Below, piece after piece: positions 1 to 64,000 of a stretch of DNA of 64,000 nt. Position 1 is the stretch's first letter; each line of letters starts with the position of its first letter. The stretch is from contig JAFDXR010000013.1 of the NCBI GenBank assembly GCA_018267825.1, forward strand, positions 202,275 through 266,274. The letters are read 5' to 3'. This DNA comes from Bacteroidota bacterium (lineage in GTDB: Bacteria; Bacteroidota; Bacteroidia; B-17B0; Aurantibacillaceae). The notes under the pieces are model-generated. The model worked only from the letters and a program-made list of their open reading frames with translations, was not told the DNA's origin and did not search any database. Position numbers and translations under genes: made by a program.

Positions 1-3000
1 CACTCTGCATGGCTGTACAACCGGTAAGCAGATCCGTGATGGATAATGTATAGGTACCTGCAGCATCTACAGAAACAACAGAATTTGTTGTTGATGTCAG
101 AATATTTCCACCGGTTGTTGTCCAGTTATATGAGTAATTAGGTCCTGAGTCAGAATTTGATCCGTCGAGTGTAATCGTTGGACTGCTGCAGGTAATATTT
201 GCCGGCGGCACGATTGTATCTTTAGGATATGGTGCTACAATAATCGGGAACAGGAACTGTTTGGTGCAACCGCCACTTGTAATGTATACGTTGTATGAGG
301 AAGATGCACCCACTGTATCGACAATTGTACTGGATGTTGATGTAACCGGGGTCCAGGAATATGTATAGGTTCCTGTTCCACCTCCAGGTGTAATAGCAAT
401 AGTAAATGAAGAGTTCACACACACCGTATCATTTGGTATGAATGTCGGTGAAGCGGTAATCGGGTTAGCCGATACACTTCCGGACACTGCACTCAATGCG
501 CTTGGTGTACAACCCGGGATAACAGACTGAACATATACTGTATAAGCACCTCCAGCTGTTCCTATATACTGGCTGTAGTTTAATGAGTTGCTCGATTGAA
601 CCAGGGTTGTTCCACCCGGATCCGAATACCAGTTGTATGTAGTGGCACCGGCAACAGGATTTGCCCCCACCTGAACCTGGCCAATATCGCAGGCAGAACC
701 CGGAATAACTGTTGGTGCAGGCACTACTGTAGGACTCACAACAACCGGTGTAAGTGTACTTGTACAGCCACCTGAATTTGTACTGCTTACATAAACGGTA
801 TAGTTAGATGACACAGGGCTCAGAGAGTAAGTACTTCCTGTTGCTAGCAATGTTCCGGAAGCCGGAGCATTATACCACTCGAAGGTTACGCCGGCCGGTG
901 CTGTTGCACTGAATGTTGTAACACCTCCAACACATGCCGCGGTAGCCGAAGCTGTCGGCGAAGCCGGAATCGGATTCACTGTAATGGTTGTTGTAACCGG
1001 CAATAATGCACCGCAACAGTTTGAATTCAGGTTCAGCGTTACAGTATATGTAATAGGTGTTGAGCCTGTGTTGTCGAATGTAATAGATGTAGAACCCGAC
1101 GTTGCAGCAGCTACAGTTGCAGTAGCCGGTGAAACTGACCAGCTGTATAATAAACCTGATGTTCCGATTGCAGTACTTGCAAAGTTCGCCGTTCCGGGAC
1201 AGATAACTGCAGCCGAGGCAACGATAGATCCCGTACTTGGAGGGTTTACAATGATATTATTGAAATCCGTGTAGTTATTGGCATTCATCACAATGGTTTT
1301 ACGACCCAGTGTTGAATAAATGGTTGTTGCTGGCGAACCGGAACCGGATGCAGGTGCTGCACCTGTACCAAAGGACGTCCAGCTTGGACTGGCCGCAGCT
1401 GTATTGTGATCGATCGATACGTTTGTACAGGCCTTGTTATCGACTGTGATAACAGGTTGTGCCAACATGTTCAATGTTGAGTTTGTAACGAGCGCACTAC
1501 CACCAACCAGTTTAACCTGGTTAGCAATACCGGCTCCTCCGGCTCCTCCGGCTGCACCGTTACCACCGTTACCCCCATTTCCACCTTTACCTCCATTACC
1601 TACGTTTGCAGATGCATTACAGGCATTACCGCAACCACCATAAGTTGCATTGGATGCGCTTGCACCACCAGCTCCTCCGGCTCCTCCGGCTCCACCGGTT
1701 CCTCCGGCTCCACCGGCACCAGCTAAACCATTGACAATCTGGCAATCAACAACATATCCATTAGCACCATTGTTATAAATAAAAATTCCGTAGGTTGCTC
1801 CGCCACCGGCTCCGCCGATACCACCGGCTCCACCCTGGCCACCACCACCACCACCGGCTCCGCCGGCACTGGTACCATAAGAAGGGCTACAGCTGGATGT
1901 ATTACCACTTGGGTTGATACCAGCTCCGCCGCCGCCGCCACCACCACCACCGGCACCACCGAAACCATCAGAACCATTACCACCATTACCTGGCAGCCAG
2001 TATCCTGTAGCATCGCTACCAACACCGGTTGTTCCAACAGTTGCTCCATTGGCACCATTTGCGCCGGCAATACCATTTGTACCATTGGTTGAAGCAGAGA
2101 ACCCACAACCTGAAGATGTATTTGCTAATCCGCTACCACCGTTAGAGCCTGCGCCGAAACCTGTTCCGCCGCCTCCATTGGCACCGTTACCACCTTTTCC
2201 GCCGCCTGCACTGGCACTGGCGTTATACACACCTGTACCACCGCTCGCTCCACCACCACCGTCGCGTGCACTTCCGGGAGCTGTTCCGATCACACCAACA
2301 ATGGCAGCACCACTCACGTAGCTAACGGCTGCTCCGCCGTTACCACCGGTTGCTCCACCACCTTTTCCACCGGCTCCTGAAGTTCCTTTCGGAGAGCCTG
2401 TACCCGTACCACCATTCGGCGCACCGCTACCTGCTGTTCCCGCAGCACCCGGGGCACCTGCTGCACCTGCTGCGCCTGATCCGGCATTACCGGAATATAT
2501 ATAACAACGTGTAATATTATAATCGTGACAGCCGCTACCGAGATAAATTCCATAGTTACTGATTGATGTATTGGCAGCATTATCCGGCATATCAATACGA
2601 AGATCCTGTAAACGGAAATAACCCGCTGCCGGACTTACATTAATCGCAGTTAAACGGGGAGCCGCTGCTGTACCTTCAACGTTGGCCGTTGAACGGATAA
2701 TTCGTGTACCTTGAGCCGGAAACCCGCCCGTTGTTGCTTTTGCTGATGTTTTAAGTGTAAAACCTACATTATAACCACCTTCGATGGTTGAGTAACCACC
2801 AAGGTTCAATGGATTGGAAATAGGATAATCACCGATCTGCATTTTAATCACAACACTGTTGCAGGCAGCCATGGTAAGAGCGGTCTGAATATCGGTTGGA
2901 GTGGATGGTGTAATACCATTGCCACCACCGGCTGGACTTACATAAATAATATTACAGGCCGGTGTTGCGGCGGGTGAAAGTATAGAGATGTTGGAAACGG

Positions 3001-4453
3001 CTGTATTACCAGGGCAACCTATTGGCGATGTAACAGAAACACTGTATGAACCAGCTCCGGCATTGGTAATGGTTGAACTGGATACCGCATTATCTGTTTG
3101 TGTGGCCGACCCGGTCCATGAATAGTTACAGTTCGTACAAGGCACCCCACCGATTGTGGCTGCCGCTACGATATTGGTAGTACCGCTGCATAACGAAGCA
3201 CTGCTTGGATTTACAGATACGAGTGGGGTCTGGCTTACCGTAATCGGAATGGAAGCCGACACGCTGCATCCGCCGAATGTTGCGGTAACTACGTATGTAT
3301 TGTTGGTTGTAGGGTTAACTACGACTGAGTTGGAACTTGAACTCACCGGAGACCAGGAATATACAACCCCTGTACTGTTACCTGGCACAGAAGCCGTAAG
3401 TGTGGAAGACCCACCGGCACAAACCAGGGTACTGGTTGCTGCGATGGTTACCGGAGAAAGGTATTGAAATGTAAATGACTGAACAGCCATAGCATTACCG
3501 CATTTATCAAGAATGGTATTACCATCTGTTCCGTTATTAATGGTTACGGTATAGATACCTGAGGTAAGACCTGCATTATTTATATTAACGGTAACATAGT
3601 TTGTATTTGAAGCGCCTGTCGAGCATAAATTTCCCACAGCACCTGTCACAGGTACAGAAACCGGTCCGGGACCTGTAATGGTAAAGTCGGAACCATTGGA
3701 TGCAATAGAGGCACAGGTTACAGGTTCCGAGAAATTCACATTAATGGAGTTTGCCGAACAAGGCAGGCTGTATGAAGTAATCGCAGGGGGGGTAACGTCA
3801 TAAATCTGGGCTGATCCGCCGAAGGTCAATGTATAACCGTTGCTGTTGTTGGAGAAGTTATCGATGATGAGAACAAAAGTCTGGCCGGCTGTTACGTTAA
3901 TACCGGGCATCGTTGGCGCCTGTGAAGCACTGTAAGAAAGGTTACCGGCCTGGGTAGGGAGTGTCAGACCTGTGCTTCCGTAGGTAGCAGAGTAGTTGCA
4001 ACGTACCGGCGTTGCAGAAGGTACACCGGTACAACCGATTGTTGTTATATCATACAACGCAAAATCGTAGTCATTGGCAGTATTGAGTAGAAACGTGAAT
4101 GTCCCTGAGTTTTGTACGGTAAATACGTACCATACCGAGTTAGACTCCTGAATCATGAGGCAGGTTCCGTTAACCTCCTGGATTGTTCCGTGTCCGGTGT
4201 AGGAATTGGGCTGCGAATAGGTTTGCTGACACACCGGAATAGCGTTATCGCAATCCTGCTCAGGGCCTGTTACCATCAGGTGACTGGGCTTTGCCGCTCC
4301 CGGGGAAGACTGATACAGGTTTTGGAGATACGCCTTTGTCTGCAGCTCTTGAGCCGTTGGAAGCCTGCCTTGCTGGGCATCCATACGCGTTGCGAAAGCA
4401 AAACATGCTAAAAGGAGAAAAACAGACTGGAAACGGAGGAAAAAACGGTTCAT
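1..4453 (-). CDS. Giant secreted surface protein with beta-helix, glycine-rich insertions and Ig/PKD-like repeats (3' partial)
   Basis: The reading frame opens at an ATG at 4453 and stays open to the window edge, giving about 1484 visible residues; the C-terminus lies outside. Residues 1-26 form a signal peptide ending near RMDAQQ. Residues about 55-190 resemble the N-terminal jelly-roll found in many Bacteroidota T9SS cargo (CDNAIPVC then a long beta-rich stretch). Ig/PKD-like modules follow, and from about residue 500 a parallel beta-helix begins (IYVSPAGGGNGITPSTPTD). Long glycine/alanine-rich segments (about 653-885 and 912-978) interrupt the helix. From about residue 1040 Ig-like repeats run to the edge. 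By family knowledge such proteins usually end in a gliding-motility or T9SS sorting domain, which cannot be seen here. Role inferred: adhesin or cell-surface scaffold. No enzymatic motif was recognised. Confidence 0.85.
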   Translation of the reverse strand, partial: MNRFFLRFQSVFLLLACFAFATRMDAQQGRLPTAQELQTKAYLQNLYQSSPGAAKPSHLMVTGPEQDCDNAIPVCQQTYSQPNSYTGHGTIQEVNGTCLMIQESNSVWYVFTVQNSGTFTFLLNTANDYDFALYDITTIGCTGVPSATPVRCNYSATYGSTGLTLPTQAGNLSYSASQAPTMPGINVTAGQTFVLIIDNFSNNSNGYTLTFGGSAQIYDVTPPAITSYSLPCSANSINVNFSEPVTCASIASNGSDFTITGPGPVSVPVTGAVGNLCSTGASNTNYVTVNINNAGLTSGIYTVTINNGTDGNTILDKCGNAMAVQSFTFQYLSPVTIAATSTLVCAGGSSTLTASVPGNSTGVVYSWSPVSSSSNSVVVNPTTNNTYVVTATFGGCSVSASIPITVSQTPLVSVNPSSASLCSGTTNIVAAATIGGVPCTNCNYSWTGSATQTDNAVSSSTITNAGAGSYSVSVTSPIGCPGNTAVSNISILSPAATPACNIIYVSPAGGGNGITPSTPTDIQTALTMAACNSVVIKMQIGDYPISNPLNLGGYSTIEGGYNVGFTLKTSAKATTGGFPAQGTRIIRSTANVEGTAAAPRLTAINVSPAAGYFRLQDLRIDMPDNAANTSISNYGIYLGSGCHDYNITRCYIYSGNAGSGAAGAAGAPGAAGTAGSGAPNGGTGTGSPKGTSGAGGKGGGATGGNGGAAVSYVSGAAIVGVIGTAPGSARDGGGGASGGTGVYNASASAGGGKGGNGANGGGGTGFGAGSNGGSGLANTSSGCGFSASTNGTNGIAGANGANGATVGTTGVGSDATGYWLPGNGGNGSDGFGGAGGGGGGGGGAGINPSGNTSSCSPSYGTSAGGAGGGGGGQGGAGGIGGAGGGATYGIFIYNNGANGYVVDCQIVNGLAGAGGAGGTGGAGGAGGAGGASASNATYGGCGNACNASANVGNGGKGGNGGNGGNGAAGGAGGAGIANQVKLVGGSALVTNSTLNMLAQPVITVDNKACTNVSIDHNTAAASPSWTSFGTGAAPASGSGSPATTIYSTLGRKTIVMNANNYTDFNNIIVNPPSTGSIVASAAVICPGTANFASTAIGTSGLLYSWSVSPATATVAAATSGSTSITFDNTGSTPITYTVTLNLNSNCCGALLPVTTTITVNPIPASPTASATAACVGGVTTFSATAPAGVTFEWYNAPASGTLLATGSTYSLSPVSSNYTVYVSSTNSGGCTSTLTPVVVSPTVVPAPTVIPGSACDIGQVQVGANPVAGATTYNWYSDPGGTTLVQSSNSLNYSQYIGTAGGAYTVYVQSVIPGCTPSALSAVSGSVSANPITASPTFIPNDTVCVNSSFTIAITPGGGTGTYTYSWTPVTSTSSTIVDTVGASSSYNVYITSGGCTKQFLFPIIVAPYPKDTIVPPANITCSSPTITLDGSNSDSGPNYSYNWTTTGGNILTSTTNSVVSVDAAGTYTLSITDLLTGCTAMQS
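1520..2510 (-). repeat. Low-complexity glycine/alanine codon repeat inside the giant surface protein
   Basis: On the coding strand this segment is dominated by GGA/GGT/GGC and GCC codons, so the plus strand shows runs such as ctcctccggctcctccgg at about 1535-1552 and again near 1674-1700. It encodes GGX-type tripeptide runs (GGAGGAGG, GAAGAAGAPGAAG). Between about 1720 and 1795 a non-repetitive beta-helix rung (YGIFIYNNGANGYVVDCQI) interrupts the repeats. The repeat makes antisense frames look like long proline- or valine-rich ORFs. Confidence 0.8.
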
Positions 4454-4483
4454 AGAATAATGTTTTGGATATACTTCAACTAA

Positions 4484-4516
4484 CAAATTTATACTATTTT
4501 CTGAATAATTTTCCAA
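4484..4516 (-). promoter_or_regulatory. Putative promoter of the giant surface protein
   Basis: Read on the minus strand, TAAATTTG (4491-4484) matches the Bacteroidota -7 consensus TAnnTTTG. A TTG (4516-4514) lies 22 bp further upstream as a possible -33 element. The leader to the ATG at 4453 would be about 25-30 nt. The -33 triplet falls inside the inverted repeat at 4510-4528. Assigned by consensus match only. Confidence 0.5.
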
Positions 4517-4528
4517 TACTATTGGAAA
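4510..4528. repeat. Perfect 8-bp inverted repeat, operator-like
   Basis: TTTCCAAT-ACT-ATTGGAAA is a perfect dyad with a 3-nt centre. It covers the predicted -33 element of the surface-protein gene, a position typical of a repressor or activator site. It has no T-run, so a terminator is unlikely. Confidence 0.6.
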
Positions 4529-4558
4529 GCTAGACAAAATCGAGTGAATAAGCGCTTC

Positions 4559-4575
4559 CAATTATTGAATAATTG
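4559..4575. repeat. Perfect 8-bp AT-rich inverted repeat
   Basis: CAATTATT-G-AATAATTG, 30 bp upstream of the previous dyad, in the 219-bp gap between the surface protein and the TMTC-like gene. It could be a second regulator site or a weak AT-rich hairpin downstream of the TMTC-like gene. Otherwise I see nothing in this gap. Confidence 0.45.
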
Positions 4576-4672
4576 ATCGGTTTAGGGAACGGGAAATGAA
4601 CCCTGTTTTAGGGTATAATTACTAGTAAATGAATGAGTTATTGGCGATAGCCGGATAAAGCAAAAACACTTT

Positions 4673-6637
4673 CTAATGTATGTAGTTATAATTCAGATAA
4701 TAAGCCTCTTTCAGGGTATCGTTCAGGGCTTTGAATTTTTGCGTCAGAAACTCTCCCAGCTTACGATTAGGGTCTATTTTGAAGGCTTCTTCGAACATCC
4801 GGAGTCCTTCCTGTTCTCTGCCATCCATATATATAGAATTAGCGTATTGTGCTGAGAAATAATAATCGGCAGGAAATACTTCCAGGCCTCTTGCATAAGC
4901 CTTCTCTGCCAGCTTATGCTGCTTGAGTTCATTATACAATGCGCCAATGGCATCGTAAGATGTATACTGCTTTGGGTTCAACTCAATGGCTTTTCGGTAA
5001 AACAGGAATGCGGAATCGTAATTCTGTCGCATTTTACAGGTATTTCCCCAGTTTTCATAGGCCTGGGCATATTCCGGCTTAGCACGGATAGCAGCCTTGA
5101 AATAACGTTCTGCTTCCGTATAATTCTTATAGAATGTGAACAGGACTACTCCGCCATTATTGGCCGCCGAAAACATCGAACTATCCGCTCTCAGTGAAAT
5201 GGAATAATGCTTCAGTGCTTTTTCTGCATATTTTGTACCTTCCTGAGCTGTTTTGGCATTATTCATTTTTTCGAAATACTCGTTAGCCATCAAACTGTTT
5301 GCTTTGGCAGAGTGCTCGAGGTAAGCCACATCATGTTCAAATAATGTGAATTTATCGTGCCATTCGAGGTTACGTTTAAACACATAAACCATACATACAA
5401 GCCCTGCCAGGGAAACGTATAACCATGGTTTTGCGGTAAGCGTTTTAATTGAAATTTTGTCGAGATTGATTTTATCGAGGTACCTGATAAGAACCAGTCC
5501 AAGCATCAGGCAAAAACCAAAGGAAGCAGTAAAAGCAAGGCGTTCGCCCACAACTCCAGCTACCGGTGTCATGACATTCAAAAACGGAAAAATACATCCC
5601 AGAAACAGCAATAAAGCATACAAAAAATACCGGCTCCGTGTTTTCACGTAGTACCATACCGTAGAGCCCAGAAAACCCAGTGCTACCAACAAATTAAGAC
5701 CAAATCCGGATTTATAGTCGAGCATACTTTCGCCATAGTAGAACCTGAGCGGATACGGTAATAACAACATCTTTACATAAAAACCAAGCGTTTTTATACC
5801 AATCATGATTTTCTCGGTGAATGATATGTTCTCTGTATACATGAAGTTTTCGAAATGGTAAAAATGCCGGACCATTTTCTCGGTGATCAATTTTTTACGC
5901 AGCAGAGCATAGCATAAATACATAATGAATAATCCGACAAACAAAACGCCCCATTTTTTCCAATCTGTTTTTCGAAAGAACAAAAGAGACATCGGAATGG
6001 CAAATACATAAACGACAGCTGTACGCTTAGACAGTACCCCGACAAATAGCGCCAGAATAAGAACAACCAGGTGTTTCCAGCGTCCTGTATCGAATAGCAA
6101 AAAAGAATGTCGAAGCGCTATCATCGCAAAGAAAAAAGCCATAAGCTCATCGCGTGACTTAAGGCTACTGACCACCTCGGTATGCAACGGATGAATAAGA
6201 AACAGCAGAGAACACAAAAAAGCCAGGGGCTTTGCATACGCCTGGCCAACAAACATGAGTTGAATGCACTGGTATATAAGCCAGATGCAACCCAGGTAAA
6301 AAAGAATATTTATAAAGTGACTGACAGCAGGGTTTTGCCCGAAGATTCCGTATTCTATAGCGAAAGATGTGGTTACAATCGGGCGGTAATCAAAGGAACC
6401 TTCACCATCGTGAGCATACCTGCTGGTCCATATTTTGGGAATTTTACTAAATCCCTTTGATACCAAAGGATTGCTGGGTGTGTAAGCCTTGCCTTTTTCA
6501 GGAAAATTGACAACAGTAACAAAGTCATCGTCGAGAGCATATTTATTATTGATTGTATTTCCATAAAACAGAAAAACGGCAATCAAAAAGACGAAAAATA
6601 TGTTCCTTTCACTGGTATTTTGAAAAACTTTGACCAT
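4673..6637 (-). CDS. TMTC/GT-C-like multispanning membrane protein with C-terminal TPRs
   Basis: 654 aa. About ten hydrophobic helices occupy residues 12-430, and roughly five TPR units follow (about 455-640, for example NYTEAERYFKAAIRAKPEYA). The acidic motif YALDDDFV (Asp36-38) sits in the first outer loop, where GT-C glycosyltransferases carry their catalytic or metal-binding Asp. By family knowledge, TMTC-type proteins combine a GT-C membrane part with TPRs and transfer sugars from polyprenyl-phosphate donors; many bacterial relatives are annotated only as TPR proteins. Substrate unknown. The ATG directly abuts the T-tract of the upstream hairpin at 6644-6666. No later Met is available before the first membrane helix, so this start is kept. 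Confidence 0.7.
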   Translation of the reverse strand: MVKVFQNTSERNIFFVFLIAVFLFYGNTINNKYALDDDFVTVVNFPEKGKAYTPSNPLVSKGFSKIPKIWTSRYAHDGEGSFDYRPIVTTSFAIEYGIFGQNPAVSHFINILFYLGCIWLIYQCIQLMFVGQAYAKPLAFLCSLLFLIHPLHTEVVSSLKSRDELMAFFFAMIALRHSFLLFDTGRWKHLVVLILALFVGVLSKRTAVVYVFAIPMSLLFFRKTDWKKWGVLFVGLFIMYLCYALLRKKLITEKMVRHFYHFENFMYTENISFTEKIMIGIKTLGFYVKMLLLPYPLRFYYGESMLDYKSGFGLNLLVALGFLGSTVWYYVKTRSRYFLYALLLFLGCIFPFLNVMTPVAGVVGERLAFTASFGFCLMLGLVLIRYLDKINLDKISIKTLTAKPWLYVSLAGLVCMVYVFKRNLEWHDKFTLFEHDVAYLEHSAKANSLMANEYFEKMNNAKTAQEGTKYAEKALKHYSISLRADSSMFSAANNGGVVLFTFYKNYTEAERYFKAAIRAKPEYAQAYENWGNTCKMRQNYDSAFLFYRKAIELNPKQYTSYDAIGALYNELKQHKLAEKAYARGLEVFPADYYFSAQYANSIYMDGREQEGLRMFEEAFKIDPNRKLGEFLTQKFKALNDTLKEAYYLNYNYIH

Positions 6638-6666
6638 AAAAAAAGCGCCTATATGATATAAGCGCT
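6638..6666 (-). terminator. Rho-independent terminator after the 128-aa secreted protein gene
   Basis: The near-perfect palindrome AGCGCCTATAT-G-ATATAAGCGCT (6644-6666, one mismatch) is followed on the minus strand by seven T residues (6644-6638). It lies 25 bp after the stop of the upstream gene and ends exactly at the start codon of the next gene. Confidence 0.75.
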
Positions 6667-6691
6667 CTAAATATACTAATTTTTAAAATCG

Positions 6692-7078
6692 TTATTTATT
6701 TTTTTCCAGCCATTCACGCGGTGCTTTTGTAACACCATTGGCAGTAATCGAGGTAATTCCATATTTCAAAGCAAGAGCTACATAATATTGTTTATTGTGC
6801 ATCTCTTTCATTTTGATTTTGGCATTGTAGTTACCGTTTGCATCTTTACCAAGATCTTCGCAGGAAGCAACATCAGGATTGCTTCTCAACTTCTGATAGA
6901 AAGCAATCGCCTCATTTTGATTACTGAAACCACTGAAAGCCGAATTGATCTCTGTTTTAGTTTTCAATCCACCATTTGCAATATCGTCTTTAATAGTCCA
7001 GCTCAAGTTGGTTTGGGCAAACGATCTTCCTGATAAAAGCATCAGTGCAAAAATAGCTATTGATAAAATTTTTTTCAT
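6692..7078 (-). CDS. Small secreted protein of unknown function
   Basis: 128 aa with a clear signal peptide (MKKILSIAIFALMLLSGRSFA, cleavage near residue 21). The mature part has the alternating pattern beta-alpha-beta-beta-alpha-beta that would fit a small ferredoxin-like or HMA-like domain (helix around NEAIAFYQKLR, strand around NYNAKIKMKEM). This fold guess is inference, and no metal-binding CxxC is present. A single Cys (SCEDL) remains after processing. It is followed by a strong terminator and so is probably transcribed alone. I do not recognise the family. Confidence 0.7.
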   Translation of the reverse strand: MKKILSIAIFALMLLSGRSFAQTNLSWTIKDDIANGGLKTKTEINSAFSGFSNQNEAIAFYQKLRSNPDVASCEDLGKDANGNYNAKIKMKEMHNKQYYVALALKYGITSITANGVTKAPREWLEKNK

Positions 7079-7329
7079 GGTAATGATTAGTTAGTTGTTT
7101 ATGAGATGCTAAAATAACCAATCTCATTTGAATTACCAATAAAAAAAGCCCTGATTTTTTCTTAATTAGTGAACTAAACGCCGGAGCGAGTAACCACAAA
7201 TAAAATCCAAGTGGACTTGATGAAGCCTTGAAGGTGTATCGCATTACAAATTGGCTTTCCAAACACCCTTATACTTTTCTTCTGAAAAACCAATTAAATA
7301 TTATATTTGTGATATAAAGAGTTCTTGAC
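7079..7329. other. 251-bp divergent intergenic region
   Basis: Separates the leftward secreted-protein gene from the rightward acyl/sulfo locus. It holds one clear plus-strand -7 box (7302-7309). No convincing minus-strand -7 box, RNA gene or long repeat was seen. Confidence 0.5.
7302..7309 (+). promoter_or_regulatory. -7 box for the ketosynthase operon
   Basis: TATATTTG matches TAnnTTTG exactly and lies 20 nt before the GTG start at 7330. A TCTG at 7281-7284 is a weak candidate for the -33 element. Confidence 0.55.
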
Positions 7330-8340
7330 GTGAAAGCCTACATACAAGCCATTAGTTACCACTTACCGGAGCGGGTATTCACAAATGATGATTTTTTTTC
7401 GTTATTCCCGGAATCCTTAAATCACAAAAGTAACCTGAAAAAAATAGGCATATCGGAGCGGCGTATTGCTGCCCCGGATGAAACGGCGTCTGATCTTGCA
7501 GTGAAAGCCGCGGAGAAATTATTTGCAGAACATCAAATAAGCCCGCTGCACGTAGACTTTATACTTTTCTGTGCTCAGGAGTTTGACTATTATACACCCA
7601 CTACAGCCTGTATTATTCAATCGAGGCTTAACATTCCTACTCACTGTGGAGCTATGGACTTTAATCAGGGATGTACTGGTTATGTGTATGGATTAAGTCT
7701 GGCCAAAGGCTTCATTGAATCCATGGCATGCCGTAATGTACTTTTGCTGACCGCTTCAACGGTAACACGGAAATTTCACCCACGCGACAGAAGCTCCAGG
7801 TTTTTGTTTGGGGATGGTGCCGCTGCTACCCTTATCTGTACCCGTGAAAAACAAGGGATCGGTCAGTTTGTTTTCGGAACAGACGGGAGCCGTGCCGACC
7901 GGATTATTATCCGGGACGGAGGCGCCAGGAACCCGATTACCGAAGCGTCGTTTGTGGATATTAGCGATGAATTCGGCAACACCACTAATCAGGCTTCCCT
8001 TTACATGAACGGTGCGGCTATTTTCAACTTCGGGCTGAAAACCGTGCCCACTGTCATTACAGAAACATTACTGAAAAACAACAAATCGATGGAGGATATT
8101 GATATGTTTGTGTTTCACCAGGCGAACCTCTTCCTGATCCAAACGATTGCAAAAAAAATGAATATACCCGATCAAAAAATTTTTAACTTTGTTGAAACCG
8201 TTGGAAATACTGTATCTTCAACAATCCCCATTGTACTGGCGGAGGGTCTGAAGTGCGGAAAGATCAGGCAGGGATATACTGTTCTTGTTTGCGGTTTCGG
8301 AACAGGGCTTTCATGGGCCGCAACCTGTATTGAATTGTAA
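7330..8340 (+). CDS. 3-oxoacyl-ACP synthase III-like ketosynthase (KAS III), first copy
   Basis: 336 aa with the full KAS III catalytic triad: Cys115 in FNQGCTGYVYG, His263 in VFHQAN, and Asn293 in VGNTVSS. KAS III enzymes condense a short acyl-CoA starter with malonyl-ACP. The start is a GTG, chosen because it gives the normal family N-terminus and sits 20 nt after a -7 box. The gene leads a tight operon with an ACP, a second KAS III and an SDR, which points to a dedicated short-chain acyl pathway rather than housekeeping fatty-acid synthesis. The exact chain product is unknown. Confidence 0.9.
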   Translation: MKAYIQAISYHLPERVFTNDDFFSLFPESLNHKSNLKKIGISERRIAAPDETASDLAVKAAEKLFAEHQISPLHVDFILFCAQEFDYYTPTTACIIQSRLNIPTHCGAMDFNQGCTGYVYGLSLAKGFIESMACRNVLLLTASTVTRKFHPRDRSSRFLFGDGAAATLICTREKQGIGQFVFGTDGSRADRIIIRDGGARNPITEASFVDISDEFGNTTNQASLYMNGAAIFNFGLKTVPTVITETLLKNNKSMEDIDMFVFHQANLFLIQTIAKKMNIPDQKIFNFVETVGNTVSSTIPIVLAEGLKCGKIRQGYTVLVCGFGTGLSWAATCIEL

Positions 8341-8351
8341 ACCTATTGACT

Positions 8352-8588
8352 ATGATGACACTGGAAGAATTTACCGTAAACCTCGAAAAAGAATTTGAAG
8401 GAGTGGAACCCGGATCATTTACACCTGACACCCACTATCGCGACATAAAAAACTGGAGCTCTATATATGCGCTTATTGTTGTGGCGTTTGTTGATCTTAA
8501 TTTCAATGTTATTCTGAATGCTACTGATCTTCGTAGCACTAATACCATTCGTGAATTGTATGACTTAGCCGTGCAAAAACATGTTTAA
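8352..8588 (+). CDS. Dedicated acyl carrier protein with atypical WSSI attachment site
   Basis: 78 aa from the ATG at 8352 (a TTG six bases earlier or the ATG at 8355 are alternatives). The four-helix ACP pattern is clear. The phosphopantetheine serine should be Ser37 in NWSSIYAL, where most ACPs have DSL; the usual Asp is Ser here. By family knowledge the Ser receives 4'-phosphopantetheine from a holo-ACP synthase. It lies 11 nt after the first KAS III and overlaps the second by 8 nt, so it almost certainly carries their product. It is not the main fatty-acid ACP, which normally sits beside fabF. Confidence 0.85.
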   Translation: MMTLEEFTVNLEKEFEGVEPGSFTPDTHYRDIKNWSSIYALIVVAFVDLNFNVILNATDLRSTNTIRELYDLAVQKHV

Positions 8589-9633
8589 TACCATACACCA
8601 CGTTGCCCTGAAAGGTCTTTCGGTATGTGTTCCATCGAAGGTTGAAAGGACCATGGATTACAACTGGATCAGCGAGGAAGAACGTGCCATGTTTATCCGG
8701 AACACAGGTGTGGAAGAGAAGCGTACTGCCGGAAAAGGCATGGCAACCTCCGACCTGTGCGAGCGTTCGGCCAATGCCCTGATCGAAAAGCTGGGTTGGG
8801 AACGTAACAGTATTGATGTGCTTATTTTTGTATCTCAATCCCCTGATTATTTTTTGCCCGCTACCTCCGCTATTCTGCAGAATAAACTGCAGCTAAAAAA
8901 AGATCTGGTTGCTTTCGACGTGAATCTGGGCTGTAGCGGCTATATATACGGCCTTCAGATTATTTCAAATTTACTGGCTGCAGGAAATTTCAAACGCGGT
9001 TTATTACTGGCGGGTGATAAATCCACCCTTTCCACCAATTACCGTGACAAGAGTACATACCCCCTGTTTGGTGATGCCGGCACTGCAACTGCCCTGGAGT
9101 TTAATGAGTCTGCTCCGCCCATGTATTTCAACCTCTTTACAGATGGTAGCGGATATAAATCGATCATTGTTGAAGATGGAGGATCCCGCAATCATGTGTC
9201 GCAGGATTCGTTTGTGGAAGTTAAAATAGATGAAGGTATTTACCGTTGCAGAATAAACCTGGTACTCGACGGTATGGAAATTTTCAATTTTGCGCTGCGT
9301 GAGGTAGCCCCCAGTATAGAAAACATTCTGAAAGAAAGCGGCGTGGCAAAAGAAACAATCGACTATTTTGTATTTCACCAGGCCAACCGGCTGATTAATG
9401 AAAGTGTTCGAAAAAAATGCCGCGTGGAACCTGAAAAAGTCCCATACTCCATTGATAAATTTGGGAACACAAGTTCTGCCTCTGTTCCATTGACGATGCT
9501 TTACAAGTTAAAACAGAATCTTGAAAGCAGATCGTTGAAACTTTTGCTGAGTGGGTTTGGCGTTGGTTACTCCTGGGGCAATTGTATTGTTCAAACAGAC
9601 AACCTTGTGTGTACCGATATACTTGAAATCTGA
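8581..9633 (+). CDS. 3-oxoacyl-ACP synthase III-like ketosynthase (KAS III), second copy
   Basis: 350 aa, clearly a diverged paralogue of the gene at 7330. The triad is intact: Cys118 in VNLGCSGYIYG, His266 in VFHQANR and Asn296 in KFGNTSSA. Both copies therefore look active, unlike KS/CLF pairs where one partner loses the Cys. Translation is probably coupled, since it overlaps the ACP by 8 nt and the downstream SDR by one base (TGATG). A two-step extension, or starter selection by one copy and extension by the other, is inference. Confidence 0.9.
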   Translation: MFNTIHHVALKGLSVCVPSKVERTMDYNWISEEERAMFIRNTGVEEKRTAGKGMATSDLCERSANALIEKLGWERNSIDVLIFVSQSPDYFLPATSAILQNKLQLKKDLVAFDVNLGCSGYIYGLQIISNLLAAGNFKRGLLLAGDKSTLSTNYRDKSTYPLFGDAGTATALEFNESAPPMYFNLFTDGSGYKSIIVEDGGSRNHVSQDSFVEVKIDEGIYRCRINLVLDGMEIFNFALREVAPSIENILKESGVAKETIDYFVFHQANRLINESVRKKCRVEPEKVPYSIDKFGNTSSASVPLTMLYKLKQNLESRSLKLLLSGFGVGYSWGNCIVQTDNLVCTDILEI

Positions 9634-10388
9634 TGACCAAATTTAGTCTTGATAAACACATTATCCTGATAACAGGTGCTTCTTCGGGCATCGGGCGTTC
9701 CTGTGCTGTTGAAGCTTCCCGTATGGGAGCCACCTGCATTCTTACAGGCCGTAACGAAGAAGAGTTAAAACGGACAGCCGGTCTGTGTTCTACTCCTGCC
9801 ACCATCTTTTCGGGCGATCTGACTGCACTCGACGTGATTCAAAAACTGGTGAGTGGTTTACCTAAACTGGATGGCGTTATTCATTGTGCCGGGATTACAC
9901 ATCCATGGCCTATTAAGTTTTTAAAGCCGGAGCATATCAAAACCATGTTTGATATCAATTATACAGCTCCCGTTTTATTAACGACAGAACTGCTGCAGAA
10001 AAATAAAATCAATGATGACGCTTCTTTCATTTTTATATCTTCGATCTCTGCGCAACATCCATACTACGGTGGCGCTACTTATGCCAGCTCCAAAGCAGCC
10101 ATAGAGGCGTTCAGTAAATCCCTGGCTATTGAAATGGCGCCACGCCGTGTAAGATCGAATGTGATACGGCCGGGTCTTGTAAAGACGCGGATGTTCGATG
10201 AAGCCAAAGGCGCTTCGGTCGACAGCGAAAATTTTGATCAGTATGAGAAATTCTACCCGCTGGGATTTGGAGAGGCGGAAGATGTGTCGAACGCGGCCTG
10301 TTACTTATTAAGCAAAGAGTCGAGGTGGATTACGGGTACTGAAATAAAAATGGATGGCGGACTTATATTAAACAGTAAAAAAAATTGA
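9633..10388 (+). CDS. SDR-family oxidoreductase, FabG-like
   Basis: 251 aa. The NAD(P)-binding motif TGASSGIG is at residues 14-21, and the catalytic Ser137, Tyr150 and Lys154 occur in SSISA and YASSK. The C-terminal TGTEIKMDGG is the usual classical-SDR ending. The position after two ketosynthases and an ACP suggests reduction of a 3-oxoacyl-ACP to a 3-hydroxyacyl-ACP, as FabG does. A role on a sugar nucleotide cannot be excluded. It ends in a TTGA overlap with the next gene. Confidence 0.88.
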   Translation: MTKFSLDKHIILITGASSGIGRSCAVEASRMGATCILTGRNEEELKRTAGLCSTPATIFSGDLTALDVIQKLVSGLPKLDGVIHCAGITHPWPIKFLKPEHIKTMFDINYTAPVLLTTELLQKNKINDDASFIFISSISAQHPYYGGATYASSKAAIEAFSKSLAIEMAPRRVRSNVIRPGLVKTRMFDEAKGASVDSENFDQYEKFYPLGFGEAEDVSNAACYLLSKESRWITGTEIKMDGGLILNSKKN

Positions 10389-11305
10389 GCGGGCTTATTC
10401 AATATAGTGTGGTTATTCCCGTGTTTGGTGCAGAAAAATCGCTTGAACAGCTTCATCATGCTATTTGCGGTTTTTTCGCAAACCGGTATTCATTTGAAGT
10501 CATTTATGTAAATGACGGCAGCCGGGATCATAGCTGGGAAGTTCTCAGGCGAATGAAGCAGAGTTCTGAAAACATGATCGCCGTTAATCTCTGTAAAAAT
10601 TACGGGCAACATGCAGCTACGATATGCGGCATAAAACATTCGCGCGGACAGTTTGTTATTACAATGGACGATGATCTGGAAGTGCATCCGGATGAAATTG
10701 CCAAATTAATTGCCTCGCAGACCAACACCGGATCCGATATTGTGTATGGCGTTTATCCAAAGTTGAATCAATCTTTTTTGAGGGCAATGCTCACATCGGT
10801 TTACAAGCTGCTTGCCAAGACAGAAGGCCGGGAGAAAGGCAAAGGCAGTAGTTTCCGGCTTATGAAAAGAGACCTGGCCAAAAAACTGTCGGACAATCAC
10901 AAACAATTTGTTTTTATTGATGAATTGTGTCTGTGGTATACTGATAAGATTACGTTTTTACCCTGCGAACCAAATAAGGCCTTTATCAACAAACAACGTT
11001 ATGGCCTGAGCAGTTTATTTTCTCTTACATCTACAGTAGTTTTGTTTTCGTCAACATTTCCACTGAAACTTGTTACCCGCATCGGCATTGCTTTATCTGC
11101 TACAAACCTGATCATTGGCTGTCATTACCTGTTTAAGAAGCTATTTTATAAAATCCCGGTGAGTGGTTATACCTCTTTGATTGTGAGTATTCTCTTTTCC
11201 ACAGGGCTCATCATTTTTTGCATTGGCATTATTGCCCAGTACCTTTCTCAAATACTCCGTTCGGTTAATAATGCTCCCTCCTACAGCGAAAGCGAAGTCA
11301 TATGA
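10385..11305 (+). CDS. GT2 glycosyltransferase of the DPM1/GtrB type with two C-terminal membrane helices
   Basis: 306 aa. The GT-A nucleotide-binding pattern is seen in VVIPVFG (9-15), YVNDGSRD (41-48) and the metal-binding MDDD (94-97). Two hydrophobic helices at about 232-252 and 265-290 match GtrB/ArnC/YfdH enzymes, which load a sugar onto undecaprenyl phosphate at the inner membrane. The start is a TTG overlapping the SDR stop by 4 bases (TTGA), so translational coupling is likely. In context it may supply a polyprenyl-linked sugar that is then modified by the acyl and sulfate enzymes nearby; this is inference. Confidence 0.85.
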   Translation: MSGLIQYSVVIPVFGAEKSLEQLHHAICGFFANRYSFEVIYVNDGSRDHSWEVLRRMKQSSENMIAVNLCKNYGQHAATICGIKHSRGQFVITMDDDLEVHPDEIAKLIASQTNTGSDIVYGVYPKLNQSFLRAMLTSVYKLLAKTEGREKGKGSSFRLMKRDLAKKLSDNHKQFVFIDELCLWYTDKITFLPCEPNKAFINKQRYGLSSLFSLTSTVVLFSSTFPLKLVTRIGIALSATNLIIGCHYLFKKLFYKIPVSGYTSLIVSILFSTGLIIFCIGIIAQYLSQILRSVNNAPSYSESEVI

Positions 11306-11925
11306 TTATTCTGGAGCAATATGGTGTGAGGCTGGTCAGGCTTCGTGAAAATGACATTGAATTAGTTCGCTACTGGCGCAATAAAAGCGACATTGCAAAC
11401 TTCATGGAATACCGCCGTTACATTACTCCATACGAGCAGCTTGCATGGTTTAAAAGCATCAACAATAAACTCAATTATTACTTCATTATAGAATACGAAG
11501 GGAAAAAAGTAGGATTGATCAACTCCAAAAACTATGATCCGGCTTTAGGTTTCAGTGAAGGCGGGATTTTCATCTGGGACAAATCCTATATCGACTCCTA
11601 TGTAGCTATATACAGTACGCTGTGCTTTCTCAACTTTATTTTTCACGTATTAAAAATCAGCAAAACATCCATGGCCCGTATTCTCCGGACTAACACCCGC
11701 GCTATTCAATACAACAAACAGATTGGTTACAGGCTATTGCCGGGCCAGGAAAATGTAGAGAATCAGCTGTATGAACTCACGGAAGAGGATTACCTCGAAA
11801 AGGGTGGAAAACTCAATAAGGCGGCTGCACTCTTAAATCCGGGATATGAAACCTTACGCTATAGCGGCGTGATCTGCCCTGAGAATCTGGATGAAGTGAA
11901 CCGTTTACTGGAAGCCATCAAATAA
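11302..11925 (+). CDS. GNAT N-acyltransferase, PseH/RimL-like
   Basis: 207 aa. The N-terminal pattern VRLRENDIELVRYWRNK, followed by a Thr-rich site and Trp/Phe, matches the RimL/PseH branch of GNAT enzymes, which acylate amino groups of amino sugars or proteins. It overlaps the GT2 gene by 4 bases (ATGA), so it belongs to the KAS III/ACP operon. I infer that it moves the acyl group made by that quartet onto an amino sugar. Its last 21 bp overlap the 3' end of the convergent hydroxylase gene. Confidence 0.75.
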   Translation: MIILEQYGVRLVRLRENDIELVRYWRNKSDIANFMEYRRYITPYEQLAWFKSINNKLNYYFIIEYEGKKVGLINSKNYDPALGFSEGGIFIWDKSYIDSYVAIYSTLCFLNFIFHVLKISKTSMARILRTNTRAIQYNKQIGYRLLPGQENVENQLYELTEEDYLEKGGKLNKAAALLNPGYETLRYSGVICPENLDEVNRLLEAIK

Positions 11926-12606
11926 AAGGTAGCCCCGCTCAAAGTATTCCTGCCACTGCTGCCTGGTTGCCAGCGACAATAGAAACGGATCGTCGATGTG
12001 TTCTATTTTATATTTCGATATTTCATGTGCGCTATAACCCCAAGCCGGATTTGGAATATCAAACATCAGAACAACGCGTTTGGAATCACTCCTGTTCCAG
12101 GCTTCATGATCAAAAGAGTCGTCGAATACCATGAGTTCACCCTCTTTCCAGTGCCTTGTTTCGTTGCCCACGCGAATACCACAAAGTGTTTCGCTGGGTA
12201 CAATGAGCGGCAGATGGCAACGTAATACCATTTTACTGTAACCTTTATGCGGCAGGATATGTGTATGGGGCTCCATGAAAGAAAAATCGCAGGATATAAT
12301 TTCAGGTATACTGTATACAAGCTCCGCTGTTTTCTTGCAAAGCTCTGCATGCGCCGGAAATTTCATGGAAAAAAAATTGAATGAAAATACTTTCCATGCT
12401 TTATAGGTGTCGGATTTTACGTAGTCGGGAAAAGTGCGAAGCCACTGAGGATCCTGCTTCATATCGAGCAGTTTTAATAGCTCTCCGCGAATCACATCAA
12501 CATGATCAACCAGCGGTTGAAGAAATTTAAAGTCACCTGCGTTGTAAAAATAAGCCGGGTTTTTGGGTGTAAATTCGGCAACAGACATAATCAAAGAATT
12601 GGTCAT
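11905..12606 (-). CDS. Aspartyl/asparaginyl beta-hydroxylase (LpxO/AspH)-family dioxygenase, copy 1
   Basis: 233 aa. The cupin-like core shows ILPHKG with His120, RCHLPL, and FDDSFDHEAWN with His167, the two-His iron site and 2-oxoglutarate Arg pattern of this family. Known members hydroxylate Asp/Asn side chains or, for LpxO, carbon 2 of a lipid A acyl chain. There is no signal peptide, so it is cytoplasmic or membrane-surface associated. Two paralogues follow on the opposite strand, 69 bp away. Its substrate is unknown; the acyl-synthesis neighbours favour an acyl chain over a protein. Confidence 0.82.
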   Translation of the reverse strand: MTNSLIMSVAEFTPKNPAYFYNAGDFKFLQPLVDHVDVIRGELLKLLDMKQDPQWLRTFPDYVKSDTYKAWKVFSFNFFSMKFPAHAELCKKTAELVYSIPEIISCDFSFMEPHTHILPHKGYSKMVLRCHLPLIVPSETLCGIRVGNETRHWKEGELMVFDDSFDHEAWNRSDSKRVVLMFDIPNPAWGYSAHEISKYKIEHIDDPFLLSLATRQQWQEYFERGYLLFDGFQ

Positions 12607-12650
12607 TTAAAATTAGCAAAAAAACTGCGAAAAGTCATGGCGATGCGATG

Positions 12651-12658
12651 TATATTTA
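12651..12658 (+). promoter_or_regulatory. Possible -7 box for hydroxylase copies 2 and 3
   Basis: TATATTTA differs from TAnnTTTG only at the last base and lies 17 nt before the ATG at 12676, inside the 69-bp divergent gap between hydroxylase copies 1 and 2. Confidence 0.35.
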
Positions 12659-12675
12659 ACTAACTTAGCTCAACA

Positions 12676-13431
12676 ATGATGAAGCCAGCACCTACACTGT
12701 GGTTCAGTATTCATGACTTCAATGACCGCTATCCCGGCACGGAACCTTCGTTTATTGAACCTTCGTCATTTGCCTGGTCAAAGGACCTTGCAGCACAGGT
12801 CCATCTGATCAAACAGGAACTTGGTGCCTATCTTCAGAAGCATCAGCTGGATGGTTATTTCAACAAAGCTATGGTCAACAACCGCAACAGCTGGAAAACC
12901 ATTGCATTGAAAACCTGGAGTGTTGAATTGTTCAGGAATCAAAAAGCGTTTCCTCAGACAACAGCATTACTGAATAAGTACCCTGAGATTGTTTCAGCTT
13001 CTTTTAATTTATTGGAGCCGGGAGCACACATCCTGCCACACTCGGGCGACACCAATGCTATTTTTCGCTGTCATCTCGGGCTTGACATTCCGGCCGGACT
13101 TCCGGCGTGCGGATTCAGAGTCAGGGATGAAAAACGTGCCTGGGAAAATGGTCAATGGCTTATATTTATAGATGCACATGATCATGAAGCCTGGAACGAT
13201 TCTCCAAATCCACGCTATATTTTCCTGCTTGATGTGATGCGCGATGAGTTTAAAGCAAAGCAGACATTTGTGTGTTCCACTGTTCTCACTTCACTGTTTC
13301 TGCAGAAACGCGCACAGACTTTTAAATTCTTACAAAAAGCCAAACCAGCAACTGTCAGGTTTTTATCGGCCACATTGCGCCCCTTTGCAGCTGCAGCTCT
13401 TTGGTTCTCCAATACATTAAAATTATTCTGA
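12676..13431 (+). CDS. LpxO/AspH-family dioxygenase, copy 2
   Basis: 251 aa. The same core as copy 1 is seen: ILPHSGDTN with His122, RCHLGLDIP, and DAHDHEAWND with His170, so iron ligands are conserved. It has an additional C-terminal basic/hydrophobic tail (about 205-251) that could associate with the membrane. It overlaps copy 3 by one base (TGATG) and the two are surely co-transcribed. Reaction known for the family: Fe(II)- and 2-oxoglutarate-dependent hydroxylation. Substrate unknown. A second ATG three bases downstream is an equally good start. Confidence 0.82.
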   Translation: MMKPAPTLWFSIHDFNDRYPGTEPSFIEPSSFAWSKDLAAQVHLIKQELGAYLQKHQLDGYFNKAMVNNRNSWKTIALKTWSVELFRNQKAFPQTTALLNKYPEIVSASFNLLEPGAHILPHSGDTNAIFRCHLGLDIPAGLPACGFRVRDEKRAWENGQWLIFIDAHDHEAWNDSPNPRYIFLLDVMRDEFKAKQTFVCSTVLTSLFLQKRAQTFKFLQKAKPATVRFLSATLRPFAAAALWFSNTLKLF

Positions 13432-14150
13432 TGGCCACAATTCAAAAATGGTTCTCTTTTTCTGAAAACGAAGACTTTGAAGGTCCGGAACCTCCTTTTT
13501 TTGACATCAGTAATAAGCCCTGGAAAAAACTCCTGGAAAACAACTACCAGGTTATCCTAAGCGAATTACAAGCCCTGATCGATGAACAGAATCAGAATAT
13601 TGTACCATACTTCAATCAGACACTTGCTTCCAAACCTACGTCATGGACCGTTTTCCCATTAATTTTCTGGAACAAACCCTACGAGGACAATTGCCTGAAG
13701 GTACCTAAAACACTTGCTGTCATTCGCCAGATTCCGGGTGTGATGTCCTGTGGCTTTTCTATATTAAAAGCCAACAGTCGTATTAAACCACATTATGGCG
13801 ACAGCAATGTTATGTATCGCTGCCACTTAACACTCCGTTGCCCGGGCACTTTACCGGAGATCGGTTTCAGGGTCAAGGATCAGACCATTGCCTGGGAAAC
13901 GGGCAAACTCATTGCTTTCTGTGATGCGCATAATCATGAGGTATGGAATGATACGTCTGAGGACCGCTGGATACTGATCATTGATATTCTGAGAGAAGAA
14001 CTATTACCTGAGCAAAAGAAAATCTGCAAGCTTGTAAATGCAACATTGTGGTGGCAACTGAAATTTCAGAAACATTATTTCATGAAGCATTTGCCAAGGT
14101 GGACCCGCCGGTGGATGATGTATGCCACTGCACCTTTCATGGCAGCCTAG
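13431..14150 (+). CDS. LpxO/AspH-family dioxygenase, copy 3
   Basis: 239 aa from the ATG at 13431. An upstream in-frame start at 13401 would overlap copy 2 by 30 bp and adds an unrelated hydrophobic leader, so it is rejected. The core shows IKPHYGDSN with His121, RCHLTLRCPG and DAHNHEVWND with His169. Copies 2 and 3 share the arrangement GFRV(R/K)D then (R/I)AWE, so they look like an internal duplication. Its stop overlaps the stop of the convergent SGNH gene by 4 bp (CTAG). Confidence 0.8.
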   Translation: MATIQKWFSFSENEDFEGPEPPFFDISNKPWKKLLENNYQVILSELQALIDEQNQNIVPYFNQTLASKPTSWTVFPLIFWNKPYEDNCLKVPKTLAVIRQIPGVMSCGFSILKANSRIKPHYGDSNVMYRCHLTLRCPGTLPEIGFRVKDQTIAWETGKLIAFCDAHNHEVWNDTSEDRWILIIDILREELLPEQKKICKLVNATLWWQLKFQKHYFMKHLPRWTRRWMMYATAPFMAA

Positions 14151-15085
14151 TATACCAGCATGAGGCTGTCGAGGCTTCGTTTTAATACAGGGGTAAATTG
14201 ATTCCTGCCCTGCTGATTCAGGTGATGCGAATCAAAAAACTTATCTGGTTGTCCCGCAAACATGTATTCAAAATCCAGAACCGGGATTCCCTCTGCTTTA
14301 AGAATCTCTTCAGAAGGCCTGTGATTCATGAAGCTACTGTCTATATGGTTGCGCAACTCCACAAAAACTTCGTCTGAAAGCGGAAACTTCAGATAAACGG
14401 GCTTAATATGATACTGCTTACAGAGTACCAATGTTCTTTTAAGAAATTCAATAGATTTAGGATCGAACAGACCGGCGGCATCTCCTCCTTGCATAAGCTC
14501 GTCTACAACAAAATGTTCTGCCATTTTCCTTCTCTGCTCGGGTGGCCTGGCAGAGAATTTCTCTTTAGATTTTTTCTGGCGATCCATATTCACCCTGTTC
14601 AAAGCATACTGCCATTCGTTGTACGGAAAAATTCCTGTTTTGGCATAATCATAATACATGGACGCCGGGTTGTCATCGAGTCCTGACAAGTCGGAAACAG
14701 GAATGAAGCGATAATAAAAAAATTTATTAGTCCGAAACCTGTAAAACCCTTTCGCAAAGGTAATAATATCGCAGGGGAAAAGAGCATATTTCGGAACCGG
14801 ATAGCCATGTTCCAGGCAATACTTTAATTTGTAGTAGTTCATCATGTTGTTTTCACCATAATACCCCAGCATAAACGAAGAGTCGATCTGCGATTCATCA
14901 ATACTACGTTCGGTATGTGAGTCGCCCATGAAAAGTATCTTCACGTTTTTCTTCGCTTTAAAGTGATTCAACTGGATCGTTAATTCATGCTTCCGATTGC
15001 TCACTATCTTCATGGCATAGCATAGCCCCAGGTGGACTATGATTGCCAACAGAAGCAGAATTATGAATTTCTTACGCTGTGTCAT
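14147..15085 (-). CDS. SGNH/GDSL-like hydrolase, partner of the MBOAT acyltransferase
   Basis: 312 aa from the ATG at 15085, which overlaps the MBOAT stop as ATGA. A longer frame to 15202 lies wholly within the MBOAT gene and is rejected. One N-terminal membrane helix (about 7-25) anchors a periplasmic SGNH domain: FMGDSHTE with Ser56 at residues 52-59 and the C-terminal Asp285-His288 pair in FFDSHHLN. Tandem MBOAT plus SGNH proteins (AlgI with AlgJ/AlgX, DltB with DltD, PatA with PatB) move acyl groups across the membrane to glycans. The same role is inferred here. Confidence 0.8.
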   Translation of the reverse strand: MTQRKKFIILLLLAIIVHLGLCYAMKIVSNRKHELTIQLNHFKAKKNVKILFMGDSHTERSIDESQIDSSFMLGYYGENNMMNYYKLKYCLEHGYPVPKYALFPCDIITFAKGFYRFRTNKFFYYRFIPVSDLSGLDDNPASMYYDYAKTGIFPYNEWQYALNRVNMDRQKKSKEKFSARPPEQRRKMAEHFVVDELMQGGDAAGLFDPKSIEFLKRTLVLCKQYHIKPVYLKFPLSDEVFVELRNHIDSSFMNHRPSEEILKAEGIPVLDFEYMFAGQPDKFFDSHHLNQQGRNQFTPVLKRSLDSLMLVY

Positions 15086-16491
15086 CAGAACTGGAAATAT
15101 TGAAATGCGACTTCTGATCTTGAGCTGAACAGAATAATTGAAAAAAATATAAATAAATAAACCAATGCCCGCCAGTGAAATAGACAGATTCGCTGAAAAC
15201 AATGCCCGTCAGCGGTTTTCTGTAATACCTGCAAGACCTCAAAAAGTCCAATGAAAAAGAAAATGTATACGAGTTTTATACCATCCAGATATTTGAAATG
15301 CGGCGACCACACATGTTGCAGCATGTACACTGAATCCTTAAAAGACACCGGACGAAAAAACACAACCAGGAATGAGAACATTGACATAACAGCTATGTAA
15401 TTGATCACTCCCTGAACCCAGCCGTTACGGTTGATATGCATAGCAGAAAAAAGCCCGCGTCTGAAATCTTTTGTTATAATATCAAGCAGCATAAATAAAA
15501 AAGCCAACTGCGCGTATATCATGTAATTTAATGTTGCGCCATGCCAGATACCAACAACAATGAACACCATCCATAAATTAAATACAGTCCGCAACTTATT
15601 GTTCTTTACAACACCTCCCAGCGGGTCAAATATATACTCCTTCAGCCACCTGGAAAATGTAGTATGCCAGCGATTCCATAATTCGCGGTAATTTCTCGAA
15701 AAAAAAGGCTTATTAAAATTGGCAGGCAATGATACCCCAAAGCAAAGGGCGGAGCCAATGGCAATGTCTGAATATCCCGAAAAATCAGTATAAATCTGGT
15801 ACATGAACGAAAAACAGAGCACAACAAAATCAAGTCCGTTAGCCATTTGAATATGACCATACATGGGATTTATAATCTGGGCAATACTATCGGCTATAAC
15901 CAGTTTTTTAAAAAGCCCCCACAAGATCAACTTACTCCCATCGATTATACATTGCCAGTTAAATGAAGGAAATGCATTTAATTGTTCAGAGATAACTTTT
16001 GATTTTTCAATGGGCCCTGCAATCAGCTGAGGGAAGAAGCTCACCGAAAGTGCATAAGTTAAAAAGGAAGAAGCCGGTGCGTATTTGCGTTTATACACAT
16101 CTATACAATAACCAACGGTTTTAAATGTATAAAACGAAATACCAATCGGGATCAGTAACTTCTGGGCCGACCAACCGGGCCAATTCATTATATCCATTGG
16201 AATAATATGAACATACTTAAACAAAACAAAAATCAAAAGATCGAGTAACAGGCCAAGCCAAAAGAAAAACTTCCGACTTACCGGTGAATCTGCTTTATAA
16301 CAGTAAGCCGATGTAACGAATGTAAAGGCGCTTGTCAGGAGCATTAACAGGGCAAAACCGAAACCAAATATAGCATAGAAAAAATAGGAGGCCAGCAATA
16401 AAACATAATGGCGCCCTCGTTTCGGGGTCAAATAATAGGAAACAATAACCAAAAATAAAAAAGCCAGATATGGAAACGAAGCAAAATTCAT
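15085..16491 (-). CDS. MBOAT-family membrane O-acyltransferase (AlgI-like)
   Basis: 468 aa with about ten membrane helices. The family motifs are clear: RELWNRWHTTFSRWL with His276, and VVGIWHGATLNY with the catalytic His317. The length matches AlgI/DltB-type proteins. These take an acyl group from the cytoplasm and pass it through the membrane to a periplasmic partner; in AlgI it is acetyl. It is translationally coupled to the SGNH gene and lies 13 bp after a sulfotransferase gene, so O-acylation and sulfation probably target the same polymer or lipid. Confidence 0.92.
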   Translation of the reverse strand: MNFASFPYLAFLFLVIVSYYLTPKRGRHYVLLLASYFFYAIFGFGFALLMLLTSAFTFVTSAYCYKADSPVSRKFFFWLGLLLDLLIFVLFKYVHIIPMDIMNWPGWSAQKLLIPIGISFYTFKTVGYCIDVYKRKYAPASSFLTYALSVSFFPQLIAGPIEKSKVISEQLNAFPSFNWQCIIDGSKLILWGLFKKLVIADSIAQIINPMYGHIQMANGLDFVVLCFSFMYQIYTDFSGYSDIAIGSALCFGVSLPANFNKPFFSRNYRELWNRWHTTFSRWLKEYIFDPLGGVVKNNKLRTVFNLWMVFIVVGIWHGATLNYMIYAQLAFLFMLLDIITKDFRRGLFSAMHINRNGWVQGVINYIAVMSMFSFLVVFFRPVSFKDSVYMLQHVWSPHFKYLDGIKLVYIFFFIGLFEVLQVLQKTADGHCFQRICLFHWRALVYLFIFFSIILFSSRSEVAFQYFQF

Positions 16492-16504
16492 TTAGTAGAC
16501 CTTT

Positions 16505-17539
16505 TTATTTTCTGACTACAAATCTGAGCCTCCAGGAAAGCGGAATTCTCAATCGTAAGGAATGAAGGTTATAATAAAGTTGAACTTTCAGGCGGCTTAG
16601 CCAAAGTCTGAAACCTACAGCCGGATTACCCTGAGGAAAGTGCTCTGCCCTATAGCCAAACTGTTCACCATAATATCTGCAGGCAAAATCAAGCAACCGG
16701 ATTTCTTCTTCAGTCAATTCTTTCTTATAGGATGCCACTCGGGTGGTGTTGACCTGATTTTCAAGGTTATGATGCATGGCCGTAAGCTTTGCATACTCCT
16801 GGTCACTCAGGTTTTGTTTAATATAATTTTTGATACCCTTTGAAAGTTCCTGAAACTGCAGCATACTTTCATCGAAGGTAATATCCAGAAATGTACAAAG
16901 CTTATCCAATGTTTCTGCAGGGCTGTCCACAAGATCCTCATACCGGAGTAACATATACTCGAGGTCATTTTTACGAATACTTCGGAAAATACGCTCATAG
17001 AAATAATTCCATGATTCGGCCAGTGTAAACAGAGAACTTTCCTTATCCGAATATTTCTTCCTTGACACAATGTTGTCGCGGTAATCGCGGGTAAGCACAA
17101 TAAACCTGGCATCCGGGAACAGACGGTAAAGATCGTCGATATACAGGGAATAAACGGGATTCTTATCGACCAGACAGGTTACCTTTTCCTTGTTCTTATC
17201 AGCAAAAGGGTAATGAAGATAGACCTGCTTGCAGACTTCCGGGTATGTCGGATGCGAAAGTCCCAGTATGCCATCTTTCAGCCCTTTTTCAGGTGTCCAG
17301 AAGCTGATGACTTTGCTGAAACGATAGTGGAACAGGCTCACAAAAGCATCGACAGTTGCCTGTTTTGTAAAATCTTCTTTACGAAATGCCCGAGCTGTGA
17401 ACATCACAAATTCATTTTCAGGACATGCAATCACCGAAGGATGAGAGTTAAGCATGTTGGTAAGGAGCGTGGTGCCTGAGCGACCCATGCCAACAATGAA
17501 AGTCATGCGTGGTGACTGATTATTTTTCGATGAATCCAA
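16505..17539 (-). CDS. PAPS-dependent sulfotransferase, copy A
   Basis: 344 aa. The 5'-phosphosulfate loop FIVGMGRSGTTLL lies at 14-26, and the 3'-phosphate-binding Arg/Ser motif is in FIVLTRDYRDNIVSRK at about 145-160. These are the two PAPS contacts of the Sulfotransfer_1/3 family. No signal peptide, so a cytosolic enzyme. Its start overlaps the upstream sulfotransferase stop by 20 bp. Acceptor unknown; nearby glycosyl and acyl enzymes suggest a glycan or glycolipid hydroxyl. No PAPS-synthesis gene is in the window. Confidence 0.88.
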   Translation of the reverse strand: MDSSKNNQSPRMTFIVGMGRSGTTLLTNMLNSHPSVIACPENEFVMFTARAFRKEDFTKQATVDAFVSLFHYRFSKVISFWTPEKGLKDGILGLSHPTYPEVCKQVYLHYPFADKNKEKVTCLVDKNPVYSLYIDDLYRLFPDARFIVLTRDYRDNIVSRKKYSDKESSLFTLAESWNYFYERIFRSIRKNDLEYMLLRYEDLVDSPAETLDKLCTFLDITFDESMLQFQELSKGIKNYIKQNLSDQEYAKLTAMHHNLENQVNTTRVASYKKELTEEEIRLLDFACRYYGEQFGYRAEHFPQGNPAVGFRLWLSRLKVQLYYNLHSLRLRIPLSWRLRFVVRK

Positions 17540-18590
17540 ATTCGGTATATTTCTTTTTGAGTCGTTTCAATTTCCAGGAGCCCGGCAGTTTATACAAGAT
17601 ACGATCTTTTAGAATATCAGCATAGCCTCTGATTATTGAGGGCAAATGCCGGCAAAAGACCTGCATTTTCACATAAAAAGGAAGGTCGGTCACAGGTTCA
17701 TACCCCAGTTTCATAGCTATTTTCCCGCAGATGGCATCACATATCATGATTTCGGACTCACTCAGGTGTTGTTTCCATGAATAGAGCCTGTCAGCATTTA
17801 CAGGACGGTTCAGATCCGAATATTTTTTAGAAAAGCGCTCCCTGTATTTCTCCGCTACATTATGTGCATCGATATCTACAACCGGTGCAGGAGCCGTTTC
17901 CTGATCGCTGCTTACTCCCAAGAAGCTGGTAATTTTCGCCATCTGAAGTTGATATTCTGAAACTAGTTCTTCATACCTGACTAACAGCACACGATCCGGA
18001 TGCCGGCGACTGAAACGATAAGCCCTGGTGTTATAGAGCCTCCATCGCATAGCATTGTATGCCACATCCGGCGACCGGAGAGAAGCACTTTGTTTTCGTG
18101 ACAATATATTGGCTCTGTAGTCCCGAACCATCCAGATGAACCGGGTATTTGGATATTGTTCCAGAATTTCATCCGTAAAAATGGTAGATGAAGGGTTTTT
18201 ATCAACCAGTACTTTTGCGCTACTTTTATCGTATCCCTGAACGCGGAAGTGACGGTAAATGACCAGGCATATTTCGCCAAAACTCAGTGCTGACTGTTTT
18301 TGCAATCGTTCATATATATCTTCTTTTGCTACTACTGCATCAAAACTCCAACCTACCCATGGGTGCGATAAGCCGTAGGTATATATCTGATCGAAAATGC
18401 ATTCGATATCCTCTTTGCGAAAATGTGACTTGTGCCTGAAACGACTCAGAAAAAACACCAGAAAAATAGCCTCCGGCATACAATGTACATCCCGGAGCCC
18501 ATTCAGCATCTTATTCAGAATGGAAGTCCCGGAACGACCAATACCAATAATAAAATAAAGTTTTTCAGCTTCTGTATTTTGCGTCGTCAT
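17520..18590 (-). CDS. PAPS-dependent sulfotransferase, copy B
   Basis: 356 aa. PAPS motifs are FIIGIGRSGTSIL (13-25) and FIWMVRDYRANILSRK. Only the signature motifs and a basic C-terminal tail are shared with copies A and C; the middle regions, expected to contact the acceptor, differ. This suggests different positions or acceptors, which is inference. A -7 box lies 8 nt upstream of its ATG, so it probably leads an operon of copy B, copy A, MBOAT and SGNH. Confidence 0.88.
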   Translation of the reverse strand: MTTQNTEAEKLYFIIGIGRSGTSILNKMLNGLRDVHCMPEAIFLVFFLSRFRHKSHFRKEDIECIFDQIYTYGLSHPWVGWSFDAVVAKEDIYERLQKQSALSFGEICLVIYRHFRVQGYDKSSAKVLVDKNPSSTIFTDEILEQYPNTRFIWMVRDYRANILSRKQSASLRSPDVAYNAMRWRLYNTRAYRFSRRHPDRVLLVRYEELVSEYQLQMAKITSFLGVSSDQETAPAPVVDIDAHNVAEKYRERFSKKYSDLNRPVNADRLYSWKQHLSESEIMICDAICGKIAMKLGYEPVTDLPFYVKMQVFCRHLPSIIRGYADILKDRILYKLPGSWKLKRLKKKYTEFGFIEK

Positions 18591-18598
18591 TATATGTT

Positions 18599-18606
18599 CA
18601 AATATA
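18599..18606 (-). promoter_or_regulatory. -7 box for the sulfotransferase/MBOAT/SGNH operon
   Basis: Minus-strand TATATTTG (18606-18599), an exact TAnnTTTG match, 8 nt before the ATG at 18590. The predicted leader is only a few nucleotides. No good -33 element was seen. The 154-bp gap 18591-18744 holds nothing else recognisable. Confidence 0.5.
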
Positions 18607-18744
18607 ACAACAAAATGCTTTTTTCCTATGCTCTACTGTGCTAATAAGCATGACAGAAACAAAGCCGCGGTGAAACCATCAACATGAAAACCCGCATTCA
18701 GATAAGCATCGGACGTGATCTACTTTTGTATTCAGTCACGTGAG

Positions 18745-19905
18745 TTATTTTAGTTTATCAGAATTTGATTTATCTGTTTCATTGCGCAACCGGTAGCCGT
18801 ATTTTACTTTTTTTATGGCATACTTCACAGAAAATGGTAATGCAAAATACATTTTCGGAAACCAAACAAGTCTGATTGTCCAATACAATTGGCGAAAACG
18901 CAGTATAGGGTTCCATTTTATTTCCTTAAAATCTTCATCTTCCAAATACCCTACCTCCCTGGCTGAATTGGCAGACAAGGTCCATACCAGATTAGCATCT
19001 TCCGGTTTCATGCTGCTTTTCCACAATCCTATTTTATCTGTATTTACTTTTTGTGCAAGCCCCTGGTGAAAAAGTCTGAATTGTCGCTTTAATTTATCGT
19101 CCATATTCTCCACCCTATCTTTCATTTCTGATCTAAAATAAGCGTCGTGTTCCAGCATCACTGAATTGTATCGGATCTCCAAAAAAAGACAAATCTGCTT
19201 AAGTGTATCTTCCGGATTTGACACTAAATCTTCGTACTTCACATGCATGAATCTTGCTTTACCAATTTTCAAAGCCTTTTCCCTGATGCCAGAGAATGTA
19301 TAATTCCATACAAAACCATATTTAAAATAACTGGCCCTTCGGTTCCCTTTCGTTGCACGTTTCCATTTTGTCAGGGCATTATCTCTGGGATCACGATACA
19401 ACACAATAAACCTGGCATCGGGATATATAGCCGCAAGTTCTTCCAGAAAAAAGAGTGATTTAAGTTCCTTTTCTATAAGTGTTGTAACATTCGACTTATC
19501 CTTATTTGGGAAAAAACATAAAAAAGCCAGTTTAATCGCGCTATACACATCTAAGTAATCCAAATGTTCCATCAATATTGTTTCCAAATCCTGATATGTT
19601 CCAAATTGTGCGGCTAATAATCCTTCTGAAAACAAATAAAAATCGTAGCAAAATTCTTTCACTACCTCCGGGGTCCATTTTTTTACCTTTTTGTATTTCG
19701 GGAAAAGCTTATAAGCAAATGGTTCTTCGGAAATAGATACAACCTGCTCGTTCATATTAAGCATATTGGCCAAAAGAGTACTCCCGGAACGTCCTGTAGA
19801 GAGAATAAAATGGAGCTTAATATGTTGGGTATTTATAATAAGACCGAAAAATAAGTATAAGAAATAAATGCATGCCAACGAATGAGTGAAGGATCTGTAA
19901 GCCAT
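18745..19905 (-). CDS. PAPS-dependent sulfotransferase, copy C, with hydrophobic N-terminus
   Basis: 386 aa. The PAPS motifs are FILSTGRSGSTLL (about 33-45) and FIVLYRDPRDNALTK. Unlike copies A and B it has a hydrophobic segment at residues 10-24 (LACIYFLYLFFGLII) before the sulfotransferase fold. That could be a true membrane anchor, or the start could be misplaced, but no Met or typical alternative start lies between it and the loop. It is followed by a 154-bp gap and a new promoter, so it may be a separate unit. Confidence 0.82.
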   Translation of the reverse strand: MAYRSFTHSLACIYFLYLFFGLIINTQHIKLHFILSTGRSGSTLLANMLNMNEQVVSISEEPFAYKLFPKYKKVKKWTPEVVKEFCYDFYLFSEGLLAAQFGTYQDLETILMEHLDYLDVYSAIKLAFLCFFPNKDKSNVTTLIEKELKSLFFLEELAAIYPDARFIVLYRDPRDNALTKWKRATKGNRRASYFKYGFVWNYTFSGIREKALKIGKARFMHVKYEDLVSNPEDTLKQICLFLEIRYNSVMLEHDAYFRSEMKDRVENMDDKLKRQFRLFHQGLAQKVNTDKIGLWKSSMKPEDANLVWTLSANSAREVGYLEDEDFKEIKWNPILRFRQLYWTIRLVWFPKMYFALPFSVKYAIKKVKYGYRLRNETDKSNSDKLK

Positions 19906-19951
19906 TACCCCCGTGGACCTATTCAGATTCTGAAGCTGATCGACAAATGCG

Positions 19952-22327
19952 TTAAAACGTCAGACGATATTGCGGTATGACAAAGAATTTGAGCTGATAG
20001 TCGGTTTTAATGGTGTGTGTATTCAGATCATATTGCTGCTGAAATACATTATTATGGTGAGTAACATTCTGAATATCGACACTTACTTCATGCGTAAAAC
20101 GTTTTGTATTGAGTTTATAGGATGGCTTTATATCCCACCGGAAATAGGGACCGAATTGCGGAACATAGGCCTGTGAACCAATGTAGCGTTCTTCGTTTGC
20201 GGCCATGGATGCTGCCAGATCAATAGGCACATAATGTTTACCACCGGCAAACGTCAGCTTTGTATCCAGGGCGAGTGTATGTCTCTTCCTGATTTTAAAT
20301 TCCTTTCCACCCAGCAGGTTCACCACATAATTTCCATTGAAAGCTGTATTGCGGTATACATGATCACTGCCATAGTACTTGCTCTGAAATAAAGAACCGG
20401 TCATGAGTACATAATAACCCTTGCTGTAAAATTTCTCGAGTGTGAGTTCCAATCCGTAATTATCACCCGTGCCTTTATTCACAAGGCTGTCGACATTCGG
20501 GCTGTTGAAATCGGCACCGAGGTTAATGGCCGAAAAATAATCAGAACGGGTACGCACCGGCACACTATAGAGGTACTGATAATAGGCCTCTACCTTTATG
20601 CGGGCACTATTGAAAACCGACACATCATAGGCTACCACCGCATGTGCAGCCCTTGTAAAATCGAGGTTACGGTTTGTTTCTTCAAACCCCTTGCCGGTAT
20701 GCGCTGTAGCAAAATAAATATAAAGCGGTTGCAGCTGGCTGTGCATGCCTGCCCCAAAGCTCAGCGACTGCCTGGAGCTGAGATCATATTTCAGACCGAG
20801 ACGTGGTTCCGGCGATTGTGAACCATTCAGAAGCAGGTACTGATAGCTAAGCCCCGTGTTGAGCGTGAGTTTATCGGTAAACTTGTGCTGCCACTGTATA
20901 AATACCCTGCCAAGGCCCGTCTGCCCTGTGTAATTGCGGAGTGTAATAAATCCAAGACCGTCGAAATTATTGATACTGTCGACAAATGAGGTATTGTACC
21001 AATCGAAATAGAAGCCTGTACTTACAAAGTTCCGGGCATTGAATTTTTTATTATAAGTCAGGTTGGCCGAATAACGCCATGTGTAGGATGTGTTTCTATA
21101 TTCCGGATTCACAATGTTGGGCACTACATTGGTATCGATCCTGTCGGCCCGTATGAAATTATACTGACCACTGACACCAATATTGGTTTTGATATAAGAA
21201 GAGTTGTTGACGAGGTATGTGTGCGAGATCCCCGATGCTCCTACATTCGACCGAAAATAAGTGTCGCGGCCGCTGTAGCCATACAGGTTATTTCCTTTCG
21301 ACTGATCTTTGGAAAGCAAGGCCACATAACTCAAACCACCGATCCCCCATACTGAAAACTTACCGGCTTTTTTGGTCGGCAGATCCACCTTGAAGGTAAG
21401 ATCCTGGTATTGCGGCACGGCAGCACCTGTTCCAAAATCAAGTCCAATGTATTTGAAAACCGATAATGTGGAATAACGGTAATTGACCAGAAATGAACCG
21501 TTCTTCTTTTTCCTGGAGAAAGGGCCTTCTGTACCGAGTTCAAAACCGTTGAAGCCCACTTGCCCGAGGAATTCGTATTTCTCATTATTTCCGCTCCGCA
21601 TTTTCAGATCAAACACACCGGCAGTGGCGTTACCATAATCGGCCGGGAAGGCCCCGGTGATAAAATCGGAATTATCGAGTGTGTTGTTGTTCAGTATGCT
21701 GATCGGCCCGCCGGTAGAGCCCAATGAACCAAAGTGGTTCGGATTGGGGATATCAAGTCCGTTCAAACGCCATAATACCCCGAGTGGTGAGTTACCACGG
21801 ATAACAATATCATTACGGCTATCGTTAGCACCACTGACACCGGCAAAGTTGGCAGCCATCCGGGCAGGATCGTTACGGCTCCCTGCATAACGACTGGCTT
21901 CGTCGGCCGAAAAAACACGGGCACTGACGGTTGCCATTTTATTATTCGTTTTTGTTTTATCCTGTTCTGCGGTAATAACCACTTCATCGCCCTGCACGGC
22001 ATTTTCTTCCAGTTCAACATTCAATACAGATTCTTTTCCGCTGGTAAGAACCACCGTGAGCACTTTTTCCTTGTAACTGATCAGTGAAATCTTAACCTGC
22101 CAACGGCCAATGGGTATATGTTCAAGTCTGAACTTACCTTTCTCATCGGTTGTGGTGGCCTGGGTCGGGTCACTGCTGCCAACCAGGCTGACTACCACAC
22201 CCGGCAGAGGGCCCTGGGTCTGCTTGTCGAGCACAGTGCCCCGAATGGTCTGGTATAAATCCTGCCCCCGCAAAACAGGCGCCAACAGGATGCCACATAC
22301 GATTATGAAGAACCTCAACCGAAACAC
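19952..22327 (-). CDS. TonB-dependent receptor with carboxypeptidase-regulatory-like N-terminal domain
   Basis: 791 aa from a GTG at 22327. A signal peptide covers residues 1-21, then a CarboxypepD_reg-like beta-sandwich (about 27-105, IRGTVLDKQTQGPLPGVVV), a plug domain (about 130-230) and a 22-strand-type barrel ending in Phe (QYRLTF). Receptors of this kind import siderophores, vitamins or oligomers using TonB energy. No SusD-like partner is adjacent, so it is not a classic SusCD pair. The ligand cannot be told from sequence. Its start lies 10 bp after the SDR stop, so the two may share a transcript. Confidence 0.9.
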   Translation of the reverse strand: MFRLRFFIIVCGILLAPVLRGQDLYQTIRGTVLDKQTQGPLPGVVVSLVGSSDPTQATTTDEKGKFRLEHIPIGRWQVKISLISYKEKVLTVVLTSGKESVLNVELEENAVQGDEVVITAEQDKTKTNNKMATVSARVFSADEASRYAGSRNDPARMAANFAGVSGANDSRNDIVIRGNSPLGVLWRLNGLDIPNPNHFGSLGSTGGPISILNNNTLDNSDFITGAFPADYGNATAGVFDLKMRSGNNEKYEFLGQVGFNGFELGTEGPFSRKKKNGSFLVNYRYSTLSVFKYIGLDFGTGAAVPQYQDLTFKVDLPTKKAGKFSVWGIGGLSYVALLSKDQSKGNNLYGYSGRDTYFRSNVGASGISHTYLVNNSSYIKTNIGVSGQYNFIRADRIDTNVVPNIVNPEYRNTSYTWRYSANLTYNKKFNARNFVSTGFYFDWYNTSFVDSINNFDGLGFITLRNYTGQTGLGRVFIQWQHKFTDKLTLNTGLSYQYLLLNGSQSPEPRLGLKYDLSSRQSLSFGAGMHSQLQPLYIYFATAHTGKGFEETNRNLDFTRAAHAVVAYDVSVFNSARIKVEAYYQYLYSVPVRTRSDYFSAINLGADFNSPNVDSLVNKGTGDNYGLELTLEKFYSKGYYVLMTGSLFQSKYYGSDHVYRNTAFNGNYVVNLLGGKEFKIRKRHTLALDTKLTFAGGKHYVPIDLAASMAANEERYIGSQAYVPQFGPYFRWDIKPSYKLNTKRFTHEVSVDIQNVTHHNNVFQQQYDLNTHTIKTDYQLKFFVIPQYRLTF

Positions 22328-22337
22328 GTTTTAATTT

Positions 22338-23021
22338 TTAAGGGGTACTTAATGAAACCGGGAGAATTTTCCCATTGTAATATTTATGCCCGGTGCGGGC
22401 AAATTCATAAATATACTCGGCCATCTGTAGCGGTGTGACAGGTGCTTCATAACCAGGAAAAGCTTCGGCCAGCATTTCGGTTTGAACCGCGCCAAGCGCC
22501 AGGCAATTTACGGTAATATTCTGTTCTTTGAATTCTTCGGCCATGCATTCGGTTAAGCCGGCAATAGCTGCTTTGGAAGAACTGTAAGCCGAAAGACCCG
22601 GAAACTTAACACTCCCCTGGAATCCGCCGATACTGCTGATATTCACCACATGGGCATGCGATGTATGCCCGAGCATGGGGCGCAAAAGCTGCACCAGCTT
22701 AAACGGTGCAAACACATTTACTTTATACACCTGCTCCAGTTCAGCATACGTAATTTCCGCAAAGGGTTTATTGACAAGGCTCCCTGCATTATTAACTACC
22801 ACATCGATGTGACCAGCCGCTTTTTGAATTTGCTGCACAGCTACCGCTATTGATTTTTCATCGGCCAGATCTGTCTTAATAACATGCAGTCCGGGTGCCT
22901 GTTTTTGCAGCAGGCTATCTGTATGGCGCGTGAGGCAAAACACCTGGTGTCCATGTCCTATGCATAAATTGGCCAGTTCGAAACCGATGCCCCTGCTTGC
23001 GCCTGTTATAACAATTGTCAT
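22338..23021 (-). CDS. SDR-family oxidoreductase
   Basis: 227 aa from the ATG at 23021. A longer frame to 23066 would start inside the preceding terminator and is rejected. The Rossmann motif TGASRGIG is at residues 6-13, NNAGS follows, and the active site is in SAYSSSKAAIAG. It is a classical SDR, but its substrate is not evident. It sits between an acyl-CoA dehydrogenase terminator and a TonB receptor gene. Confidence 0.85.
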   Translation of the reverse strand: MTIVITGASRGIGFELANLCIGHGHQVFCLTRHTDSLLQKQAPGLHVIKTDLADEKSIAVAVQQIQKAAGHIDVVVNNAGSLVNKPFAEITYAELEQVYKVNVFAPFKLVQLLRPMLGHTSHAHVVNISSIGGFQGSVKFPGLSAYSSSKAAIAGLTECMAEEFKEQNITVNCLALGAVQTEMLAEAFPGYEAPVTPLQMAEYIYEFARTGHKYYNGKILPVSLSTP

Positions 23022-23047
23022 ATAAAGTCTGTTAAGTAGTATGCTAT

Positions 23048-23082
23048 TAAAAAAAAGGCTCCACAAATCATGCGGAGCCTTT
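23048..23082 (-). terminator. Rho-independent terminator after the acyl-CoA dehydrogenase gene
   Basis: A perfect 9-bp stem, AAAGGCTCC (23054-23062) with GGAGCCTTT (23074-23082), and an 11-nt loop. On the minus strand it is followed by a run of T residues. It lies 21 bp after the dehydrogenase stop. Confidence 0.88.
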
Positions 23083-23103
23083 CTGTTTTATGTCATTAAC
23101 ACA

Positions 23104-24243
23104 TTAAGCCAACACCGCACGTGAAATCACGATACGCTGCACTTCTGATGTTCCTTCGTAAATCTGTGTAATTTTTGCATCACGCATCAGGCGTTCTACA
23201 TGGTATTCTTTCACATAACCATAACCTCCGTGAATCTGAACGGCTTCTGTAGTTACCCACATCGCTGTTTCAGAAGCGAATACTTTTGCCATAGCGCTTT
23301 CCTTTTCACAAGGCTGATGGTTGGATTTCAGCCAGGCCGCGCGATAGATCAATAAACGGGCTGCTTCGATTCGGGTAGCCATATCAGCCAGTTTGAACTG
23401 GATAGCCTGGTGTTGTGAAATTAATTTGCCGAATGCCGCACGTTCTTTTGAGTATGCCAGGGCCAGTTCATAAGCACCGCTGGCGATTCCAAGCGCCTGG
23501 GAGGCGATACCGATACGGCCACCACCCAACGTTTTCATCGCGAATTTGAATCCAAATCCATCTTCACCGATCCTGTTTGCTTTCGGAACTTTTACTTTGT
23601 CAAACATCAGGGAATGTGTATCGCTTCCTCGGATTCCCATTTTATTTTCTTTCGGTCCTACTGTAAATCCGGGCATGCCGCGCTCTACGATGAGACAGTT
23701 AATTCCTTTATGTCCGAGTTCCGGGTGAGTCTGAGCCATAACCAGGTACACAGAAGCACTGCTTCCGTTGGTGATCCAGTTTTTGGTGCCCGTTAGCTCG
23801 TAGTAGTCTCCTTTGTCGACAGCGAGAGTTCTTTGTGATGTGGCATCACTCCCCGCTTCAGGTTCTGAAAGGCAAAAAGCGCCAATGATTTCGCCTTTTG
23901 CGAGGGGAACTAAATATTTTTGTTTTTGTTCTTCGGTTCCGAAATTTTCGAGCCCCCAGCACACCAGGGAGTTATTTACACTCATCACCACACTGCAGGA
24001 TGCATCTACTTTAGAGATCTCTTCCATGGCCAGTACGTAAGAAATAGCGTCCATGCCGCCTCCGCCATATTTAGGATCTACCATCATTCCCATAAATCCA
24101 AGTTCACCCATTTTTTTAACTTGTTCTGCCGGAAATTTCTGTGTTTCATCACGTTCGATCACTCCCGGTTTACATTCGTTTTGCGCAAACTCGCGGGCTG
24201 CCTGCTGGATCATCAAATGCTCTTCAGTTAATTGAAATTGCAT
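23104..24243 (-). CDS. Acyl-CoA dehydrogenase, short/medium-chain (butyryl-CoA dehydrogenase type)
   Basis: 379 aa, the usual family length. The FAD-contact signature FCLSEPEAGSDATS and the C-terminal catalytic Glu363 in QIYEGTSEVQR are present; this position of Glu is typical of short-chain and butyryl-CoA dehydrogenases. It oxidises acyl-CoA to enoyl-CoA and passes electrons to ETF. It is a single-gene unit with a clear promoter and terminator. Substrate length is inferred only from the family. Confidence 0.93.
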   Translation of the reverse strand: MQFQLTEEHLMIQQAAREFAQNECKPGVIERDETQKFPAEQVKKMGELGFMGMMVDPKYGGGGMDAISYVLAMEEISKVDASCSVVMSVNNSLVCWGLENFGTEEQKQKYLVPLAKGEIIGAFCLSEPEAGSDATSQRTLAVDKGDYYELTGTKNWITNGSSASVYLVMAQTHPELGHKGINCLIVERGMPGFTVGPKENKMGIRGSDTHSLMFDKVKVPKANRIGEDGFGFKFAMKTLGGGRIGIASQALGIASGAYELALAYSKERAAFGKLISQHQAIQFKLADMATRIEAARLLIYRAAWLKSNHQPCEKESAMAKVFASETAMWVTTEAVQIHGGYGYVKEYHVERLMRDAKITQIYEGTSEVQRIVISRAVLA

Positions 24244-24278
24244 GGTGTCTATTGTTTTAGTTTATAAAAAATACCTCA

Positions 24279-24308
24279 CAAATGTATAAGAATTTTGAGA
24301 TTTGCAAA
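24279..24308 (-). promoter_or_regulatory. Promoter of the acyl-CoA dehydrogenase gene
   Basis: Minus-strand TACATTTG (24286-24279) matches the -7 box, with TTTG (24308-24305) 18 bp upstream as the -33 box. This is the best two-part promoter match in the window. The leader is about 30 nt. Confidence 0.65.
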
Positions 24309-24380
24309 GGCTTTCGGTCGATTTGTTAAAATTATTTACCTCCTTAAAATTCATGAAGCAGGAAGTCGCATGTTTTTCAT

Positions 24381-24388
24381 TAATTTTA
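24381..24388 (+). promoter_or_regulatory. -7 box directly before anmK (leaderless type)
   Basis: TAATTTTA, one base from TAnnTTTG, ends 4 nt before the ATG at 24393. Transcription would begin at or next to the start codon. Confidence 0.4.
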
Positions 24389-24392
24389 GGCT

Positions 24393-25457
24393 ATGAACAA
24401 AAGGTATTCCCGCGGTATTGGGGTCATGAGCGGCACATCGCTCGACGGACTCGACCTGGCTTATTGTGAATTTTCGTGGGATGATGGCATTGTGCCGGCT
24501 TACAGGCTGTTACATGCTGAAACCATTGCCTACTCTGCCGCTTTGAAAAAATCGCTACAGCAGGCCTATTCAGGCAGTGCGGAGCAATACTTTGAGTCGA
24601 ATGCTACCTACGGCAGTTTCATTGCTGCTGAAATCCAGGCTTTTATCCAAAAACACGGACTGATAACAGATTTCATTGCCTCGCATGGCCATACTGTTTT
24701 TCATCGCCCAGCCCTCGGTTTTTCGACTCAAATGGGCTGTGGTGCAACCATCGCCGCGCATACCGACATCACAACCGTGTGCGATTTCAGAAGCCTTGAT
24801 GTCGCAAATGGAGGACAGGGAGCGCCTTTGGTTCCGATAGGCGATGAGCTACTCTTCGGCCAATATGCGGCCTGCCTGAACCTGGGAGGTATTGCCAATA
24901 TTTCCTTTGGGTCGGATCAGGGAAGAAAAGCCTTTGACATTTGCGTGATCAATATGGCGCTGAACCATTTCAGTGAAATGATGGGCAGGCCCTATGATGA
25001 TGGAGGTGAACTGGCTGCATCGGGCCGTATACAAGAACCTCTCCTGAAAGCGCTGAATGCAGCTCAGGCCAGGCAGAATCACCGGTCATTGGGTCGTGAA
25101 TTTTTCGAAAAGGAGTTTTTACCCGTTACGAGAGCCTTCCCTGTGCCGGTAGAAGATATACTGGCTACATGTGTGGAACACAGCGCTCAACAGATTGCTC
25201 AGGTGCTTCGTGAAAAAAATCTGAAAAATGTACTGGTTACCGGAGGTGGTGCTTATAACACCTATTTCATAGAGCGCCTGAAAACATATTATCCGGGCGA
25301 CATTATTGTGCCGGATGATCTCACGATACAGTTTAAAGAGGCCCTTGTATTTGCTTTTTTAGGATACTTAAGGCTACGGGATAAAACCAACACACTGAAA
25401 TCGGTGACAGGCGCCAAATCAGACAGTGTCGGCGGAGCTGTATATTTCGTGAAATAA
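24393..25457 (+). CDS. anmK: Anhydro-N-acetylmuramic acid kinase
   Basis: 354 aa. The ATP-binding motif GVMSGTSLDGLD (residues 10-21) is diagnostic for AnmK, and later motifs (SHGHTVFHRP, NLGGIANIS, TGGGAYN) agree. AnmK phosphorylates and opens 1,6-anhydro-MurNAc to MurNAc-6-phosphate in peptidoglycan recycling, in the cytoplasm. It stands alone, convergent with tag; murQ is not adjacent. The predicted -7 box is only 4 nt upstream. Confidence 0.95.
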   Translation: MNKRYSRGIGVMSGTSLDGLDLAYCEFSWDDGIVPAYRLLHAETIAYSAALKKSLQQAYSGSAEQYFESNATYGSFIAAEIQAFIQKHGLITDFIASHGHTVFHRPALGFSTQMGCGATIAAHTDITTVCDFRSLDVANGGQGAPLVPIGDELLFGQYAACLNLGGIANISFGSDQGRKAFDICVINMALNHFSEMMGRPYDDGGELAASGRIQEPLLKALNAAQARQNHRSLGREFFEKEFLPVTRAFPVPVEDILATCVEHSAQQIAQVLREKNLKNVLVTGGGAYNTYFIERLKTYYPGDIIVPDDLTIQFKEALVFAFLGYLRLRDKTNTLKSVTGAKSDSVGGAVYFVK

Positions 25458-25467
25458 CGCTATTTCA
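25450..25467. repeat. Inverted repeat spanning two convergent stop codons
   Basis: TGAAATA-ACGC-TATTTCA, a perfect 7-bp dyad that includes the anmK stop (TAA 25455-25457) and the tag stop (complement of 25460-25462). It may act as a weak bidirectional terminator; it lacks a T-run. Confidence 0.4.
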
Positions 25468-26020
25468 TACATTCCTTATGTCGCCTGCACGACACAAGGT
25501 GATCGTTCACCATACCGGCAGCCTGCATGTATGCATAACAAATGGTTGAGCCTACAAATGTAAATCCTCTTTTCTTCAGGGCCTTGCTCATGGCATCAGA
25601 TTCTTTGCTGGTAGCAGGAATTGTAGAGCTTTGTTTGTGTTTATTTACCACCGTTTTTCCATCCACAAACTGCCAGATATATGCATCGAAAGAACCGAAC
25701 TCCTTCTGAATGTCCATAAATGCCTTTGCATTTTTGATGGTGCCTGTAATTTTGAGTTTATTACGTATGATACCGGCATCCTGCATCAGGCGCTCAACAT
25801 CGGCATCCGTAAACTTCGCTACTTTTTTGTAATCGAAACCTGCAAAGGCTTTTTTAAAAAACCGGCGGCGGTGTAAAATCGTTTTCCAGCTGAGCCCAGC
25901 CTGGAAACAATCCAATACCAGGAACTCAAAATGTTTTTTGTCGTCATGCACCGGAACACCCCATTCGGTATCATGGTAAGCAATCATTTGCTCATCGTTT
26001 GCGGGCCAGGTACATGCCAT
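25460..26020 (-). CDS. tag: DNA-3-methyladenine glycosylase I
   Basis: 186 aa. The N-terminal CTWP with Cys3, His16 in YHDTEWGVP, and the C-terminal His174/Cys178 in NDHLVSC match the zinc site of Tag. GLSWKTIL, with the Trp of the base pocket, is also typical. It removes 3-methyladenine from alkylated DNA. It is the last gene of a probable carA-CHAP-tag transcript, one base after the CHAP gene. Confidence 0.95.
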   Translation of the reverse strand: MACTWPANDEQMIAYHDTEWGVPVHDDKKHFEFLVLDCFQAGLSWKTILHRRRFFKKAFAGFDYKKVAKFTDADVERLMQDAGIIRNKLKITGTIKNAKAFMDIQKEFGSFDAYIWQFVDGKTVVNKHKQSSTIPATSKESDAMSKALKKRGFTFVGSTICYAYMQAAGMVNDHLVSCRRHKECMK

Positions 26021-26021
26021 A

Positions 26022-26636
26022 TCAATTGAGTTTAAGTGTTGTATCTTTTCTCAACCATCCCAGAAGGCGGTCGTTCTGTATATAAAATCCGGAGGCGGTC
26101 GAATCCAGTTCGAATGTGACTCTTGAATCACCAAAAGCGCCGGGGTTCTGTTGAATGATTTCAACCCTATTTCCGGAAACACCGGCAACAATGGCTACAT
26201 GCCCGTATGGATTGGCCACGTGTCCATCTAAAATAACCAGGTCGCCCTCACGGGGTTTGGCATGGCTGGGGTTTCTGTATTGCAGGAGTCCACGGGCTTT
26301 ATTGAATGCGCCGTCACTTAATGCTGCATTGAAAAAATCTTTGGCATTCCCATATGAATCGGGCATTTTATGATGGTAGTATTCATAATAATACCGTTTT
26401 ACAAACTCCACGCACTGGTATTTTAATCCGATATTATAACCATCGGCACTGGTGTTTCGTTCGGAAACATGACCCACATTTCCGTTGTAATAAACCTTTA
26501 CACCATGCAGGCTATCAAGCACCTGCCCGATGGAGTATTTGGGATTGGGGCTGATTTCCAGGATGATCCGGTAGGCGCCATAGCCAAGAATAAACACAAT
26601 ACATATACCAAGTATGTACTTTGTTTTCCTGGTCAT
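26022..26636 (-). CDS. CHAP-domain amidase/endopeptidase with N-terminal membrane anchor
   Basis: 204 aa. A single membrane helix at 7-27 is followed by a CHAP domain with catalytic Cys75 in YQCVEFVKRYYY and His146 in YGHVAIV. CHAP enzymes cleave peptidoglycan peptides or glutathionylspermidine-like amides. The anchor places the domain in the periplasm, so a cell-wall role is likely. It lies between carA and tag with gaps of 14 and 1 bp, an unexpected operon mixture. Confidence 0.85.
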   Translation of the reverse strand: MTRKTKYILGICIVFILGYGAYRIILEISPNPKYSIGQVLDSLHGVKVYYNGNVGHVSERNTSADGYNIGLKYQCVEFVKRYYYEYYHHKMPDSYGNAKDFFNAALSDGAFNKARGLLQYRNPSHAKPREGDLVILDGHVANPYGHVAIVAGVSGNRVEIIQQNPGAFGDSRVTFELDSTASGFYIQNDRLLGWLRKDTTLKLN

Positions 26637-26650
26637 TGTTGTAAAAAAAA

Positions 26651-27766
26651 TCAGTGTTTACTTGCTTTTATATTGGCGATAAAATCGTCGAACAGGTAAC
26701 GGCTATCGTAAGGGCCGGGATTGGCTTCCGGGTGATGTTGCACGGAGAATACCGGTTTGTTTTTCAGTCTGAAACCTTCGATGGTTTGATCGTTCAGGTT
26801 GATATGTGTGATTTCGAGTGCTTCATTTTTACGGATCTCCTCAGCATTCACGCTGAATCCGTGGTTTTGTGAGGTGATCTCACATTTGCCGGTGATCAGG
26901 TTTTTTACCGGGTGATTGATGCCGCGATGGCCTGCATGCATTTTATAGGTGGAAATGCCCTGCGATTCGGCGAGGAGCTGATGTCCCAGGCAAATACCGA
27001 ATACCGGCTTACCGCTGTTCACCATGGCTTTAATTTCGTTGATCTCATCGCGCATCACACCGGGATCGCCAGGGCCATTGCCAAGCATGATGCCATCCGG
27101 GTTTGAGGCCAGTACTTCCCTGGCTGTTGTTTTCATCGGAAAAACCTCGAGCTGGCAATCGCGCTCAACGAGGAGGCGGAGTATATTTTTCTTAACACCA
27201 TAATCCATTACGGCTACTTTGTAGGTAGCGTTTTCGTTCCCGAGTTTATATGGTTTGGTTGTTGATACTTTCGAAGATAGCTCAAGCCCCTGCATACTTG
27301 GCACTTTGGCCAGTTGTGCTTTGAGTTTTTCAATGTCGGTTGTTTCAGATGAAATGATACAGTTCATGGCACCCTTATCGCGGATATAACGAACAATGGC
27401 ACGTGTATCCACATCGCTGATGGCGACTGTTCCGTTTTGCTCAAAATACTCCTGCAGCGACATCTGGGCCCGTTTGCGGGAGAACCCGTCGTTGAATTTC
27501 TTGCAGATCATTCCGGCAATCTTGATACTGTCGCTTTCCACTTCGGAAGCTTCGATACCGTAGTTTCCGACATGTACATTGTTCATTACGATGATCTGAC
27601 CGAAGTAGGAAGGATCTGTGAAAATTTCCTGATACCCGGTCATGCCTGTATTGAAGCATATTTCACCGGTGGTAGTGCCGATTTTTCCGGCGGCTTTACC
27701 TTCAAAAATTTTTCCGTCTTCTAATAAAAGGATGGCTTTGGGCCTGGCTTGATACTTTAGCTGCAT
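26651..27766 (-). CDS. carA: Carbamoyl-phosphate synthase small (glutaminase) subunit
   Basis: 371 aa. The N-terminal CPSase small-chain domain is followed by a class I glutamine amidotransferase: nucleophile Cys259 in FGICLGHQ, and His345/Glu347 in QHHPEANPGP. It supplies ammonia to CarB for arginine and pyrimidine synthesis. carB is not next to it. The upstream GATATTTG-like box is only a weak promoter candidate. Confidence 0.96.
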   Translation of the reverse strand: MQLKYQARPKAILLLEDGKIFEGKAAGKIGTTTGEICFNTGMTGYQEIFTDPSYFGQIIVMNNVHVGNYGIEASEVESDSIKIAGMICKKFNDGFSRKRAQMSLQEYFEQNGTVAISDVDTRAIVRYIRDKGAMNCIISSETTDIEKLKAQLAKVPSMQGLELSSKVSTTKPYKLGNENATYKVAVMDYGVKKNILRLLVERDCQLEVFPMKTTAREVLASNPDGIMLGNGPGDPGVMRDEINEIKAMVNSGKPVFGICLGHQLLAESQGISTYKMHAGHRGINHPVKNLITGKCEITSQNHGFSVNAEEIRKNEALEITHINLNDQTIEGFRLKNKPVFSVQHHPEANPGPYDSRYLFDDFIANIKASKH

Positions 27767-27921
27767 AGATTTTTAGAACTTGAATTCTAAAGGCCAAATA
27801 TCCGGATTATTTCAGCGAAAACACGCCATTGTTAATAGGTTTTTGAAAAAACATAACCAAAGCAGGTCTTACAGGCCTATATTAAAGTTCAAGGGATTCA
27901 ATACCCGTTTTCCAAATATGT

Positions 27922-27929
27922 TATCTTTA
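27922..27929 (+). promoter_or_regulatory. -7 box directly before the Reg_prop kinase gene (leaderless type)
   Basis: TATCTTTA ends 4 nt before the ATG at 27934. It matches TAnnTTTG except in the last base. Confidence 0.4.
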
Positions 27930-27933
27930 CGTG

Positions 27934-30798
27934 ATGCGGTACTTAATCCTACTGTTTTTGGTCTTTTCCTCCTGTGCCCAAGCGCAAGAGTTGCTCTTTG
28001 AGCAATTTACAACAGAAGAAGGGTTACCATCCAATAATGTATATAATCTCCATCAGGATAAAAAAGGGTATATATGGGTATTTACAGATGAAGGTACTGC
28101 AAAATACAATGGGCATAAGTTTATACCGGCCTTGACTAATATAGAATCCGGAAAACCCTTTATCTACTGTGCATTTGAAACCAAAAACGGCCAAATGTAT
28201 GTGGCAGACTCCAAATCTAACCTCTATGCGGTCAGGAATGATTCTGCAATCCGGATAGAAGGTCTTGAAAAAATGTCAGAGCAATTCAGGAGATTAACAA
28301 CAGCTATTCACAGGTTATATGTAGACGACTCTTCCAACATATATGTTATCTCAAAGTACTGTGCCTTTAAACTTATTCCATCCGGCAAGTCATTTACACC
28401 GGTAGCATTGACAAAAGGAAGTAACCGGATTGATACGCTAACTATTTTCCATGTCGGGCAAGACATTATTCCTGCTCTGCACTGGGCCAATATTAAATCT
28501 GAGAAAATCGTTTTCACTGAACCGCTATCAGGGAAAAGTCTACTTATTAACTTAAATAAAAACAATGATTTACCCAAACATGTGAAGCGTTTGGAAAATC
28601 AGATTTGTTTTTCGACTGCGGGCGAGTTTATCAAAATAGATGAACAGTTTATGTCTTTAAAGCGCAAAAGAATCAACGGAGTCATTCAGAACTTTTATAA
28701 CGATCACCAAAAGCACACATGGTTATGCTGCTATAAAGATGGGCTGTACAAATTAGCGGACACAAACATTGTTGCCCATTTTTTGCAGGGGAAAACAATC
28801 AATGATGTCCTTTTCGATAACCAGGAAGGGATTTGGGCATCCAGTTCGGGATTTGGTCTTTATCATGCCGTTAACCAAGCTTGTATTCAATACAAAAACT
28901 CCGATTTTGAATCTGGCATTACGCTTTTAAAGAAAGTTGACTCAAGCATTTTTATTGGAACGACATTAGGAACGCTTTTCAGTTTCTCCAACGACCATTT
29001 AAAGTCAATCGTTTTAAAATCTACCACAAACCAGAACTCGTTATTTGATTTAAATAAAAACAACCACCATTATTTCATACCGAACATGTACAGCTCTTGT
29101 TTACGAACTGATGCTGATTTTAAACATCAAAAAATAGTAGCGTCAAACCTGTCACAGATTGAGAAAATCATACTCATTGACTCTAATTCTGCGATCATTA
29201 CAAACGTCCGGTCAATATGCACGTTAAGCCATGGCAATTTCGGCGAAAGGCTTATATCTCCTTATGCGAGGATACGGGACGGGTGCGCGTATGGCCGTGA
29301 ACGACGTATTTTACTCTGCACGGACAAAGAGATGGTTTCATACAAGAATGGTAAATTCCGTTTATTATCCGTTGATTTTGCCTGTAAAAAAGTAAAAAGA
29401 TGCCTCCACCAAATTGTTGTCTGTAGCCGAAACGATGAATTATATTTCTTTGATACACTTACCGAAAAACCAGTTTCTCCAGCAGTATTCAAAGACCTTC
29501 CATCGGTTACGATACACGATTTTGCTTCCTATCATGATTCGCTTTTCTTCATTTGCAGCAATGCAGGCCTTTTTTGTAAAGATCTGACCAGTCCTGCTAA
29601 GGCCTGGAAAGTTGTTGTCCCGGGGGATATCCTGAATATTGCCTTCTCCTCCAATAATGACCTGCTTCTGAATACGTATAACAGCCTGTTGCAATTAAAA
29701 TATTCGGTGCTTTGCCAAAAATCTCCCGACATTCCAATGTACCTGAATAAGGTTTTAGTTAATGATCTGCCGGTTGATTCCAGCTCCCTAAACAGCCTTG
29801 TCTACACGCAAAATAATCTGGAATTCTTCTTCGATATACTTGATTTTCATTTCAGGGACAAACAAATTTATTATAAATTGGAGGGTCCGGTATTTGATAG
29901 CAGTTTTATCTCAACACCTTCGATCAAATTCAGATCTTTACCTGAGGGCCACTACCAGCTATCTGTTTGGCCGCTTTCTTTAACCAACAGGAAATTCATC
30001 ATTCACTTCAATTTACTTCCCCCTTTCTGGAGAACCGGCGCTTTTTATGCATACCTGATTCTTTTTGCTTTATTCGTTATGACTGCTATTATTCTATATA
30101 CAAACGCAAGGGTACGAAAAAAAGAAAAGGAGAAAAGAAATATAGAAATAGCTTTGGCCGAACATAAAATCACAGCCCTGAAAGCGCAGATTAATCCGCA
30201 TTTTATGTCAAACTCACTCAGTTCGCTCCAGTTGCTTATTATGGAGAATAAGACTACTGAGGCTCTGAACTACCTGGCGCGATTCAGCCGGCTTCTTCGA
30301 ATGATCCTGGATGTTTCTGACAAAACGCTGGTGCCGCTCGAAACCGAAATTGCACTCATTCGTTTAAATATTGAACTTGAAGGCCTGCGTTTTACCCAAA
30401 ACTTCACTTACGAAATAGAGGTGGATCCGGCTATTGATCCGGCCAATACATTTATTCCTCCGCTTATTGAACAACCCGTTATTGAAAATGCCATATGGCA
30501 CGGTTTGATTCCCTCTAAAAGAAGTGACAAAAAACTCCATATTTCATTTCGTAAAATCAACAATAGCATTCAAATTCAGATTGAGAATAACGGTATAGGA
30601 TACGTAGAACCCGTTCCTCAAAAAAATGAATCTAAAGGCCTTAAAATTACGCGTGAAAGATTACATCAGATTAACAGGATGTATCCTGAATTTGAAACTT
30701 TTTTTAACATAAAAAAAAGTCAAACTTCTGGTTCTGATTCGGGCACACAGGTTATATTTGTACTGCCACTTATTCTTGTTTATGACTCAAATTATTAA
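27934..30798 (+). CDS. Membrane sensor histidine kinase with Reg_prop propeller ectodomain and LytS-type kinase
   Basis: 954 aa from the ATG at 27934 (a GTG three bases earlier is in frame). A signal peptide (1-19) leads into a large periplasmic propeller with two-component-regulator repeats (for example LPSNNVYNLHQDKKGYIWVF), then a Y_Y_Y-like Ig domain (about 610-695), one membrane helix (about 700-725), a short coiled coil and a His_kinase/HATPase module. The phospho-acceptor is His756 in NPHFMSNSLSSL. This is the LytS/YehU kinase type, which pairs with LytTR regulators. It overlaps the regulator gene by 17 bp. Ligand unknown. Confidence 0.9.
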   Translation: MRYLILLFLVFSSCAQAQELLFEQFTTEEGLPSNNVYNLHQDKKGYIWVFTDEGTAKYNGHKFIPALTNIESGKPFIYCAFETKNGQMYVADSKSNLYAVRNDSAIRIEGLEKMSEQFRRLTTAIHRLYVDDSSNIYVISKYCAFKLIPSGKSFTPVALTKGSNRIDTLTIFHVGQDIIPALHWANIKSEKIVFTEPLSGKSLLINLNKNNDLPKHVKRLENQICFSTAGEFIKIDEQFMSLKRKRINGVIQNFYNDHQKHTWLCCYKDGLYKLADTNIVAHFLQGKTINDVLFDNQEGIWASSSGFGLYHAVNQACIQYKNSDFESGITLLKKVDSSIFIGTTLGTLFSFSNDHLKSIVLKSTTNQNSLFDLNKNNHHYFIPNMYSSCLRTDADFKHQKIVASNLSQIEKIILIDSNSAIITNVRSICTLSHGNFGERLISPYARIRDGCAYGRERRILLCTDKEMVSYKNGKFRLLSVDFACKKVKRCLHQIVVCSRNDELYFFDTLTEKPVSPAVFKDLPSVTIHDFASYHDSLFFICSNAGLFCKDLTSPAKAWKVVVPGDILNIAFSSNNDLLLNTYNSLLQLKYSVLCQKSPDIPMYLNKVLVNDLPVDSSSLNSLVYTQNNLEFFFDILDFHFRDKQIYYKLEGPVFDSSFISTPSIKFRSLPEGHYQLSVWPLSLTNRKFIIHFNLLPPFWRTGAFYAYLILFALFVMTAIILYTNARVRKKEKEKRNIEIALAEHKITALKAQINPHFMSNSLSSLQLLIMENKTTEALNYLARFSRLLRMILDVSDKTLVPLETEIALIRLNIELEGLRFTQNFTYEIEVDPAIDPANTFIPPLIEQPVIENAIWHGLIPSKRSDKKLHISFRKINNSIQIQIENNGIGYVEPVPQKNESKGLKITRERLHQINRMYPEFETFFNIKKSQTSGSDSGTQVIFVLPLILVYDSNY

Positions 30799-31555
30799 GG
30801 CGATAATCGTTGACGATGAAATTGCCTGTCAGAAAACGCTAAGTCTGTTATTACAAAATCTCCAAAGTAACATTCAAATTATTGCTTGCTGCGATAATGC
30901 CGATGATGCATTCATCTGTATACAGAAACTGAAACCCGATCTGGTTTTTCTGGATATAAAAATGCCCGGGAAAGATGGCATGCAACTTCTCGAAATGTTC
31001 CAAAATCCCGATTTCAGTGTTGTATTTGTAACCGGCTATGATCAGTTTGCACTGAAAGCCTTTGAGCTTAATGCTATTGATTATATTCTCAAGCCCATTG
31101 ATGTAGAAAGATTTGACCTATCTGTTCAGAAAATAACGAGAAATGTTCAGCAACAAAAGGAGCTTCGTTTTCTGTATTCAAATCTGAACAACAGCATAGA
31201 CTTTCAAAAAAAAACCGTCGCCAAATTACTTTTTCATTATGCTGATCAGGTTGTCATTTTAAATGTACAGGACATTGTTTGTTTCAATTCGCAGGATGGC
31301 GTTCTGGACATTTACAGTACCGGTTTTAAAACAATCCGTTCAACAAAAAACCTGATGGATTATGAGGAAATCCTGAAAAACTATCCCCATTTTATCCGGA
31401 TCAATAAGAGCTGCCTGATCAATGCCCTTCATATTCTCAGCTACTCGAAGGGCGATCCCTGTGAAATCACCTTGTACGGGGGGCTTACGCATGAGGTTTC
31501 GCGGCGTAGAAAAACAGAAATACTTAAAACCCTACAATACCTCCTGAAACCATAA
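30782..31555 (+). CDS. LytTR-family response regulator
   Basis: 257 aa from the ATG at 30782; a start at 30758 would add eight residues that fit no receiver domain. The receiver has Asp11-Asp12 and phospho-acceptor Asp57 in LVFLDIKMPG. The C-terminal LytTR DNA-binding domain spans about 150-255 (HFIRINKSCLIN). It is the cognate regulator of the overlapping LytS-type kinase. Target genes are not known; LytTR sites are usually paired 9-bp direct repeats. Confidence 0.93.
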   Translation: MTQIIKAIIVDDEIACQKTLSLLLQNLQSNIQIIACCDNADDAFICIQKLKPDLVFLDIKMPGKDGMQLLEMFQNPDFSVVFVTGYDQFALKAFELNAIDYILKPIDVERFDLSVQKITRNVQQQKELRFLYSNLNNSIDFQKKTVAKLLFHYADQVVILNVQDIVCFNSQDGVLDIYSTGFKTIRSTKNLMDYEEILKNYPHFIRINKSCLINALHILSYSKGDPCEITLYGGLTHEVSRRRKTEILKTLQYLLKP

Positions 31556-31603
31556 ACATAGGTTTAGCCGGCTGGCTTAGATGGAACGCTTTGAACCGCT
31601 ATA

Positions 31604-32857
31604 TTAATCTACGATCAACTTTCCGCCGTTACTGCTATCAGTTGCTTTAATGAGGTAATTATATAAGCCCGGGTTGTAATTTTCAACGTTCAGTATAAAT
31701 GTATTCTCTCCGGGGTTTAATTCTATTATCTTCGTTTCGACCTCCTGCCCGAGTGCATTAAGTATCTTAATAAAGGCTTTATCGCTCCTTTTACTGTCGA
31801 CCACAAAAGTAACTTTTGTTCTTCCCGGGTTAGGAAAAACGTTTGTATTCAACGATGATTCTTTTAAGTCCTCAATACCAGAAGGTGTATCGGTGAATTT
31901 AACAATACCTGAACCCCAGGTACTGGCCCAGACTTCATTTCCAAAACCGAGGTTCACCGACCAGACCTGGTTACTTGGCAAGTTTGAATTCGAAGTGTTA
32001 TAGCTTCTCCAGGTATACCCATCAAACACGCCAATTCCGCCATTTCCGGTAGCAATGAAGGTATTACCCGAACTTGCCGAATGGGCTATTCCCCTGATAT
32101 AATTATCCGGAAAATTTGCTGTTGTTCCTGATTTATAAATAGTCCAGACATTATTTTTAATAACTGCTACTCCGCCATTTGTTCCAATCCACATACTATT
32201 GGTTTGGGTATTGAACTTGAGAGAATACACATCATCATCAGGCAATGATGAATTAGATGAATTATAAATTGTCCAGTTTGCTCCATCATACTTAGCCAAT
32301 CCGCTAAGTGCTGTACCAACCCAAACGTTACCGGCATTGTCAATTTCAAGAGAGTAAATTATATCCGACGGGATTGCTGAATTGAAGGTATTAAAAACGG
32401 TCCAGGTAGTTCCATTATATTTTGCAACTCCACCTCCTCTGGTTCCAATCCATTTGTTTCCCTGCGCGTCAAAATCTATAGCCAGGACATCGTCATAAGG
32501 CAATCCCGAATTTGATGTATTGTAAGTACTCCAGGCCGATCCGTTGAACCGTGAAATACCAGCATTACTTGAATACGTTCCAAGCCAGGTATTTGTAGTC
32601 CCCGGCTCAAAAGCTATGGGCGTTACATAATTAGCGCCAATGCCCGAATTGGTCGTCTTATAATTTGTCCAGGCAGTTCCATTGTATACAAATGCTCCGC
32701 CATTTTGTGTAGCTACCCATACCTTTCCTGACTGATCCTGATTCACATACCAGCAATTATTACTGGATAAGCCCGAGTTGGAAGCATTGTATATAGTAAA
32801 TTGCGCCCAGGTACTGAAAACTGACATAAGGCCGCAAAATGTAAATGCTTTTCTCAA
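31604..32857 (-). CDS. Secreted propeller protein with T9SS type A sorting domain
   Basis: 417 aa from a TTG at 32857, which gives a good signal peptide (RKAFTFCGLMSVFSTWAQ). About seven repeats of some 40 residues follow, each with a W(V/I)GT motif and a WT-(V/I)-(F/Y)-N motif, as in two-component-regulator propellers. Residues about 330-417 form a T9SS CTD (NVFPNPGRTKV, then a final GGKLIVD). It is therefore exported by the type IX system and attached to the surface or released. It sits convergent with a kinase whose ectodomain uses the same repeat type. Confidence 0.88.
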   Translation of the reverse strand: MRKAFTFCGLMSVFSTWAQFTIYNASNSGLSSNNCWYVNQDQSGKVWVATQNGGAFVYNGTAWTNYKTTNSGIGANYVTPIAFEPGTTNTWLGTYSSNAGISRFNGSAWSTYNTSNSGLPYDDVLAIDFDAQGNKWIGTRGGGVAKYNGTTWTVFNTFNSAIPSDIIYSLEIDNAGNVWVGTALSGLAKYDGANWTIYNSSNSSLPDDDVYSLKFNTQTNSMWIGTNGGVAVIKNNVWTIYKSGTTANFPDNYIRGIAHSASSGNTFIATGNGGIGVFDGYTWRSYNTSNSNLPSNQVWSVNLGFGNEVWASTWGSGIVKFTDTPSGIEDLKESSLNTNVFPNPGRTKVTFVVDSKRSDKAFIKILNALGQEVETKIIELNPGENTFILNVENYNPGLYNYLIKATDSSNGGKLIVD

Positions 32858-32976
32858 TGCGATTTTTTTATTGTTTAACCAAAGTTATCCCATTTACCCG
32901 ATACAAATACACCATTCAGGCACTTTTTTACCCATTTACAGGTTCCTTGAAACAAAAAACAGCAAAAAATAAATTG

Positions 32977-32984
32977 TATATTTG
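32977..32984 (+). promoter_or_regulatory. -7 box directly before the polysaccharide gene run (leaderless type)
   Basis: TATATTTG, an exact consensus match, ends 3 nt before the ATG at 32988. Transcription would begin at about the start codon. Confidence 0.5.
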
Positions 32985-32987
32985 AGC

Positions 32988-33686
32988 ATGGCAACAAAAG
33001 AACAGGTAGAGCAGTACTACGACACATTCAAGGAGCATCAGAAACAACTTGGCATTAATATCCGGCACAGAACTATTTTTAAAAATCTGAAAAAAGCCGG
33101 GCTAAAACCAGACTCAAATGTTCTTGAAATTGGGTGTGGCATTGGAACTGTCAGTCACCTCATTTTAAAATACATTCCCCAGGGTAGTTTTGTAGGGATC
33201 GATATCAGTCCGCAGAGCATTGATATGGCAAAAAAATTCAACAGTTTCCATAAAAAAGCGGAATTTATTGTCAACGACATGAGTCGGTTTACCCATAAAA
33301 CCAAATTCGATTTTATTGTTTTCCCTGATGTTTTGGAACATATACCTGTTGAACAGCACGCCAACATTTTCAAAACCATTTCCGAGCTGAGCACACCGAA
33401 AGCAACTGTAATTATTAACATTCCCGAGCCCAACTACCTGAATTGGGTACGCGAAAACAGCCCCGAAAAGCTCCAGATCATTGATCAATCGCTTTCCATG
33501 CAGGATTTGTTAAACCATACTTACCCTTATGGTTTTAAATTATACTCTATGAATCCTTATTCGCTTCATTTTAATGTAAACGACTATTTGTCTATCATAC
33601 TTAAAAAAGACATGGCCGTGAAAGATGTCAGAGTAAAAGATAAACTCTCAAGAGCCATCGAAAATACACGCAGTAAATTAGCCTAA
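32988..33686 (+). CDS. Class I SAM-dependent methyltransferase
   Basis: 232 aa from the ATG at 32988. The in-frame TTG at 32982 lies inside the -7 box and is rejected as start. The SAM motif I VLEIGCGIGTVS is at 45-56 and motif II-like VGIDIS follows. FPDVLEHIP matches the conserved post-II motif of UbiE-like enzymes. It is the first of six co-directional genes that look like a glycan assembly group, so a sugar or polyprenyl-linked glycan is the likely substrate. That is inference. Confidence 0.85.
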   Translation: MATKEQVEQYYDTFKEHQKQLGINIRHRTIFKNLKKAGLKPDSNVLEIGCGIGTVSHLILKYIPQGSFVGIDISPQSIDMAKKFNSFHKKAEFIVNDMSRFTHKTKFDFIVFPDVLEHIPVEQHANIFKTISELSTPKATVIINIPEPNYLNWVRENSPEKLQIIDQSLSMQDLLNHTYPYGFKLYSMNPYSLHFNVNDYLSIILKKDMAVKDVRVKDKLSRAIENTRSKLA

Positions 33687-33695
33687 AACGACGGA

Positions 33696-34751
33696 GTGAA
33701 AAAACAGGTATTATATTTTCACGCAGGATTATCATCATTTGTAGTCAAGGATATTGAAATTTTAAAAAAGAAATACGACCTGTTGGATTTCTGTTTCCAG
33801 ACACAGTATAAAAAAAAAATTCCGGTTCAGTTTCTTAAACAGTTTCTCTTTTTGATAAGACATATAAGCAAAACAAGGCTTATTGTATGCCAGTTTGCCG
33901 GACATCATTCCTTTTTACCAATTCTGTTTTCGAAACTCTTTTTTAAAAAATCCGTGATTATTGCCGGGGGTACCGATTGTGTTTCGTTTCCTTCGATAAG
34001 GTATGGAAATTTCTACTCACGCCTGTTGGCAGGTACAACCGCGTTTTCATTCAAAAGAACATCGCTCATTTTACCTGTTCACGATACCCTGATGGAGTAT
34101 GATTACTCATACCAGCCGGATGATTTTCCGAAACAGGGGTATAAATTCTTTGTGCCGGGCATTAAAACACCCGGTAAAACAGTGCTGAATGGCTATGATA
34201 GCGAAGCCTGGTATAATGAACGCGAACACAAGCAGGAAAAAAGCTTTGTGACTGTGGGTTCCGGACTTGGATCCAGATTTGGTTTTCAACTCAAGGGTAT
34301 AGACCTCATTTTTGAGCTTGCACCGCTTTTACCGGATTGTACATTTTATATTATCGGCGGCTCGCAGATAAACCGCGAGGCGCCAAAAAATGTGAAATTG
34401 CTGAACAACATACCAAATGAACAATTGAGGCCGTTATTAAGCGATATGCAATTTTATCTGCAGCTTTCTATGTCTGAAGGATTTCCGAATGCCTTAAGTG
34501 AAGCCATGCTTTGCGAATGCATTCCGATTGTTTCTGCGGTAGGCGGTATGCCGGATATTGTTGGTTCCACCGGCTATATACTAAAACACAAAGATGTGCA
34601 TAGTTTATATGAGATTGTTCAGACCGCTTTGACTGATGTAAATAAAAAAGAGCATGGGAAGCGGGCACGGAACAAAATAAAAACACAATACACCATCGAG
34701 CAACGCCAGGAACAACTCCTGAAAGAAATAAGTCATTTAATACCGGATTGA
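33696..34751 (+). CDS. GT4-like glycosyltransferase
   Basis: 351 aa from a GTG at 33696. The C-terminal half shows the GT-B donor-site pattern: a gly-rich VTVGSGLGSRFGFQLKG, then LSMSEGFPNALSEAM with the conserved Glu of GT4 enzymes, then a glycine-rich loop (AVGGMPDIV). The N-terminal acceptor domain is less conserved. It lies 9 bp after the methyltransferase and one base before the flippase gene. Sugar and linkage unknown. Confidence 0.85.
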   Translation: MKKQVLYFHAGLSSFVVKDIEILKKKYDLLDFCFQTQYKKKIPVQFLKQFLFLIRHISKTRLIVCQFAGHHSFLPILFSKLFFKKSVIIAGGTDCVSFPSIRYGNFYSRLLAGTTAFSFKRTSLILPVHDTLMEYDYSYQPDDFPKQGYKFFVPGIKTPGKTVLNGYDSEAWYNEREHKQEKSFVTVGSGLGSRFGFQLKGIDLIFELAPLLPDCTFYIIGGSQINREAPKNVKLLNNIPNEQLRPLLSDMQFYLQLSMSEGFPNALSEAMLCECIPIVSAVGGMPDIVGSTGYILKHKDVHSLYEIVQTALTDVNKKEHGKRARNKIKTQYTIEQRQEQLLKEISHLIPD

Positions 34752-34752
34752 A

Positions 34753-36228
34753 GTGGGAGTTATCAAACGACAAGGCATAAAAAACACAATCATCACCTAC
34801 ATCGGTATTATTATCGGGGCTATAAATATTATTTTTATTCAACCCAAATTACTGACACCTGAGGAACTTGGCCTGACGCGATTACTATACGATTTCTCAT
34901 ATATCATAGGGCTTGCCATCCCGCTCGGACTTCCCAATATCATTGTTAAGTATTTCCCCCTGTTCAAGGACCGCAGCACCAGGCACAATGGCTTCGCCGG
35001 TTTCGTCATCTTTGTTTTTATGCTCGGCTTTATTATCTCGTCGATTCTGCTGCTGGCGTTTAAACCGGTCATTGTTTCACATTATGAAAAGGAAGCCGAA
35101 CTTTTCGTTGCCTATTTTAAATTTATAATCCCGTTCACATTCATTGTTTCGGCAATTACCGTCACTACGGCCTACTGCCAGGCCCTTTTCAAGTCCACCA
35201 TACCATCATTTCTCAATGATATATGTGTCAGGCTGGGCACCATCGTTATTACGATCCTGTATTTCAATAAAATAATAAGCCTCGATTATTATGTGTATTG
35301 TTTCATCGGGATTTACCTGGTTGAATTACTGGCACTGGGCATCTATATTCTCTGGGTGGATACCATCTCCATATTGCCTGCCCGAAACGCTTTTAAAACA
35401 CACACGCCAAAAAAAATGCTTCAATTCGGGGTACTGCTGTGCATTGCTTCATTCGCCTCAATTGCCCTGCGTAAAATAGACGGTGTATTTCTGGGGACCT
35501 ATTCCCTGAGTATGGTGGGAATATATACCACCGCTGTATTTATCGCTTCATTTATCGAAGTGCCGCTCGGGGCATTGGAGCGGATCAGTCACACTAAAAT
35601 CGCCGATAATTTTGCGAAAAACAACCTGGCCGAAATTGAAAAAATATATACGGATTCTGTAAAATATCTGCTGATTATTGGCGGACTTATGTTTATTGGC
35701 ATAAACACCTGCACCAAATATGTATACGAATTTTTACCGCCAAGCTATTCCCAATCTCTGCATGTTGTATTCATTGTAAGCCTTGGCTCCCTCATCAATG
35801 TATCAACCGGTGTAAACTCCGCTATTATGTTTTATTCAAAACACTATGTGCTCGGCACGATATTACTGGGCATTACACTTGTTGCAGTTATAATCCTGAA
35901 TATCATCCTGATCCCCAGATTCGGCATGGAAGGCGCTGCCATTGCTTCAGCTGCTGGCGCCATCATATTCAACGGTATCAAATACCTCTTTATTTATTCC
36001 AAATTTGGGTTACAGCCCTATAATAAAAGTTCCCTTCAACTCCTTATCCTGATTGGTATCTGTACGACTCTTGGTATGATTGGCCCATCGCTTTTCAAAT
36101 CGCCTGTACTCAACATGCTGATGTCCGGGGGCGTATTGAGCTTTCTGTACATCATTTGCCTGTATTACCTGAATGTGGCGCCGGAGCTTTTTTCCGGCAT
36201 TCTGAACCGGCTCCGAAGGGCTAAATAA
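34753..36228 (+). CDS. Wzx-like polysaccharide flippase (MOP superfamily)
   Basis: 491 aa from a GTG at 34753. About 12-14 membrane helices are spread along the whole length, with the N-terminal amphipathic start (GIKNTIITYIGIIIGAINIIF) typical of polysaccharide-export MOP proteins. These move undecaprenyl-linked oligosaccharides from the inner to the outer face of the inner membrane. The Wzy polymerase is not obvious here. Close packing with the glycosyltransferase indicates one operon. Confidence 0.85.
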   Translation: MGVIKRQGIKNTIITYIGIIIGAINIIFIQPKLLTPEELGLTRLLYDFSYIIGLAIPLGLPNIIVKYFPLFKDRSTRHNGFAGFVIFVFMLGFIISSILLLAFKPVIVSHYEKEAELFVAYFKFIIPFTFIVSAITVTTAYCQALFKSTIPSFLNDICVRLGTIVITILYFNKIISLDYYVYCFIGIYLVELLALGIYILWVDTISILPARNAFKTHTPKKMLQFGVLLCIASFASIALRKIDGVFLGTYSLSMVGIYTTAVFIASFIEVPLGALERISHTKIADNFAKNNLAEIEKIYTDSVKYLLIIGGLMFIGINTCTKYVYEFLPPSYSQSLHVVFIVSLGSLINVSTGVNSAIMFYSKHYVLGTILLGITLVAVIILNIILIPRFGMEGAAIASAAGAIIFNGIKYLFIYSKFGLQPYNKSSLQLLILIGICTTLGMIGPSLFKSPVLNMLMSGGVLSFLYIICLYYLNVAPELFSGILNRLRRAK

Positions 36229-36242
36229 CATCCCTAAATTAT

Positions 36243-36250
36243 TATATTTG
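36243..36250 (+). promoter_or_regulatory. -7 box before the YfhO-like gene
   Basis: TATATTTG, exact consensus, 20 nt before the ATG at 36271, in the 42-bp gap after the flippase gene. It would let the second half of the glycan run be expressed on its own. Confidence 0.45.
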
Positions 36251-36270
36251 TATACTTAATTTTAAAACCT

Positions 36271-38844
36271 ATGAATCTTAAAAAACTCATCCCTGTTTTG
36301 GTTGCTATTGCTGTTTTTGGCATCATTACGCTTGTACAATTCAGCCCGCTTCTGGGGGGCAAAGTATTGGAACAAGGTGATATTGTTCGCTACAGGGGTA
36401 TGAGCCAGGAGGCCAACGAATTTCGTAAAACCGAACATGCGGAGCCCCTGTGGACCAACTCCATGTTTGGGGGGATGCCTGCATACCAGGTATCGACTCT
36501 CTATCCGGGCAACTGGCTGGGTGGAATCGATAAAGTTTTTCACCTGTTTCTGCCACACCCATCAGGATATATTTTCCTGTGCTTTCTCGGATTCTTTATC
36601 TTGTTGCTCTGCCTGGATGTTGACCCCTGGCTGGCACTGGTGGGCAGTTTGGCTTATGGGTTTTCTTCTTATTTCTTCATTATACTGGAAGCCGGGCATA
36701 ATTCCAAAGCCAACGCTATTGGTTATGTAGCGCCTCTTCTGGGAGGTATCATACTCCTGATGAAAGGCCGCTACTGGCTTGGTTTTGCACTCACAACCCT
36801 ATTTATGGCACTTGAACTTAATGCCAACCACGTGCAGATAACCTATTATGCCTTCCTTTTATTCGGCATCATTTTAATTTCCTATTTTATTACAGCCATC
36901 CGTCAGAAGACATTAAAACCATACTTCATAGGTGTTGGTCTTTTTCTGGCAGCTTCACTTATCGGGGTTTTACCAAATGCAGGAAACCTGCTCGCTACCA
37001 GCGAATATGGAAACTATACAACCCGGGGTAAATCAGAACTGACGATTACACCAAACGGGCAAAGCAATGCCACCAATAAAACCAGTGGACTCGATAAGGA
37101 TTACGCCACTCAGTGGAGTTATGGTATCGACGAAACCTTCACATTTATTATCCCGAACTATAAAGGTGGTGCTTCATCGGCTATTGCCAATACCGACAAA
37201 GATGCGCTTAAAAAAGTAGATCCGCAGTTACGTGATCAGATCGCCGGCAGCAGCGCCTATTTTGGTGACCAGCCATTTACAAGCGGGCCGGTTTATATCG
37301 GCGCCATTGTTATGTTACTGGCATTCCTGGGGCTGTTTATTATTGACAGCTCACTGAAATGGCCCTTATTTATCGCTACCGTACTTTCAGTGATGCTGGC
37401 CTGGGGTCATAACTTCATGGGACTCACCAGTTTCTTTATGGATCACGTACCGGGTTACAACAAGTTCAGGGCCGTGGCTATGATCCTTGTTATTGCCGAG
37501 TTAACGATTCCATTGCTGGCGGTACTCGCTCTCGACAAGTTTATAAAAGCAACAGGTTCGCCCCTGCAGAAAGTCACACTTAAATTATTTAAAACAGACA
37601 TTGAGCTGAAGAAAGTGCTTATTATTTCAGTAGCTGTGGTTGGTGGATTTTGCTTCCTGGGTGCATTTATGCCGGGCACTATCAACAGCTTTACAGCAAA
37701 CAATGAGGAAGCACAGGTAACGCGACAATTTAAACAAAGCGGTGCAACCGACCAACAGGTGGCGCAATTCCTGCCTGAATACATGCACAATCTGGAAATT
37801 GCCCGTGAAGACATTTTCAAAAGCGACGCCCGTCGTTCACTTATTTTTGTGGGACTTGCCTCTTTATTTCTGTTCCTCTTCCTGATGAAAAAACTGAAAC
37901 TGGAATTATTTTATGTATCTCTGGCTATTTTCATACTGGCCGATTTATGGCCTGTTGCCGACCGCTACCTGAACTCGAAAAACTTTGTCTCCAAAGCTTC
38001 GTACGATGCGCCACCGGCCAAAAGCGGAGCAGACGAACATATCCTGGCAGACAAAAGCCTTGATTACCGTGTACTTAATTTATCGGTGAGCCCATGGCAG
38101 GATGCAAGTACATCATACTACCACAAATCGATTGGCGGATATCATGGTGCCAAACTCAAAAAATACCAGGAGATCATTGATTTCCACCTCGACAATGAAA
38201 TCAATACGTTTTATGGTGGCATTAATACTGCAGCCGGCAATGACTCAGCCATGGATGCACTCTTCAGTAAACTGGGCGTTCTCAACATGCTCAATACCAA
38301 ATATATCATGATCCCATCCAAAGACCAGCTGATTCCGCTTCAAAACCCCGAGGCTAATGGTAATGCCTGGTTTATCAGGAATGTAAAAGAAGTTGCCAAT
38401 GCCGATGAAGAAATCACCGGGCTTGGTAAAATAAACACCAAAACGGATGTTATTATCCAACAAAAAAACAAAGAAGGAGTTGATGTAAAACCGCAGTATG
38501 ATGGTAATGGCAGCATCAAACTGCTTTCTTACAAACCGAATGACCTGGTATATGAAACGGATGCATCCACGCCACAGTTCGCTGTGTTTTCAGAGATCTA
38601 TTATCCTAAAGGCTGGAATGCATACGTAGATGGAAATCTGCAGAATCACACCTGCGTTGACTACGTTCTGCGCGGCATGAATGTACCGGCCGGTAAACAT
38701 AAAATCGAATTTAAATTCGAGCCCGCTGTTTATAAAACAGGAAACACAGTGGCTATGATAGGCTCCTTATTATTATTACTGACAGTAGCCGGAAGTCTAT
38801 TTATGTTTTACAAAAAAGAAAAAACAGCTCCGTTAGCTGCATAA
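36271..38844 (+). CDS. YfhO-family membrane protein (GT-C-like)
   Basis: 857 aa. About a dozen membrane helices fill residues 8-545, and a beta-rich periplasmic domain follows, ending in one membrane helix near the C-terminus. The loop after helix 1 (GDIVRYRGMSQEA) and the block FGGMPAYQ are characteristic of the Bacteroidota YfhO group. YfhO in Bacillus and Listeria glycosylates lipoteichoic acid using undecaprenyl-phosphate sugars. Here it probably adds sugars to a surface glycan or lipid. Substrate not known. Confidence 0.85.
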   Translation: MNLKKLIPVLVAIAVFGIITLVQFSPLLGGKVLEQGDIVRYRGMSQEANEFRKTEHAEPLWTNSMFGGMPAYQVSTLYPGNWLGGIDKVFHLFLPHPSGYIFLCFLGFFILLLCLDVDPWLALVGSLAYGFSSYFFIILEAGHNSKANAIGYVAPLLGGIILLMKGRYWLGFALTTLFMALELNANHVQITYYAFLLFGIILISYFITAIRQKTLKPYFIGVGLFLAASLIGVLPNAGNLLATSEYGNYTTRGKSELTITPNGQSNATNKTSGLDKDYATQWSYGIDETFTFIIPNYKGGASSAIANTDKDALKKVDPQLRDQIAGSSAYFGDQPFTSGPVYIGAIVMLLAFLGLFIIDSSLKWPLFIATVLSVMLAWGHNFMGLTSFFMDHVPGYNKFRAVAMILVIAELTIPLLAVLALDKFIKATGSPLQKVTLKLFKTDIELKKVLIISVAVVGGFCFLGAFMPGTINSFTANNEEAQVTRQFKQSGATDQQVAQFLPEYMHNLEIAREDIFKSDARRSLIFVGLASLFLFLFLMKKLKLELFYVSLAIFILADLWPVADRYLNSKNFVSKASYDAPPAKSGADEHILADKSLDYRVLNLSVSPWQDASTSYYHKSIGGYHGAKLKKYQEIIDFHLDNEINTFYGGINTAAGNDSAMDALFSKLGVLNMLNTKYIMIPSKDQLIPLQNPEANGNAWFIRNVKEVANADEEITGLGKINTKTDVIIQQKNKEGVDVKPQYDGNGSIKLLSYKPNDLVYETDASTPQFAVFSEIYYPKGWNAYVDGNLQNHTCVDYVLRGMNVPAGKHKIEFKFEPAVYKTGNTVAMIGSLLLLLTVAGSLFMFYKKEKTAPLAA

Positions 38845-38855
38845 AAGTCTGGTTC

Positions 38856-39809
38856 ATGGAAGACATTTTCGAAGATATTAAATGCTGTGTATGTGGCAAC
38901 TCCGATCATAAACAGTTCAAGGTAAAATACACAAAGGATAATTTTTCGGTGGCTGAATGCAACACCTGTTCATTTCTGTTTATCCCGCCTTATTTCCGCA
39001 AGAAAATAAGTTACGAAAACTATAAAGACGAAAGCGTTGCCAATGCTGTGAGACAGGGTAATAACTGGGTAAAAATTGAACGCCATAAACTCCGCTATAA
39101 ACTGATCCGCAAATACAAATCAAGCGGCAAATTATTTGACCTTGGGGCCGGCTGGGGCCACTTTATGCTCACTGGTCAGATGCTGGGATACGATGTATAC
39201 GGCATTGAAATTGCAGAACAACCTTACCTCTACGCCAAAAATGATCTGAAACTTCCGGTGGATCACATCGACTTTTTCAAAATGGACGAAAGTAAAACGT
39301 TCGACATCATTACCATGTGGGACGTACTGGAACATATTGACAAGGCTGACGATGTGATTGAAAAATGTTTCAAACTGAATTCAAAAGATGGCATCCTTGT
39401 GATCCAGGTGCCCCAGATCGATAGCTACATCGCCAGGAAATACAAACAAGACTGGAAGATGATGGGACTGGATCATGTCAATTATTTCGGAAAGAAAACC
39501 ATTACCCGGTTACTTGAAAAGCATGGCTACCGCGTGGAAACCATTAAATCGTCTTTCGAAATCAAATTGTTTATCATGTATACGATCTTACCTTACCTGA
39601 AACGCAAAAAAGCGAAGCAGGAGGTAAGTCAGGCCGAAGCCAATAAACAAATCAATGCCGGTGAACGCCAGGCATACTTCAATAAGTTTACCAATAAACC
39701 GATGTGGAAACTGAAATTGTATATGCTGGCTCACAATCTGCTATACAACACGCTTTCTCTTTTCAATATTGGCGAAGAGATGATTGTTGTAGCACGGAAA
39801 GTAAAATAA
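38856..39809 (+). CDS. SAM-dependent methyltransferase with N-terminal zinc ribbon
   Basis: 317 aa. The N-terminus has a four-Cys zinc-ribbon-like motif (Cys10/Cys13 and Cys35/Cys38), followed by a SAM-binding LFDLGAGWGHF and the post-motif WDVLEHI. The C-terminal third is rich in basic residues. This layout, a zinc ribbon plus Methyltransf_23, occurs in sugar C-methyltransferases and in many polysaccharide loci. It lies 11 bp after the YfhO-like gene and before a glycosyltransferase gene. Confidence 0.85.
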   Translation: MEDIFEDIKCCVCGNSDHKQFKVKYTKDNFSVAECNTCSFLFIPPYFRKKISYENYKDESVANAVRQGNNWVKIERHKLRYKLIRKYKSSGKLFDLGAGWGHFMLTGQMLGYDVYGIEIAEQPYLYAKNDLKLPVDHIDFFKMDESKTFDIITMWDVLEHIDKADDVIEKCFKLNSKDGILVIQVPQIDSYIARKYKQDWKMMGLDHVNYFGKKTITRLLEKHGYRVETIKSSFEIKLFIMYTILPYLKRKKAKQEVSQAEANKQINAGERQAYFNKFTNKPMWKLKLYMLAHNLLYNTLSLFNIGEEMIVVARKVK

Positions 39810-39827
39810 TCTGCTGATACTACCTGC

Positions 39828-41150
39828 ATGAAAAAAGTGCTTATTCTTACCTATTACTGGCCACCTGCAGGTGGAGCCGGCGTACAACGCTGTCTCAAAT
39901 TTGTGAAATACCTGCGTAACTTTGGCTGGGAGCCCATTGTATATACTGCCGAGAACGGCGAAATGCCCGTCATAGACAACTCTCTTTTAAAAGACATACC
40001 ACAAGGTGTCGAAGTGATTAAAACACCAATATGGGAACCTTACAGCGTTTATAAAAAATTTATCGGGCGTAAAAAAGATGACAAGATCAATGCCGCTTTT
40101 TTATCAGAAAATAAAAAAACATCCCTCACGGAAAAAATCTCCGTGTGGATCCGTGGCAACTTCTTTATCCCGGATGCCCGCCGTTTCTGGATCAGGCCAA
40201 GCATCCGTTACCTGAACGAATACCTGGCCAAACACCCTGTAGATATTATCATTTCCAGTGGGCCTCCACATAGCATGCACCTCATTGCACGCGGCATTAA
40301 GAAAAAATACCCGAAGCTCAAGTGGCTTGCCGATTTCAGGGATCCATGGACAAATATTGATTTTTATGAAGACCTGATGCTTACCGGGCTGGCAGATGCC
40401 AAACACAGGCGCCAGGAAAAATCGGTATTGGAACAGGCCGATCATATTATAAGTGTAGGAGACACCTCTACAAAAGAGCTGGAAGATATTCTGAAACTGT
40501 ATGGCCCCTATCCTTCCGGAAAATTCAGCACCATTACCAATGGCTATGATGAGGAAGATGTATATAATGGCCCGCTCGAAAAAGACAGTAAATTTTCCAT
40601 GGCGCATATCGGCTCACTTGTTAAAAGCCGAAACCCTGTAACACTCTGGAAAGCCCTGTCGGAACTGACACACGAAAATCCGGACTTTAAACGCGACCTG
40701 GAGATAAAGCTGGTGGGCAAGGTTGACTATGCCGTGAAAGAAAGCATCGATGCATTTGGTTTATCGGAGTTCGTCAGAAAAATAGAATACCTTCCTCATA
40801 GCGAAGTGATCAAAGAACAACAACGCTCAAAGGTTTTACTGCTGCTTGTGAATAAAACCAAAAATGCCAAAAGCATTCTCACCGGTAAGTTTTTTGAATA
40901 CATGGCCGCCAAAGTGCCTATCATTGCCATAGGCCCCAAAGACGGTGATCTCGCCAAAATTATTCACGAAACACAGGCAGGCCTCATTTCTGACTTTGAA
41001 GAAACGGATGTTCTCAAACAAAATATTCTGGCCACCTATCTCGGTCGGGATACCGTAAAACCGATTGCCGAAAAAATAGAAAGCTATTCGCGTCGTAAAT
41101 TAACCGAAAAGCTTGCAGATACCATGAACAGAATGCTTCAGGCCAAATAG
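39828..41150 (+). CDS. GT4-family glycosyltransferase
   Basis: 440 aa. It opens with the GT-B start YYWPPAGGAGVQRCLKFVKYLR, typical of Bacteroidota GT4 enzymes. The donor-side Rossmann half contains AHIGSLVKSRNP and FEYMAAKVPIIAIGP. It transfers an activated sugar to a glycan acceptor in the cytoplasm or at the inner membrane face; the sugar is not known. The gene ends in a hairpin that covers its own stop codon. Confidence 0.88.
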   Translation: MKKVLILTYYWPPAGGAGVQRCLKFVKYLRNFGWEPIVYTAENGEMPVIDNSLLKDIPQGVEVIKTPIWEPYSVYKKFIGRKKDDKINAAFLSENKKTSLTEKISVWIRGNFFIPDARRFWIRPSIRYLNEYLAKHPVDIIISSGPPHSMHLIARGIKKKYPKLKWLADFRDPWTNIDFYEDLMLTGLADAKHRRQEKSVLEQADHIISVGDTSTKELEDILKLYGPYPSGKFSTITNGYDEEDVYNGPLEKDSKFSMAHIGSLVKSRNPVTLWKALSELTHENPDFKRDLEIKLVGKVDYAVKESIDAFGLSEFVRKIEYLPHSEVIKEQQRSKVLLLLVNKTKNAKSILTGKFFEYMAAKVPIIAIGPKDGDLAKIIHETQAGLISDFEETDVLKQNILATYLGRDTVKPIAEKIESYSRRKLTEKLADTMNRMLQAK

Positions 41151-41160
41151 CCTGAAGTTT
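41136..41160 (+). terminator. Hairpin over the stop codon ending the glycan gene run
   Basis: Perfect 8-bp stem CTTCAGGC (41136-41143) with GCCTGAAG (41150-41157), a 6-nt loop, then TTT. The TAG stop (41148-41150) lies within it. The T-tract is short, so termination may be modest. Confidence 0.55.
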
Positions 41161-41176
41161 CCTGAACCTATTTTTC

Positions 41177-42304
41177 CTATTCACCCGTATTTTTGAGCTT
41201 CATCAATAAAGCATAAGCATTGTTGAGCACCACATCGCGATCGGCCAGCGCTTCAGCCCTGAGTAGTTCAACATAACCATCGAAATGTGTTCCTGTAGTT
41301 ACCTCAACCATTTCGAAATGTTTTGCGTCCTTTCTCAGAAATACATATTCCTTATCTTCATACCTCACCACCGCGGCTTCAGGAACAGCCACTACAGATT
41401 TATTGGTAACATCTATCACCGCCGACAAAAACATACCCGGTAAAAGGTTCTCCTCACTTTTCATAAAATGACAATGTACGGTCGTGCTCCGGTTCAGATC
41501 GAGGTTTCTGCCAATAAGAATGACCTCTGCTTCGTACCCATGCCCGGGATCATTTGCCAGATGGGCCTGTACCTTCTGACCTACCTGAATCCAGGGAATA
41601 TCCTTTTCAAATACAGTCAATGCCAGATGAAGATCTTCGGGGTTCACCAGTTCAAATAGTACATCGGCAGGGTTCACGTATTTTCCGATGTTAACATTCA
41701 CGGCAGATACATATCCGTCAATCGGCGAATAAATATTAACGCTACGGCTGATGCTGTTCTCATTCAATACATCCGGCTTTAATCCGATCAGTTTCAGTTT
41801 TTCCGAAAGGGCATTCACTGTTATTTTTTGTCCCTGGTAATCGCTCTGCACCTGCTCAAACACCTTATCGCTGGTAGTTTTACTCGCATTGAGCTGTGCC
41901 TGGCGATCATATTCCTTTTTCTGAAACTCGAGTTTGGCACGGGCCACCAGATAGTCCTGCTGCAGTTGTATAAATGCAGGATCTTCCATCACAGCAATCA
42001 CCTGTCCTTTATGAATGCGCATCCCCGGCAACAGTTCCGTGCTTTTTAAATAACCTCCCAGTGGAAAGCTCACGCTTACCAGGTTCTGCGGCGGTACATC
42101 CACCACGCCATTTACTTTCAGACTTGTGCTCATGGCACGTGTTGCTGCTTTACCAATGGTCAGGTCAGCATTTTTAAGCTGCGCATCGGTCAACACAACT
42201 TCCGCTTCACCCAAAGCTGCTTCGTTTTTCTCAGACTCTGCAGGTTTTCCACCACCACAGGCATATAAACCCAGAATCAAAACACTATATACAATATATT
42301 TCAT
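41177..42304 (-). CDS. RND efflux periplasmic adaptor lipoprotein (CusB/CzcB-like)
   Basis: 375 aa from the ATG at 42304, which places a lipobox (LGLYAC, Cys16) correctly; a start at 42325 adds seven residues before the signal peptide. The adaptor shows a lipoyl-like barrel-sandwich half (VSVSFPLGGYLKS), a helical hairpin (about 115-155) and later beta-barrel and membrane-proximal domains. It links the CzcA-type pump to its outer-membrane part. It is encoded 52 bp after the fused pump and is probably co-transcribed. Confidence 0.88.
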   Translation of the reverse strand: MKYIVYSVLILGLYACGGGKPAESEKNEAALGEAEVVLTDAQLKNADLTIGKAATRAMSTSLKVNGVVDVPPQNLVSVSFPLGGYLKSTELLPGMRIHKGQVIAVMEDPAFIQLQQDYLVARAKLEFQKKEYDRQAQLNASKTTSDKVFEQVQSDYQGQKITVNALSEKLKLIGLKPDVLNENSISRSVNIYSPIDGYVSAVNVNIGKYVNPADVLFELVNPEDLHLALTVFEKDIPWIQVGQKVQAHLANDPGHGYEAEVILIGRNLDLNRSTTVHCHFMKSEENLLPGMFLSAVIDVTNKSVVAVPEAAVVRYEDKEYVFLRKDAKHFEMVEVTTGTHFDGYVELLRAEALADRDVVLNNAYALLMKLKNTGE

Positions 42305-42356
42305 AACACTTATTTTAAATTTCATATTTCATTTCTTTAACGCCTGGTTTTACAGA

Positions 42357-45300
42357 CTATTTAGTAGTTCCGGCCGAAAGATAATTTAACTCAATAACAG
42401 CCTGGTTGTAATCACTCAAAGCCTGGTAATATTCCATACGAACATTCATCGACTGGCTCATCAGTACCACCCAATCCATGAACCCGATAGAGCCCGATTG
42501 CAATTGCTGATTGGCACTATTGCTGATGATATCGGATTGAGGCAATGCTTTTTCCTCGAAGTATAGCAGATTCTGGCGACTCTTCTCAAAACGCAGTATC
42601 CATTGCATGAAATTGACCTGGTATAAATTGGTAACATCGGCCAGCTCCTTCTGCATAAATTCGTAGTTGAGTTTCGATGCTTTTATCCGGCTCCGCGCAG
42701 CCTTAAAAAACAAAGGAGCACTCATACCAAAAGACATATACGAAAAGCGTTTTGAAGGTCCGTAATAGGTATCTGTACCATATACATTCTGATAACCGGT
42801 AAGCGATTGGTTATTATATCCTACTGTAAATGCCGGCCACAACTTTGCTTTCTCAACCTGCCATTGCTGTTTGGAAATCAGGCTTTGTTGCTGTTTCCAG
42901 CTCATGTAGGCTGTATGTATGGCCTTTGATGAGTCCGGCACCGACAGTAATTGAATTTTCGCTTCACCGTCAGCAGGACTATATACCTTACCGGCGTTCA
43001 AAAAGCGGTTGAACTGCACCTGCATCAGCCTGATATCGGATTCCACCTGCCGGAGCTGATTACTCACCTGCAATTGCTGCAGGCGGGCACTGGCCAGCTC
43101 CAGTGAATTGGCATCGCCTTTTTTATAGCGCTCTTCCTGGCGGGCCGAAAATGCCTGGTAAAGGCTATCTGCGCGTTTCAGCATTACCTGCTTTTGCCGG
43201 TAAATGAGCATCTGGTAATAGAGCCAGGTGACCTGCTTTTGCACTTCCAGCTTCATTAATTGTTCGTTGAGCTCGCTGGCATGCGTTTCGGCTTTCAGCA
43301 ATTGCTTTTGCTGGTTATATACAGCCGGCAATGAAAAACTCTGGGAAACGCCCAGGCGACTATCGTGAAAAGCACTGTTGAATTGTCCGTAATCACCATT
43401 CAGTGATGTGGCCGGTAAATCCCAGGCACTGCCCTCCATCGCCTTATATGATCGGGTTTGAAGCGCAGCAGCCTGAACGCTCAGGTTTTGTTTCATCGCT
43501 GTATCTGTGGCAGCCTGCAAAGAAATAGCAGATTGAGCCCGGCCACGCTGTGCTGCACCAATAGCCAAAACCAGCACCAATACACTCAAAGCAGACGGTG
43601 CAACTTTGTTCTTACGCTGATGGCGAAGCTCCAGCCACTCATAAAGCAGCGGCAACACCAGCAGTGTGAGAAGTGTAGCTGTTACCAATCCGCCGATAAC
43701 CACCGTCGCTAACGGTCGCTGTACCTCCGCACCGGCACCATGGCTCAGGGCCATAGGAAAAAACCCGAGTGAAGCCACACAGGCCGTCATCAATACCGGC
43801 CGCAGCCTGTTTTTAGTTCCTGTAAGAATTCGTTCACGTACATGTTCCATACCCCCTGCTTTTAATTGATTAAACTCACTGATCAGTACAATCCCATTGA
43901 GGACGGCTACGCCAAACAGGGCAATGAAACCAACGCCGGCTGAAATACTGAATGGCATGCGGCAAATCCACAAAGCCAGAACCCCGCCAATGGCAGACAA
44001 AGGAATTGCAGAATAAATAAGAAGTCCCTGTTGCAAAGAGCGGAATGCGAAATACAACAACACCAGGATTAACAATAGTGCCACAGGAACCGCAATTGCC
44101 AGTCGTTTTGTGGCTTCCTGCAGGTTCTCGAAAGCCCCACCGTAGGTAATATAATTTCCTCGCGGCAGGCCAAGGCCGCCATTTACTTTAGCCTGCAGTT
44201 CCTTCACTACCGTCTGCACGTCTTTACCTCTGACATTAAACCCAACGGTAATTCGTCGTTGTGCATCTTCGCGCTGAATCTGGTTGGGTCCTGTTTTAAT
44301 ATCGACGTCGGCCACCTGCGATAAAGGAATCTGCTGACCGGAAGGTGTAGCGATCAGTACATTCCGGATGTCAGAAACATTTTGTCGCAAATCCTGATCG
44401 AGGCGGATCACCAGATCAAAACGGCGCTCGTTTTCAAACACCTGGCCGCACACAGCACCGGCAAAAGCCGCCTGCAATACAGCATTCACATCCTCTACCG
44501 ATAGGCCGTACTGGGCCAGCACCGGGCGTTTATAATCAACGACAATCTGTGGCAAGCCGGTAGCGGTTTCTACGTAAAGGTCAGTAGCTCCTTCCACACT
44601 TTTCACAATGCCACCCAGTTTCGCTGCATATTTACTGAGTGTATCCAGGTTTTCACCGAATATTTTACACACCACATCCTGGCGTCCACCGGTCATCAGT
44701 TCGTTAAAGCGCATCTGAACCGGGAACTGGAATCCGGGAGTAATCCCCGGAATGTCCGACAATGCCTCACTCATCTTCTCTGCCAGTTCATCAAAGCTCC
44801 GCGCCGAGGTCCATTCACTTTTCGGTTTCAGAATCACCATCATATCGCTGGCCTCCACAGGCATGGGATCTGTAGGGATTTCACCGCTACCGATTTTAGT
44901 CACTACTTTCTCGATTTCCGGAAAACGGCTTTTGAGAACGTGTGCAGCCTGTTGTGTTACTTTGATGGTTGTGCTCAGAGAACTACCCGTCAGTACCCTT
45001 GTATCAACCGCGAAATCACCTTCTTCGAGCTTAGGTATAAACTCACCACCCATATTCATAATAATGATCAATGCTACAATGAATAGTGAAACCGCAGAAA
45101 GGAGTATCGTTTTCTTAAACCGCATAGCACCTTCGAGTGCCTTTATATAGAAACGTTCCACGCGTGCCATCATACGATCCGATATCGATTGCTTGCCCGA
45201 GTAGCGTCGACTCAGTACCCAGGAACTCATCATGGGCACATAGGTAAGCGACAATAGAAAAGCGCCCATGATGGCAAATGCCACAGTTTGTGCCATCGGA

Positions 45301-46727
45301 CGGAACATTTTGCCTTCGATACCCTGCAGCGAAAGAATCGGCAGGTAAACGATCAGGATAATGATCTGTCCGAAAACCGCCGCGTTCATCATCTTTCCGG
45401 CCGCCTTACCTACCCGCTCATCCATGTCGTGGCGGCTGATTAAGCCCTCTGCATTGAAATAACTGCGGTCGTGAAGCCGGTGCATGACTGCCTCTACAAT
45501 AATAACGGCGCCATCGACAATGAGCCCGAAATCGAGTGCACCAAGACTCATGAGGTTACCACTGACACCAAACAGATTCATCATGATAATCGCAAACAGC
45601 ATGGACAATGGGATAACTGAAGCCACCACAAAACCGGCACGGATATTTCCGAGAAACAACACCAGCACAAGGATCACAATGAGTGCTCCCTCCATGAGGT
45701 TTTTCTCAACAGTACCAATGGCATTATCCACCATTTTTGTACGATCCAGAAATGCCTCGATGGCCACTCCTTCAGGCAGTGTTTTCTGAATCTCTTCTAT
45801 TTTCTTTTTGACGTTCTTAATAACCTTCGATGAATTTTCGCCCTTCAGCATCATCACGACAGCACCGGCCACTTCGCCCATGTCATTATAAGTCATGGCG
45901 CCATAGCGGGTTGCCATGCCAAGCTGAACTTTGGCAACATCCCTTATCAATAAAGGCGTGCCATTGGCCAGGGTTTTGATCATGATGGAGCCGATCTCAT
46001 CCTCGCTTTTCACAAGACCTTCGCTTCGTATAAACAATACCGCTGGTCCGTTTTCGATATAGGCCCCACCCGTGTTCTGATTGTTTTTTTCGAGAGCCCT
46101 CATCAGGTCCGGGATTGTTGTTCCGCTGGCCTTGAGTTTATCAGGACTCACAGCAATTTCATACTGTTTCAGTTTACCGCCAAAACTGCTCACGTCGGCA
46201 ACGCCCTCCGTACCCAGCAACTGGCGGCGAACCACCCAGTCCTGTATGGTTCTGAGTTCCATGGCCGAATACTTATTTTCATAGCCCGGCAGGGGTTTTA
46301 CAACATACTGAAAAATTTCACCGAGGCCTGTAGTTACAGGGCCAAGCTGGGGTACACCCAGCGTTGGCGAAATCTGCACCTGGCTCAGTTTTTCGCTTAC
46401 CTGTTGCCGTGCCCAGTACACATCGGTTTCATCGTTAAATACAATCGTTACCAGCGACAAGCCGAAGCGGGAGAACGAACGCTGTTCAATAATTCCGGGT
46501 ATATTGCGGGTGGCCTGTTCGATAGGAAACGTGATAAGCCGTTCGATATCACCTGCACCAAGGGCGGGTGAACTCGTTATAACAAGTACCTGATTATTGG
46601 TGATATCAGGTACCGCATCAATGGGTAACCGGGTCAGGTTTATAATACCATAACCGATGAGTCCCAGTATTCCAAGGGCAACAATAAGCTTGTTGCGGAT
46701 GGAAAACGTAATAATGGAATTGAGCAT
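42357..46727 (-). CDS. CzcA/CusA-type heavy-metal RND pump fused to a TolC-like outer-membrane channel
   Basis: 1456 aa. Residues 1 to about 1040 are a complete HME-RND transporter, including the proton-relay motif DFGLIVDGAVIIVEA in TM4 and the porter region with PVEASDMMVILKPKSEW. After an extra hydrophobic stretch (about 1040-1062) residues about 1065-1456 form an OEP/TolC-like domain (for example LPATSLNGDYGQFNS). Such fusions are known in Bacteroidota. It exports divalent or monovalent metals (Zn, Co, Cd, Cu or Ag) with the adaptor. The specific metal cannot be read from sequence. Confidence 0.93.
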   Translation of the reverse strand: MLNSIITFSIRNKLIVALGILGLIGYGIINLTRLPIDAVPDITNNQVLVITSSPALGAGDIERLITFPIEQATRNIPGIIEQRSFSRFGLSLVTIVFNDETDVYWARQQVSEKLSQVQISPTLGVPQLGPVTTGLGEIFQYVVKPLPGYENKYSAMELRTIQDWVVRRQLLGTEGVADVSSFGGKLKQYEIAVSPDKLKASGTTIPDLMRALEKNNQNTGGAYIENGPAVLFIRSEGLVKSEDEIGSIMIKTLANGTPLLIRDVAKVQLGMATRYGAMTYNDMGEVAGAVVMMLKGENSSKVIKNVKKKIEEIQKTLPEGVAIEAFLDRTKMVDNAIGTVEKNLMEGALIVILVLVLFLGNIRAGFVVASVIPLSMLFAIIMMNLFGVSGNLMSLGALDFGLIVDGAVIIVEAVMHRLHDRSYFNAEGLISRHDMDERVGKAAGKMMNAAVFGQIIILIVYLPILSLQGIEGKMFRPMAQTVAFAIMGAFLLSLTYVPMMSSWVLSRRYSGKQSISDRMMARVERFYIKALEGAMRFKKTILLSAVSLFIVALIIIMNMGGEFIPKLEEGDFAVDTRVLTGSSLSTTIKVTQQAAHVLKSRFPEIEKVVTKIGSGEIPTDPMPVEASDMMVILKPKSEWTSARSFDELAEKMSEALSDIPGITPGFQFPVQMRFNELMTGGRQDVVCKIFGENLDTLSKYAAKLGGIVKSVEGATDLYVETATGLPQIVVDYKRPVLAQYGLSVEDVNAVLQAAFAGAVCGQVFENERRFDLVIRLDQDLRQNVSDIRNVLIATPSGQQIPLSQVADVDIKTGPNQIQREDAQRRITVGFNVRGKDVQTVVKELQAKVNGGLGLPRGNYITYGGAFENLQEATKRLAIAVPVALLLILVLLYFAFRSLQQGLLIYSAIPLSAIGGVLALWICRMPFSISAGVGFIALFGVAVLNGIVLISEFNQLKAGGMEHVRERILTGTKNRLRPVLMTACVASLGFFPMALSHGAGAEVQRPLATVVIGGLVTATLLTLLVLPLLYEWLELRHQRKNKVAPSALSVLVLVLAIGAAQRGRAQSAISLQAATDTAMKQNLSVQAAALQTRSYKAMEGSAWDLPATSLNGDYGQFNSAFHDSRLGVSQSFSLPAVYNQQKQLLKAETHASELNEQLMKLEVQKQVTWLYYQMLIYRQKQVMLKRADSLYQAFSARQEERYKKGDANSLELASARLQQLQVSNQLRQVESDIRLMQVQFNRFLNAGKVYSPADGEAKIQLLSVPDSSKAIHTAYMSWKQQQSLISKQQWQVEKAKLWPAFTVGYNNQSLTGYQNVYGTDTYYGPSKRFSYMSFGMSAPLFFKAARSRIKASKLNYEFMQKELADVTNLYQVNFMQWILRFEKSRQNLLYFEEKALPQSDIISNSANQQLQSGSIGFMDWVVLMSQSMNVRMEYYQALSDYNQAVIELNYLSAGTTK

Positions 46728-46821
46728 ATATAATTTTCTTGATCCATAAAAAATAATGACGTAGGCGCACAGCCAGCTCTTTCAGAGCCATGCAAAAGGT
46801 AATTGGGTGCGCGAAAAGGAA

Positions 46822-47205
46822 TCAGGAAAATTTAGGGGGCTGAAAAATATCGTTTACGTGCGAGCCCGGAATCCAGTCGGTATAGGCAATACGCAGGTTA
46901 TTATATGAAACGACAGGAAGTACAATGTCAAATTCGTTTTGTGCGGGAGCTGAAAAATAAACAGACATTACCTGCGGACAATCGTTTGATTTAAAGGGCA
47001 GTTTCATGTCGCGTTCGTAATCTTTATCCTTGGGATCTCCGTTGAAATAATGCATTTTCAAAAAAGAAACCAGGGACAGATCCTTGTTTTCGGCTTTATG
47101 CTCAAAGAAGTGCTGAACGAGAACGGGAAGTTTGGCCAATTGATGAAGCTCTGTTTGTGCAAACAGGATACTGGAAACAAAAAATATGGCAATCAGGCGT
47201 TTCAC
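46822..47205 (-). CDS. Small secreted protein linked to metal efflux
   Basis: 127 aa from the GTG at 47205. A GTG at 47220 would put coding sequence over a -7 box and disturb the signal peptide, so it is not used. The signal peptide is KRLIAIFFVSSILFAQ. The mature part has several His and acidic residues (QHFFEHKAENKDLS, then MHYFNGDPKDKDYERD). The same kind of small protein is often found beside CusA-like pumps in Bacteroidota, as far as I recall; the function is not defined. It lies 94 bp before the pump gene. Confidence 0.7.
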   Translation of the reverse strand: MKRLIAIFFVSSILFAQTELHQLAKLPVLVQHFFEHKAENKDLSLVSFLKMHYFNGDPKDKDYERDMKLPFKSNDCPQVMSVYFSAPAQNEFDIVLPVVSYNNLRIAYTDWIPGSHVNDIFQPPKFS

Positions 47206-47209
47206 AGGA

Positions 47210-47217
47210 CAAAAGTA
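47210..47217 (-). promoter_or_regulatory. -7 box directly before the small efflux-linked gene (leaderless type)
   Basis: Minus-strand TACTTTTG (47217-47210), exact TAnnTTTG match, ends 4 nt before the GTG at 47205. This box is also the reason for choosing that start. Confidence 0.5.
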
Positions 47218-47256
47218 CACATAAAATCGGTAGGAAATCTGAAATAAATGTCAGCT

Positions 47257-47874
47257 TTACTTTACCAGGCTGTTTGTATAAGGCACCCTGTTTTGAATAG
47301 AACGGCCCAGAGTTACCTCATCGGTATATTCGAGTTCGTCGCCCACCGCAATTCCGCGGGCAATAGAAGACACGGCGACTTCAAAGCCGGCCAGTTTTTT
47401 ATAAATATAAAAACAGGTTGTTTCGCCTTCCATGGTCGCATTTAAAGCCAGGATAATCTCCTGTACCGGTCCTTCCGATACTTTTTCCACGAGGCTTTCG
47501 ATGGTCAGGTTAGCCGGACCAATGCCATCCATGGGCGAAATTAATCCGCCCAATACATGATACACACCTTTGTATAATCCGGTATTTTCAATCGCCATGA
47601 CATCGCGGTAATCCTGCACAACACAAACCTGCTGATGATTGCGGAGCGGATTGGCGCATACATCGCATATATCGTGATCAGAAATGGTATGACAGGTTTT
47701 GCAGAATTTAAGATCCTGTTTCAAAGCCCTGAGTACATCCGAAAAATCATTGACTTCGTCGGTCTGTTGTTTAATGAGATACAACACATAACGCAGCGCC
47801 GACTTTTTACCGACACCCGGGAGCCGGGAGAAATGATGTACCGCCTGCTCGATCAGTTTAGAAGAAAATTCCAC
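47257..47874 (-). CDS. recR: Recombination mediator protein RecR
   Basis: 205 aa from a GTG at 47874. A helix-hairpin-helix ([13 protein letters not shown], about 17-29), a four-Cys zinc finger (Cys58, Cys61, Cys70, Cys73) and a Toprim domain ([15 protein letters not shown]) appear in the order of RecR. RecR loads RecA with RecO/RecF at gaps. A -7 box lies 4 nt upstream. It follows the PD40 gene by 12 bp but has its own promoter. Confidence 0.96.
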
Positions 47875-47878
47875 GGAA

Positions 47879-47886
47879 CAAAGATA
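47879..47886 (-). promoter_or_regulatory. -7 box directly before recR (leaderless type)
   Basis: Minus-strand TATCTTTG (47886-47879), exact consensus, ends 4 nt before the recR GTG at 47874. It lies at the 3' end of the upstream PD40 gene, straddling its stop codon. Confidence 0.5.
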
Positions 47887-49452
47887 CTATTTAGTCAGCT
47901 CTACTTCCAGATTAATCTCAGCCTGGTAAGAGACCTTATCATAAATTTCGATAGACTTGGTCTGATTCTTAAACCCCGGAGCCTCAATGCTCATCTGGTA
48001 TTTACCCGGAGGAAGAATCACAATAAAACGTCCGTTGGCCGGATTTGGCAGGTAATTGCCCACGAGTTCATTCGAAATATTATCGCTTACCGAAATAAAC
48101 ACATCGGTATAGTTGATAGGTGACCCGTCTTTCGATTTGAGTTCCCCGATCACAACCGAGTAATCGCTTTCCACTTCATTGAAGGTCACACGGTAGATAT
48201 CAAAATCGCCCATTCCGCCCGGACGAACGGAAGCGATATAACCGTATTTACCATTTTTTGAAATCCGGAAATTCATATCATCGTAAGTGGTATTAATCGG
48301 GTAGCCCAGGTTTTTGGATTTACCGAATGTTTTGTCGGCTTCATTGTATGCCGATTTAAAAATATCGTAGCCCCCCATACTCGTATGGCCTACAGAGCTG
48401 TAGTAAAGGGTCTTTCCATCGGGCGATATATTCGGAAAATCTTCATCGTAAGGTGTGTTTACATCAGGCCCCAGGTTTTGCGGCTGTGCCCATTTTCCAT
48501 TAGCCAGGCGACGGCATGCATAGATATCCGTACCTCCGAATCCTTCTTTGCGGTTACTTGCAAAATACAGGATACTGCCATCTTCGGTAATGCTGGCTGC
48601 AATTTCATCGCCACCGGAGTTAATGGTTTTATCGAGCTTTTCGGGTTTGCTGAACATGCCGCTTTTATCTTCCTTACTGATATAAATGTTTCCGCTGTTC
48701 AAACCATCGGGCATATAAAGCAACAGAATATCGCCTTTAGCACTCATCCCGATCACCTCCATGCCGCTATTACCGGCATTTACAGGAGCACCGATGGCAG
48801 ATCCTTTCATATACTGTCCGTTTACCACTTTCGAAATATAGATGGATGTACCATAAGCACCATTCTCCATCCGTTCGGCATTTTTTTCCGGGCGACGGGT
48901 GTTGTACACTATAAAAGCCTCATCGGAGGTTACAAAAGGATAGTAATCGCTGTACTCAGAATTAATATTCGCGCCCAGGTTCTGGAAAATAACATCTACC
49001 GGGTATTTCATGAGCTCCTTGGCATTGATACAATGCTGGATCTGGAGATCGGCATCTTTCAGGTTAAATTCAGTGCCTTTGGCTCCCTGTTTGAATTTAT
49101 TGAATGTAGCGATGGCATCATCAAAGCGGTTGGCATACTGATAAGCCCTACCCAAAAGGTATTCCGCATTCGGATCGTGTTTCTCTTTACGAACCACAAT
49201 TTCAAGATATGGTGCAGCCTTGGCCTTGCTCACATTACTATTGAGGTAGCAAACACCTACATTGTAGTTATACAGTTCATTTTTAGGATCTTCGTTCAAC
49301 AACTGCAGGTAATCTCCGAGAGCATCTTCATAATTGCCCACCTTAAGCTTGGCTGCAGCGCTCTCAGGGGTTACTTTGGTGAGGCCATCTTCCTGGGCAA
49401 TGAGTCCGCCGCAGATGGTTAGGAGTACAGTAGTAGTTATGATTTTCAGCAT
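47887..49452 (-). CDS. TPR and PD40 propeller protein of the envelope
   Basis: 521 aa with a signal peptide (1-19). Residues about 25-150 are TPR-like, about 170-420 form a WD40/PD40 beta-propeller (GSILYFASNRKEGFGGTDIY, SPDGKTLYYSS), and about 430-521 form a carboxypeptidase-regulatory-like domain. It resembles the PorE/OmpA-like PD40 proteins of Bacteroidota but lacks an OmpA peptidoglycan-binding domain. It is probably a periplasmic or outer-membrane-linked scaffold. A role near T9SS or gliding is inference. Confidence 0.8.
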   Translation of the reverse strand: MLKIITTTVLLTICGGLIAQEDGLTKVTPESAAAKLKVGNYEDALGDYLQLLNEDPKNELYNYNVGVCYLNSNVSKAKAAPYLEIVVRKEKHDPNAEYLLGRAYQYANRFDDAIATFNKFKQGAKGTEFNLKDADLQIQHCINAKELMKYPVDVIFQNLGANINSEYSDYYPFVTSDEAFIVYNTRRPEKNAERMENGAYGTSIYISKVVNGQYMKGSAIGAPVNAGNSGMEVIGMSAKGDILLLYMPDGLNSGNIYISKEDKSGMFSKPEKLDKTINSGGDEIAASITEDGSILYFASNRKEGFGGTDIYACRRLANGKWAQPQNLGPDVNTPYDEDFPNISPDGKTLYYSSVGHTSMGGYDIFKSAYNEADKTFGKSKNLGYPINTTYDDMNFRISKNGKYGYIASVRPGGMGDFDIYRVTFNEVESDYSVVIGELKSKDGSPINYTDVFISVSDNISNELVGNYLPNPANGRFIVILPPGKYQMSIEAPGFKNQTKSIEIYDKVSYQAEINLEVELTK

Positions 49453-49600
49453 AATTTAAATATAGTAAAATCTGAAATATAAAAATAGGGCTTTTCCTCA
49501 AATTGACACGATAATGTGAAAAACTGCTGCAAAGGGTTAAAAAATAGGTCCATAATATTGATTAATATTGAGAGTACGGCTCCAAAAGCCTCATAAACCT

Positions 49601-51280
49601 ATGATATTCATGAATACTCTTATCCGCCATATCCGTTTGTGCTTCATTTGTTTACTCCCTCTCATGCTGAGTACCTGTAAGCAACACACAAATGACGATG
49701 ACAACCGAACCTATTTCAGTTACAATGAAATGGCCGGGATTTCATCGCTCGACCCGGCAACAGCCAATAACCTGGAAAATATCTGGGCCGTGAATCAATT
49801 GTTCAACGGACTGGTACAAATGGACGATTCACTGAATGTGAAGCCCTGCATTGCCAAAAAATGGTTTGTGAGCGACGACGGTCTCGTTTATACCTTTTAC
49901 CTGCGCAACGATGTATTCTTCCACGACAACAAAGCCTTTGAAGGTGAAAAGGGTCGTAAAGTCATTGCCAGGGATTTTGTATTTTCCTTCAATCGCCTGT
50001 ACGATGCCAAGGTGAGTAGTGCCATGTCGCTCCTGACCAATATCGATCGCACCGAAAAAACCAATTACAAAGGCTTTGCAGCACCCAACGACACCACCTT
50101 CGTGATATACCTCAAAGAACCATTCAGTGCATTTCTGAGTGTGCTCACCATGAAATATTTTTCGGTTATTCCATTTGAGGCTGTTGATTTCTATGGCCCT
50201 GATTTCCGCAGAAACCCCGTAGGAACAGGCCCTTTCAAATACAAGATATGGGAAGAAGGTACCAAACTGGTGCTTACCAAAAACGAAAACTATTTTGAAT
50301 ACGACGGGCAAAACCGTCTGCCATATCTCGATGCCGTTTCCATCTCCTTTGTAAAAGACCGCGAAACTGCTTTCATGGAACTCCTGAACGGAAAATACGA
50401 TATGCTGAGTGGCGCCGATGCCTTCAACATCAATGAAGTGCTCGATAAAAACGGTGATCTGAAATCATTCTACTCGGAAAAATTCAACATGCAGAAATCC
50501 ACATTCCTGAAAACAGATTACCTCGGCATACTGGTTGACCCGAACATCGAAATTGTAGCGAAATCGCCGCTCCGTATCAAAGCCATACGCAAGGCCATTA
50601 ATCATGGATTTGACCGTATTAAGATGGTGAAATATTTCCGCAACAACATCGGTATACCGGCCACGGCAGGTTTCATTCCAAGTGGTCTGCCATCGTATGA
50701 TGAAAAAGTCGTGAAGGGTTACATCTACGATCCTGAAAAAGTCCGCCAGTTGCTTATCGAAGCCGGATACCCGGGAGGCAAGGATTTACCGGAGATCACC
50801 CTGCACACGACGGATAATTACCTGGAACAAACCGAATTTATACAGTCGCAACTCGCCGAAAATAATATCAAGGTAAAAATCAGTGTTGACAAACCAACCG
50901 TACTCCGCCAGGCTGTCGCCAGCTGCGAGTACAACTTCTTCAAGAAATCCTGGGTGGGCGATTATGCCGACGAGGAAAATTTCATGAGTTTATTCTACAG
51001 CAAAAACTTTGCTCCGGTAGGTTCCAATTACACACATTATAAAAATCCGGACTTCGATCACCTGTTCGAAAAAGCGATCCGCGAACAGAATGCGGATGTA
51101 AAAAAGGTATTGTACCAGCAGATGGACCAGATGCTTATTGACGATTCGCCGGTGGTACCGCTTTATTATGACCAGGTGATCCGTCTCGTGCATAAAAACA
51201 TCCAGGGTCTAACCACCAACCCGATGAATCTTCTGAACCTGAAAATGGTAAAGAAGTTAAAAGAAAAAAGCAAATCATGA
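49601..51280 (+). CDS. Peptide-binding (SBP family 5) lipoprotein
   Basis: 559 aa from the ATG at 49601; the ATG at 49610 is equally possible and an upstream start at 49568 is unlikely. The lipobox LMLSTC (Cys26) makes it a lipoprotein. The body has the DppA/OppA signature region (AYCEP-like KEPFSAFLSVLTMKYFSV, and RNPVGTGPFKYKIWE). Such proteins bind oligopeptides, nickel or heme for ABC transporters. No permease or ATPase is adjacent. It overlaps the next gene by 4 bp. Confidence 0.88.
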   Translation: MIFMNTLIRHIRLCFICLLPLMLSTCKQHTNDDDNRTYFSYNEMAGISSLDPATANNLENIWAVNQLFNGLVQMDDSLNVKPCIAKKWFVSDDGLVYTFYLRNDVFFHDNKAFEGEKGRKVIARDFVFSFNRLYDAKVSSAMSLLTNIDRTEKTNYKGFAAPNDTTFVIYLKEPFSAFLSVLTMKYFSVIPFEAVDFYGPDFRRNPVGTGPFKYKIWEEGTKLVLTKNENYFEYDGQNRLPYLDAVSISFVKDRETAFMELLNGKYDMLSGADAFNINEVLDKNGDLKSFYSEKFNMQKSTFLKTDYLGILVDPNIEIVAKSPLRIKAIRKAINHGFDRIKMVKYFRNNIGIPATAGFIPSGLPSYDEKVVKGYIYDPEKVRQLLIEAGYPGGKDLPEITLHTTDNYLEQTEFIQSQLAENNIKVKISVDKPTVLRQAVASCEYNFFKKSWVGDYADEENFMSLFYSKNFAPVGSNYTHYKNPDFDHLFEKAIREQNADVKKVLYQQMDQMLIDDSPVVPLYYDQVIRLVHKNIQGLTTNPMNLLNLKMVKKLKEKSKS

Positions 51281-52200
51281 TACGCCTAACGGGCCGGGTT
51301 CTTTTGTTGGCACTCTGTAGCCTTATAGCACCGGCACTTTTGCAGGCACAGGACACATCGCTGGCACGGGTTCATTATAAAATGGCCCGGAAATATGCTG
51401 CGTCCCAGGATTTCAATTCCGCCCTTTACTTCCTCAACAAAGCCATTGCCATAAATCCTGCCAATGCCACCTACTACAGCGAACGGGCCACGGTATATCT
51501 GGAGATGAACCAGGCCGATTCGGGCCTCGCAGACTTTAACCGGGCTATTGCAATCAAACCTACTTCTGCAAGACTCTATTTTTACCGCAGTGATTTATAC
51601 CTGATTATGCAGAAACCGGATGAAGCCGTAGCCGACATCTGCAAAGCCGCAGAACTTGAACCAAGGAACAAATCGGTTCTGATGCAAAAAGCATTTGTAC
51701 TTGCCAAGGTAAAGCGTTACGATGAAGCAGCAGCGCAGTATGATAAACTGATGCGCATTGATCCGAAGAACCCGGGCATTTATTACAACAAGGGAAAGCT
51801 CGAGGAAATACAGAAAAAGTGGAACGAAGCCATCGCACTATATACCAAAGCGATCAGTCTGGGTGATAAACTTTCCTATAACAACAGGGCCATCTGCCGC
51901 GAGGAGATCAAAGATGTTGAGGGTGCCGAAAAAGATTACAATATGGTGGTGCAACTTAAACCGCATGACCCGGAAGTGTATGCAAACCGTGGCCGCTTTT
52001 TGCTGGAACAAAATAAACTGGACCTGGCTAAAGAAGATCTTAAACAGTGGAACAGTATGCTACCTGATGATGCCGAGAGCTGGTACTACCTGGCCCGGCT
52101 CCTTAAAAAACAGAATGATCCGGAGGCCTGTATTTATGCGAAAAAAGCAAAGGAGCTGGGAGCTAAAGAAAGTTTTGAGATTTCCGACTTCTGTAAATGA
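51277..52200 (+). CDS. Secreted tetratricopeptide-repeat protein
   Basis: 307 aa with a signal peptide ending near ALLQAQDTS. Residues about 30-290 hold some seven TPR units with the usual W/L/G/Y/A/F/A/P spacing (for example YDEAAAQYDKLMRIDPKNPG). The ATGA overlap with the peptide-binding protein gene suggests translational coupling and a shared process in the periplasm. Partners are unknown. Confidence 0.82.
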   Translation: MIRLTGRVLLLALCSLIAPALLQAQDTSLARVHYKMARKYAASQDFNSALYFLNKAIAINPANATYYSERATVYLEMNQADSGLADFNRAIAIKPTSARLYFYRSDLYLIMQKPDEAVADICKAAELEPRNKSVLMQKAFVLAKVKRYDEAAAQYDKLMRIDPKNPGIYYNKGKLEEIQKKWNEAIALYTKAISLGDKLSYNNRAICREEIKDVEGAEKDYNMVVQLKPHDPEVYANRGRFLLEQNKLDLAKEDLKQWNSMLPDDAESWYYLARLLKKQNDPEACIYAKKAKELGAKESFEISDFCK

Positions 52201-52206
52201 TTCGTA

Positions 52207-53001
52207 TCAATATTTGGCTTTAGCCCGTTTTATACGATACCCCGTATGAAAAATAAATCCATAATAAGAACCAAACTGGCTGTATAGCACCCTGGCGCCA
52301 ATAAGCATACACCCTTTTCCAAATGGTATTTCCTGTTCGACTCCGAGCGTCAAAGGGAAATGAACGGCAGTATGCCACTTCTCTATCCTGTCGCCCGTTT
52401 GTATCCCGGTCAGCGTCTTCACTGAGTCAACAGGCAGATCATACCCCGATGCATGCCCTGCAACATAATAGTTCGAAACCATTGGCGTAACATCCAGCTT
52501 GGCAAAAACAAAATCCAGGTTTGTAAAACCAATCATAATTTTTGTACGCCTGATATAGAATGTCGGCGTTATTTCAATTCTAAAAACCTGGTTTAATACA
52601 ATGCCCTGACCCGATGAAACTTTCTTATGATAATGAATATGATCCGGATCAAAATCCGAATACTCCACAAATGTGTAATCAAAATCATTTTTCGTCGACA
52701 GATAACTTATCCCTCCATATATACCGTACCAGGACGACTTCTGGCGTGTCCATCCAAAAGACACATAAGGATTCCAATAGCTTAACTTACCCGTATTAAC
52801 AGCATGATACTCCGGGTTTACATAGCCGTGGCTGCCCATAGTCATAATATCCTTATAGAAATCGGGGCCGGTTGTTCCCTGAAGTAGCGCCCCAACTCTG
52901 AATGTGTGAGCCAACGTGGAACGCACCAGTATCGTATCCTCCTGGGCAAAAAAAGGAAAACCGAGTATCAACAATAAAGAGCATAAAAAAACAACTCTCA
53001 T
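52207..53001 (-). CDS. Outer-membrane beta-barrel-like protein of unknown function
   Basis: 264 aa with a signal peptide (1-19). The mature part alternates aromatic and polar residues (WNPYVSFGWTRQKSSWYGIYGGISY) and has the look of an eight- to twelve-strand barrel. There are no recognisable catalytic motifs. It is convergent with the TPR gene (6-bp gap). Family not recognised. Confidence 0.65.
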   Translation of the reverse strand: MRVVFLCSLLLILGFPFFAQEDTILVRSTLAHTFRVGALLQGTTGPDFYKDIMTMGSHGYVNPEYHAVNTGKLSYWNPYVSFGWTRQKSSWYGIYGGISYLSTKNDFDYTFVEYSDFDPDHIHYHKKVSSGQGIVLNQVFRIEITPTFYIRRTKIMIGFTNLDFVFAKLDVTPMVSNYYVAGHASGYDLPVDSVKTLTGIQTGDRIEKWHTAVHFPLTLGVEQEIPFGKGCMLIGARVLYSQFGSYYGFIFHTGYRIKRAKAKY

Positions 53002-53005
53002 GTAA

Positions 53006-53013
53006 TAAAGATA
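53006..53013 (-). promoter_or_regulatory. -7 box directly before the barrel-like gene (leaderless type)
   Basis: Minus-strand TATCTTTA (53013-53006), one base from consensus, ends 4 nt before the ATG at 53001. Confidence 0.4.
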
Positions 53014-53076
53014 ACACTTATCTTATCTTACATTTCAGTAAAATAAGTAAATAAACACGTTGCCTGTCAATAGCAC

Positions 53077-53106
53077 AAAAAAGCCGGAAGGTGTATTCCG
53101 GCTTTT
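53077..53106 (-). terminator. Rho-independent terminator after the T9SS BNR protein gene
   Basis: A perfect 11-bp stem AAAAGCCGGAA (53079-53089) with TTCCGGCTTTT (53096-53106) and a 6-nt loop. On the minus strand the stem is followed by a T-run (53082-53077). It lies 22 bp after the stop at 53128. Confidence 0.88.
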
Positions 53107-53127
53107 CAATTTACATGCGCGGCAATC

Positions 53128-55287
53128 TTAATGAGATACCACCAATTTCTGTTGCGCCATGGTGTATCCGTGTTCGCCCAGAACTTTCACAATATATATT
53201 CCGTTTCCGAACTGCCCTGTATGAATTTGCGTTTCTGTGCCATCATAAACACTATGCCCAAGCATATCGAAAATCAAAATACGCTCTGCTTTTTTATCCG
53301 TTAAAATTGTGAGTTCATCACCGGCCGGATTTGGATATAGTTTCATATCACCTGCCTGCGCAGAAGCCTGGTACACTTCAATACCCGTGGGCTGACTACC
53401 GGTTGCTCCGTTTACATTCAGGTATATACCACCATTATTATTGAGTGTAAACAGATATTCATTCGGGTTGAAGAAATAACCTTTGTGAAGCGAAGGATAC
53501 AACATCGGATAGGTTGCCGTGAAAGGCTGGTTCACGACATTCCAGGTACTGCCACCATTCGTGGTGTAATGGTAAAATTTATTTCCGTTCCCGATCAGGT
53601 ACAATGTATCGGCACCAAAATGCTGAATACGGATAGCTCCTCTTGCATAATCGGCTGTGCCTGCCACCACCGGGGGAACAGTGGCCACAAGCTGGGTGCT
53701 CCCACTCGCAAAGCTATTGGTGCTTTTATACACTTTCATATTTTTAGAAGCATCTGTCACAAAAAGATAACCGGTTGTATTACCTGTCATTTCAATGTCA
53801 ATAAGGGTTTCATTATTCGCCAGGAATGTATCTACAACAGTCACTGCACCTGCCGGCGTCATCCGATTGATCTGCCAGCCTTTTACGGTAAAGGTTACAT
53901 AGCTGAACCAACCGAAGGCATCATAAATGTCACCGGAAGGTGATAAACACTGTGTATGCGAGCCCCCGCTGATAGCCACAGGAGTCCATGTATTTCCATG
54001 GTCTGTAGATACCACCGGGTAATTGGAATTGGCTATCAGAAGCGTATTGCTGTTTGCCGATTCCAGAATTTTGTAAGTTGGTAAACTACTGTTGTTGGTA
54101 TATTTTTGTGTCCAGGTGAGTCCTTGGTTTGTACTATAAAACACCTGACTTCTTGAATCAACTGCCATATAATCGCCATTCCCAAGAATTTTAACACCAT
54201 TAATATCATAGGTTGCCATGGTATCGGCCATACTCCACGAACGGCCTTTATCTGCCGAATAGAATACGCGTCCCGCCGTACTTGCTGAAATCCCTTGGTT
54301 TCCGCGGAAATGAACATCATTTCCCTTGTCGTAAGTACTTTGTGCAGATGGCAGAAAATAGTTCCACGTCGTTCCATTGTCAGTCGTTGATGCTTCCGGA
54401 AAACTATATACAGTATTATTTATTGCAAAAAACTGGTAACCATTAACCCTGGCTTTAACCTGCCAGGTAGCCCCGCTGTTATTGGAATAATAGCAATCTT
54501 TATTATTACTCCACACGAACACTTCCTGGCTATTTTTGGCAAACATACCCTGCAGATGATAGCCTGCGGCAGGTACCGGCATAGCCTGGCTTGTCCATGT
54601 CAATCCTGCATCTACAGACTTCCATAAAGCATTGTAAGTTCCTACAAGAAACGTGTCCTGCGACAACATCTGAAAATCCACAAAGGTGCCGGTGAAGTTT
54701 GGCGTGAACGTCAGTGTGCTGTATGTTTGCCCGCCATCAGTCGATTTGTACGAAGTCGTAAGCTGGCGAAACATAATAACCGTGTTACCGTAGCTTCTAA
54801 GTACATTGCCCTGTGAGCCGGGTGAACCAAGGCTTCCTTCATCGGTCCAGTTCGCCCCGTCTGTACTGAAAAATACGTGATACGTAGCTGATACATATGC
54901 GGCATAGCCCGCTGTGCTTCCTACCAGCATATTGAAACCGCTGGCAGTTGATGTTTGCCGGGTCTGCCAGCCATCGTTGGTTGTATATACAGCACCGCCC
55001 GATTGCGATTCGGCCATAACACCCTTCTGTGCATTTTTCATCACAAAAGTTCCGAAATAGCCTGTGTAATCTGTGGAATTAAGGTATTTCCACTCTTTCG
55101 TTGCCGGATTCACAAGTGCCATGCGTTTAAAATTCCCTGAACCTACATTGGAACAGGTGACATATACCGAATCCTTATTCAGTACAAATACGTCGTTCAG
55201 GACATTATCCTGAATATGAATACCCTGCTGCGCAAAAGCAGTCGCAGTGAGGATTGCAGAGGTCAAAAAGGTAAATTTTTTTCTCAT
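53128..55287 (-). CDS. Secreted BNR/sialidase-like propeller protein with T9SS sorting domain
   Basis: 719 aa. A signal peptide (1-19) is followed by many BNR/Asp-box-like repeats (STDGGQTYS, SVDAGLTWTS, STNQGLTWTQ, NNSGATWQ), consistent with a multi-bladed propeller. The last 80 residues form a type A CTD (MKLYPNPAGDE, and the final MAQQKLVVSH). It is a type IX secreted surface or extracellular protein. The BNR repeats alone do not prove sialidase activity: no RIP motif or catalytic Tyr/Glu set was seen. Confidence 0.88.
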   Translation of the reverse strand: MRKKFTFLTSAILTATAFAQQGIHIQDNVLNDVFVLNKDSVYVTCSNVGSGNFKRMALVNPATKEWKYLNSTDYTGYFGTFVMKNAQKGVMAESQSGGAVYTTNDGWQTRQTSTASGFNMLVGSTAGYAAYVSATYHVFFSTDGANWTDEGSLGSPGSQGNVLRSYGNTVIMFRQLTTSYKSTDGGQTYSTLTFTPNFTGTFVDFQMLSQDTFLVGTYNALWKSVDAGLTWTSQAMPVPAAGYHLQGMFAKNSQEVFVWSNNKDCYYSNNSGATWQVKARVNGYQFFAINNTVYSFPEASTTDNGTTWNYFLPSAQSTYDKGNDVHFRGNQGISASTAGRVFYSADKGRSWSMADTMATYDINGVKILGNGDYMAVDSRSQVFYSTNQGLTWTQKYTNNSSLPTYKILESANSNTLLIANSNYPVVSTDHGNTWTPVAISGGSHTQCLSPSGDIYDAFGWFSYVTFTVKGWQINRMTPAGAVTVVDTFLANNETLIDIEMTGNTTGYLFVTDASKNMKVYKSTNSFASGSTQLVATVPPVVAGTADYARGAIRIQHFGADTLYLIGNGNKFYHYTTNGGSTWNVVNQPFTATYPMLYPSLHKGYFFNPNEYLFTLNNNGGIYLNVNGATGSQPTGIEVYQASAQAGDMKLYPNPAGDELTILTDKKAERILIFDMLGHSVYDGTETQIHTGQFGNGIYIVKVLGEHGYTMAQQKLVVSH

Positions 55288-55312
55288 GAGAGTTTATTTT
55301 TATTGGATACAT

Positions 55313-55320
55313 CAAATTTA
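55313..55320 (-). promoter_or_regulatory. -7 box for the T9SS BNR protein gene
   Basis: Minus-strand TAAATTTG (55320-55313), exact consensus, about 25 nt upstream of the ATG at 55287. Confidence 0.5.
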
Positions 55321-55432
55321 AACCCCGCACAGATACACCTGTCTACGTACTATTGGGTATTTTCAGGACAGTGGCGTGTTTCAAAAATACCACATGGTCA
55401 ACAAGCTTTCCTCATCCAGTCGTTTTTCTTAT

Positions 55433-55440
55433 TAGATTTG
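55433..55440 (+). promoter_or_regulatory. -7 box directly before the HD-domain gene (leaderless type)
   Basis: TAGATTTG, exact consensus, ends 5 nt before the ATG at 55446. Confidence 0.5.
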
Positions 55441-55445
55441 TATAA

Positions 55446-56684
55446 ATGAAAACAACGAATAAACGCAAAATTATAAACGATCCTATTTACGGTTTTGTTA
55501 CACTCCCCGACGATCTGGTGTATGACCTCATTAATCACCCATCGTTTCAGCGGTTGCGCCGCATCAAGCAACTGGGACTAACCAACCTCGTATATCCCGG
55601 TGCTTTGCACACCCGTTTTCATCATGCCATCGGGGCTATGCACCTGATGACAGAAGCATTGCAGGTCCTTAAATCAAAAGGCGTTTCGATAAACGAAGCC
55701 GAAACACGTGCCTCCATCATCGCCATTTTGCTTCATGATATAGGCCACGGACCATTTTCACATGCACTCGAACACACCATTGTAAAAGGGGTGCATCACG
55801 AAGACATTTCGGCCATGCTGATGGATAAACTCAATAAAGAGTTTAAAGGCAAACTAAGCCTTGCTATTAAAATATTTAAGGGCGAATATCATAAAACATT
55901 TCTGCATCAGCTTGTTTCGAGCCAGCTCGATATGGATCGCCTGGATTACCTCAACCGCGATAGTTTTTTCACCGGTGTATCGGAAGGAGTTATCAGCAGC
56001 GACCGTATTATAAAAATGCTGCATGTCAAAAATAACGAGCTGGTCATCGAAGCCAAAGGAATCTACAGTGTGGAGAAATTTCTGATTGCCCGCCGCCTGA
56101 TGTACTGGCAGGTATACCTTCATAAAACCGTGTTAAGTGCCGAAAAATTACTTGTAAATATTCTCAAACGGGCTAAGGAATTATCCCTTCATGGCCACGA
56201 CCTCTTTGCCAGCCCAGCCCTGAATCTGTTTCTGAAAAATAATTTCAGCAAAAAAGATTTTTTTGAAAATCCGGATCTCCTCAACCAGTTTATCCTGCTC
56301 GATGATTACGATATCATGGGCGCTGTAAAAGTATGGGCCACGTATCCCGACAAGGTATTATCCGTGCTTTGCGACAATATGATAAACCGGCACCTGTATA
56401 AAATCGAACTGCAGAATACAGCCATTGATAAAAACCGTTGTCAGGAATTGCGCACGGCCGTGATGAAAAAACACAAACTCACCGAACACGAAGCTTCCTA
56501 TTTTGTATTTGCAGAAAGCGTAAATAACAGCGCCTATAACTCCGGGAAAGTAAAGATCAACATCCTGTTCAGTAATGGTGAACTGGCCGATGTTGCAAAG
56601 GCTTCAGACCAGCTGAATATTCAGACCCTCAGTAAGAAGGTAACGAAATATTTCATCTGTTACCCGAAAGACATGTTGAAATAA
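55446..56684 (+). CDS. HD-domain phosphohydrolase, dGTPase/SAMHD1-like
   Basis: 412 aa. The HD motif is complete: RFHHAIGAMHL (His59/60), LLHDIGHGPFSHALEH (His97, Asp98) and SQLDMDRLDYLNRD with the last Asp. The order and spacing match the dGTPase/SAMHD1 and YdhJ-like branch, which hydrolyses dNTPs or related nucleotides. Substrate not defined. It stands alone with its own promoter. Confidence 0.9.
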   Translation: MKTTNKRKIINDPIYGFVTLPDDLVYDLINHPSFQRLRRIKQLGLTNLVYPGALHTRFHHAIGAMHLMTEALQVLKSKGVSINEAETRASIIAILLHDIGHGPFSHALEHTIVKGVHHEDISAMLMDKLNKEFKGKLSLAIKIFKGEYHKTFLHQLVSSQLDMDRLDYLNRDSFFTGVSEGVISSDRIIKMLHVKNNELVIEAKGIYSVEKFLIARRLMYWQVYLHKTVLSAEKLLVNILKRAKELSLHGHDLFASPALNLFLKNNFSKKDFFENPDLLNQFILLDDYDIMGAVKVWATYPDKVLSVLCDNMINRHLYKIELQNTAIDKNRCQELRTAVMKKHKLTEHEASYFVFAESVNNSAYNSGKVKINILFSNGELADVAKASDQLNIQTLSKKVTKYFICYPKDMLK

Positions 56685-56692
56685 GAACCCGG

Positions 56693-57343
56693 TTACGGGA
56701 TAAGTTTTTGATGAATAGCCTGTAAAACCAGGCCTACCCTGCTTTTCACATCAAACTTTTCAAAAAGCGCTTCTCTGTAGCCATCAATCGTTCGTGGGCT
56801 CAGACACATTTTATCTGCAATTTCCTTGTAGGTAAGATCAGAGCAGGCCAGTTTCAGAAATTCCTTTTCACGGTCGCTGAGCTGAATCCGTTCCTTTTCC
56901 TTTTCTTTGAAAGCAACTGCGCTCAGCATCGAACGGGATACCAGTTCCGAATGATAAAACCCCTTCTCCTTTATTGTATCCAGGGCCGTTTTCAGTTCAT
57001 GATCGGACGTATCTTTTAATATATAACCTTTAGCGCCCAGCCGGATCATTTTTAATACGGACTCTTCATCATTATTCATAGACAATGCAAGAATACCTAC
57101 ATCCGGAAAATCTTTTTTAAGCCAGGTCGCCGTTTCAAAACCATCCATTACCGGCATCACAATATCCAGTAACACCAGATCGGGAATCTTGCCTGGTGCA
57201 CGAAACATCTCCTTCAGTTCCTGCCCGTTTTTTACTGTATACAGCACTTTATAGCCTCCTATTTTGGCAATCAATTCGCACAGGGCCGTACTGAAAAGCT
57301 GGTGATCGTCAACAATAACGATATTATAAACAGGTGTTTTCAT
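56693..57343 (-). CDS. NarL/LuxR-family response regulator
   Basis: 216 aa. The receiver carries Asp12-Asp13 and phospho-acceptor Asp60 (LLDIVMPVMDG). A LuxR-type HTH lies at about 150-210 (LSDREKEFLKLACSDLTYKEIADKM is the expected pattern). It overlaps the kinase gene by 4 bp (ATGA). It is the cognate regulator of that kinase. Confidence 0.94.
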   Translation of the reverse strand: MKTPVYNIVIVDDHQLFSTALCELIAKIGGYKVLYTVKNGQELKEMFRAPGKIPDLVLLDIVMPVMDGFETATWLKKDFPDVGILALSMNNDEESVLKMIRLGAKGYILKDTSDHELKTALDTIKEKGFYHSELVSRSMLSAVAFKEKEKERIQLSDREKEFLKLACSDLTYKEIADKMCLSPRTIDGYREALFEKFDVKSRVGLVLQAIHQKLIP

Positions 57344-58134
57344 CGTTGATTCATTTTAATGGTTATGAGCGTTCCTCCTCCGGGGTTGTTTTCTATTTCA
57401 ACTTTTGCTCCAATCAGGTGAGCACGTTTTTCGATGTTGCCGAGCCCGGTACCGCTGGTCTGCAGCGGCTTTTGCATGTTAAAGCCCCGGCCATTGTCCT
57501 GTATCTTCAGATAATTGCCTGCTGCGGCCGAGCCAACTGTTATCCCTATAAAGCTTCCTCCGGAATGTTTGATGGCATTATTCAGCAATTCCTGGCAAAT
57601 TCTGAATAAGATGATGCTTTGCTGTGTATCAAATACGGGCTCTTCTTCCTGTATTGTAAATGCTGTTTTGAACTGCCCGCTTCTGGATATCCTGTCAAGC
57701 TCAAAGCGCAGGCTCTCCAGCAATCCTGCGCGTTCAATGTAACCGGTATTTCTGCTTTTGGATATGTCGCGTAAATCCTGGATAGCCTTACCGATAAGCT
57801 CGTGAACCTGATCGGCTTTTTGCCTGTATTCCATATCAGCAGTGGGTAATCCTTCGCGTAATGAATTGGTATAGATACGTGCCACTGATAATACCTGACC
57901 TACATTATCATGTATTTCATGGCTTACGGTTTCAAATGTTTGTTCCTGAATCTCCATTTGTGTTTTCAGGATCTCGCGTTCAAAGACGTCTTTCATTTCC
58001 GTTTTCTCCTGCTGATACCGAAACCGTTTGCGCTGGTAAAACAGCAGAAAAGCCACAATGAAAATTACCAGCAACAGAAGGATCAGTGTTACCACAACAA
58101 CCCCTACGATGGCATTTTCCTCGGTGATCTGCAT
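57340..58134 (-). CDS. NarX-type sensor histidine kinase (HisKA_3)
   Basis: 264 aa. One membrane helix (about 10-33), a linking helix and a HisKA_3 domain with His75 in SHEIHDNVGQVLS are followed by an HATPase domain with GTGLGNIEKRAHLIGA. The sensor part is very short, with hardly any periplasmic loop, so the signal is probably sensed in the membrane or supplied by a partner. The upstream multispanning membrane protein gene overlaps it by 31 bp and is a candidate partner. Confidence 0.92.
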   Translation of the reverse strand: MQITEENAIVGVVVVTLILLLLVIFIVAFLLFYQRKRFRYQQEKTEMKDVFEREILKTQMEIQEQTFETVSHEIHDNVGQVLSVARIYTNSLREGLPTADMEYRQKADQVHELIGKAIQDLRDISKSRNTGYIERAGLLESLRFELDRISRSGQFKTAFTIQEEEPVFDTQQSIILFRICQELLNNAIKHSGGSFIGITVGSAAAGNYLKIQDNGRGFNMQKPLQTSGTGLGNIEKRAHLIGAKVEIENNPGGGTLITIKMNQR

Positions 58135-58745
58135 AAAAATGAAATAAGAATAAAGATATAATTAATGATAGCCAATACCATCACAATCACACCAAATTTT
58201 CTGGCCAGTGTAGCATTTCCGGCAGTAAACATATTAAAAGCCCAGAATGCGGCCAGGTGGCAGACATGATAAATAAGCAGGCCCGTACTGATCCAGAATA
58301 AAGGCTCTCTGAAAACATTTGGCATTTCAGGATTCCTGAAAAGGCTCATGAAATAAAACAGGGCCAGTGGTACAAGGCACATACTGGAGGCCAGTGCGGT
58401 GTAAAAATTGAATGTAGTCCCGCTGTAAAAATGTAGACTCAGCCAGAGAATTCCCATTGTTGAAACTGTAAAATACAGCCACGACCAGCGATTCATGAAA
58501 TAGTAGCAGTAGACACAGGCAGGAAGAATATATTCGACGGGCATAAAAACATTAAACCACCATATATTACTTGGGTGTTCAATGGTAGTTACATAATGGC
58601 CACCCACTTCTTTCAGCATGATGAGGGTTACCGAAAATAAAATCAGGCGAATATAAGTGGGCTTCATCCTGTTGTAAAAGATGAAGCCCACAATGATCAG
58701 AATGAACTGAACTATAAAATACAAAATAGGAACTACTGATACCAT
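58104..58745 (-). CDS. Multispanning membrane protein, possible sensor partner
   Basis: 213 aa with about seven hydrophobic helices over the whole length and almost no loops. No family motif was recognised. Its 3' end overlaps the histidine kinase gene by 31 bp, so the three genes 58745-56693 are one operon. A role as membrane sensor for the nearly ectodomain-less kinase is inference. The upstream gap (58746-58832) shows nothing clear. Confidence 0.72.
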   Translation of the reverse strand: MVSVVPILYFIVQFILIIVGFIFYNRMKPTYIRLILFSVTLIMLKEVGGHYVTTIEHPSNIWWFNVFMPVEYILPACVYCYYFMNRWSWLYFTVSTMGILWLSLHFYSGTTFNFYTALASSMCLVPLALFYFMSLFRNPEMPNVFREPLFWISTGLLIYHVCHLAAFWAFNMFTAGNATLARKFGVIVMVLAIINYIFILISFLCRSPRKMPS

Positions 58746-58832
58746 TTAACGTGCCTGCATGTATAGTAAAAATAAAAAAACAAATGCATTTATACTGTTC
58801 AATTCATCTGGTGTAAATGTAATTCCGGTAAA

Positions 58833-59336
58833 CTAGCTCAAACAGGTATGACACTGGTATGCATCATGTGCCAGATCTGAACTCGTATGATTGCAATTCG
58901 GAGGACATAGCGTTGCATAATCCCGCTGGCTTTCTTCACCATTTGGTTTTCTGACAGTCAGGGCCGGTACAAGGCCTGTGTTTTCATCAATAATATCGGC
59001 GTGTTTTCCTGTAATGGGCGTTCCGTTTCCATCCAATGCCTGTGTTGTAGATACAAGAATCGCATTATTGTACCCTTTGTAATCAATGCTACCTCCCGAA
59101 GGCATACTTGCCATATACGAATCGGTATGTACTCCAAAATAAATACGAACTCCCGAAAAAGCTTCTCTATCATCTACCTCAACAGTAGCACCATTTTCAC
59201 GTAAAAAATCGATGACTTCACTGATTGGAAACCAAACGTAAACGCTTTCTTTCTTCAGATCCAAATCCGTCAGATGGTATTTATTTTTATACCCGTTTAC
59301 CATTTTAACTAATGTTGTTTTGTCAATTTTTGCCAT
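58833..59336 (-). CDS. Unknown protein with Cys/His-rich C-terminus
   Basis: 167 aa from the ATG at 59336; a longer frame to 59393 adds an unlikely hydrophobic stretch. No signal peptide. The N-terminal 150 residues are a mixed alpha/beta domain without known motifs. The last 25 residues contain four Cys and two His (CPPNCNH, then HDAYQCHTC) in a pattern that could bind zinc or another metal. I do not recognise the family. It stands alone, with a hairpin 104 bp upstream. Confidence 0.7.
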   Translation of the reverse strand: MAKIDKTTLVKMVNGYKNKYHLTDLDLKKESVYVWFPISEVIDFLRENGATVEVDDREAFSGVRIYFGVHTDSYMASMPSGGSIDYKGYNNAILVSTTQALDGNGTPITGKHADIIDENTGLVPALTVRKPNGEESQRDYATLCPPNCNHTSSDLAHDAYQCHTCLS

Positions 59337-59439
59337 AATTTTTGTTTTAATTGTTAAACATTGATTTTTGATTAAAACTACGCCAAAAACCAATCGGTTT
59401 TACATCCGACAAAAAGCACAACAATTCCGTGATTTTGAC

Positions 59440-59474
59440 GTATCCCTTTCTTTATATTGATTCTAAAGGGATAC
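59440..59474. repeat. 10-bp inverted repeat with 15-nt loop
   Basis: GTATCCCTTT (59440-59449) pairs perfectly with AAAGGGATAC (59465-59474). It lies in the 249-bp gap between the Cys/His-tailed gene and the MBL gene. No T-run follows on either strand, so a simple terminator is unlikely; a regulator site or a remnant of a small repeat element are alternatives. The rest of the gap shows nothing clear. Confidence 0.6.
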
Positions 59475-59585
59475 AGCACCTAAAAGAAAAATACTGATCG
59501 CCATAAAACGGGAAAAATACGGTATATCTGTACGTTATTTTCCGGGGTATAAATGAGACGAAATTCCTCTGAAAAAGAAATAAAT

Positions 59586-60413
59586 CTATTGGCTGAACAA
59601 TGAGAGCTGTGATGCTTTTGTCTGAAGAACTCTATCATAAACTGCATCCCCGGAAATATGGTATACCTGGCTCTCTTCATAGCGTGATGCCACCGCTACA
59701 TGCGTATCACCACAATGCTTCCGGAATAAATCAAGCACCAGTTGCGGGTCATTATTTTCGCGTGACAAATGAGAGAGTAATACATGACTCATATGCGCCG
59801 GTTTATGTTCCACAAACAAACGAAGCGCTTCATCATTCGACAAATGTCCATGCCCGCCGGAAATACGTTTCTTCAGATAATACGGATATGGCCCCTTATG
59901 CAGCATATCATCATCGTAGTTCGCTTCCAGAAAAGCAGCGTGACACTTGCTGAAATGGGAAATCAGATTATCACACACACGTCCCAGATCCGTAAAAACA
60001 CCTATATGAATGTCATCTGCCGAAACGACAAAACTGTGTGGATCGCAGGCATCATGGTATTTTGAAAATGCCCTGATGCATAAAGAACCTGCCGTAACGG
60101 GTTCATCTCTCCTGTAAAAACGGATTTGCAAAGGGTCCACATGCCTTCCTGCATTGGACATCATAGCGTTGGTTATATATACCGGAAGATCGAATTTTTT
60201 TGAAAGAACTGCCAGTCCGGCTATATGGTCCGTATGTTCATGTGAAACAAAAATCGCTCTGACCTTATGCATGTTCAAACCCAGGCGGGTCATCCGTTTC
60301 ACGGTTTCGCGACACGAAATACCCGCATCGATCAATACAGCATCATGGGCGTTCCCCACATAATAGCAATTGCCGTTGCTGCCCGAATTGAGTGATGCGA
60401 TACTTAAGGCCAT
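59586..60413 (-). CDS. Metallo-beta-lactamase-fold hydrolase (YycJ/WalJ-like)
   Basis: 275 aa. The metal motif SHEHTDH (His58, His60, Asp62, His63) and the N-terminal SLNSGSNGNCYYV are typical of YycJ-like members of the MBL superfamily. Known relatives act as 5'-3' DNA exonucleases or have uncertain substrates. No signal peptide, so cytoplasmic. It is separated from neighbours by 70 and 249 bp. Confidence 0.88.
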   Translation of the reverse strand: MALSIASLNSGSNGNCYYVGNAHDAVLIDAGISCRETVKRMTRLGLNMHKVRAIFVSHEHTDHIAGLAVLSKKFDLPVYITNAMMSNAGRHVDPLQIRFYRRDEPVTAGSLCIRAFSKYHDACDPHSFVVSADDIHIGVFTDLGRVCDNLISHFSKCHAAFLEANYDDDMLHKGPYPYYLKKRISGGHGHLSNDEALRLFVEHKPAHMSHVLLSHLSRENNDPQLVLDLFRKHCGDTHVAVASRYEESQVYHISGDAVYDRVLQTKASQLSLFSQ

Positions 60414-60483
60414 GAATAAAATTTAAAAGTTAAGCATTTCCTGAAGGCATCGGAAGACTAAAAAAACGAATTTATAAACACAC

Positions 60484-61701
60484 CTAATTTCCCTGGATTT
60501 TCACCCGTACATCGGGATGGTAATACCGGCAGCCATTGCCGTCGACCTCTTCCAGTCTGATGAGTCCCGGTTGATCATTCCATTTTACATGAATCACCGC
60601 TTTATTCGGGTCACCCAGAATTTCGCATCCCTTTGGCACAGTCCATAAAAATGTCGAGTTCGTATCACTTCTGACGGTATAGGTCAGGTCCGTTTCACCG
60701 GGCTGTACGTCCCGCTTGCCTTCAATATTCCAGCCGGGCACAAGTCCGAATTCATAAGCCGTATAAAACGTGGAGTAGAAATTTTTATCGGTGCCAAACA
60801 ATCCTTTTTTCCCGCCCTGATTCCGGCAAAAGCCCGGATCAACCGGCAAGGCATGCCCGAGATTATTAAACTCATATAAGAGCACCGCTTCCTTCCCTGC
60901 TTTATCAAGATAAGTCTTGCGTTTCACATCGTAATTTCCTGTATACGGATATTCCACAACATCAGGCACCGTATCGGTTTCATGCACAGCCGTCCACTGC
61001 TTCATTATTTCTTTGGCTGCCCTGAAATTAACCACAGGATCATTCTTTCCATGAAATATAAGCACTTTTGGATATTCTCCTTTAAATGCAGGATTTTGCT
61101 CCACCACCACCCGCTTCCATTCTTCCGGTGTTTTGTCGGGCATGGCAATCATACTACCCATTGCCGAAAAATAATTCTCACCGGGTTTATAGGGTCCGCC
61201 TGCAAATATTGCAGCTGCTTTAAATAACTCCGGATAAGCAGCAATCATCACCACACTCATGGCTGCTCCTGCCGAAAGCCCTGTAACCGACACCTGCGAA
61301 GAGTCAATCGGGAAATGCTTCTTCATGTATTCGATCATCTCACGAATACTCTCCCCTTCGCCTTTACCGCGTTCAATTTCATTCATCTTAAACCAGTTAA
61401 AGCAATGCGAGGTGTTGTTGGTAATATGCTGCTGTGGAAATAAAAGATAGAACCCATACCGATCGGCCAGGTCACTCCAGCCAGTGAGCCGGTTCACGGA
61501 GTTAGCTGTTTCTGAACAGCCATGCAACACCACAACCAGTGGCGCTTTGCCGGGCATAGGGTGTTGTGGGGCGTAATAAAACAAGGAGATATTTCCGGGA
61601 TTAGCGCCAAAGCCCTGAACATGAATCAGGCTGTCTTTCTGTGCAAATGCATCAATAAAAGAAAACAGGAAACAGAATATTATAGCGTGACTTACTCTCA
61701 T
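60484..61701 (-). CDS. Secreted PHB-depolymerase-type esterase
   Basis: 405 aa from the ATG at 61701, which overlaps the upstream micro-gene stop by 4 bp; a start at 61740 lies inside that gene. A signal peptide (about 1-21, IIFCFLFSFIDAFAQ) is followed by an alpha/beta hydrolase: oxyanion region VVLHGCSETAN, nucleophile elbow GLSAGAAMS, and a C-terminal His within NNLGHALP. This is the LpqC/feruloyl-esterase/PHB depolymerase group. Natural substrate unknown; exported, it could act on ester-linked surface or dietary polymers. Confidence 0.85.
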   Translation of the reverse strand: MRVSHAIIFCFLFSFIDAFAQKDSLIHVQGFGANPGNISLFYYAPQHPMPGKAPLVVVLHGCSETANSVNRLTGWSDLADRYGFYLLFPQQHITNNTSHCFNWFKMNEIERGKGEGESIREMIEYMKKHFPIDSSQVSVTGLSAGAAMSVVMIAAYPELFKAAAIFAGGPYKPGENYFSAMGSMIAMPDKTPEEWKRVVVEQNPAFKGEYPKVLIFHGKNDPVVNFRAAKEIMKQWTAVHETDTVPDVVEYPYTGNYDVKRKTYLDKAGKEAVLLYEFNNLGHALPVDPGFCRNQGGKKGLFGTDKNFYSTFYTAYEFGLVPGWNIEGKRDVQPGETDLTYTVRSDTNSTFLWTVPKGCEILGDPNKAVIHVKWNDQPGLIRLEEVDGNGCRYYHPDVRVKIQGN

Positions 61702-61880
61702 GATGATTTTGGCCTGATAAGTATTGCTATTAAAAAACACAATGCAAAAAAAGCAGCGGCCAGCTTACAGTAAAATACACCTGGCCAATGCATGATTTTG
61801 AAAAGAATGCTTGCTAAAAAACAAAAAGCACCCAATGCTCCTGAAATAATACAGAGTGCTATTCTGATTTCTTTACGCAT
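61698..61880 (-). CDS. 60-aa GldL-like membrane micro-protein
   Basis: 60 aa with two membrane helices (about 7-27 and 38-55) and the motif FKIMHWPG between them. The IMHWPG motif is the hallmark of the N-terminal membrane part of GldL, the T9SS motor stator, and occurs in small relatives of it. The GldL cytoplasmic domain is absent. It lies 1 bp after the carboxylase stop and overlaps the esterase start (ATGA), so it is clearly translated as part of that operon. Function not known. Confidence 0.78.
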   Translation of the reverse strand: MRKEIRIALCIISGALGAFCFLASILFKIMHWPGVFYCKLAAAFFALCFLIAILIRPKSS

Positions 61881-61881
61881 C

Positions 61882-63510
61882 CTAGGTTTGCAGCACGCCT
61901 ACGTTGTACTGTTTGGTAATAGGTGCATGGTTTGCCATTTCAATACCCATGCTGATAACTTTACGTGTTTCAAGCGGATCGATAATAGCATCCAGCCACA
62001 GGCGCGAAGCCGCATAATATGGCGTGGTTTGCGAGTCGTAACGATCCTTTATCTTATTGAATAATTCGCTTTCTTTTTCTTCGGTAATTTCCTCGCCTTT
62101 TGCTTTAAGCGAAGCCACCTCGATCTGTACCAGTACTTTGGCGGCCTGCGCACCACCCATCACGGCAACCTGCGCTGTTGGCCAGCCCACAATGAGGCGT
62201 GGATCATAAGCTTTACCGCACATGGCATAATTGGCTGCGCCATAGCTGTTCCCGACAATCACTGTAAACTTAGGCACCACAGAATTACTCATGGCATTTA
62301 CCAGCTTAGCGCCGTCTTTAATAATACCACCATGTTCACTGCGCGATCCAACCATAAACCCGGTAGCATCCTGCAGAAATACGAGTGGAATTTTTTTCTG
62401 GTTGCAGTTCATAATGAAACGCGCTGCCTTATCGGCACTGTCGCTGTAAATCACACCACCAAACTGCATCTCGCCTTTCTTGCTCTTCACTACTTTGCGC
62501 TGATTAGCCACAATACCTACAGCCCAGCCATCGATACGGGCATAGCCGCAAATGATGCTTTTGCCATATAGTTCTTTATATTCATCAAGCTCACCGTTAT
62601 CCACAAGGCGCTCAATAATTTCGTGCATGTCAAACTGTTTATCGCGGGCATCCGGCACAATGCCATAAATTTCTTTCGGGTCTTTCTTCGGTAATGCAGG
62701 TGTTTTGCGGTCGAAACCTGCTTTATCATAATCACCTACTTTGCTCATGATATTGCGGATCCGGGTCAGGCAATCCGCATCGTCTTTACATTTGTAGTCT
62801 GTAACACCGCTGATTTCGCAATGCGTTGTAGCACCACCAAGCGTTTCATTATCGATGGTTTCTCCAACTGCAGCTTTCACCAGGTAGGAACCTGCCAGGA
62901 AAATAGAACCTGTTTTATCAACGATCATGGCTTCGTCGCTCATGATCGGTAAATAAGCACCACCGGCCACACAGCTTCCCATCACAGCAGCTATCTGCAG
63001 AATACCCATACTGCTCATGATCGCATTATTGCGGAAAATACGTCCGAAGTGTTCCTTGTCAGGAAATATTTCATCCTGCATCGGCAGGTAAACACCGGCG
63101 CTGTCAACCAGGTAAATAATCGGTAATTTATTTTCCATCGCTATCTCCTGGGCACGCAGGTTTTTCTTACCGGTGATCGGAAACCAGGCACCGGCTTTCA
63201 CCGTGGCATCATTGGCCACCACAATACATTGCTTACCGCTCACATAGCCTATCACAATCACAACACCTCCACCCGGGCAACCGCCATGTTCAGGGTACAT
63301 TTCATAACCGGCAAAAGCGCCCATTTCAAAACGTGGCGTGTCTTTATCGAGTAAAAAATCAATGCGCTCGCGTGCCGACATTTTTCCCTGTTCATGCAGT
63401 TTTTCAATGCGCGACTTCCCTCCACCGAGGTATATTTTTGCAAGTCGCTGCTCCATCTGGGAGATCAGGAGCTTCATTTTATCTTCGTTTTTGTTAAATT
63501 CCAAGTCCAT
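61882..63510 (-). CDS. Acyl-CoA carboxylase, carboxyltransferase (beta) subunit
   Basis: 542 aa, the typical length of propionyl-CoA or methylcrotonyl-CoA carboxylase beta chains. Both carboxyltransferase halves are visible, with oxyanion Gly-Ala motifs (SCVAGGAYLPIM, and YGAANYAMCG). It transfers carboxybiotin CO2 to an acyl-CoA. No biotin-carboxylase or carrier subunit is adjacent. Substrate (propionyl-, acetyl- or methylcrotonyl-CoA) not assignable here. A TATATTTA box lies about 17 nt upstream. Confidence 0.9.
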   Translation of the reverse strand: MDLEFNKNEDKMKLLISQMEQRLAKIYLGGGKSRIEKLHEQGKMSARERIDFLLDKDTPRFEMGAFAGYEMYPEHGGCPGGGVVIVIGYVSGKQCIVVANDATVKAGAWFPITGKKNLRAQEIAMENKLPIIYLVDSAGVYLPMQDEIFPDKEHFGRIFRNNAIMSSMGILQIAAVMGSCVAGGAYLPIMSDEAMIVDKTGSIFLAGSYLVKAAVGETIDNETLGGATTHCEISGVTDYKCKDDADCLTRIRNIMSKVGDYDKAGFDRKTPALPKKDPKEIYGIVPDARDKQFDMHEIIERLVDNGELDEYKELYGKSIICGYARIDGWAVGIVANQRKVVKSKKGEMQFGGVIYSDSADKAARFIMNCNQKKIPLVFLQDATGFMVGSRSEHGGIIKDGAKLVNAMSNSVVPKFTVIVGNSYGAANYAMCGKAYDPRLIVGWPTAQVAVMGGAQAAKVLVQIEVASLKAKGEEITEEKESELFNKIKDRYDSQTTPYYAASRLWLDAIIDPLETRKVISMGIEMANHAPITKQYNVGVLQT

Positions 63511-63582
63511 GGTTCAGTTTAAAACGCTAAATATAAATATTCGTTCCGAGTATCTGCCGACCCCTTTAAATAATTTCATTTA

Positions 63583-63769
63583 GAGTGAAAAATAGACTTT
63601 TTCGGTCCGGTTTTTACCCATCTAAACCACTCATTCACTCCTTCAAAATGTTTTTTCACTCTTTCAACCATACACTTCACTCGTTATTTATGAAAATTTT
63701 AGGCTTGATTATCAGGCTTTTAGATATTGACCTGAAAAATACAGGATTTGGCATGTAACTATTTCACTC
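63583..63769. promoter_or_regulatory. Phased TTCACTC repeats before the sigma-factor gene
   Basis: TTCACTC occurs at 63634, 63655 and 63676, exactly 21 bp apart, then at 63763, and in inverted form (GAGTGAA) at 63583. The first two copies extend to TTCACTCNTTCAA. Spacing by two helical turns puts the sites on one face of the DNA, as expected for cooperative binding. The region 63511-63790 (280 bp) contains no other feature I can see. Confidence 0.55.
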
Positions 63770-63790
63770 AATACACATTATAAAGTCGTA

Positions 63791-64000
63791 ATGCAACCAG
63801 AAGCAGCACATATGGATTATAACCCGCGATATCATCATACCGCCGTCCAATTGCAAGATGAGCAATTGATCATTGAAGCTGCCAAGGAAAACCCTGAACG
63901 CTTCGGGCCGATCTACGACAAATATTACAAGCAGATTTTCGGATACGTTTATCAGCGTATGGAAAGTAAAGATGCTGCCTTTGATCTTACCTCCCAGGTA
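63791..64000 (+). CDS. ECF-type RNA polymerase sigma factor (3' partial)
   Basis: Only the first 70 codons are in the window. The visible residues include DEQLIIEAAKENPERFGPIY then YYKQIFGYVYQRM, which is region 2 of sigma-70/ECF factors (the first helices and the core-binding segment). The start ATG at 63791 follows the phased TTCACTC array. Which anti-sigma or signal it answers to cannot be seen here. Confidence 0.88.
   Translation, partial: MQPEAAHMDYNPRYHHTAVQLQDEQLIIEAAKENPERFGPIYDKYYKQIFGYVYQRMESKDAAFDLTSQV

Follow-up and report, generated by a model that had tools for sequence, protein, structure and literature searches.

The genes of an acylation and sulfation locus belong together

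A stretch of Bacteroidota DNA (64,000 nucleotides; hereafter the window) brings together genes for acyl synthesis, hydroxylation, O-acylation and sulfation. Do these genes belong together and, if so, what would they build? The original prediction placed them in a single pathway, and all of its open reading frames are present where it put them. Pfam confirms two KAS III enzymes, an SDR, a GT2, a GNAT, three Asp_Arg_Hydrox proteins (140-151 bits), an MBOAT and three Sulfotransfer_3 proteins (94-112 bits). All of the families named were recovered, by Pfam or by other means, except the SGNH protein; it has no Pfam match, and so its assignment is motif-based. Neither Rfam nor a tRNA scan gave a hit in the window, and scans for promoters and terminators did not rise above shuffled sequences. 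We found no paper in the open literature describing such a gene combination.

Neighbourhoods were compared in 121 genomes, namely this genome and 120 relatives. The families co-occur across relatives, as a single pathway would predict. AspH genes lie within 15 kb in 28 of the 38 genomes carrying an ortholog of the second KAS III, and sulfotransferase genes are found in 19 of those 38. Co-presence with the KAS3b ortholog gave Fisher p values of 1e-13 (AspH) and 7e-8 (sulfotransferase), with n = 121 and kinship ignored. The order seen in the window is repeated nearly gene for gene in two other genera. Genomes G031 and G037 have AspH1-AspH2-AspH3-SGNH-MBOAT-ST1-ST2 as in the window; the former adds one YitT-family gene and the latter a third, ST1-like sulfotransferase. 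Synteny of a TMTC-like gene with KAS-ACP-KAS-SDR-GT2-GNAT-AspH1 extends to many genomes, at 35-70% identity. Hence, on synteny and co-presence, we reject the idea that these are unrelated neighbours. The combined locus is genuine.

Hydroxylation, O-acylation and sulfation do not, as a rule, form a fixed set. The acyl/GT2/GNAT half is constant and the tailoring half differs between genomes, which variously carry sulfotransferases, an MBOAT, a NodU-like carbamoyltransferase or a pyrrole/halogenase module. This variability would also be expected if two or more independent functions had come together by insertion at a hot spot close to the str operon of ribosomal genes, bringing adhesin arrays and islands of AspH and sulfotransferase genes next to the acyl-sugar cassette. 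Indeed, a site beside rpsL-rpsG-fusA is common to several genomes. Conversely, many genomes have AspH1 and the GNAT gene in convergent orientation, the order of genes holds from one genus to another, and the families are strongly co-present. We consider insertion of independent functions very unlikely.

Four genes for a short hydroxyacyl group

The constant half begins with KAS III no. 1 (7330-8340, plus strand), a dedicated acyl carrier protein (8346-8588, plus), KAS III no. 2 (8581-9633, plus) and a FabG-like SDR, a putative 3-ketoacyl-ACP reductase (9633-10388, plus; Pfam adh_short_C2, 154 bits, and FabG models). The two KAS III proteins, both matched by Pfam, fall in separate clades of 33 sequences each, with support of 0.998. 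The Cys-His-Asn triad is intact in 33 of 33 members of each clade, own sequence included, and hence in all 66 KAS III proteins sampled; both enzymes look active, as originally described. The carrier protein has no confident Pfam match (PP-binding_2, E = 0.11). Its W37-S38-S39 motif is invariant in 15 orthologs from as many loci, and its gene always lies between both KAS III genes.

There is a precedent for this gene order. In Flavobacterium psychrophilum, the KAS-ACP-KAS-ketoreductase genes wfpC-F are assigned to 3,5-dihydroxyhexanoyl synthesis, and wfpC-D-E-F-G adds an acyltransferase for an amino sugar, the assigned product being 3,5-dihydroxyhexanoyl on Qui2NAc4NR (PMC6519341). The tree comparison covered other Flavobacterium loci. 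O-antigen-type quartets from these loci (L073, L075, L090 and L091, the last with O-antigen-type genes beside it) fall in both KAS clades. The Flavobacterium precedent given in the original prediction is borne out, and its reading of the quartet as a source of hydroxyacyl-ACP agrees with the wfp genes. By analogy, the acyl product is most likely 3,5-dihydroxyhexanoyl. Two KAS III enzymes fit the 3,5-dihydroxy pattern because two condensations, one proposed for each enzyme in turn, suffice. For the same reason we reject a requirement for dioxygenases in making the dihydroxyacyl group.

The viosamine island of Pseudomonas syringae (vioA, vioM, vioT, vioS, vioB, vioR and acp; PMC3927599) similarly combines KAS III, ACP, reductase and acyltransferase, and its product is an amino sugar that bears a hydroxyacyl amide and is carried by a protein, flagellin. 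It differs in having a single KAS III, with 3-hydroxybutanoyl (C4) as the product, in VioT transfer from a dTDP-sugar with no polyprenyl-phosphate step, and in lacking sulfation. Set beside the two KAS III enzymes of F. psychrophilum, this suggests that the number of condensations matches the number of KAS III enzymes, a rule that would predict acyl groups on bacterial sugars.

The GT2 and GNAT genes suggest a lipid-linked, acylated sugar

The GT2 (10385-11305, plus) gives a full-length match to the GtrB structure 5ekp (residues 4-304) and to ArnC structures (residues 6-305), membrane C-terminus included. The DDD motif (D95 D96 D97) is conserved. Its NCBIfam scores are 115.6 bits for ArnC, under the equivalog cut-off of 529, and 110.5 bits for PgfS. 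Judged by its sequence, the enzyme is a polyprenyl-phosphate glycosyltransferase of ArnC/GtrB/PgfS type, the predicted lipid being undecaprenyl phosphate. The next gene (11302-11925, plus) encodes a PseH-like GNAT (47.3 bits, under the NCBIfam cut-off of 93.1). This type would suit the acylation of an amino sugar that was originally assigned to it, making the protein a putative acyl-ACP:amino-sugar N-acyltransferase.

Here the locus departs from wfp, where a PglD-type hexapeptide transferase sits inside an O-antigen cluster. The PglD type is not present in our locus. In its place is the PseH-like GNAT. It is accompanied by the GtrB-type GT2, dioxygenases, sulfotransferases, a TMTC-like transferase and an MBOAT, and sugar-nucleotide genes are absent from the neighbourhood.

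Tailoring genes and the case for a glycolipid

AspH1 (11905-12606, minus strand; Pfam 151 bits), AspH2 (12676-13431, plus) and AspH3 (13401-14150, plus) are predicted Fe/2-oxoglutarate dioxygenases. The PF05118 domain is present with two conserved histidines, H120 and H167 in AspH1. The place of AspH2 is conserved in relatives, and AspH3 is found in a subset of them. Their best models are the acyl 2-hydroxylases OlsC (115, 102 and 105 bits, respectively) and LpxO (51-95 bits, with 95 for AspH1), yet these scores are far below the NCBIfam equivalog cut-offs of 450 and 500.

An MBOAT of DltB/AlgI type (15085-16491, minus) follows, with 77.4 bits against a Pfam cut-off of 27 and 146 bits for the DltB model. 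Its SGNH-like partner (14147-15202, minus; start probably inside the open reading frame) has the motifs GDSH and DSHHLN in common with one aligned ortholog. Sulfotransferases 1 (16505-17539, minus; Sulfotransfer_3 112 bits, NoeE model 49 bits), 2 (17520-18590, minus; 94.6 bits) and 3 (18745-19905, minus; 102 bits, with 29 N-terminal residues that may not belong) all exceed the curated cut-off. No other protein of this genome matches PF00685 or PF13469.

This tailoring recalls Nod factor biosynthesis (NodA/E/F/C/H, NodU, NoeE), in which acyl synthesis, N-acylation, sulfation and carbamoylation also belong to one scheme. The locus could therefore specify a secreted or membrane glycolipid with no protein acceptor, akin to rhizobial Nod factors, whose synthesis likewise combines an acyl chain and a GT2 with N-acylation, sulfation, carbamoylation and O-acylation. 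The NoeE-like sulfotransferase, the NodU-like carbamoyltransferase of a relative and the lipid hydroxylase models for AspH are in keeping with such a pathway. Conversely, the GT2 has a C-terminus in the membrane and belongs with the polyprenyl-phosphate enzymes; it is not a chitin-oligosaccharide synthase, which the locus lacks. Furthermore, all Nod and OlsC matches are far below cut-off, and a GT-C neighbour (see below) would be left unexplained. We judge the glycolipid pathway improbable.

A TMTC-like transferase is paired with giant adhesins

The left boundary first drawn, at 7330, is too short. Two further genes belong to the locus. One encodes a TMTC-like transferase of 654 amino acids (4673-6637, minus). 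It lies on the strand opposite to the operon, so co-transcription is not implied. The other (6692-7078, minus) encodes a small secreted protein of 128 amino acids, a conserved neighbour with 8 aligned orthologs. It appears alpha/beta and ferredoxin-like by inspection of an AF2 model (pLDDT 83), with no significant fold match in the PDB.

In its predicted model (AF2, pLDDT 89) the transferase has a GT-C fold. A PDB search with the whole protein was dominated by matches to the C-terminal TPR superhelix, a domain seen by Pfam and in the model. On closer inspection, residues ~2-441 match the GT-C structures STT3 (Z 20.7 over 334 residues), Pmt4 (Z 19.2 over 343), Pmt1-2 (Z 18.3 over 353) and ArnT (Z 18.1 over 344). 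Residues D36-D37 are invariant in 23 homologs. DUF1736 is a hallmark of eukaryotic TMTCs; the transferase has no Pfam match to it (PF08409) at E 0.001, a point against the proposed protein glycosylation. Human TMTCs share the DD motif, in the first loop (PMC7801869).

The adjacent 1866-codon open reading frame (1-4561, minus, continuing off the left end of the window to about position -1039) encodes a giant Ser/Thr-rich surface protein with Ig_7, PKD_4 and CHU_C domains and a match to the type IX secretion model TIGR04131 (54.2 bits). It starts an adhesin array that runs on for about 20 kb upstream. Of about 26 loci that could be read, 16 have a giant adhesin gene after the gene for the TMTC-like transferase, and arrays alternating transferase and adhesin occur in this genome and in two others (G029 and G046). 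Only about 60 CHU_C genes are found in this 4.8 Mb genome, so the repeated pairing counts for protein glycosylation. Taken together, the GT2 type, the TMTC-like GT-C and the giant T9SS adhesins point to protein glycosylation rather than to an unspecified surface lipid or glycan. The original prediction is therefore supported in part. The candidate final transferase and the likely acceptor, both outside its coordinates, and the ArnC/GtrB nature of the GT2 had not been recognised.

Other observations count against protein glycosylation. The TMTC-like neighbour was not detected beside the cassette in five loci (L039, L067, L069, L082 and L094), and TMTC-adhesin pairs lacking the cassette also exist (C25 in this genome). 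No flippase was identified, and the window locus contains no sugar-nucleotide genes. In favour of the model, a DegT sugar aminotransferase gene lies inside the locus of F. fluviatile (L130). The Ser/Thr content of the array adhesins exceeds that of other CHU_C proteins weakly (p 0.02; 4 versus 18, tandem copies not being independent). The known O-glycosylation motif, D(S/T)(A/I/L/M/T/V), is overall at or below its shuffled expectation in the adhesins; we reject them as substrates of known D(S/T) O-glycosylation. The weak excess and the lack of motif enrichment count against adhesins as the acceptor.

The main rival is a side branch of LPS, O-antigen or capsule. On this view, undecaprenyl phosphate would receive the acylated sugar from the GT2, and the GT-C would pass the sugar to a surface polysaccharide, much as GtrABC proteins do in serotype conversion; the neighbouring adhesins would be unrelated. 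GtrB-type enzymes classically serve LPS branches, the variable tailoring resembles serotype loci, and some cassettes have no TMTC-like gene. Quartets also occur in Flavobacterium O-antigen-type clusters with PglD, a PglC-like transferase, DegT and PglF-like genes (PMC6519341). Conversely, neither wzx/wzy nor sugar-nucleotide genes were seen next to loci of the window family, and the GT-C carries a TPR domain and is repeatedly paired with giant T9SS adhesins. We regard a polysaccharide branch as rather unlikely.

A model for adhesin glycosylation

The best explanation, which we hold to be somewhat probable, is a dedicated O-glycosylation system that places an acylated, decorated amino sugar on giant type IX-secreted adhesins. 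We observe the enzyme families, their conserved linkage, intact catalytic motifs, a GT-C fold in the predicted model and the pairing with adhesin genes; the substrates, acceptor and order of steps that we infer from them are as follows. The two KAS III enzymes, ACP and reductase would join acetyl and two malonyl units, reducing each keto group, to give a short hydroxyacyl-ACP. The GNAT would transfer this acyl chain to the nitrogen of an amino sugar, which genes at another site would provide, and the GT2 would load that sugar on undecaprenyl phosphate. In the cytoplasm, the dioxygenases may hydroxylate the acyl chain (or the sugar) and the sulfotransferases may add sulfate. After flipping, the MBOAT/SGNH pair would attach an O-acyl group in the periplasm. 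Finally, the TMTC-like GT-C would grip the adhesin via its TPR superhelix and, before the T9SS exports the protein, attach the decorated sugar to Ser/Thr residues.

Parts of this scheme are familiar. The ArnC/ArnT and GtrB systems also use a GT2 on undecaprenyl phosphate and a GT-C of ArnT-like fold. They differ in that lipid A is the target of ArnT, which lacks a TPR domain, and our GT2 is far below the ArnC cut-off. In human DPM1/TMTC1-4 O-mannosylation of cadherins, a DPM-like GT2 loads polyprenyl phosphate, the GT-C has a DD motif and lumenal TPRs, and the acceptors have Ig-like beta-sandwich repeats, as here (PMC7801869). Here, by contrast, a modified amino sugar is proposed, DUF1736 is not matched and activity is predicted. 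General O-glycosylation in Bacteroidota (LFG; PMC12871550) shares the phylum, a polyprenyl-linked donor and periplasmic transfer to exported proteins. It differs in its motif, in which our adhesins are not enriched, and in its wzx and long glycosyltransferase series, neither of which was recognised here; its OTase is still undiscovered. A 2025 review states that the transferases for protein O-glycans in Bacteroidota have yet to be discovered and suggests seeking homologs of eukaryotic O-mannosylation (PMC12871550). The locus offers concrete candidate O-glycosyltransferases, already paired with likely acceptors, and if the model is true these would be candidates for the enzymes that the phylum is missing.

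More tentatively, the system may be the Bacteroidota counterpart of the TMTC-cadherin pathway. Each TMTC-like transferase would have its own giant adhesin with Ig repeats as a partner and would use a polyketide-like N-acylated amino sugar, with decorations swapped between lineages like a serotype. The decorations in question are sulfate, carbamate, O-acyl, hydroxyls and perhaps a halogenated pyrrole. These loci also show an unusual repertoire of chemistry (sulfation, carbamoylation and the pyrrole type) linked to the surface glycans of uncultured bacteria.

Gene content and conservation of the locus

The original prediction treated positions 7330–19905 as one pathway. Its ORF coordinates were confirmed, and Pfam recovered two KAS III enzymes (KAS3a, 7330..8340; KAS3b, 8581..9633), a FabG-like SDR, a GT2, a GNAT, three PF05118 dioxygenases (AspH1–3), an MBOAT and three Sulfotransfer_3 proteins. 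For the proposed ACP, position and an invariant WSS motif stood and profile support did not; for SGNH, the MBOAT partner, motifs stood and nothing further was found. The six KAS III to GNAT genes overlap or almost abut, as in an operon (end/start pairs 8340/8346, 8588/8581, 9633/9633, 10388/10385 and 11305/11302). No sulfotransferase other than these three was found in this genome. A fourth, divergent PF05118 gene lies outside the locus (G000:C2:4821-5288; 69 bits).

We found a strong KAS3b ortholog in 38 of 121 genomes. PF05118 genes were within 15 kb in 28 of these, and a sulfotransferase within 16 kb in 19 (Fisher p 1e-13 and 7e-8, respectively, across the 121 genomes, whose kinship means that independence is overstated). 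Hence, the single-locus reading, which rare co-occurrence was to have refuted, is upheld. In relatives the recurrent order is KAS-ACP-KAS-SDR-GT2-GNAT, then convergent AspH1, AspH2 and sometimes AspH3 (identity 35–70%). The window order AspH1-AspH2-AspH3, SGNH, MBOAT, sulfotransferases also occurs in two other genera, with one additional YitT-family membrane gene (G031, region L043) or a third sulfotransferase resembling ST1, the first in the window (G037, region L044).

To the right, 19952-25457 encodes a TonB-dependent receptor, an SDR, an acyl-CoA dehydrogenase and AnmK; none of these was seen next to the locus in relatives with the window arrangement. Complete or partial KAS-ACP-KAS-SDR quartets spread beyond Bacteroidota, in records labelled Alcanivoracaceae (L069), Methylovorus (L081), Stenotrophobium (L097), Anaerolineae (L105) and Paenibacillus (L117).

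Acyl chain, sugar and lipid carrier

In F. psychrophilum, the 3,5-dihydroxyhexanoyl group of the O-antigen is attributed to wfpC, D, E and F, which encode KAS, ACP, KAS and ketoreductase (PMC6519341). In the P. syringae viosamine island, one KAS III, an ACP and a reductase yield 3-hydroxybutanoyl (PMC3927599). Two rounds of condensation and reduction thus need only two KAS III, one ACP and one reductase, so a dihydroxy acid needs no dioxygenases. The exact acyl product of the window locus is one that we infer. A tree of 66 KAS sequences, with E. coli FabH as outgroup for rooting and numbering only, resolved KAS3a (support 0.73) and KAS3b (0.998) clades. Each holds the window type plus copies from Flavobacterium polysaccharide clusters, and Cys-His-Asn is intact in all 66. 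The F. xinjiangense cluster (L091) encodes PglD, a PglC-like transferase, DegT, a PglF-like protein and dTDP-sugar enzymes. Between its PglD gene and ACP lies a Rieske/ring-hydroxylating oxygenase (L091:8675-9763), perhaps another acyl modifier.

The GNAT is PseH-like (47 bits, under the cut-off). The GT2 matches GtrB (5ekp) and ArnC structures over its full length, and also PgfS and ArnC models; its putative role is sugar transfer onto undecaprenyl phosphate. The window locus contains no sugar-nucleotide genes. Eight strong and one partial DegT-family matches lie elsewhere in the genome, and F. fluviatile (L130) has a DegT-family gene within its locus.

A TMTC-like transferase and giant adhesins adjoin the locus

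Genes for a small secreted 128-aa protein (6692-7078, minus strand) and a 654-aa transferase (4673-6637, minus strand) diverge from the operon. The predicted alpha/beta fold of the former had no match among PDB structures. A hairpin followed by a T run separates the two genes (6642-6668, minus strand) and is a possible attenuator. The transferase model (pLDDT 89) has a GT-C domain and a TPR superhelix. The GT-C domain aligned with STT3, Pmt4, Pmt1-2 and ArnT (Z 18–21 over 334–353 residues). Residues Asp36-Asp37 are invariant in 23 homologs, and human TMTCs have the same Asp-Asp motif (PMC7801869). The protein did not match Pfam DUF1736. The genome has about six full-length TMTC-like genes, three at this array.

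The next gene downstream encodes a giant protein rich in Ser/Thr (1..4561, minus strand), in which Ig_7, PKD and CHU_C type IX secretion domains were recognised; it is absent from the original prediction because its reading frame exits the window at the left. The pair recurs twice more upstream of the window, before the rpsL-rpsG-fusA operon. At C4:180286-206835 (L142 and L163), giant T9SS type-B adhesins and TMTC-like transferases alternate, with 135–149-aa secreted proteins, beside the str ribosomal operon. Alternating arrays also occur in other genomes, including G029 (L165) and G046 (L147). By our count from the tables, a giant lies at most two genes past the transferase in 16 of ~26 loci with a readable neighbour. 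About 60 CHU_C genes in this genome score above cut-off. The O-glycosylation motif known from Bacteroidota is not over-represented in the adhesins so, if modified, they follow another rule.

Protein O-glycosylation is the favoured reading

Given the gene families, their conserved linkage, and the transferase and adhesin neighbours, we favour protein O-glycosylation. Acyl-ACP synthesis would be followed by N-acylation, loading onto undecaprenyl phosphate, cytoplasmic hydroxylation and sulfation, and periplasmic O-acylation. The TMTC-like enzyme would then transfer the product to the adhesin, for export by the T9SS. DPM1, TMTCs and cadherins likewise combine a GT2, a GT-C enzyme with TPRs and an acceptor with Ig-like repeats, a structural parallel and not proof of function. 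Three points count against protein O-glycosylation: some cassettes have no TMTC-like transferase nearby, the cassette is missing from some loci with a transferase-adhesin pair, and a flippase was not seen. The main rival is decoration of LPS or capsule. On the favoured reading, the locus would fall within a known wider class, polyprenyl-phosphate-sugar-dependent protein O-glycosylation. Each chemical step has precedent and the assembly, within the searchable literature, has none. A 2025 review describes Bacteroidota O-glycan transferases as still undiscovered, and proposes a search for homologs of eukaryotic O-mannosylation enzymes (PMC12871550).

Tailoring genes vary among relatives

The acyl, GT2 and GNAT half is constant among relatives and the tailoring half is variable. 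Alternatives replace or accompany the sulfotransferases and MBOAT/SGNH; their identities are family-level readings because no bit score attains an equivalog cut-off. The tailoring slot holds a NodU-like carbamoyltransferase at L042:11147-12892. In L048, two cupin-8 dioxygenases are placed between KAS3a and ACP. At L046:742-7683, the slot encodes a prolyl-carrier dehydrogenase (PigA, 369 bits; RedW-type, 344 bits), an adenylation enzyme, a halogenase-like flavoenzyme and a weakly DltB-like 843-aa protein. This block looks like a putative pyrrole-2-carboxyl module, and gene sizes suggest that L047, L053 and L062 may carry the same block.
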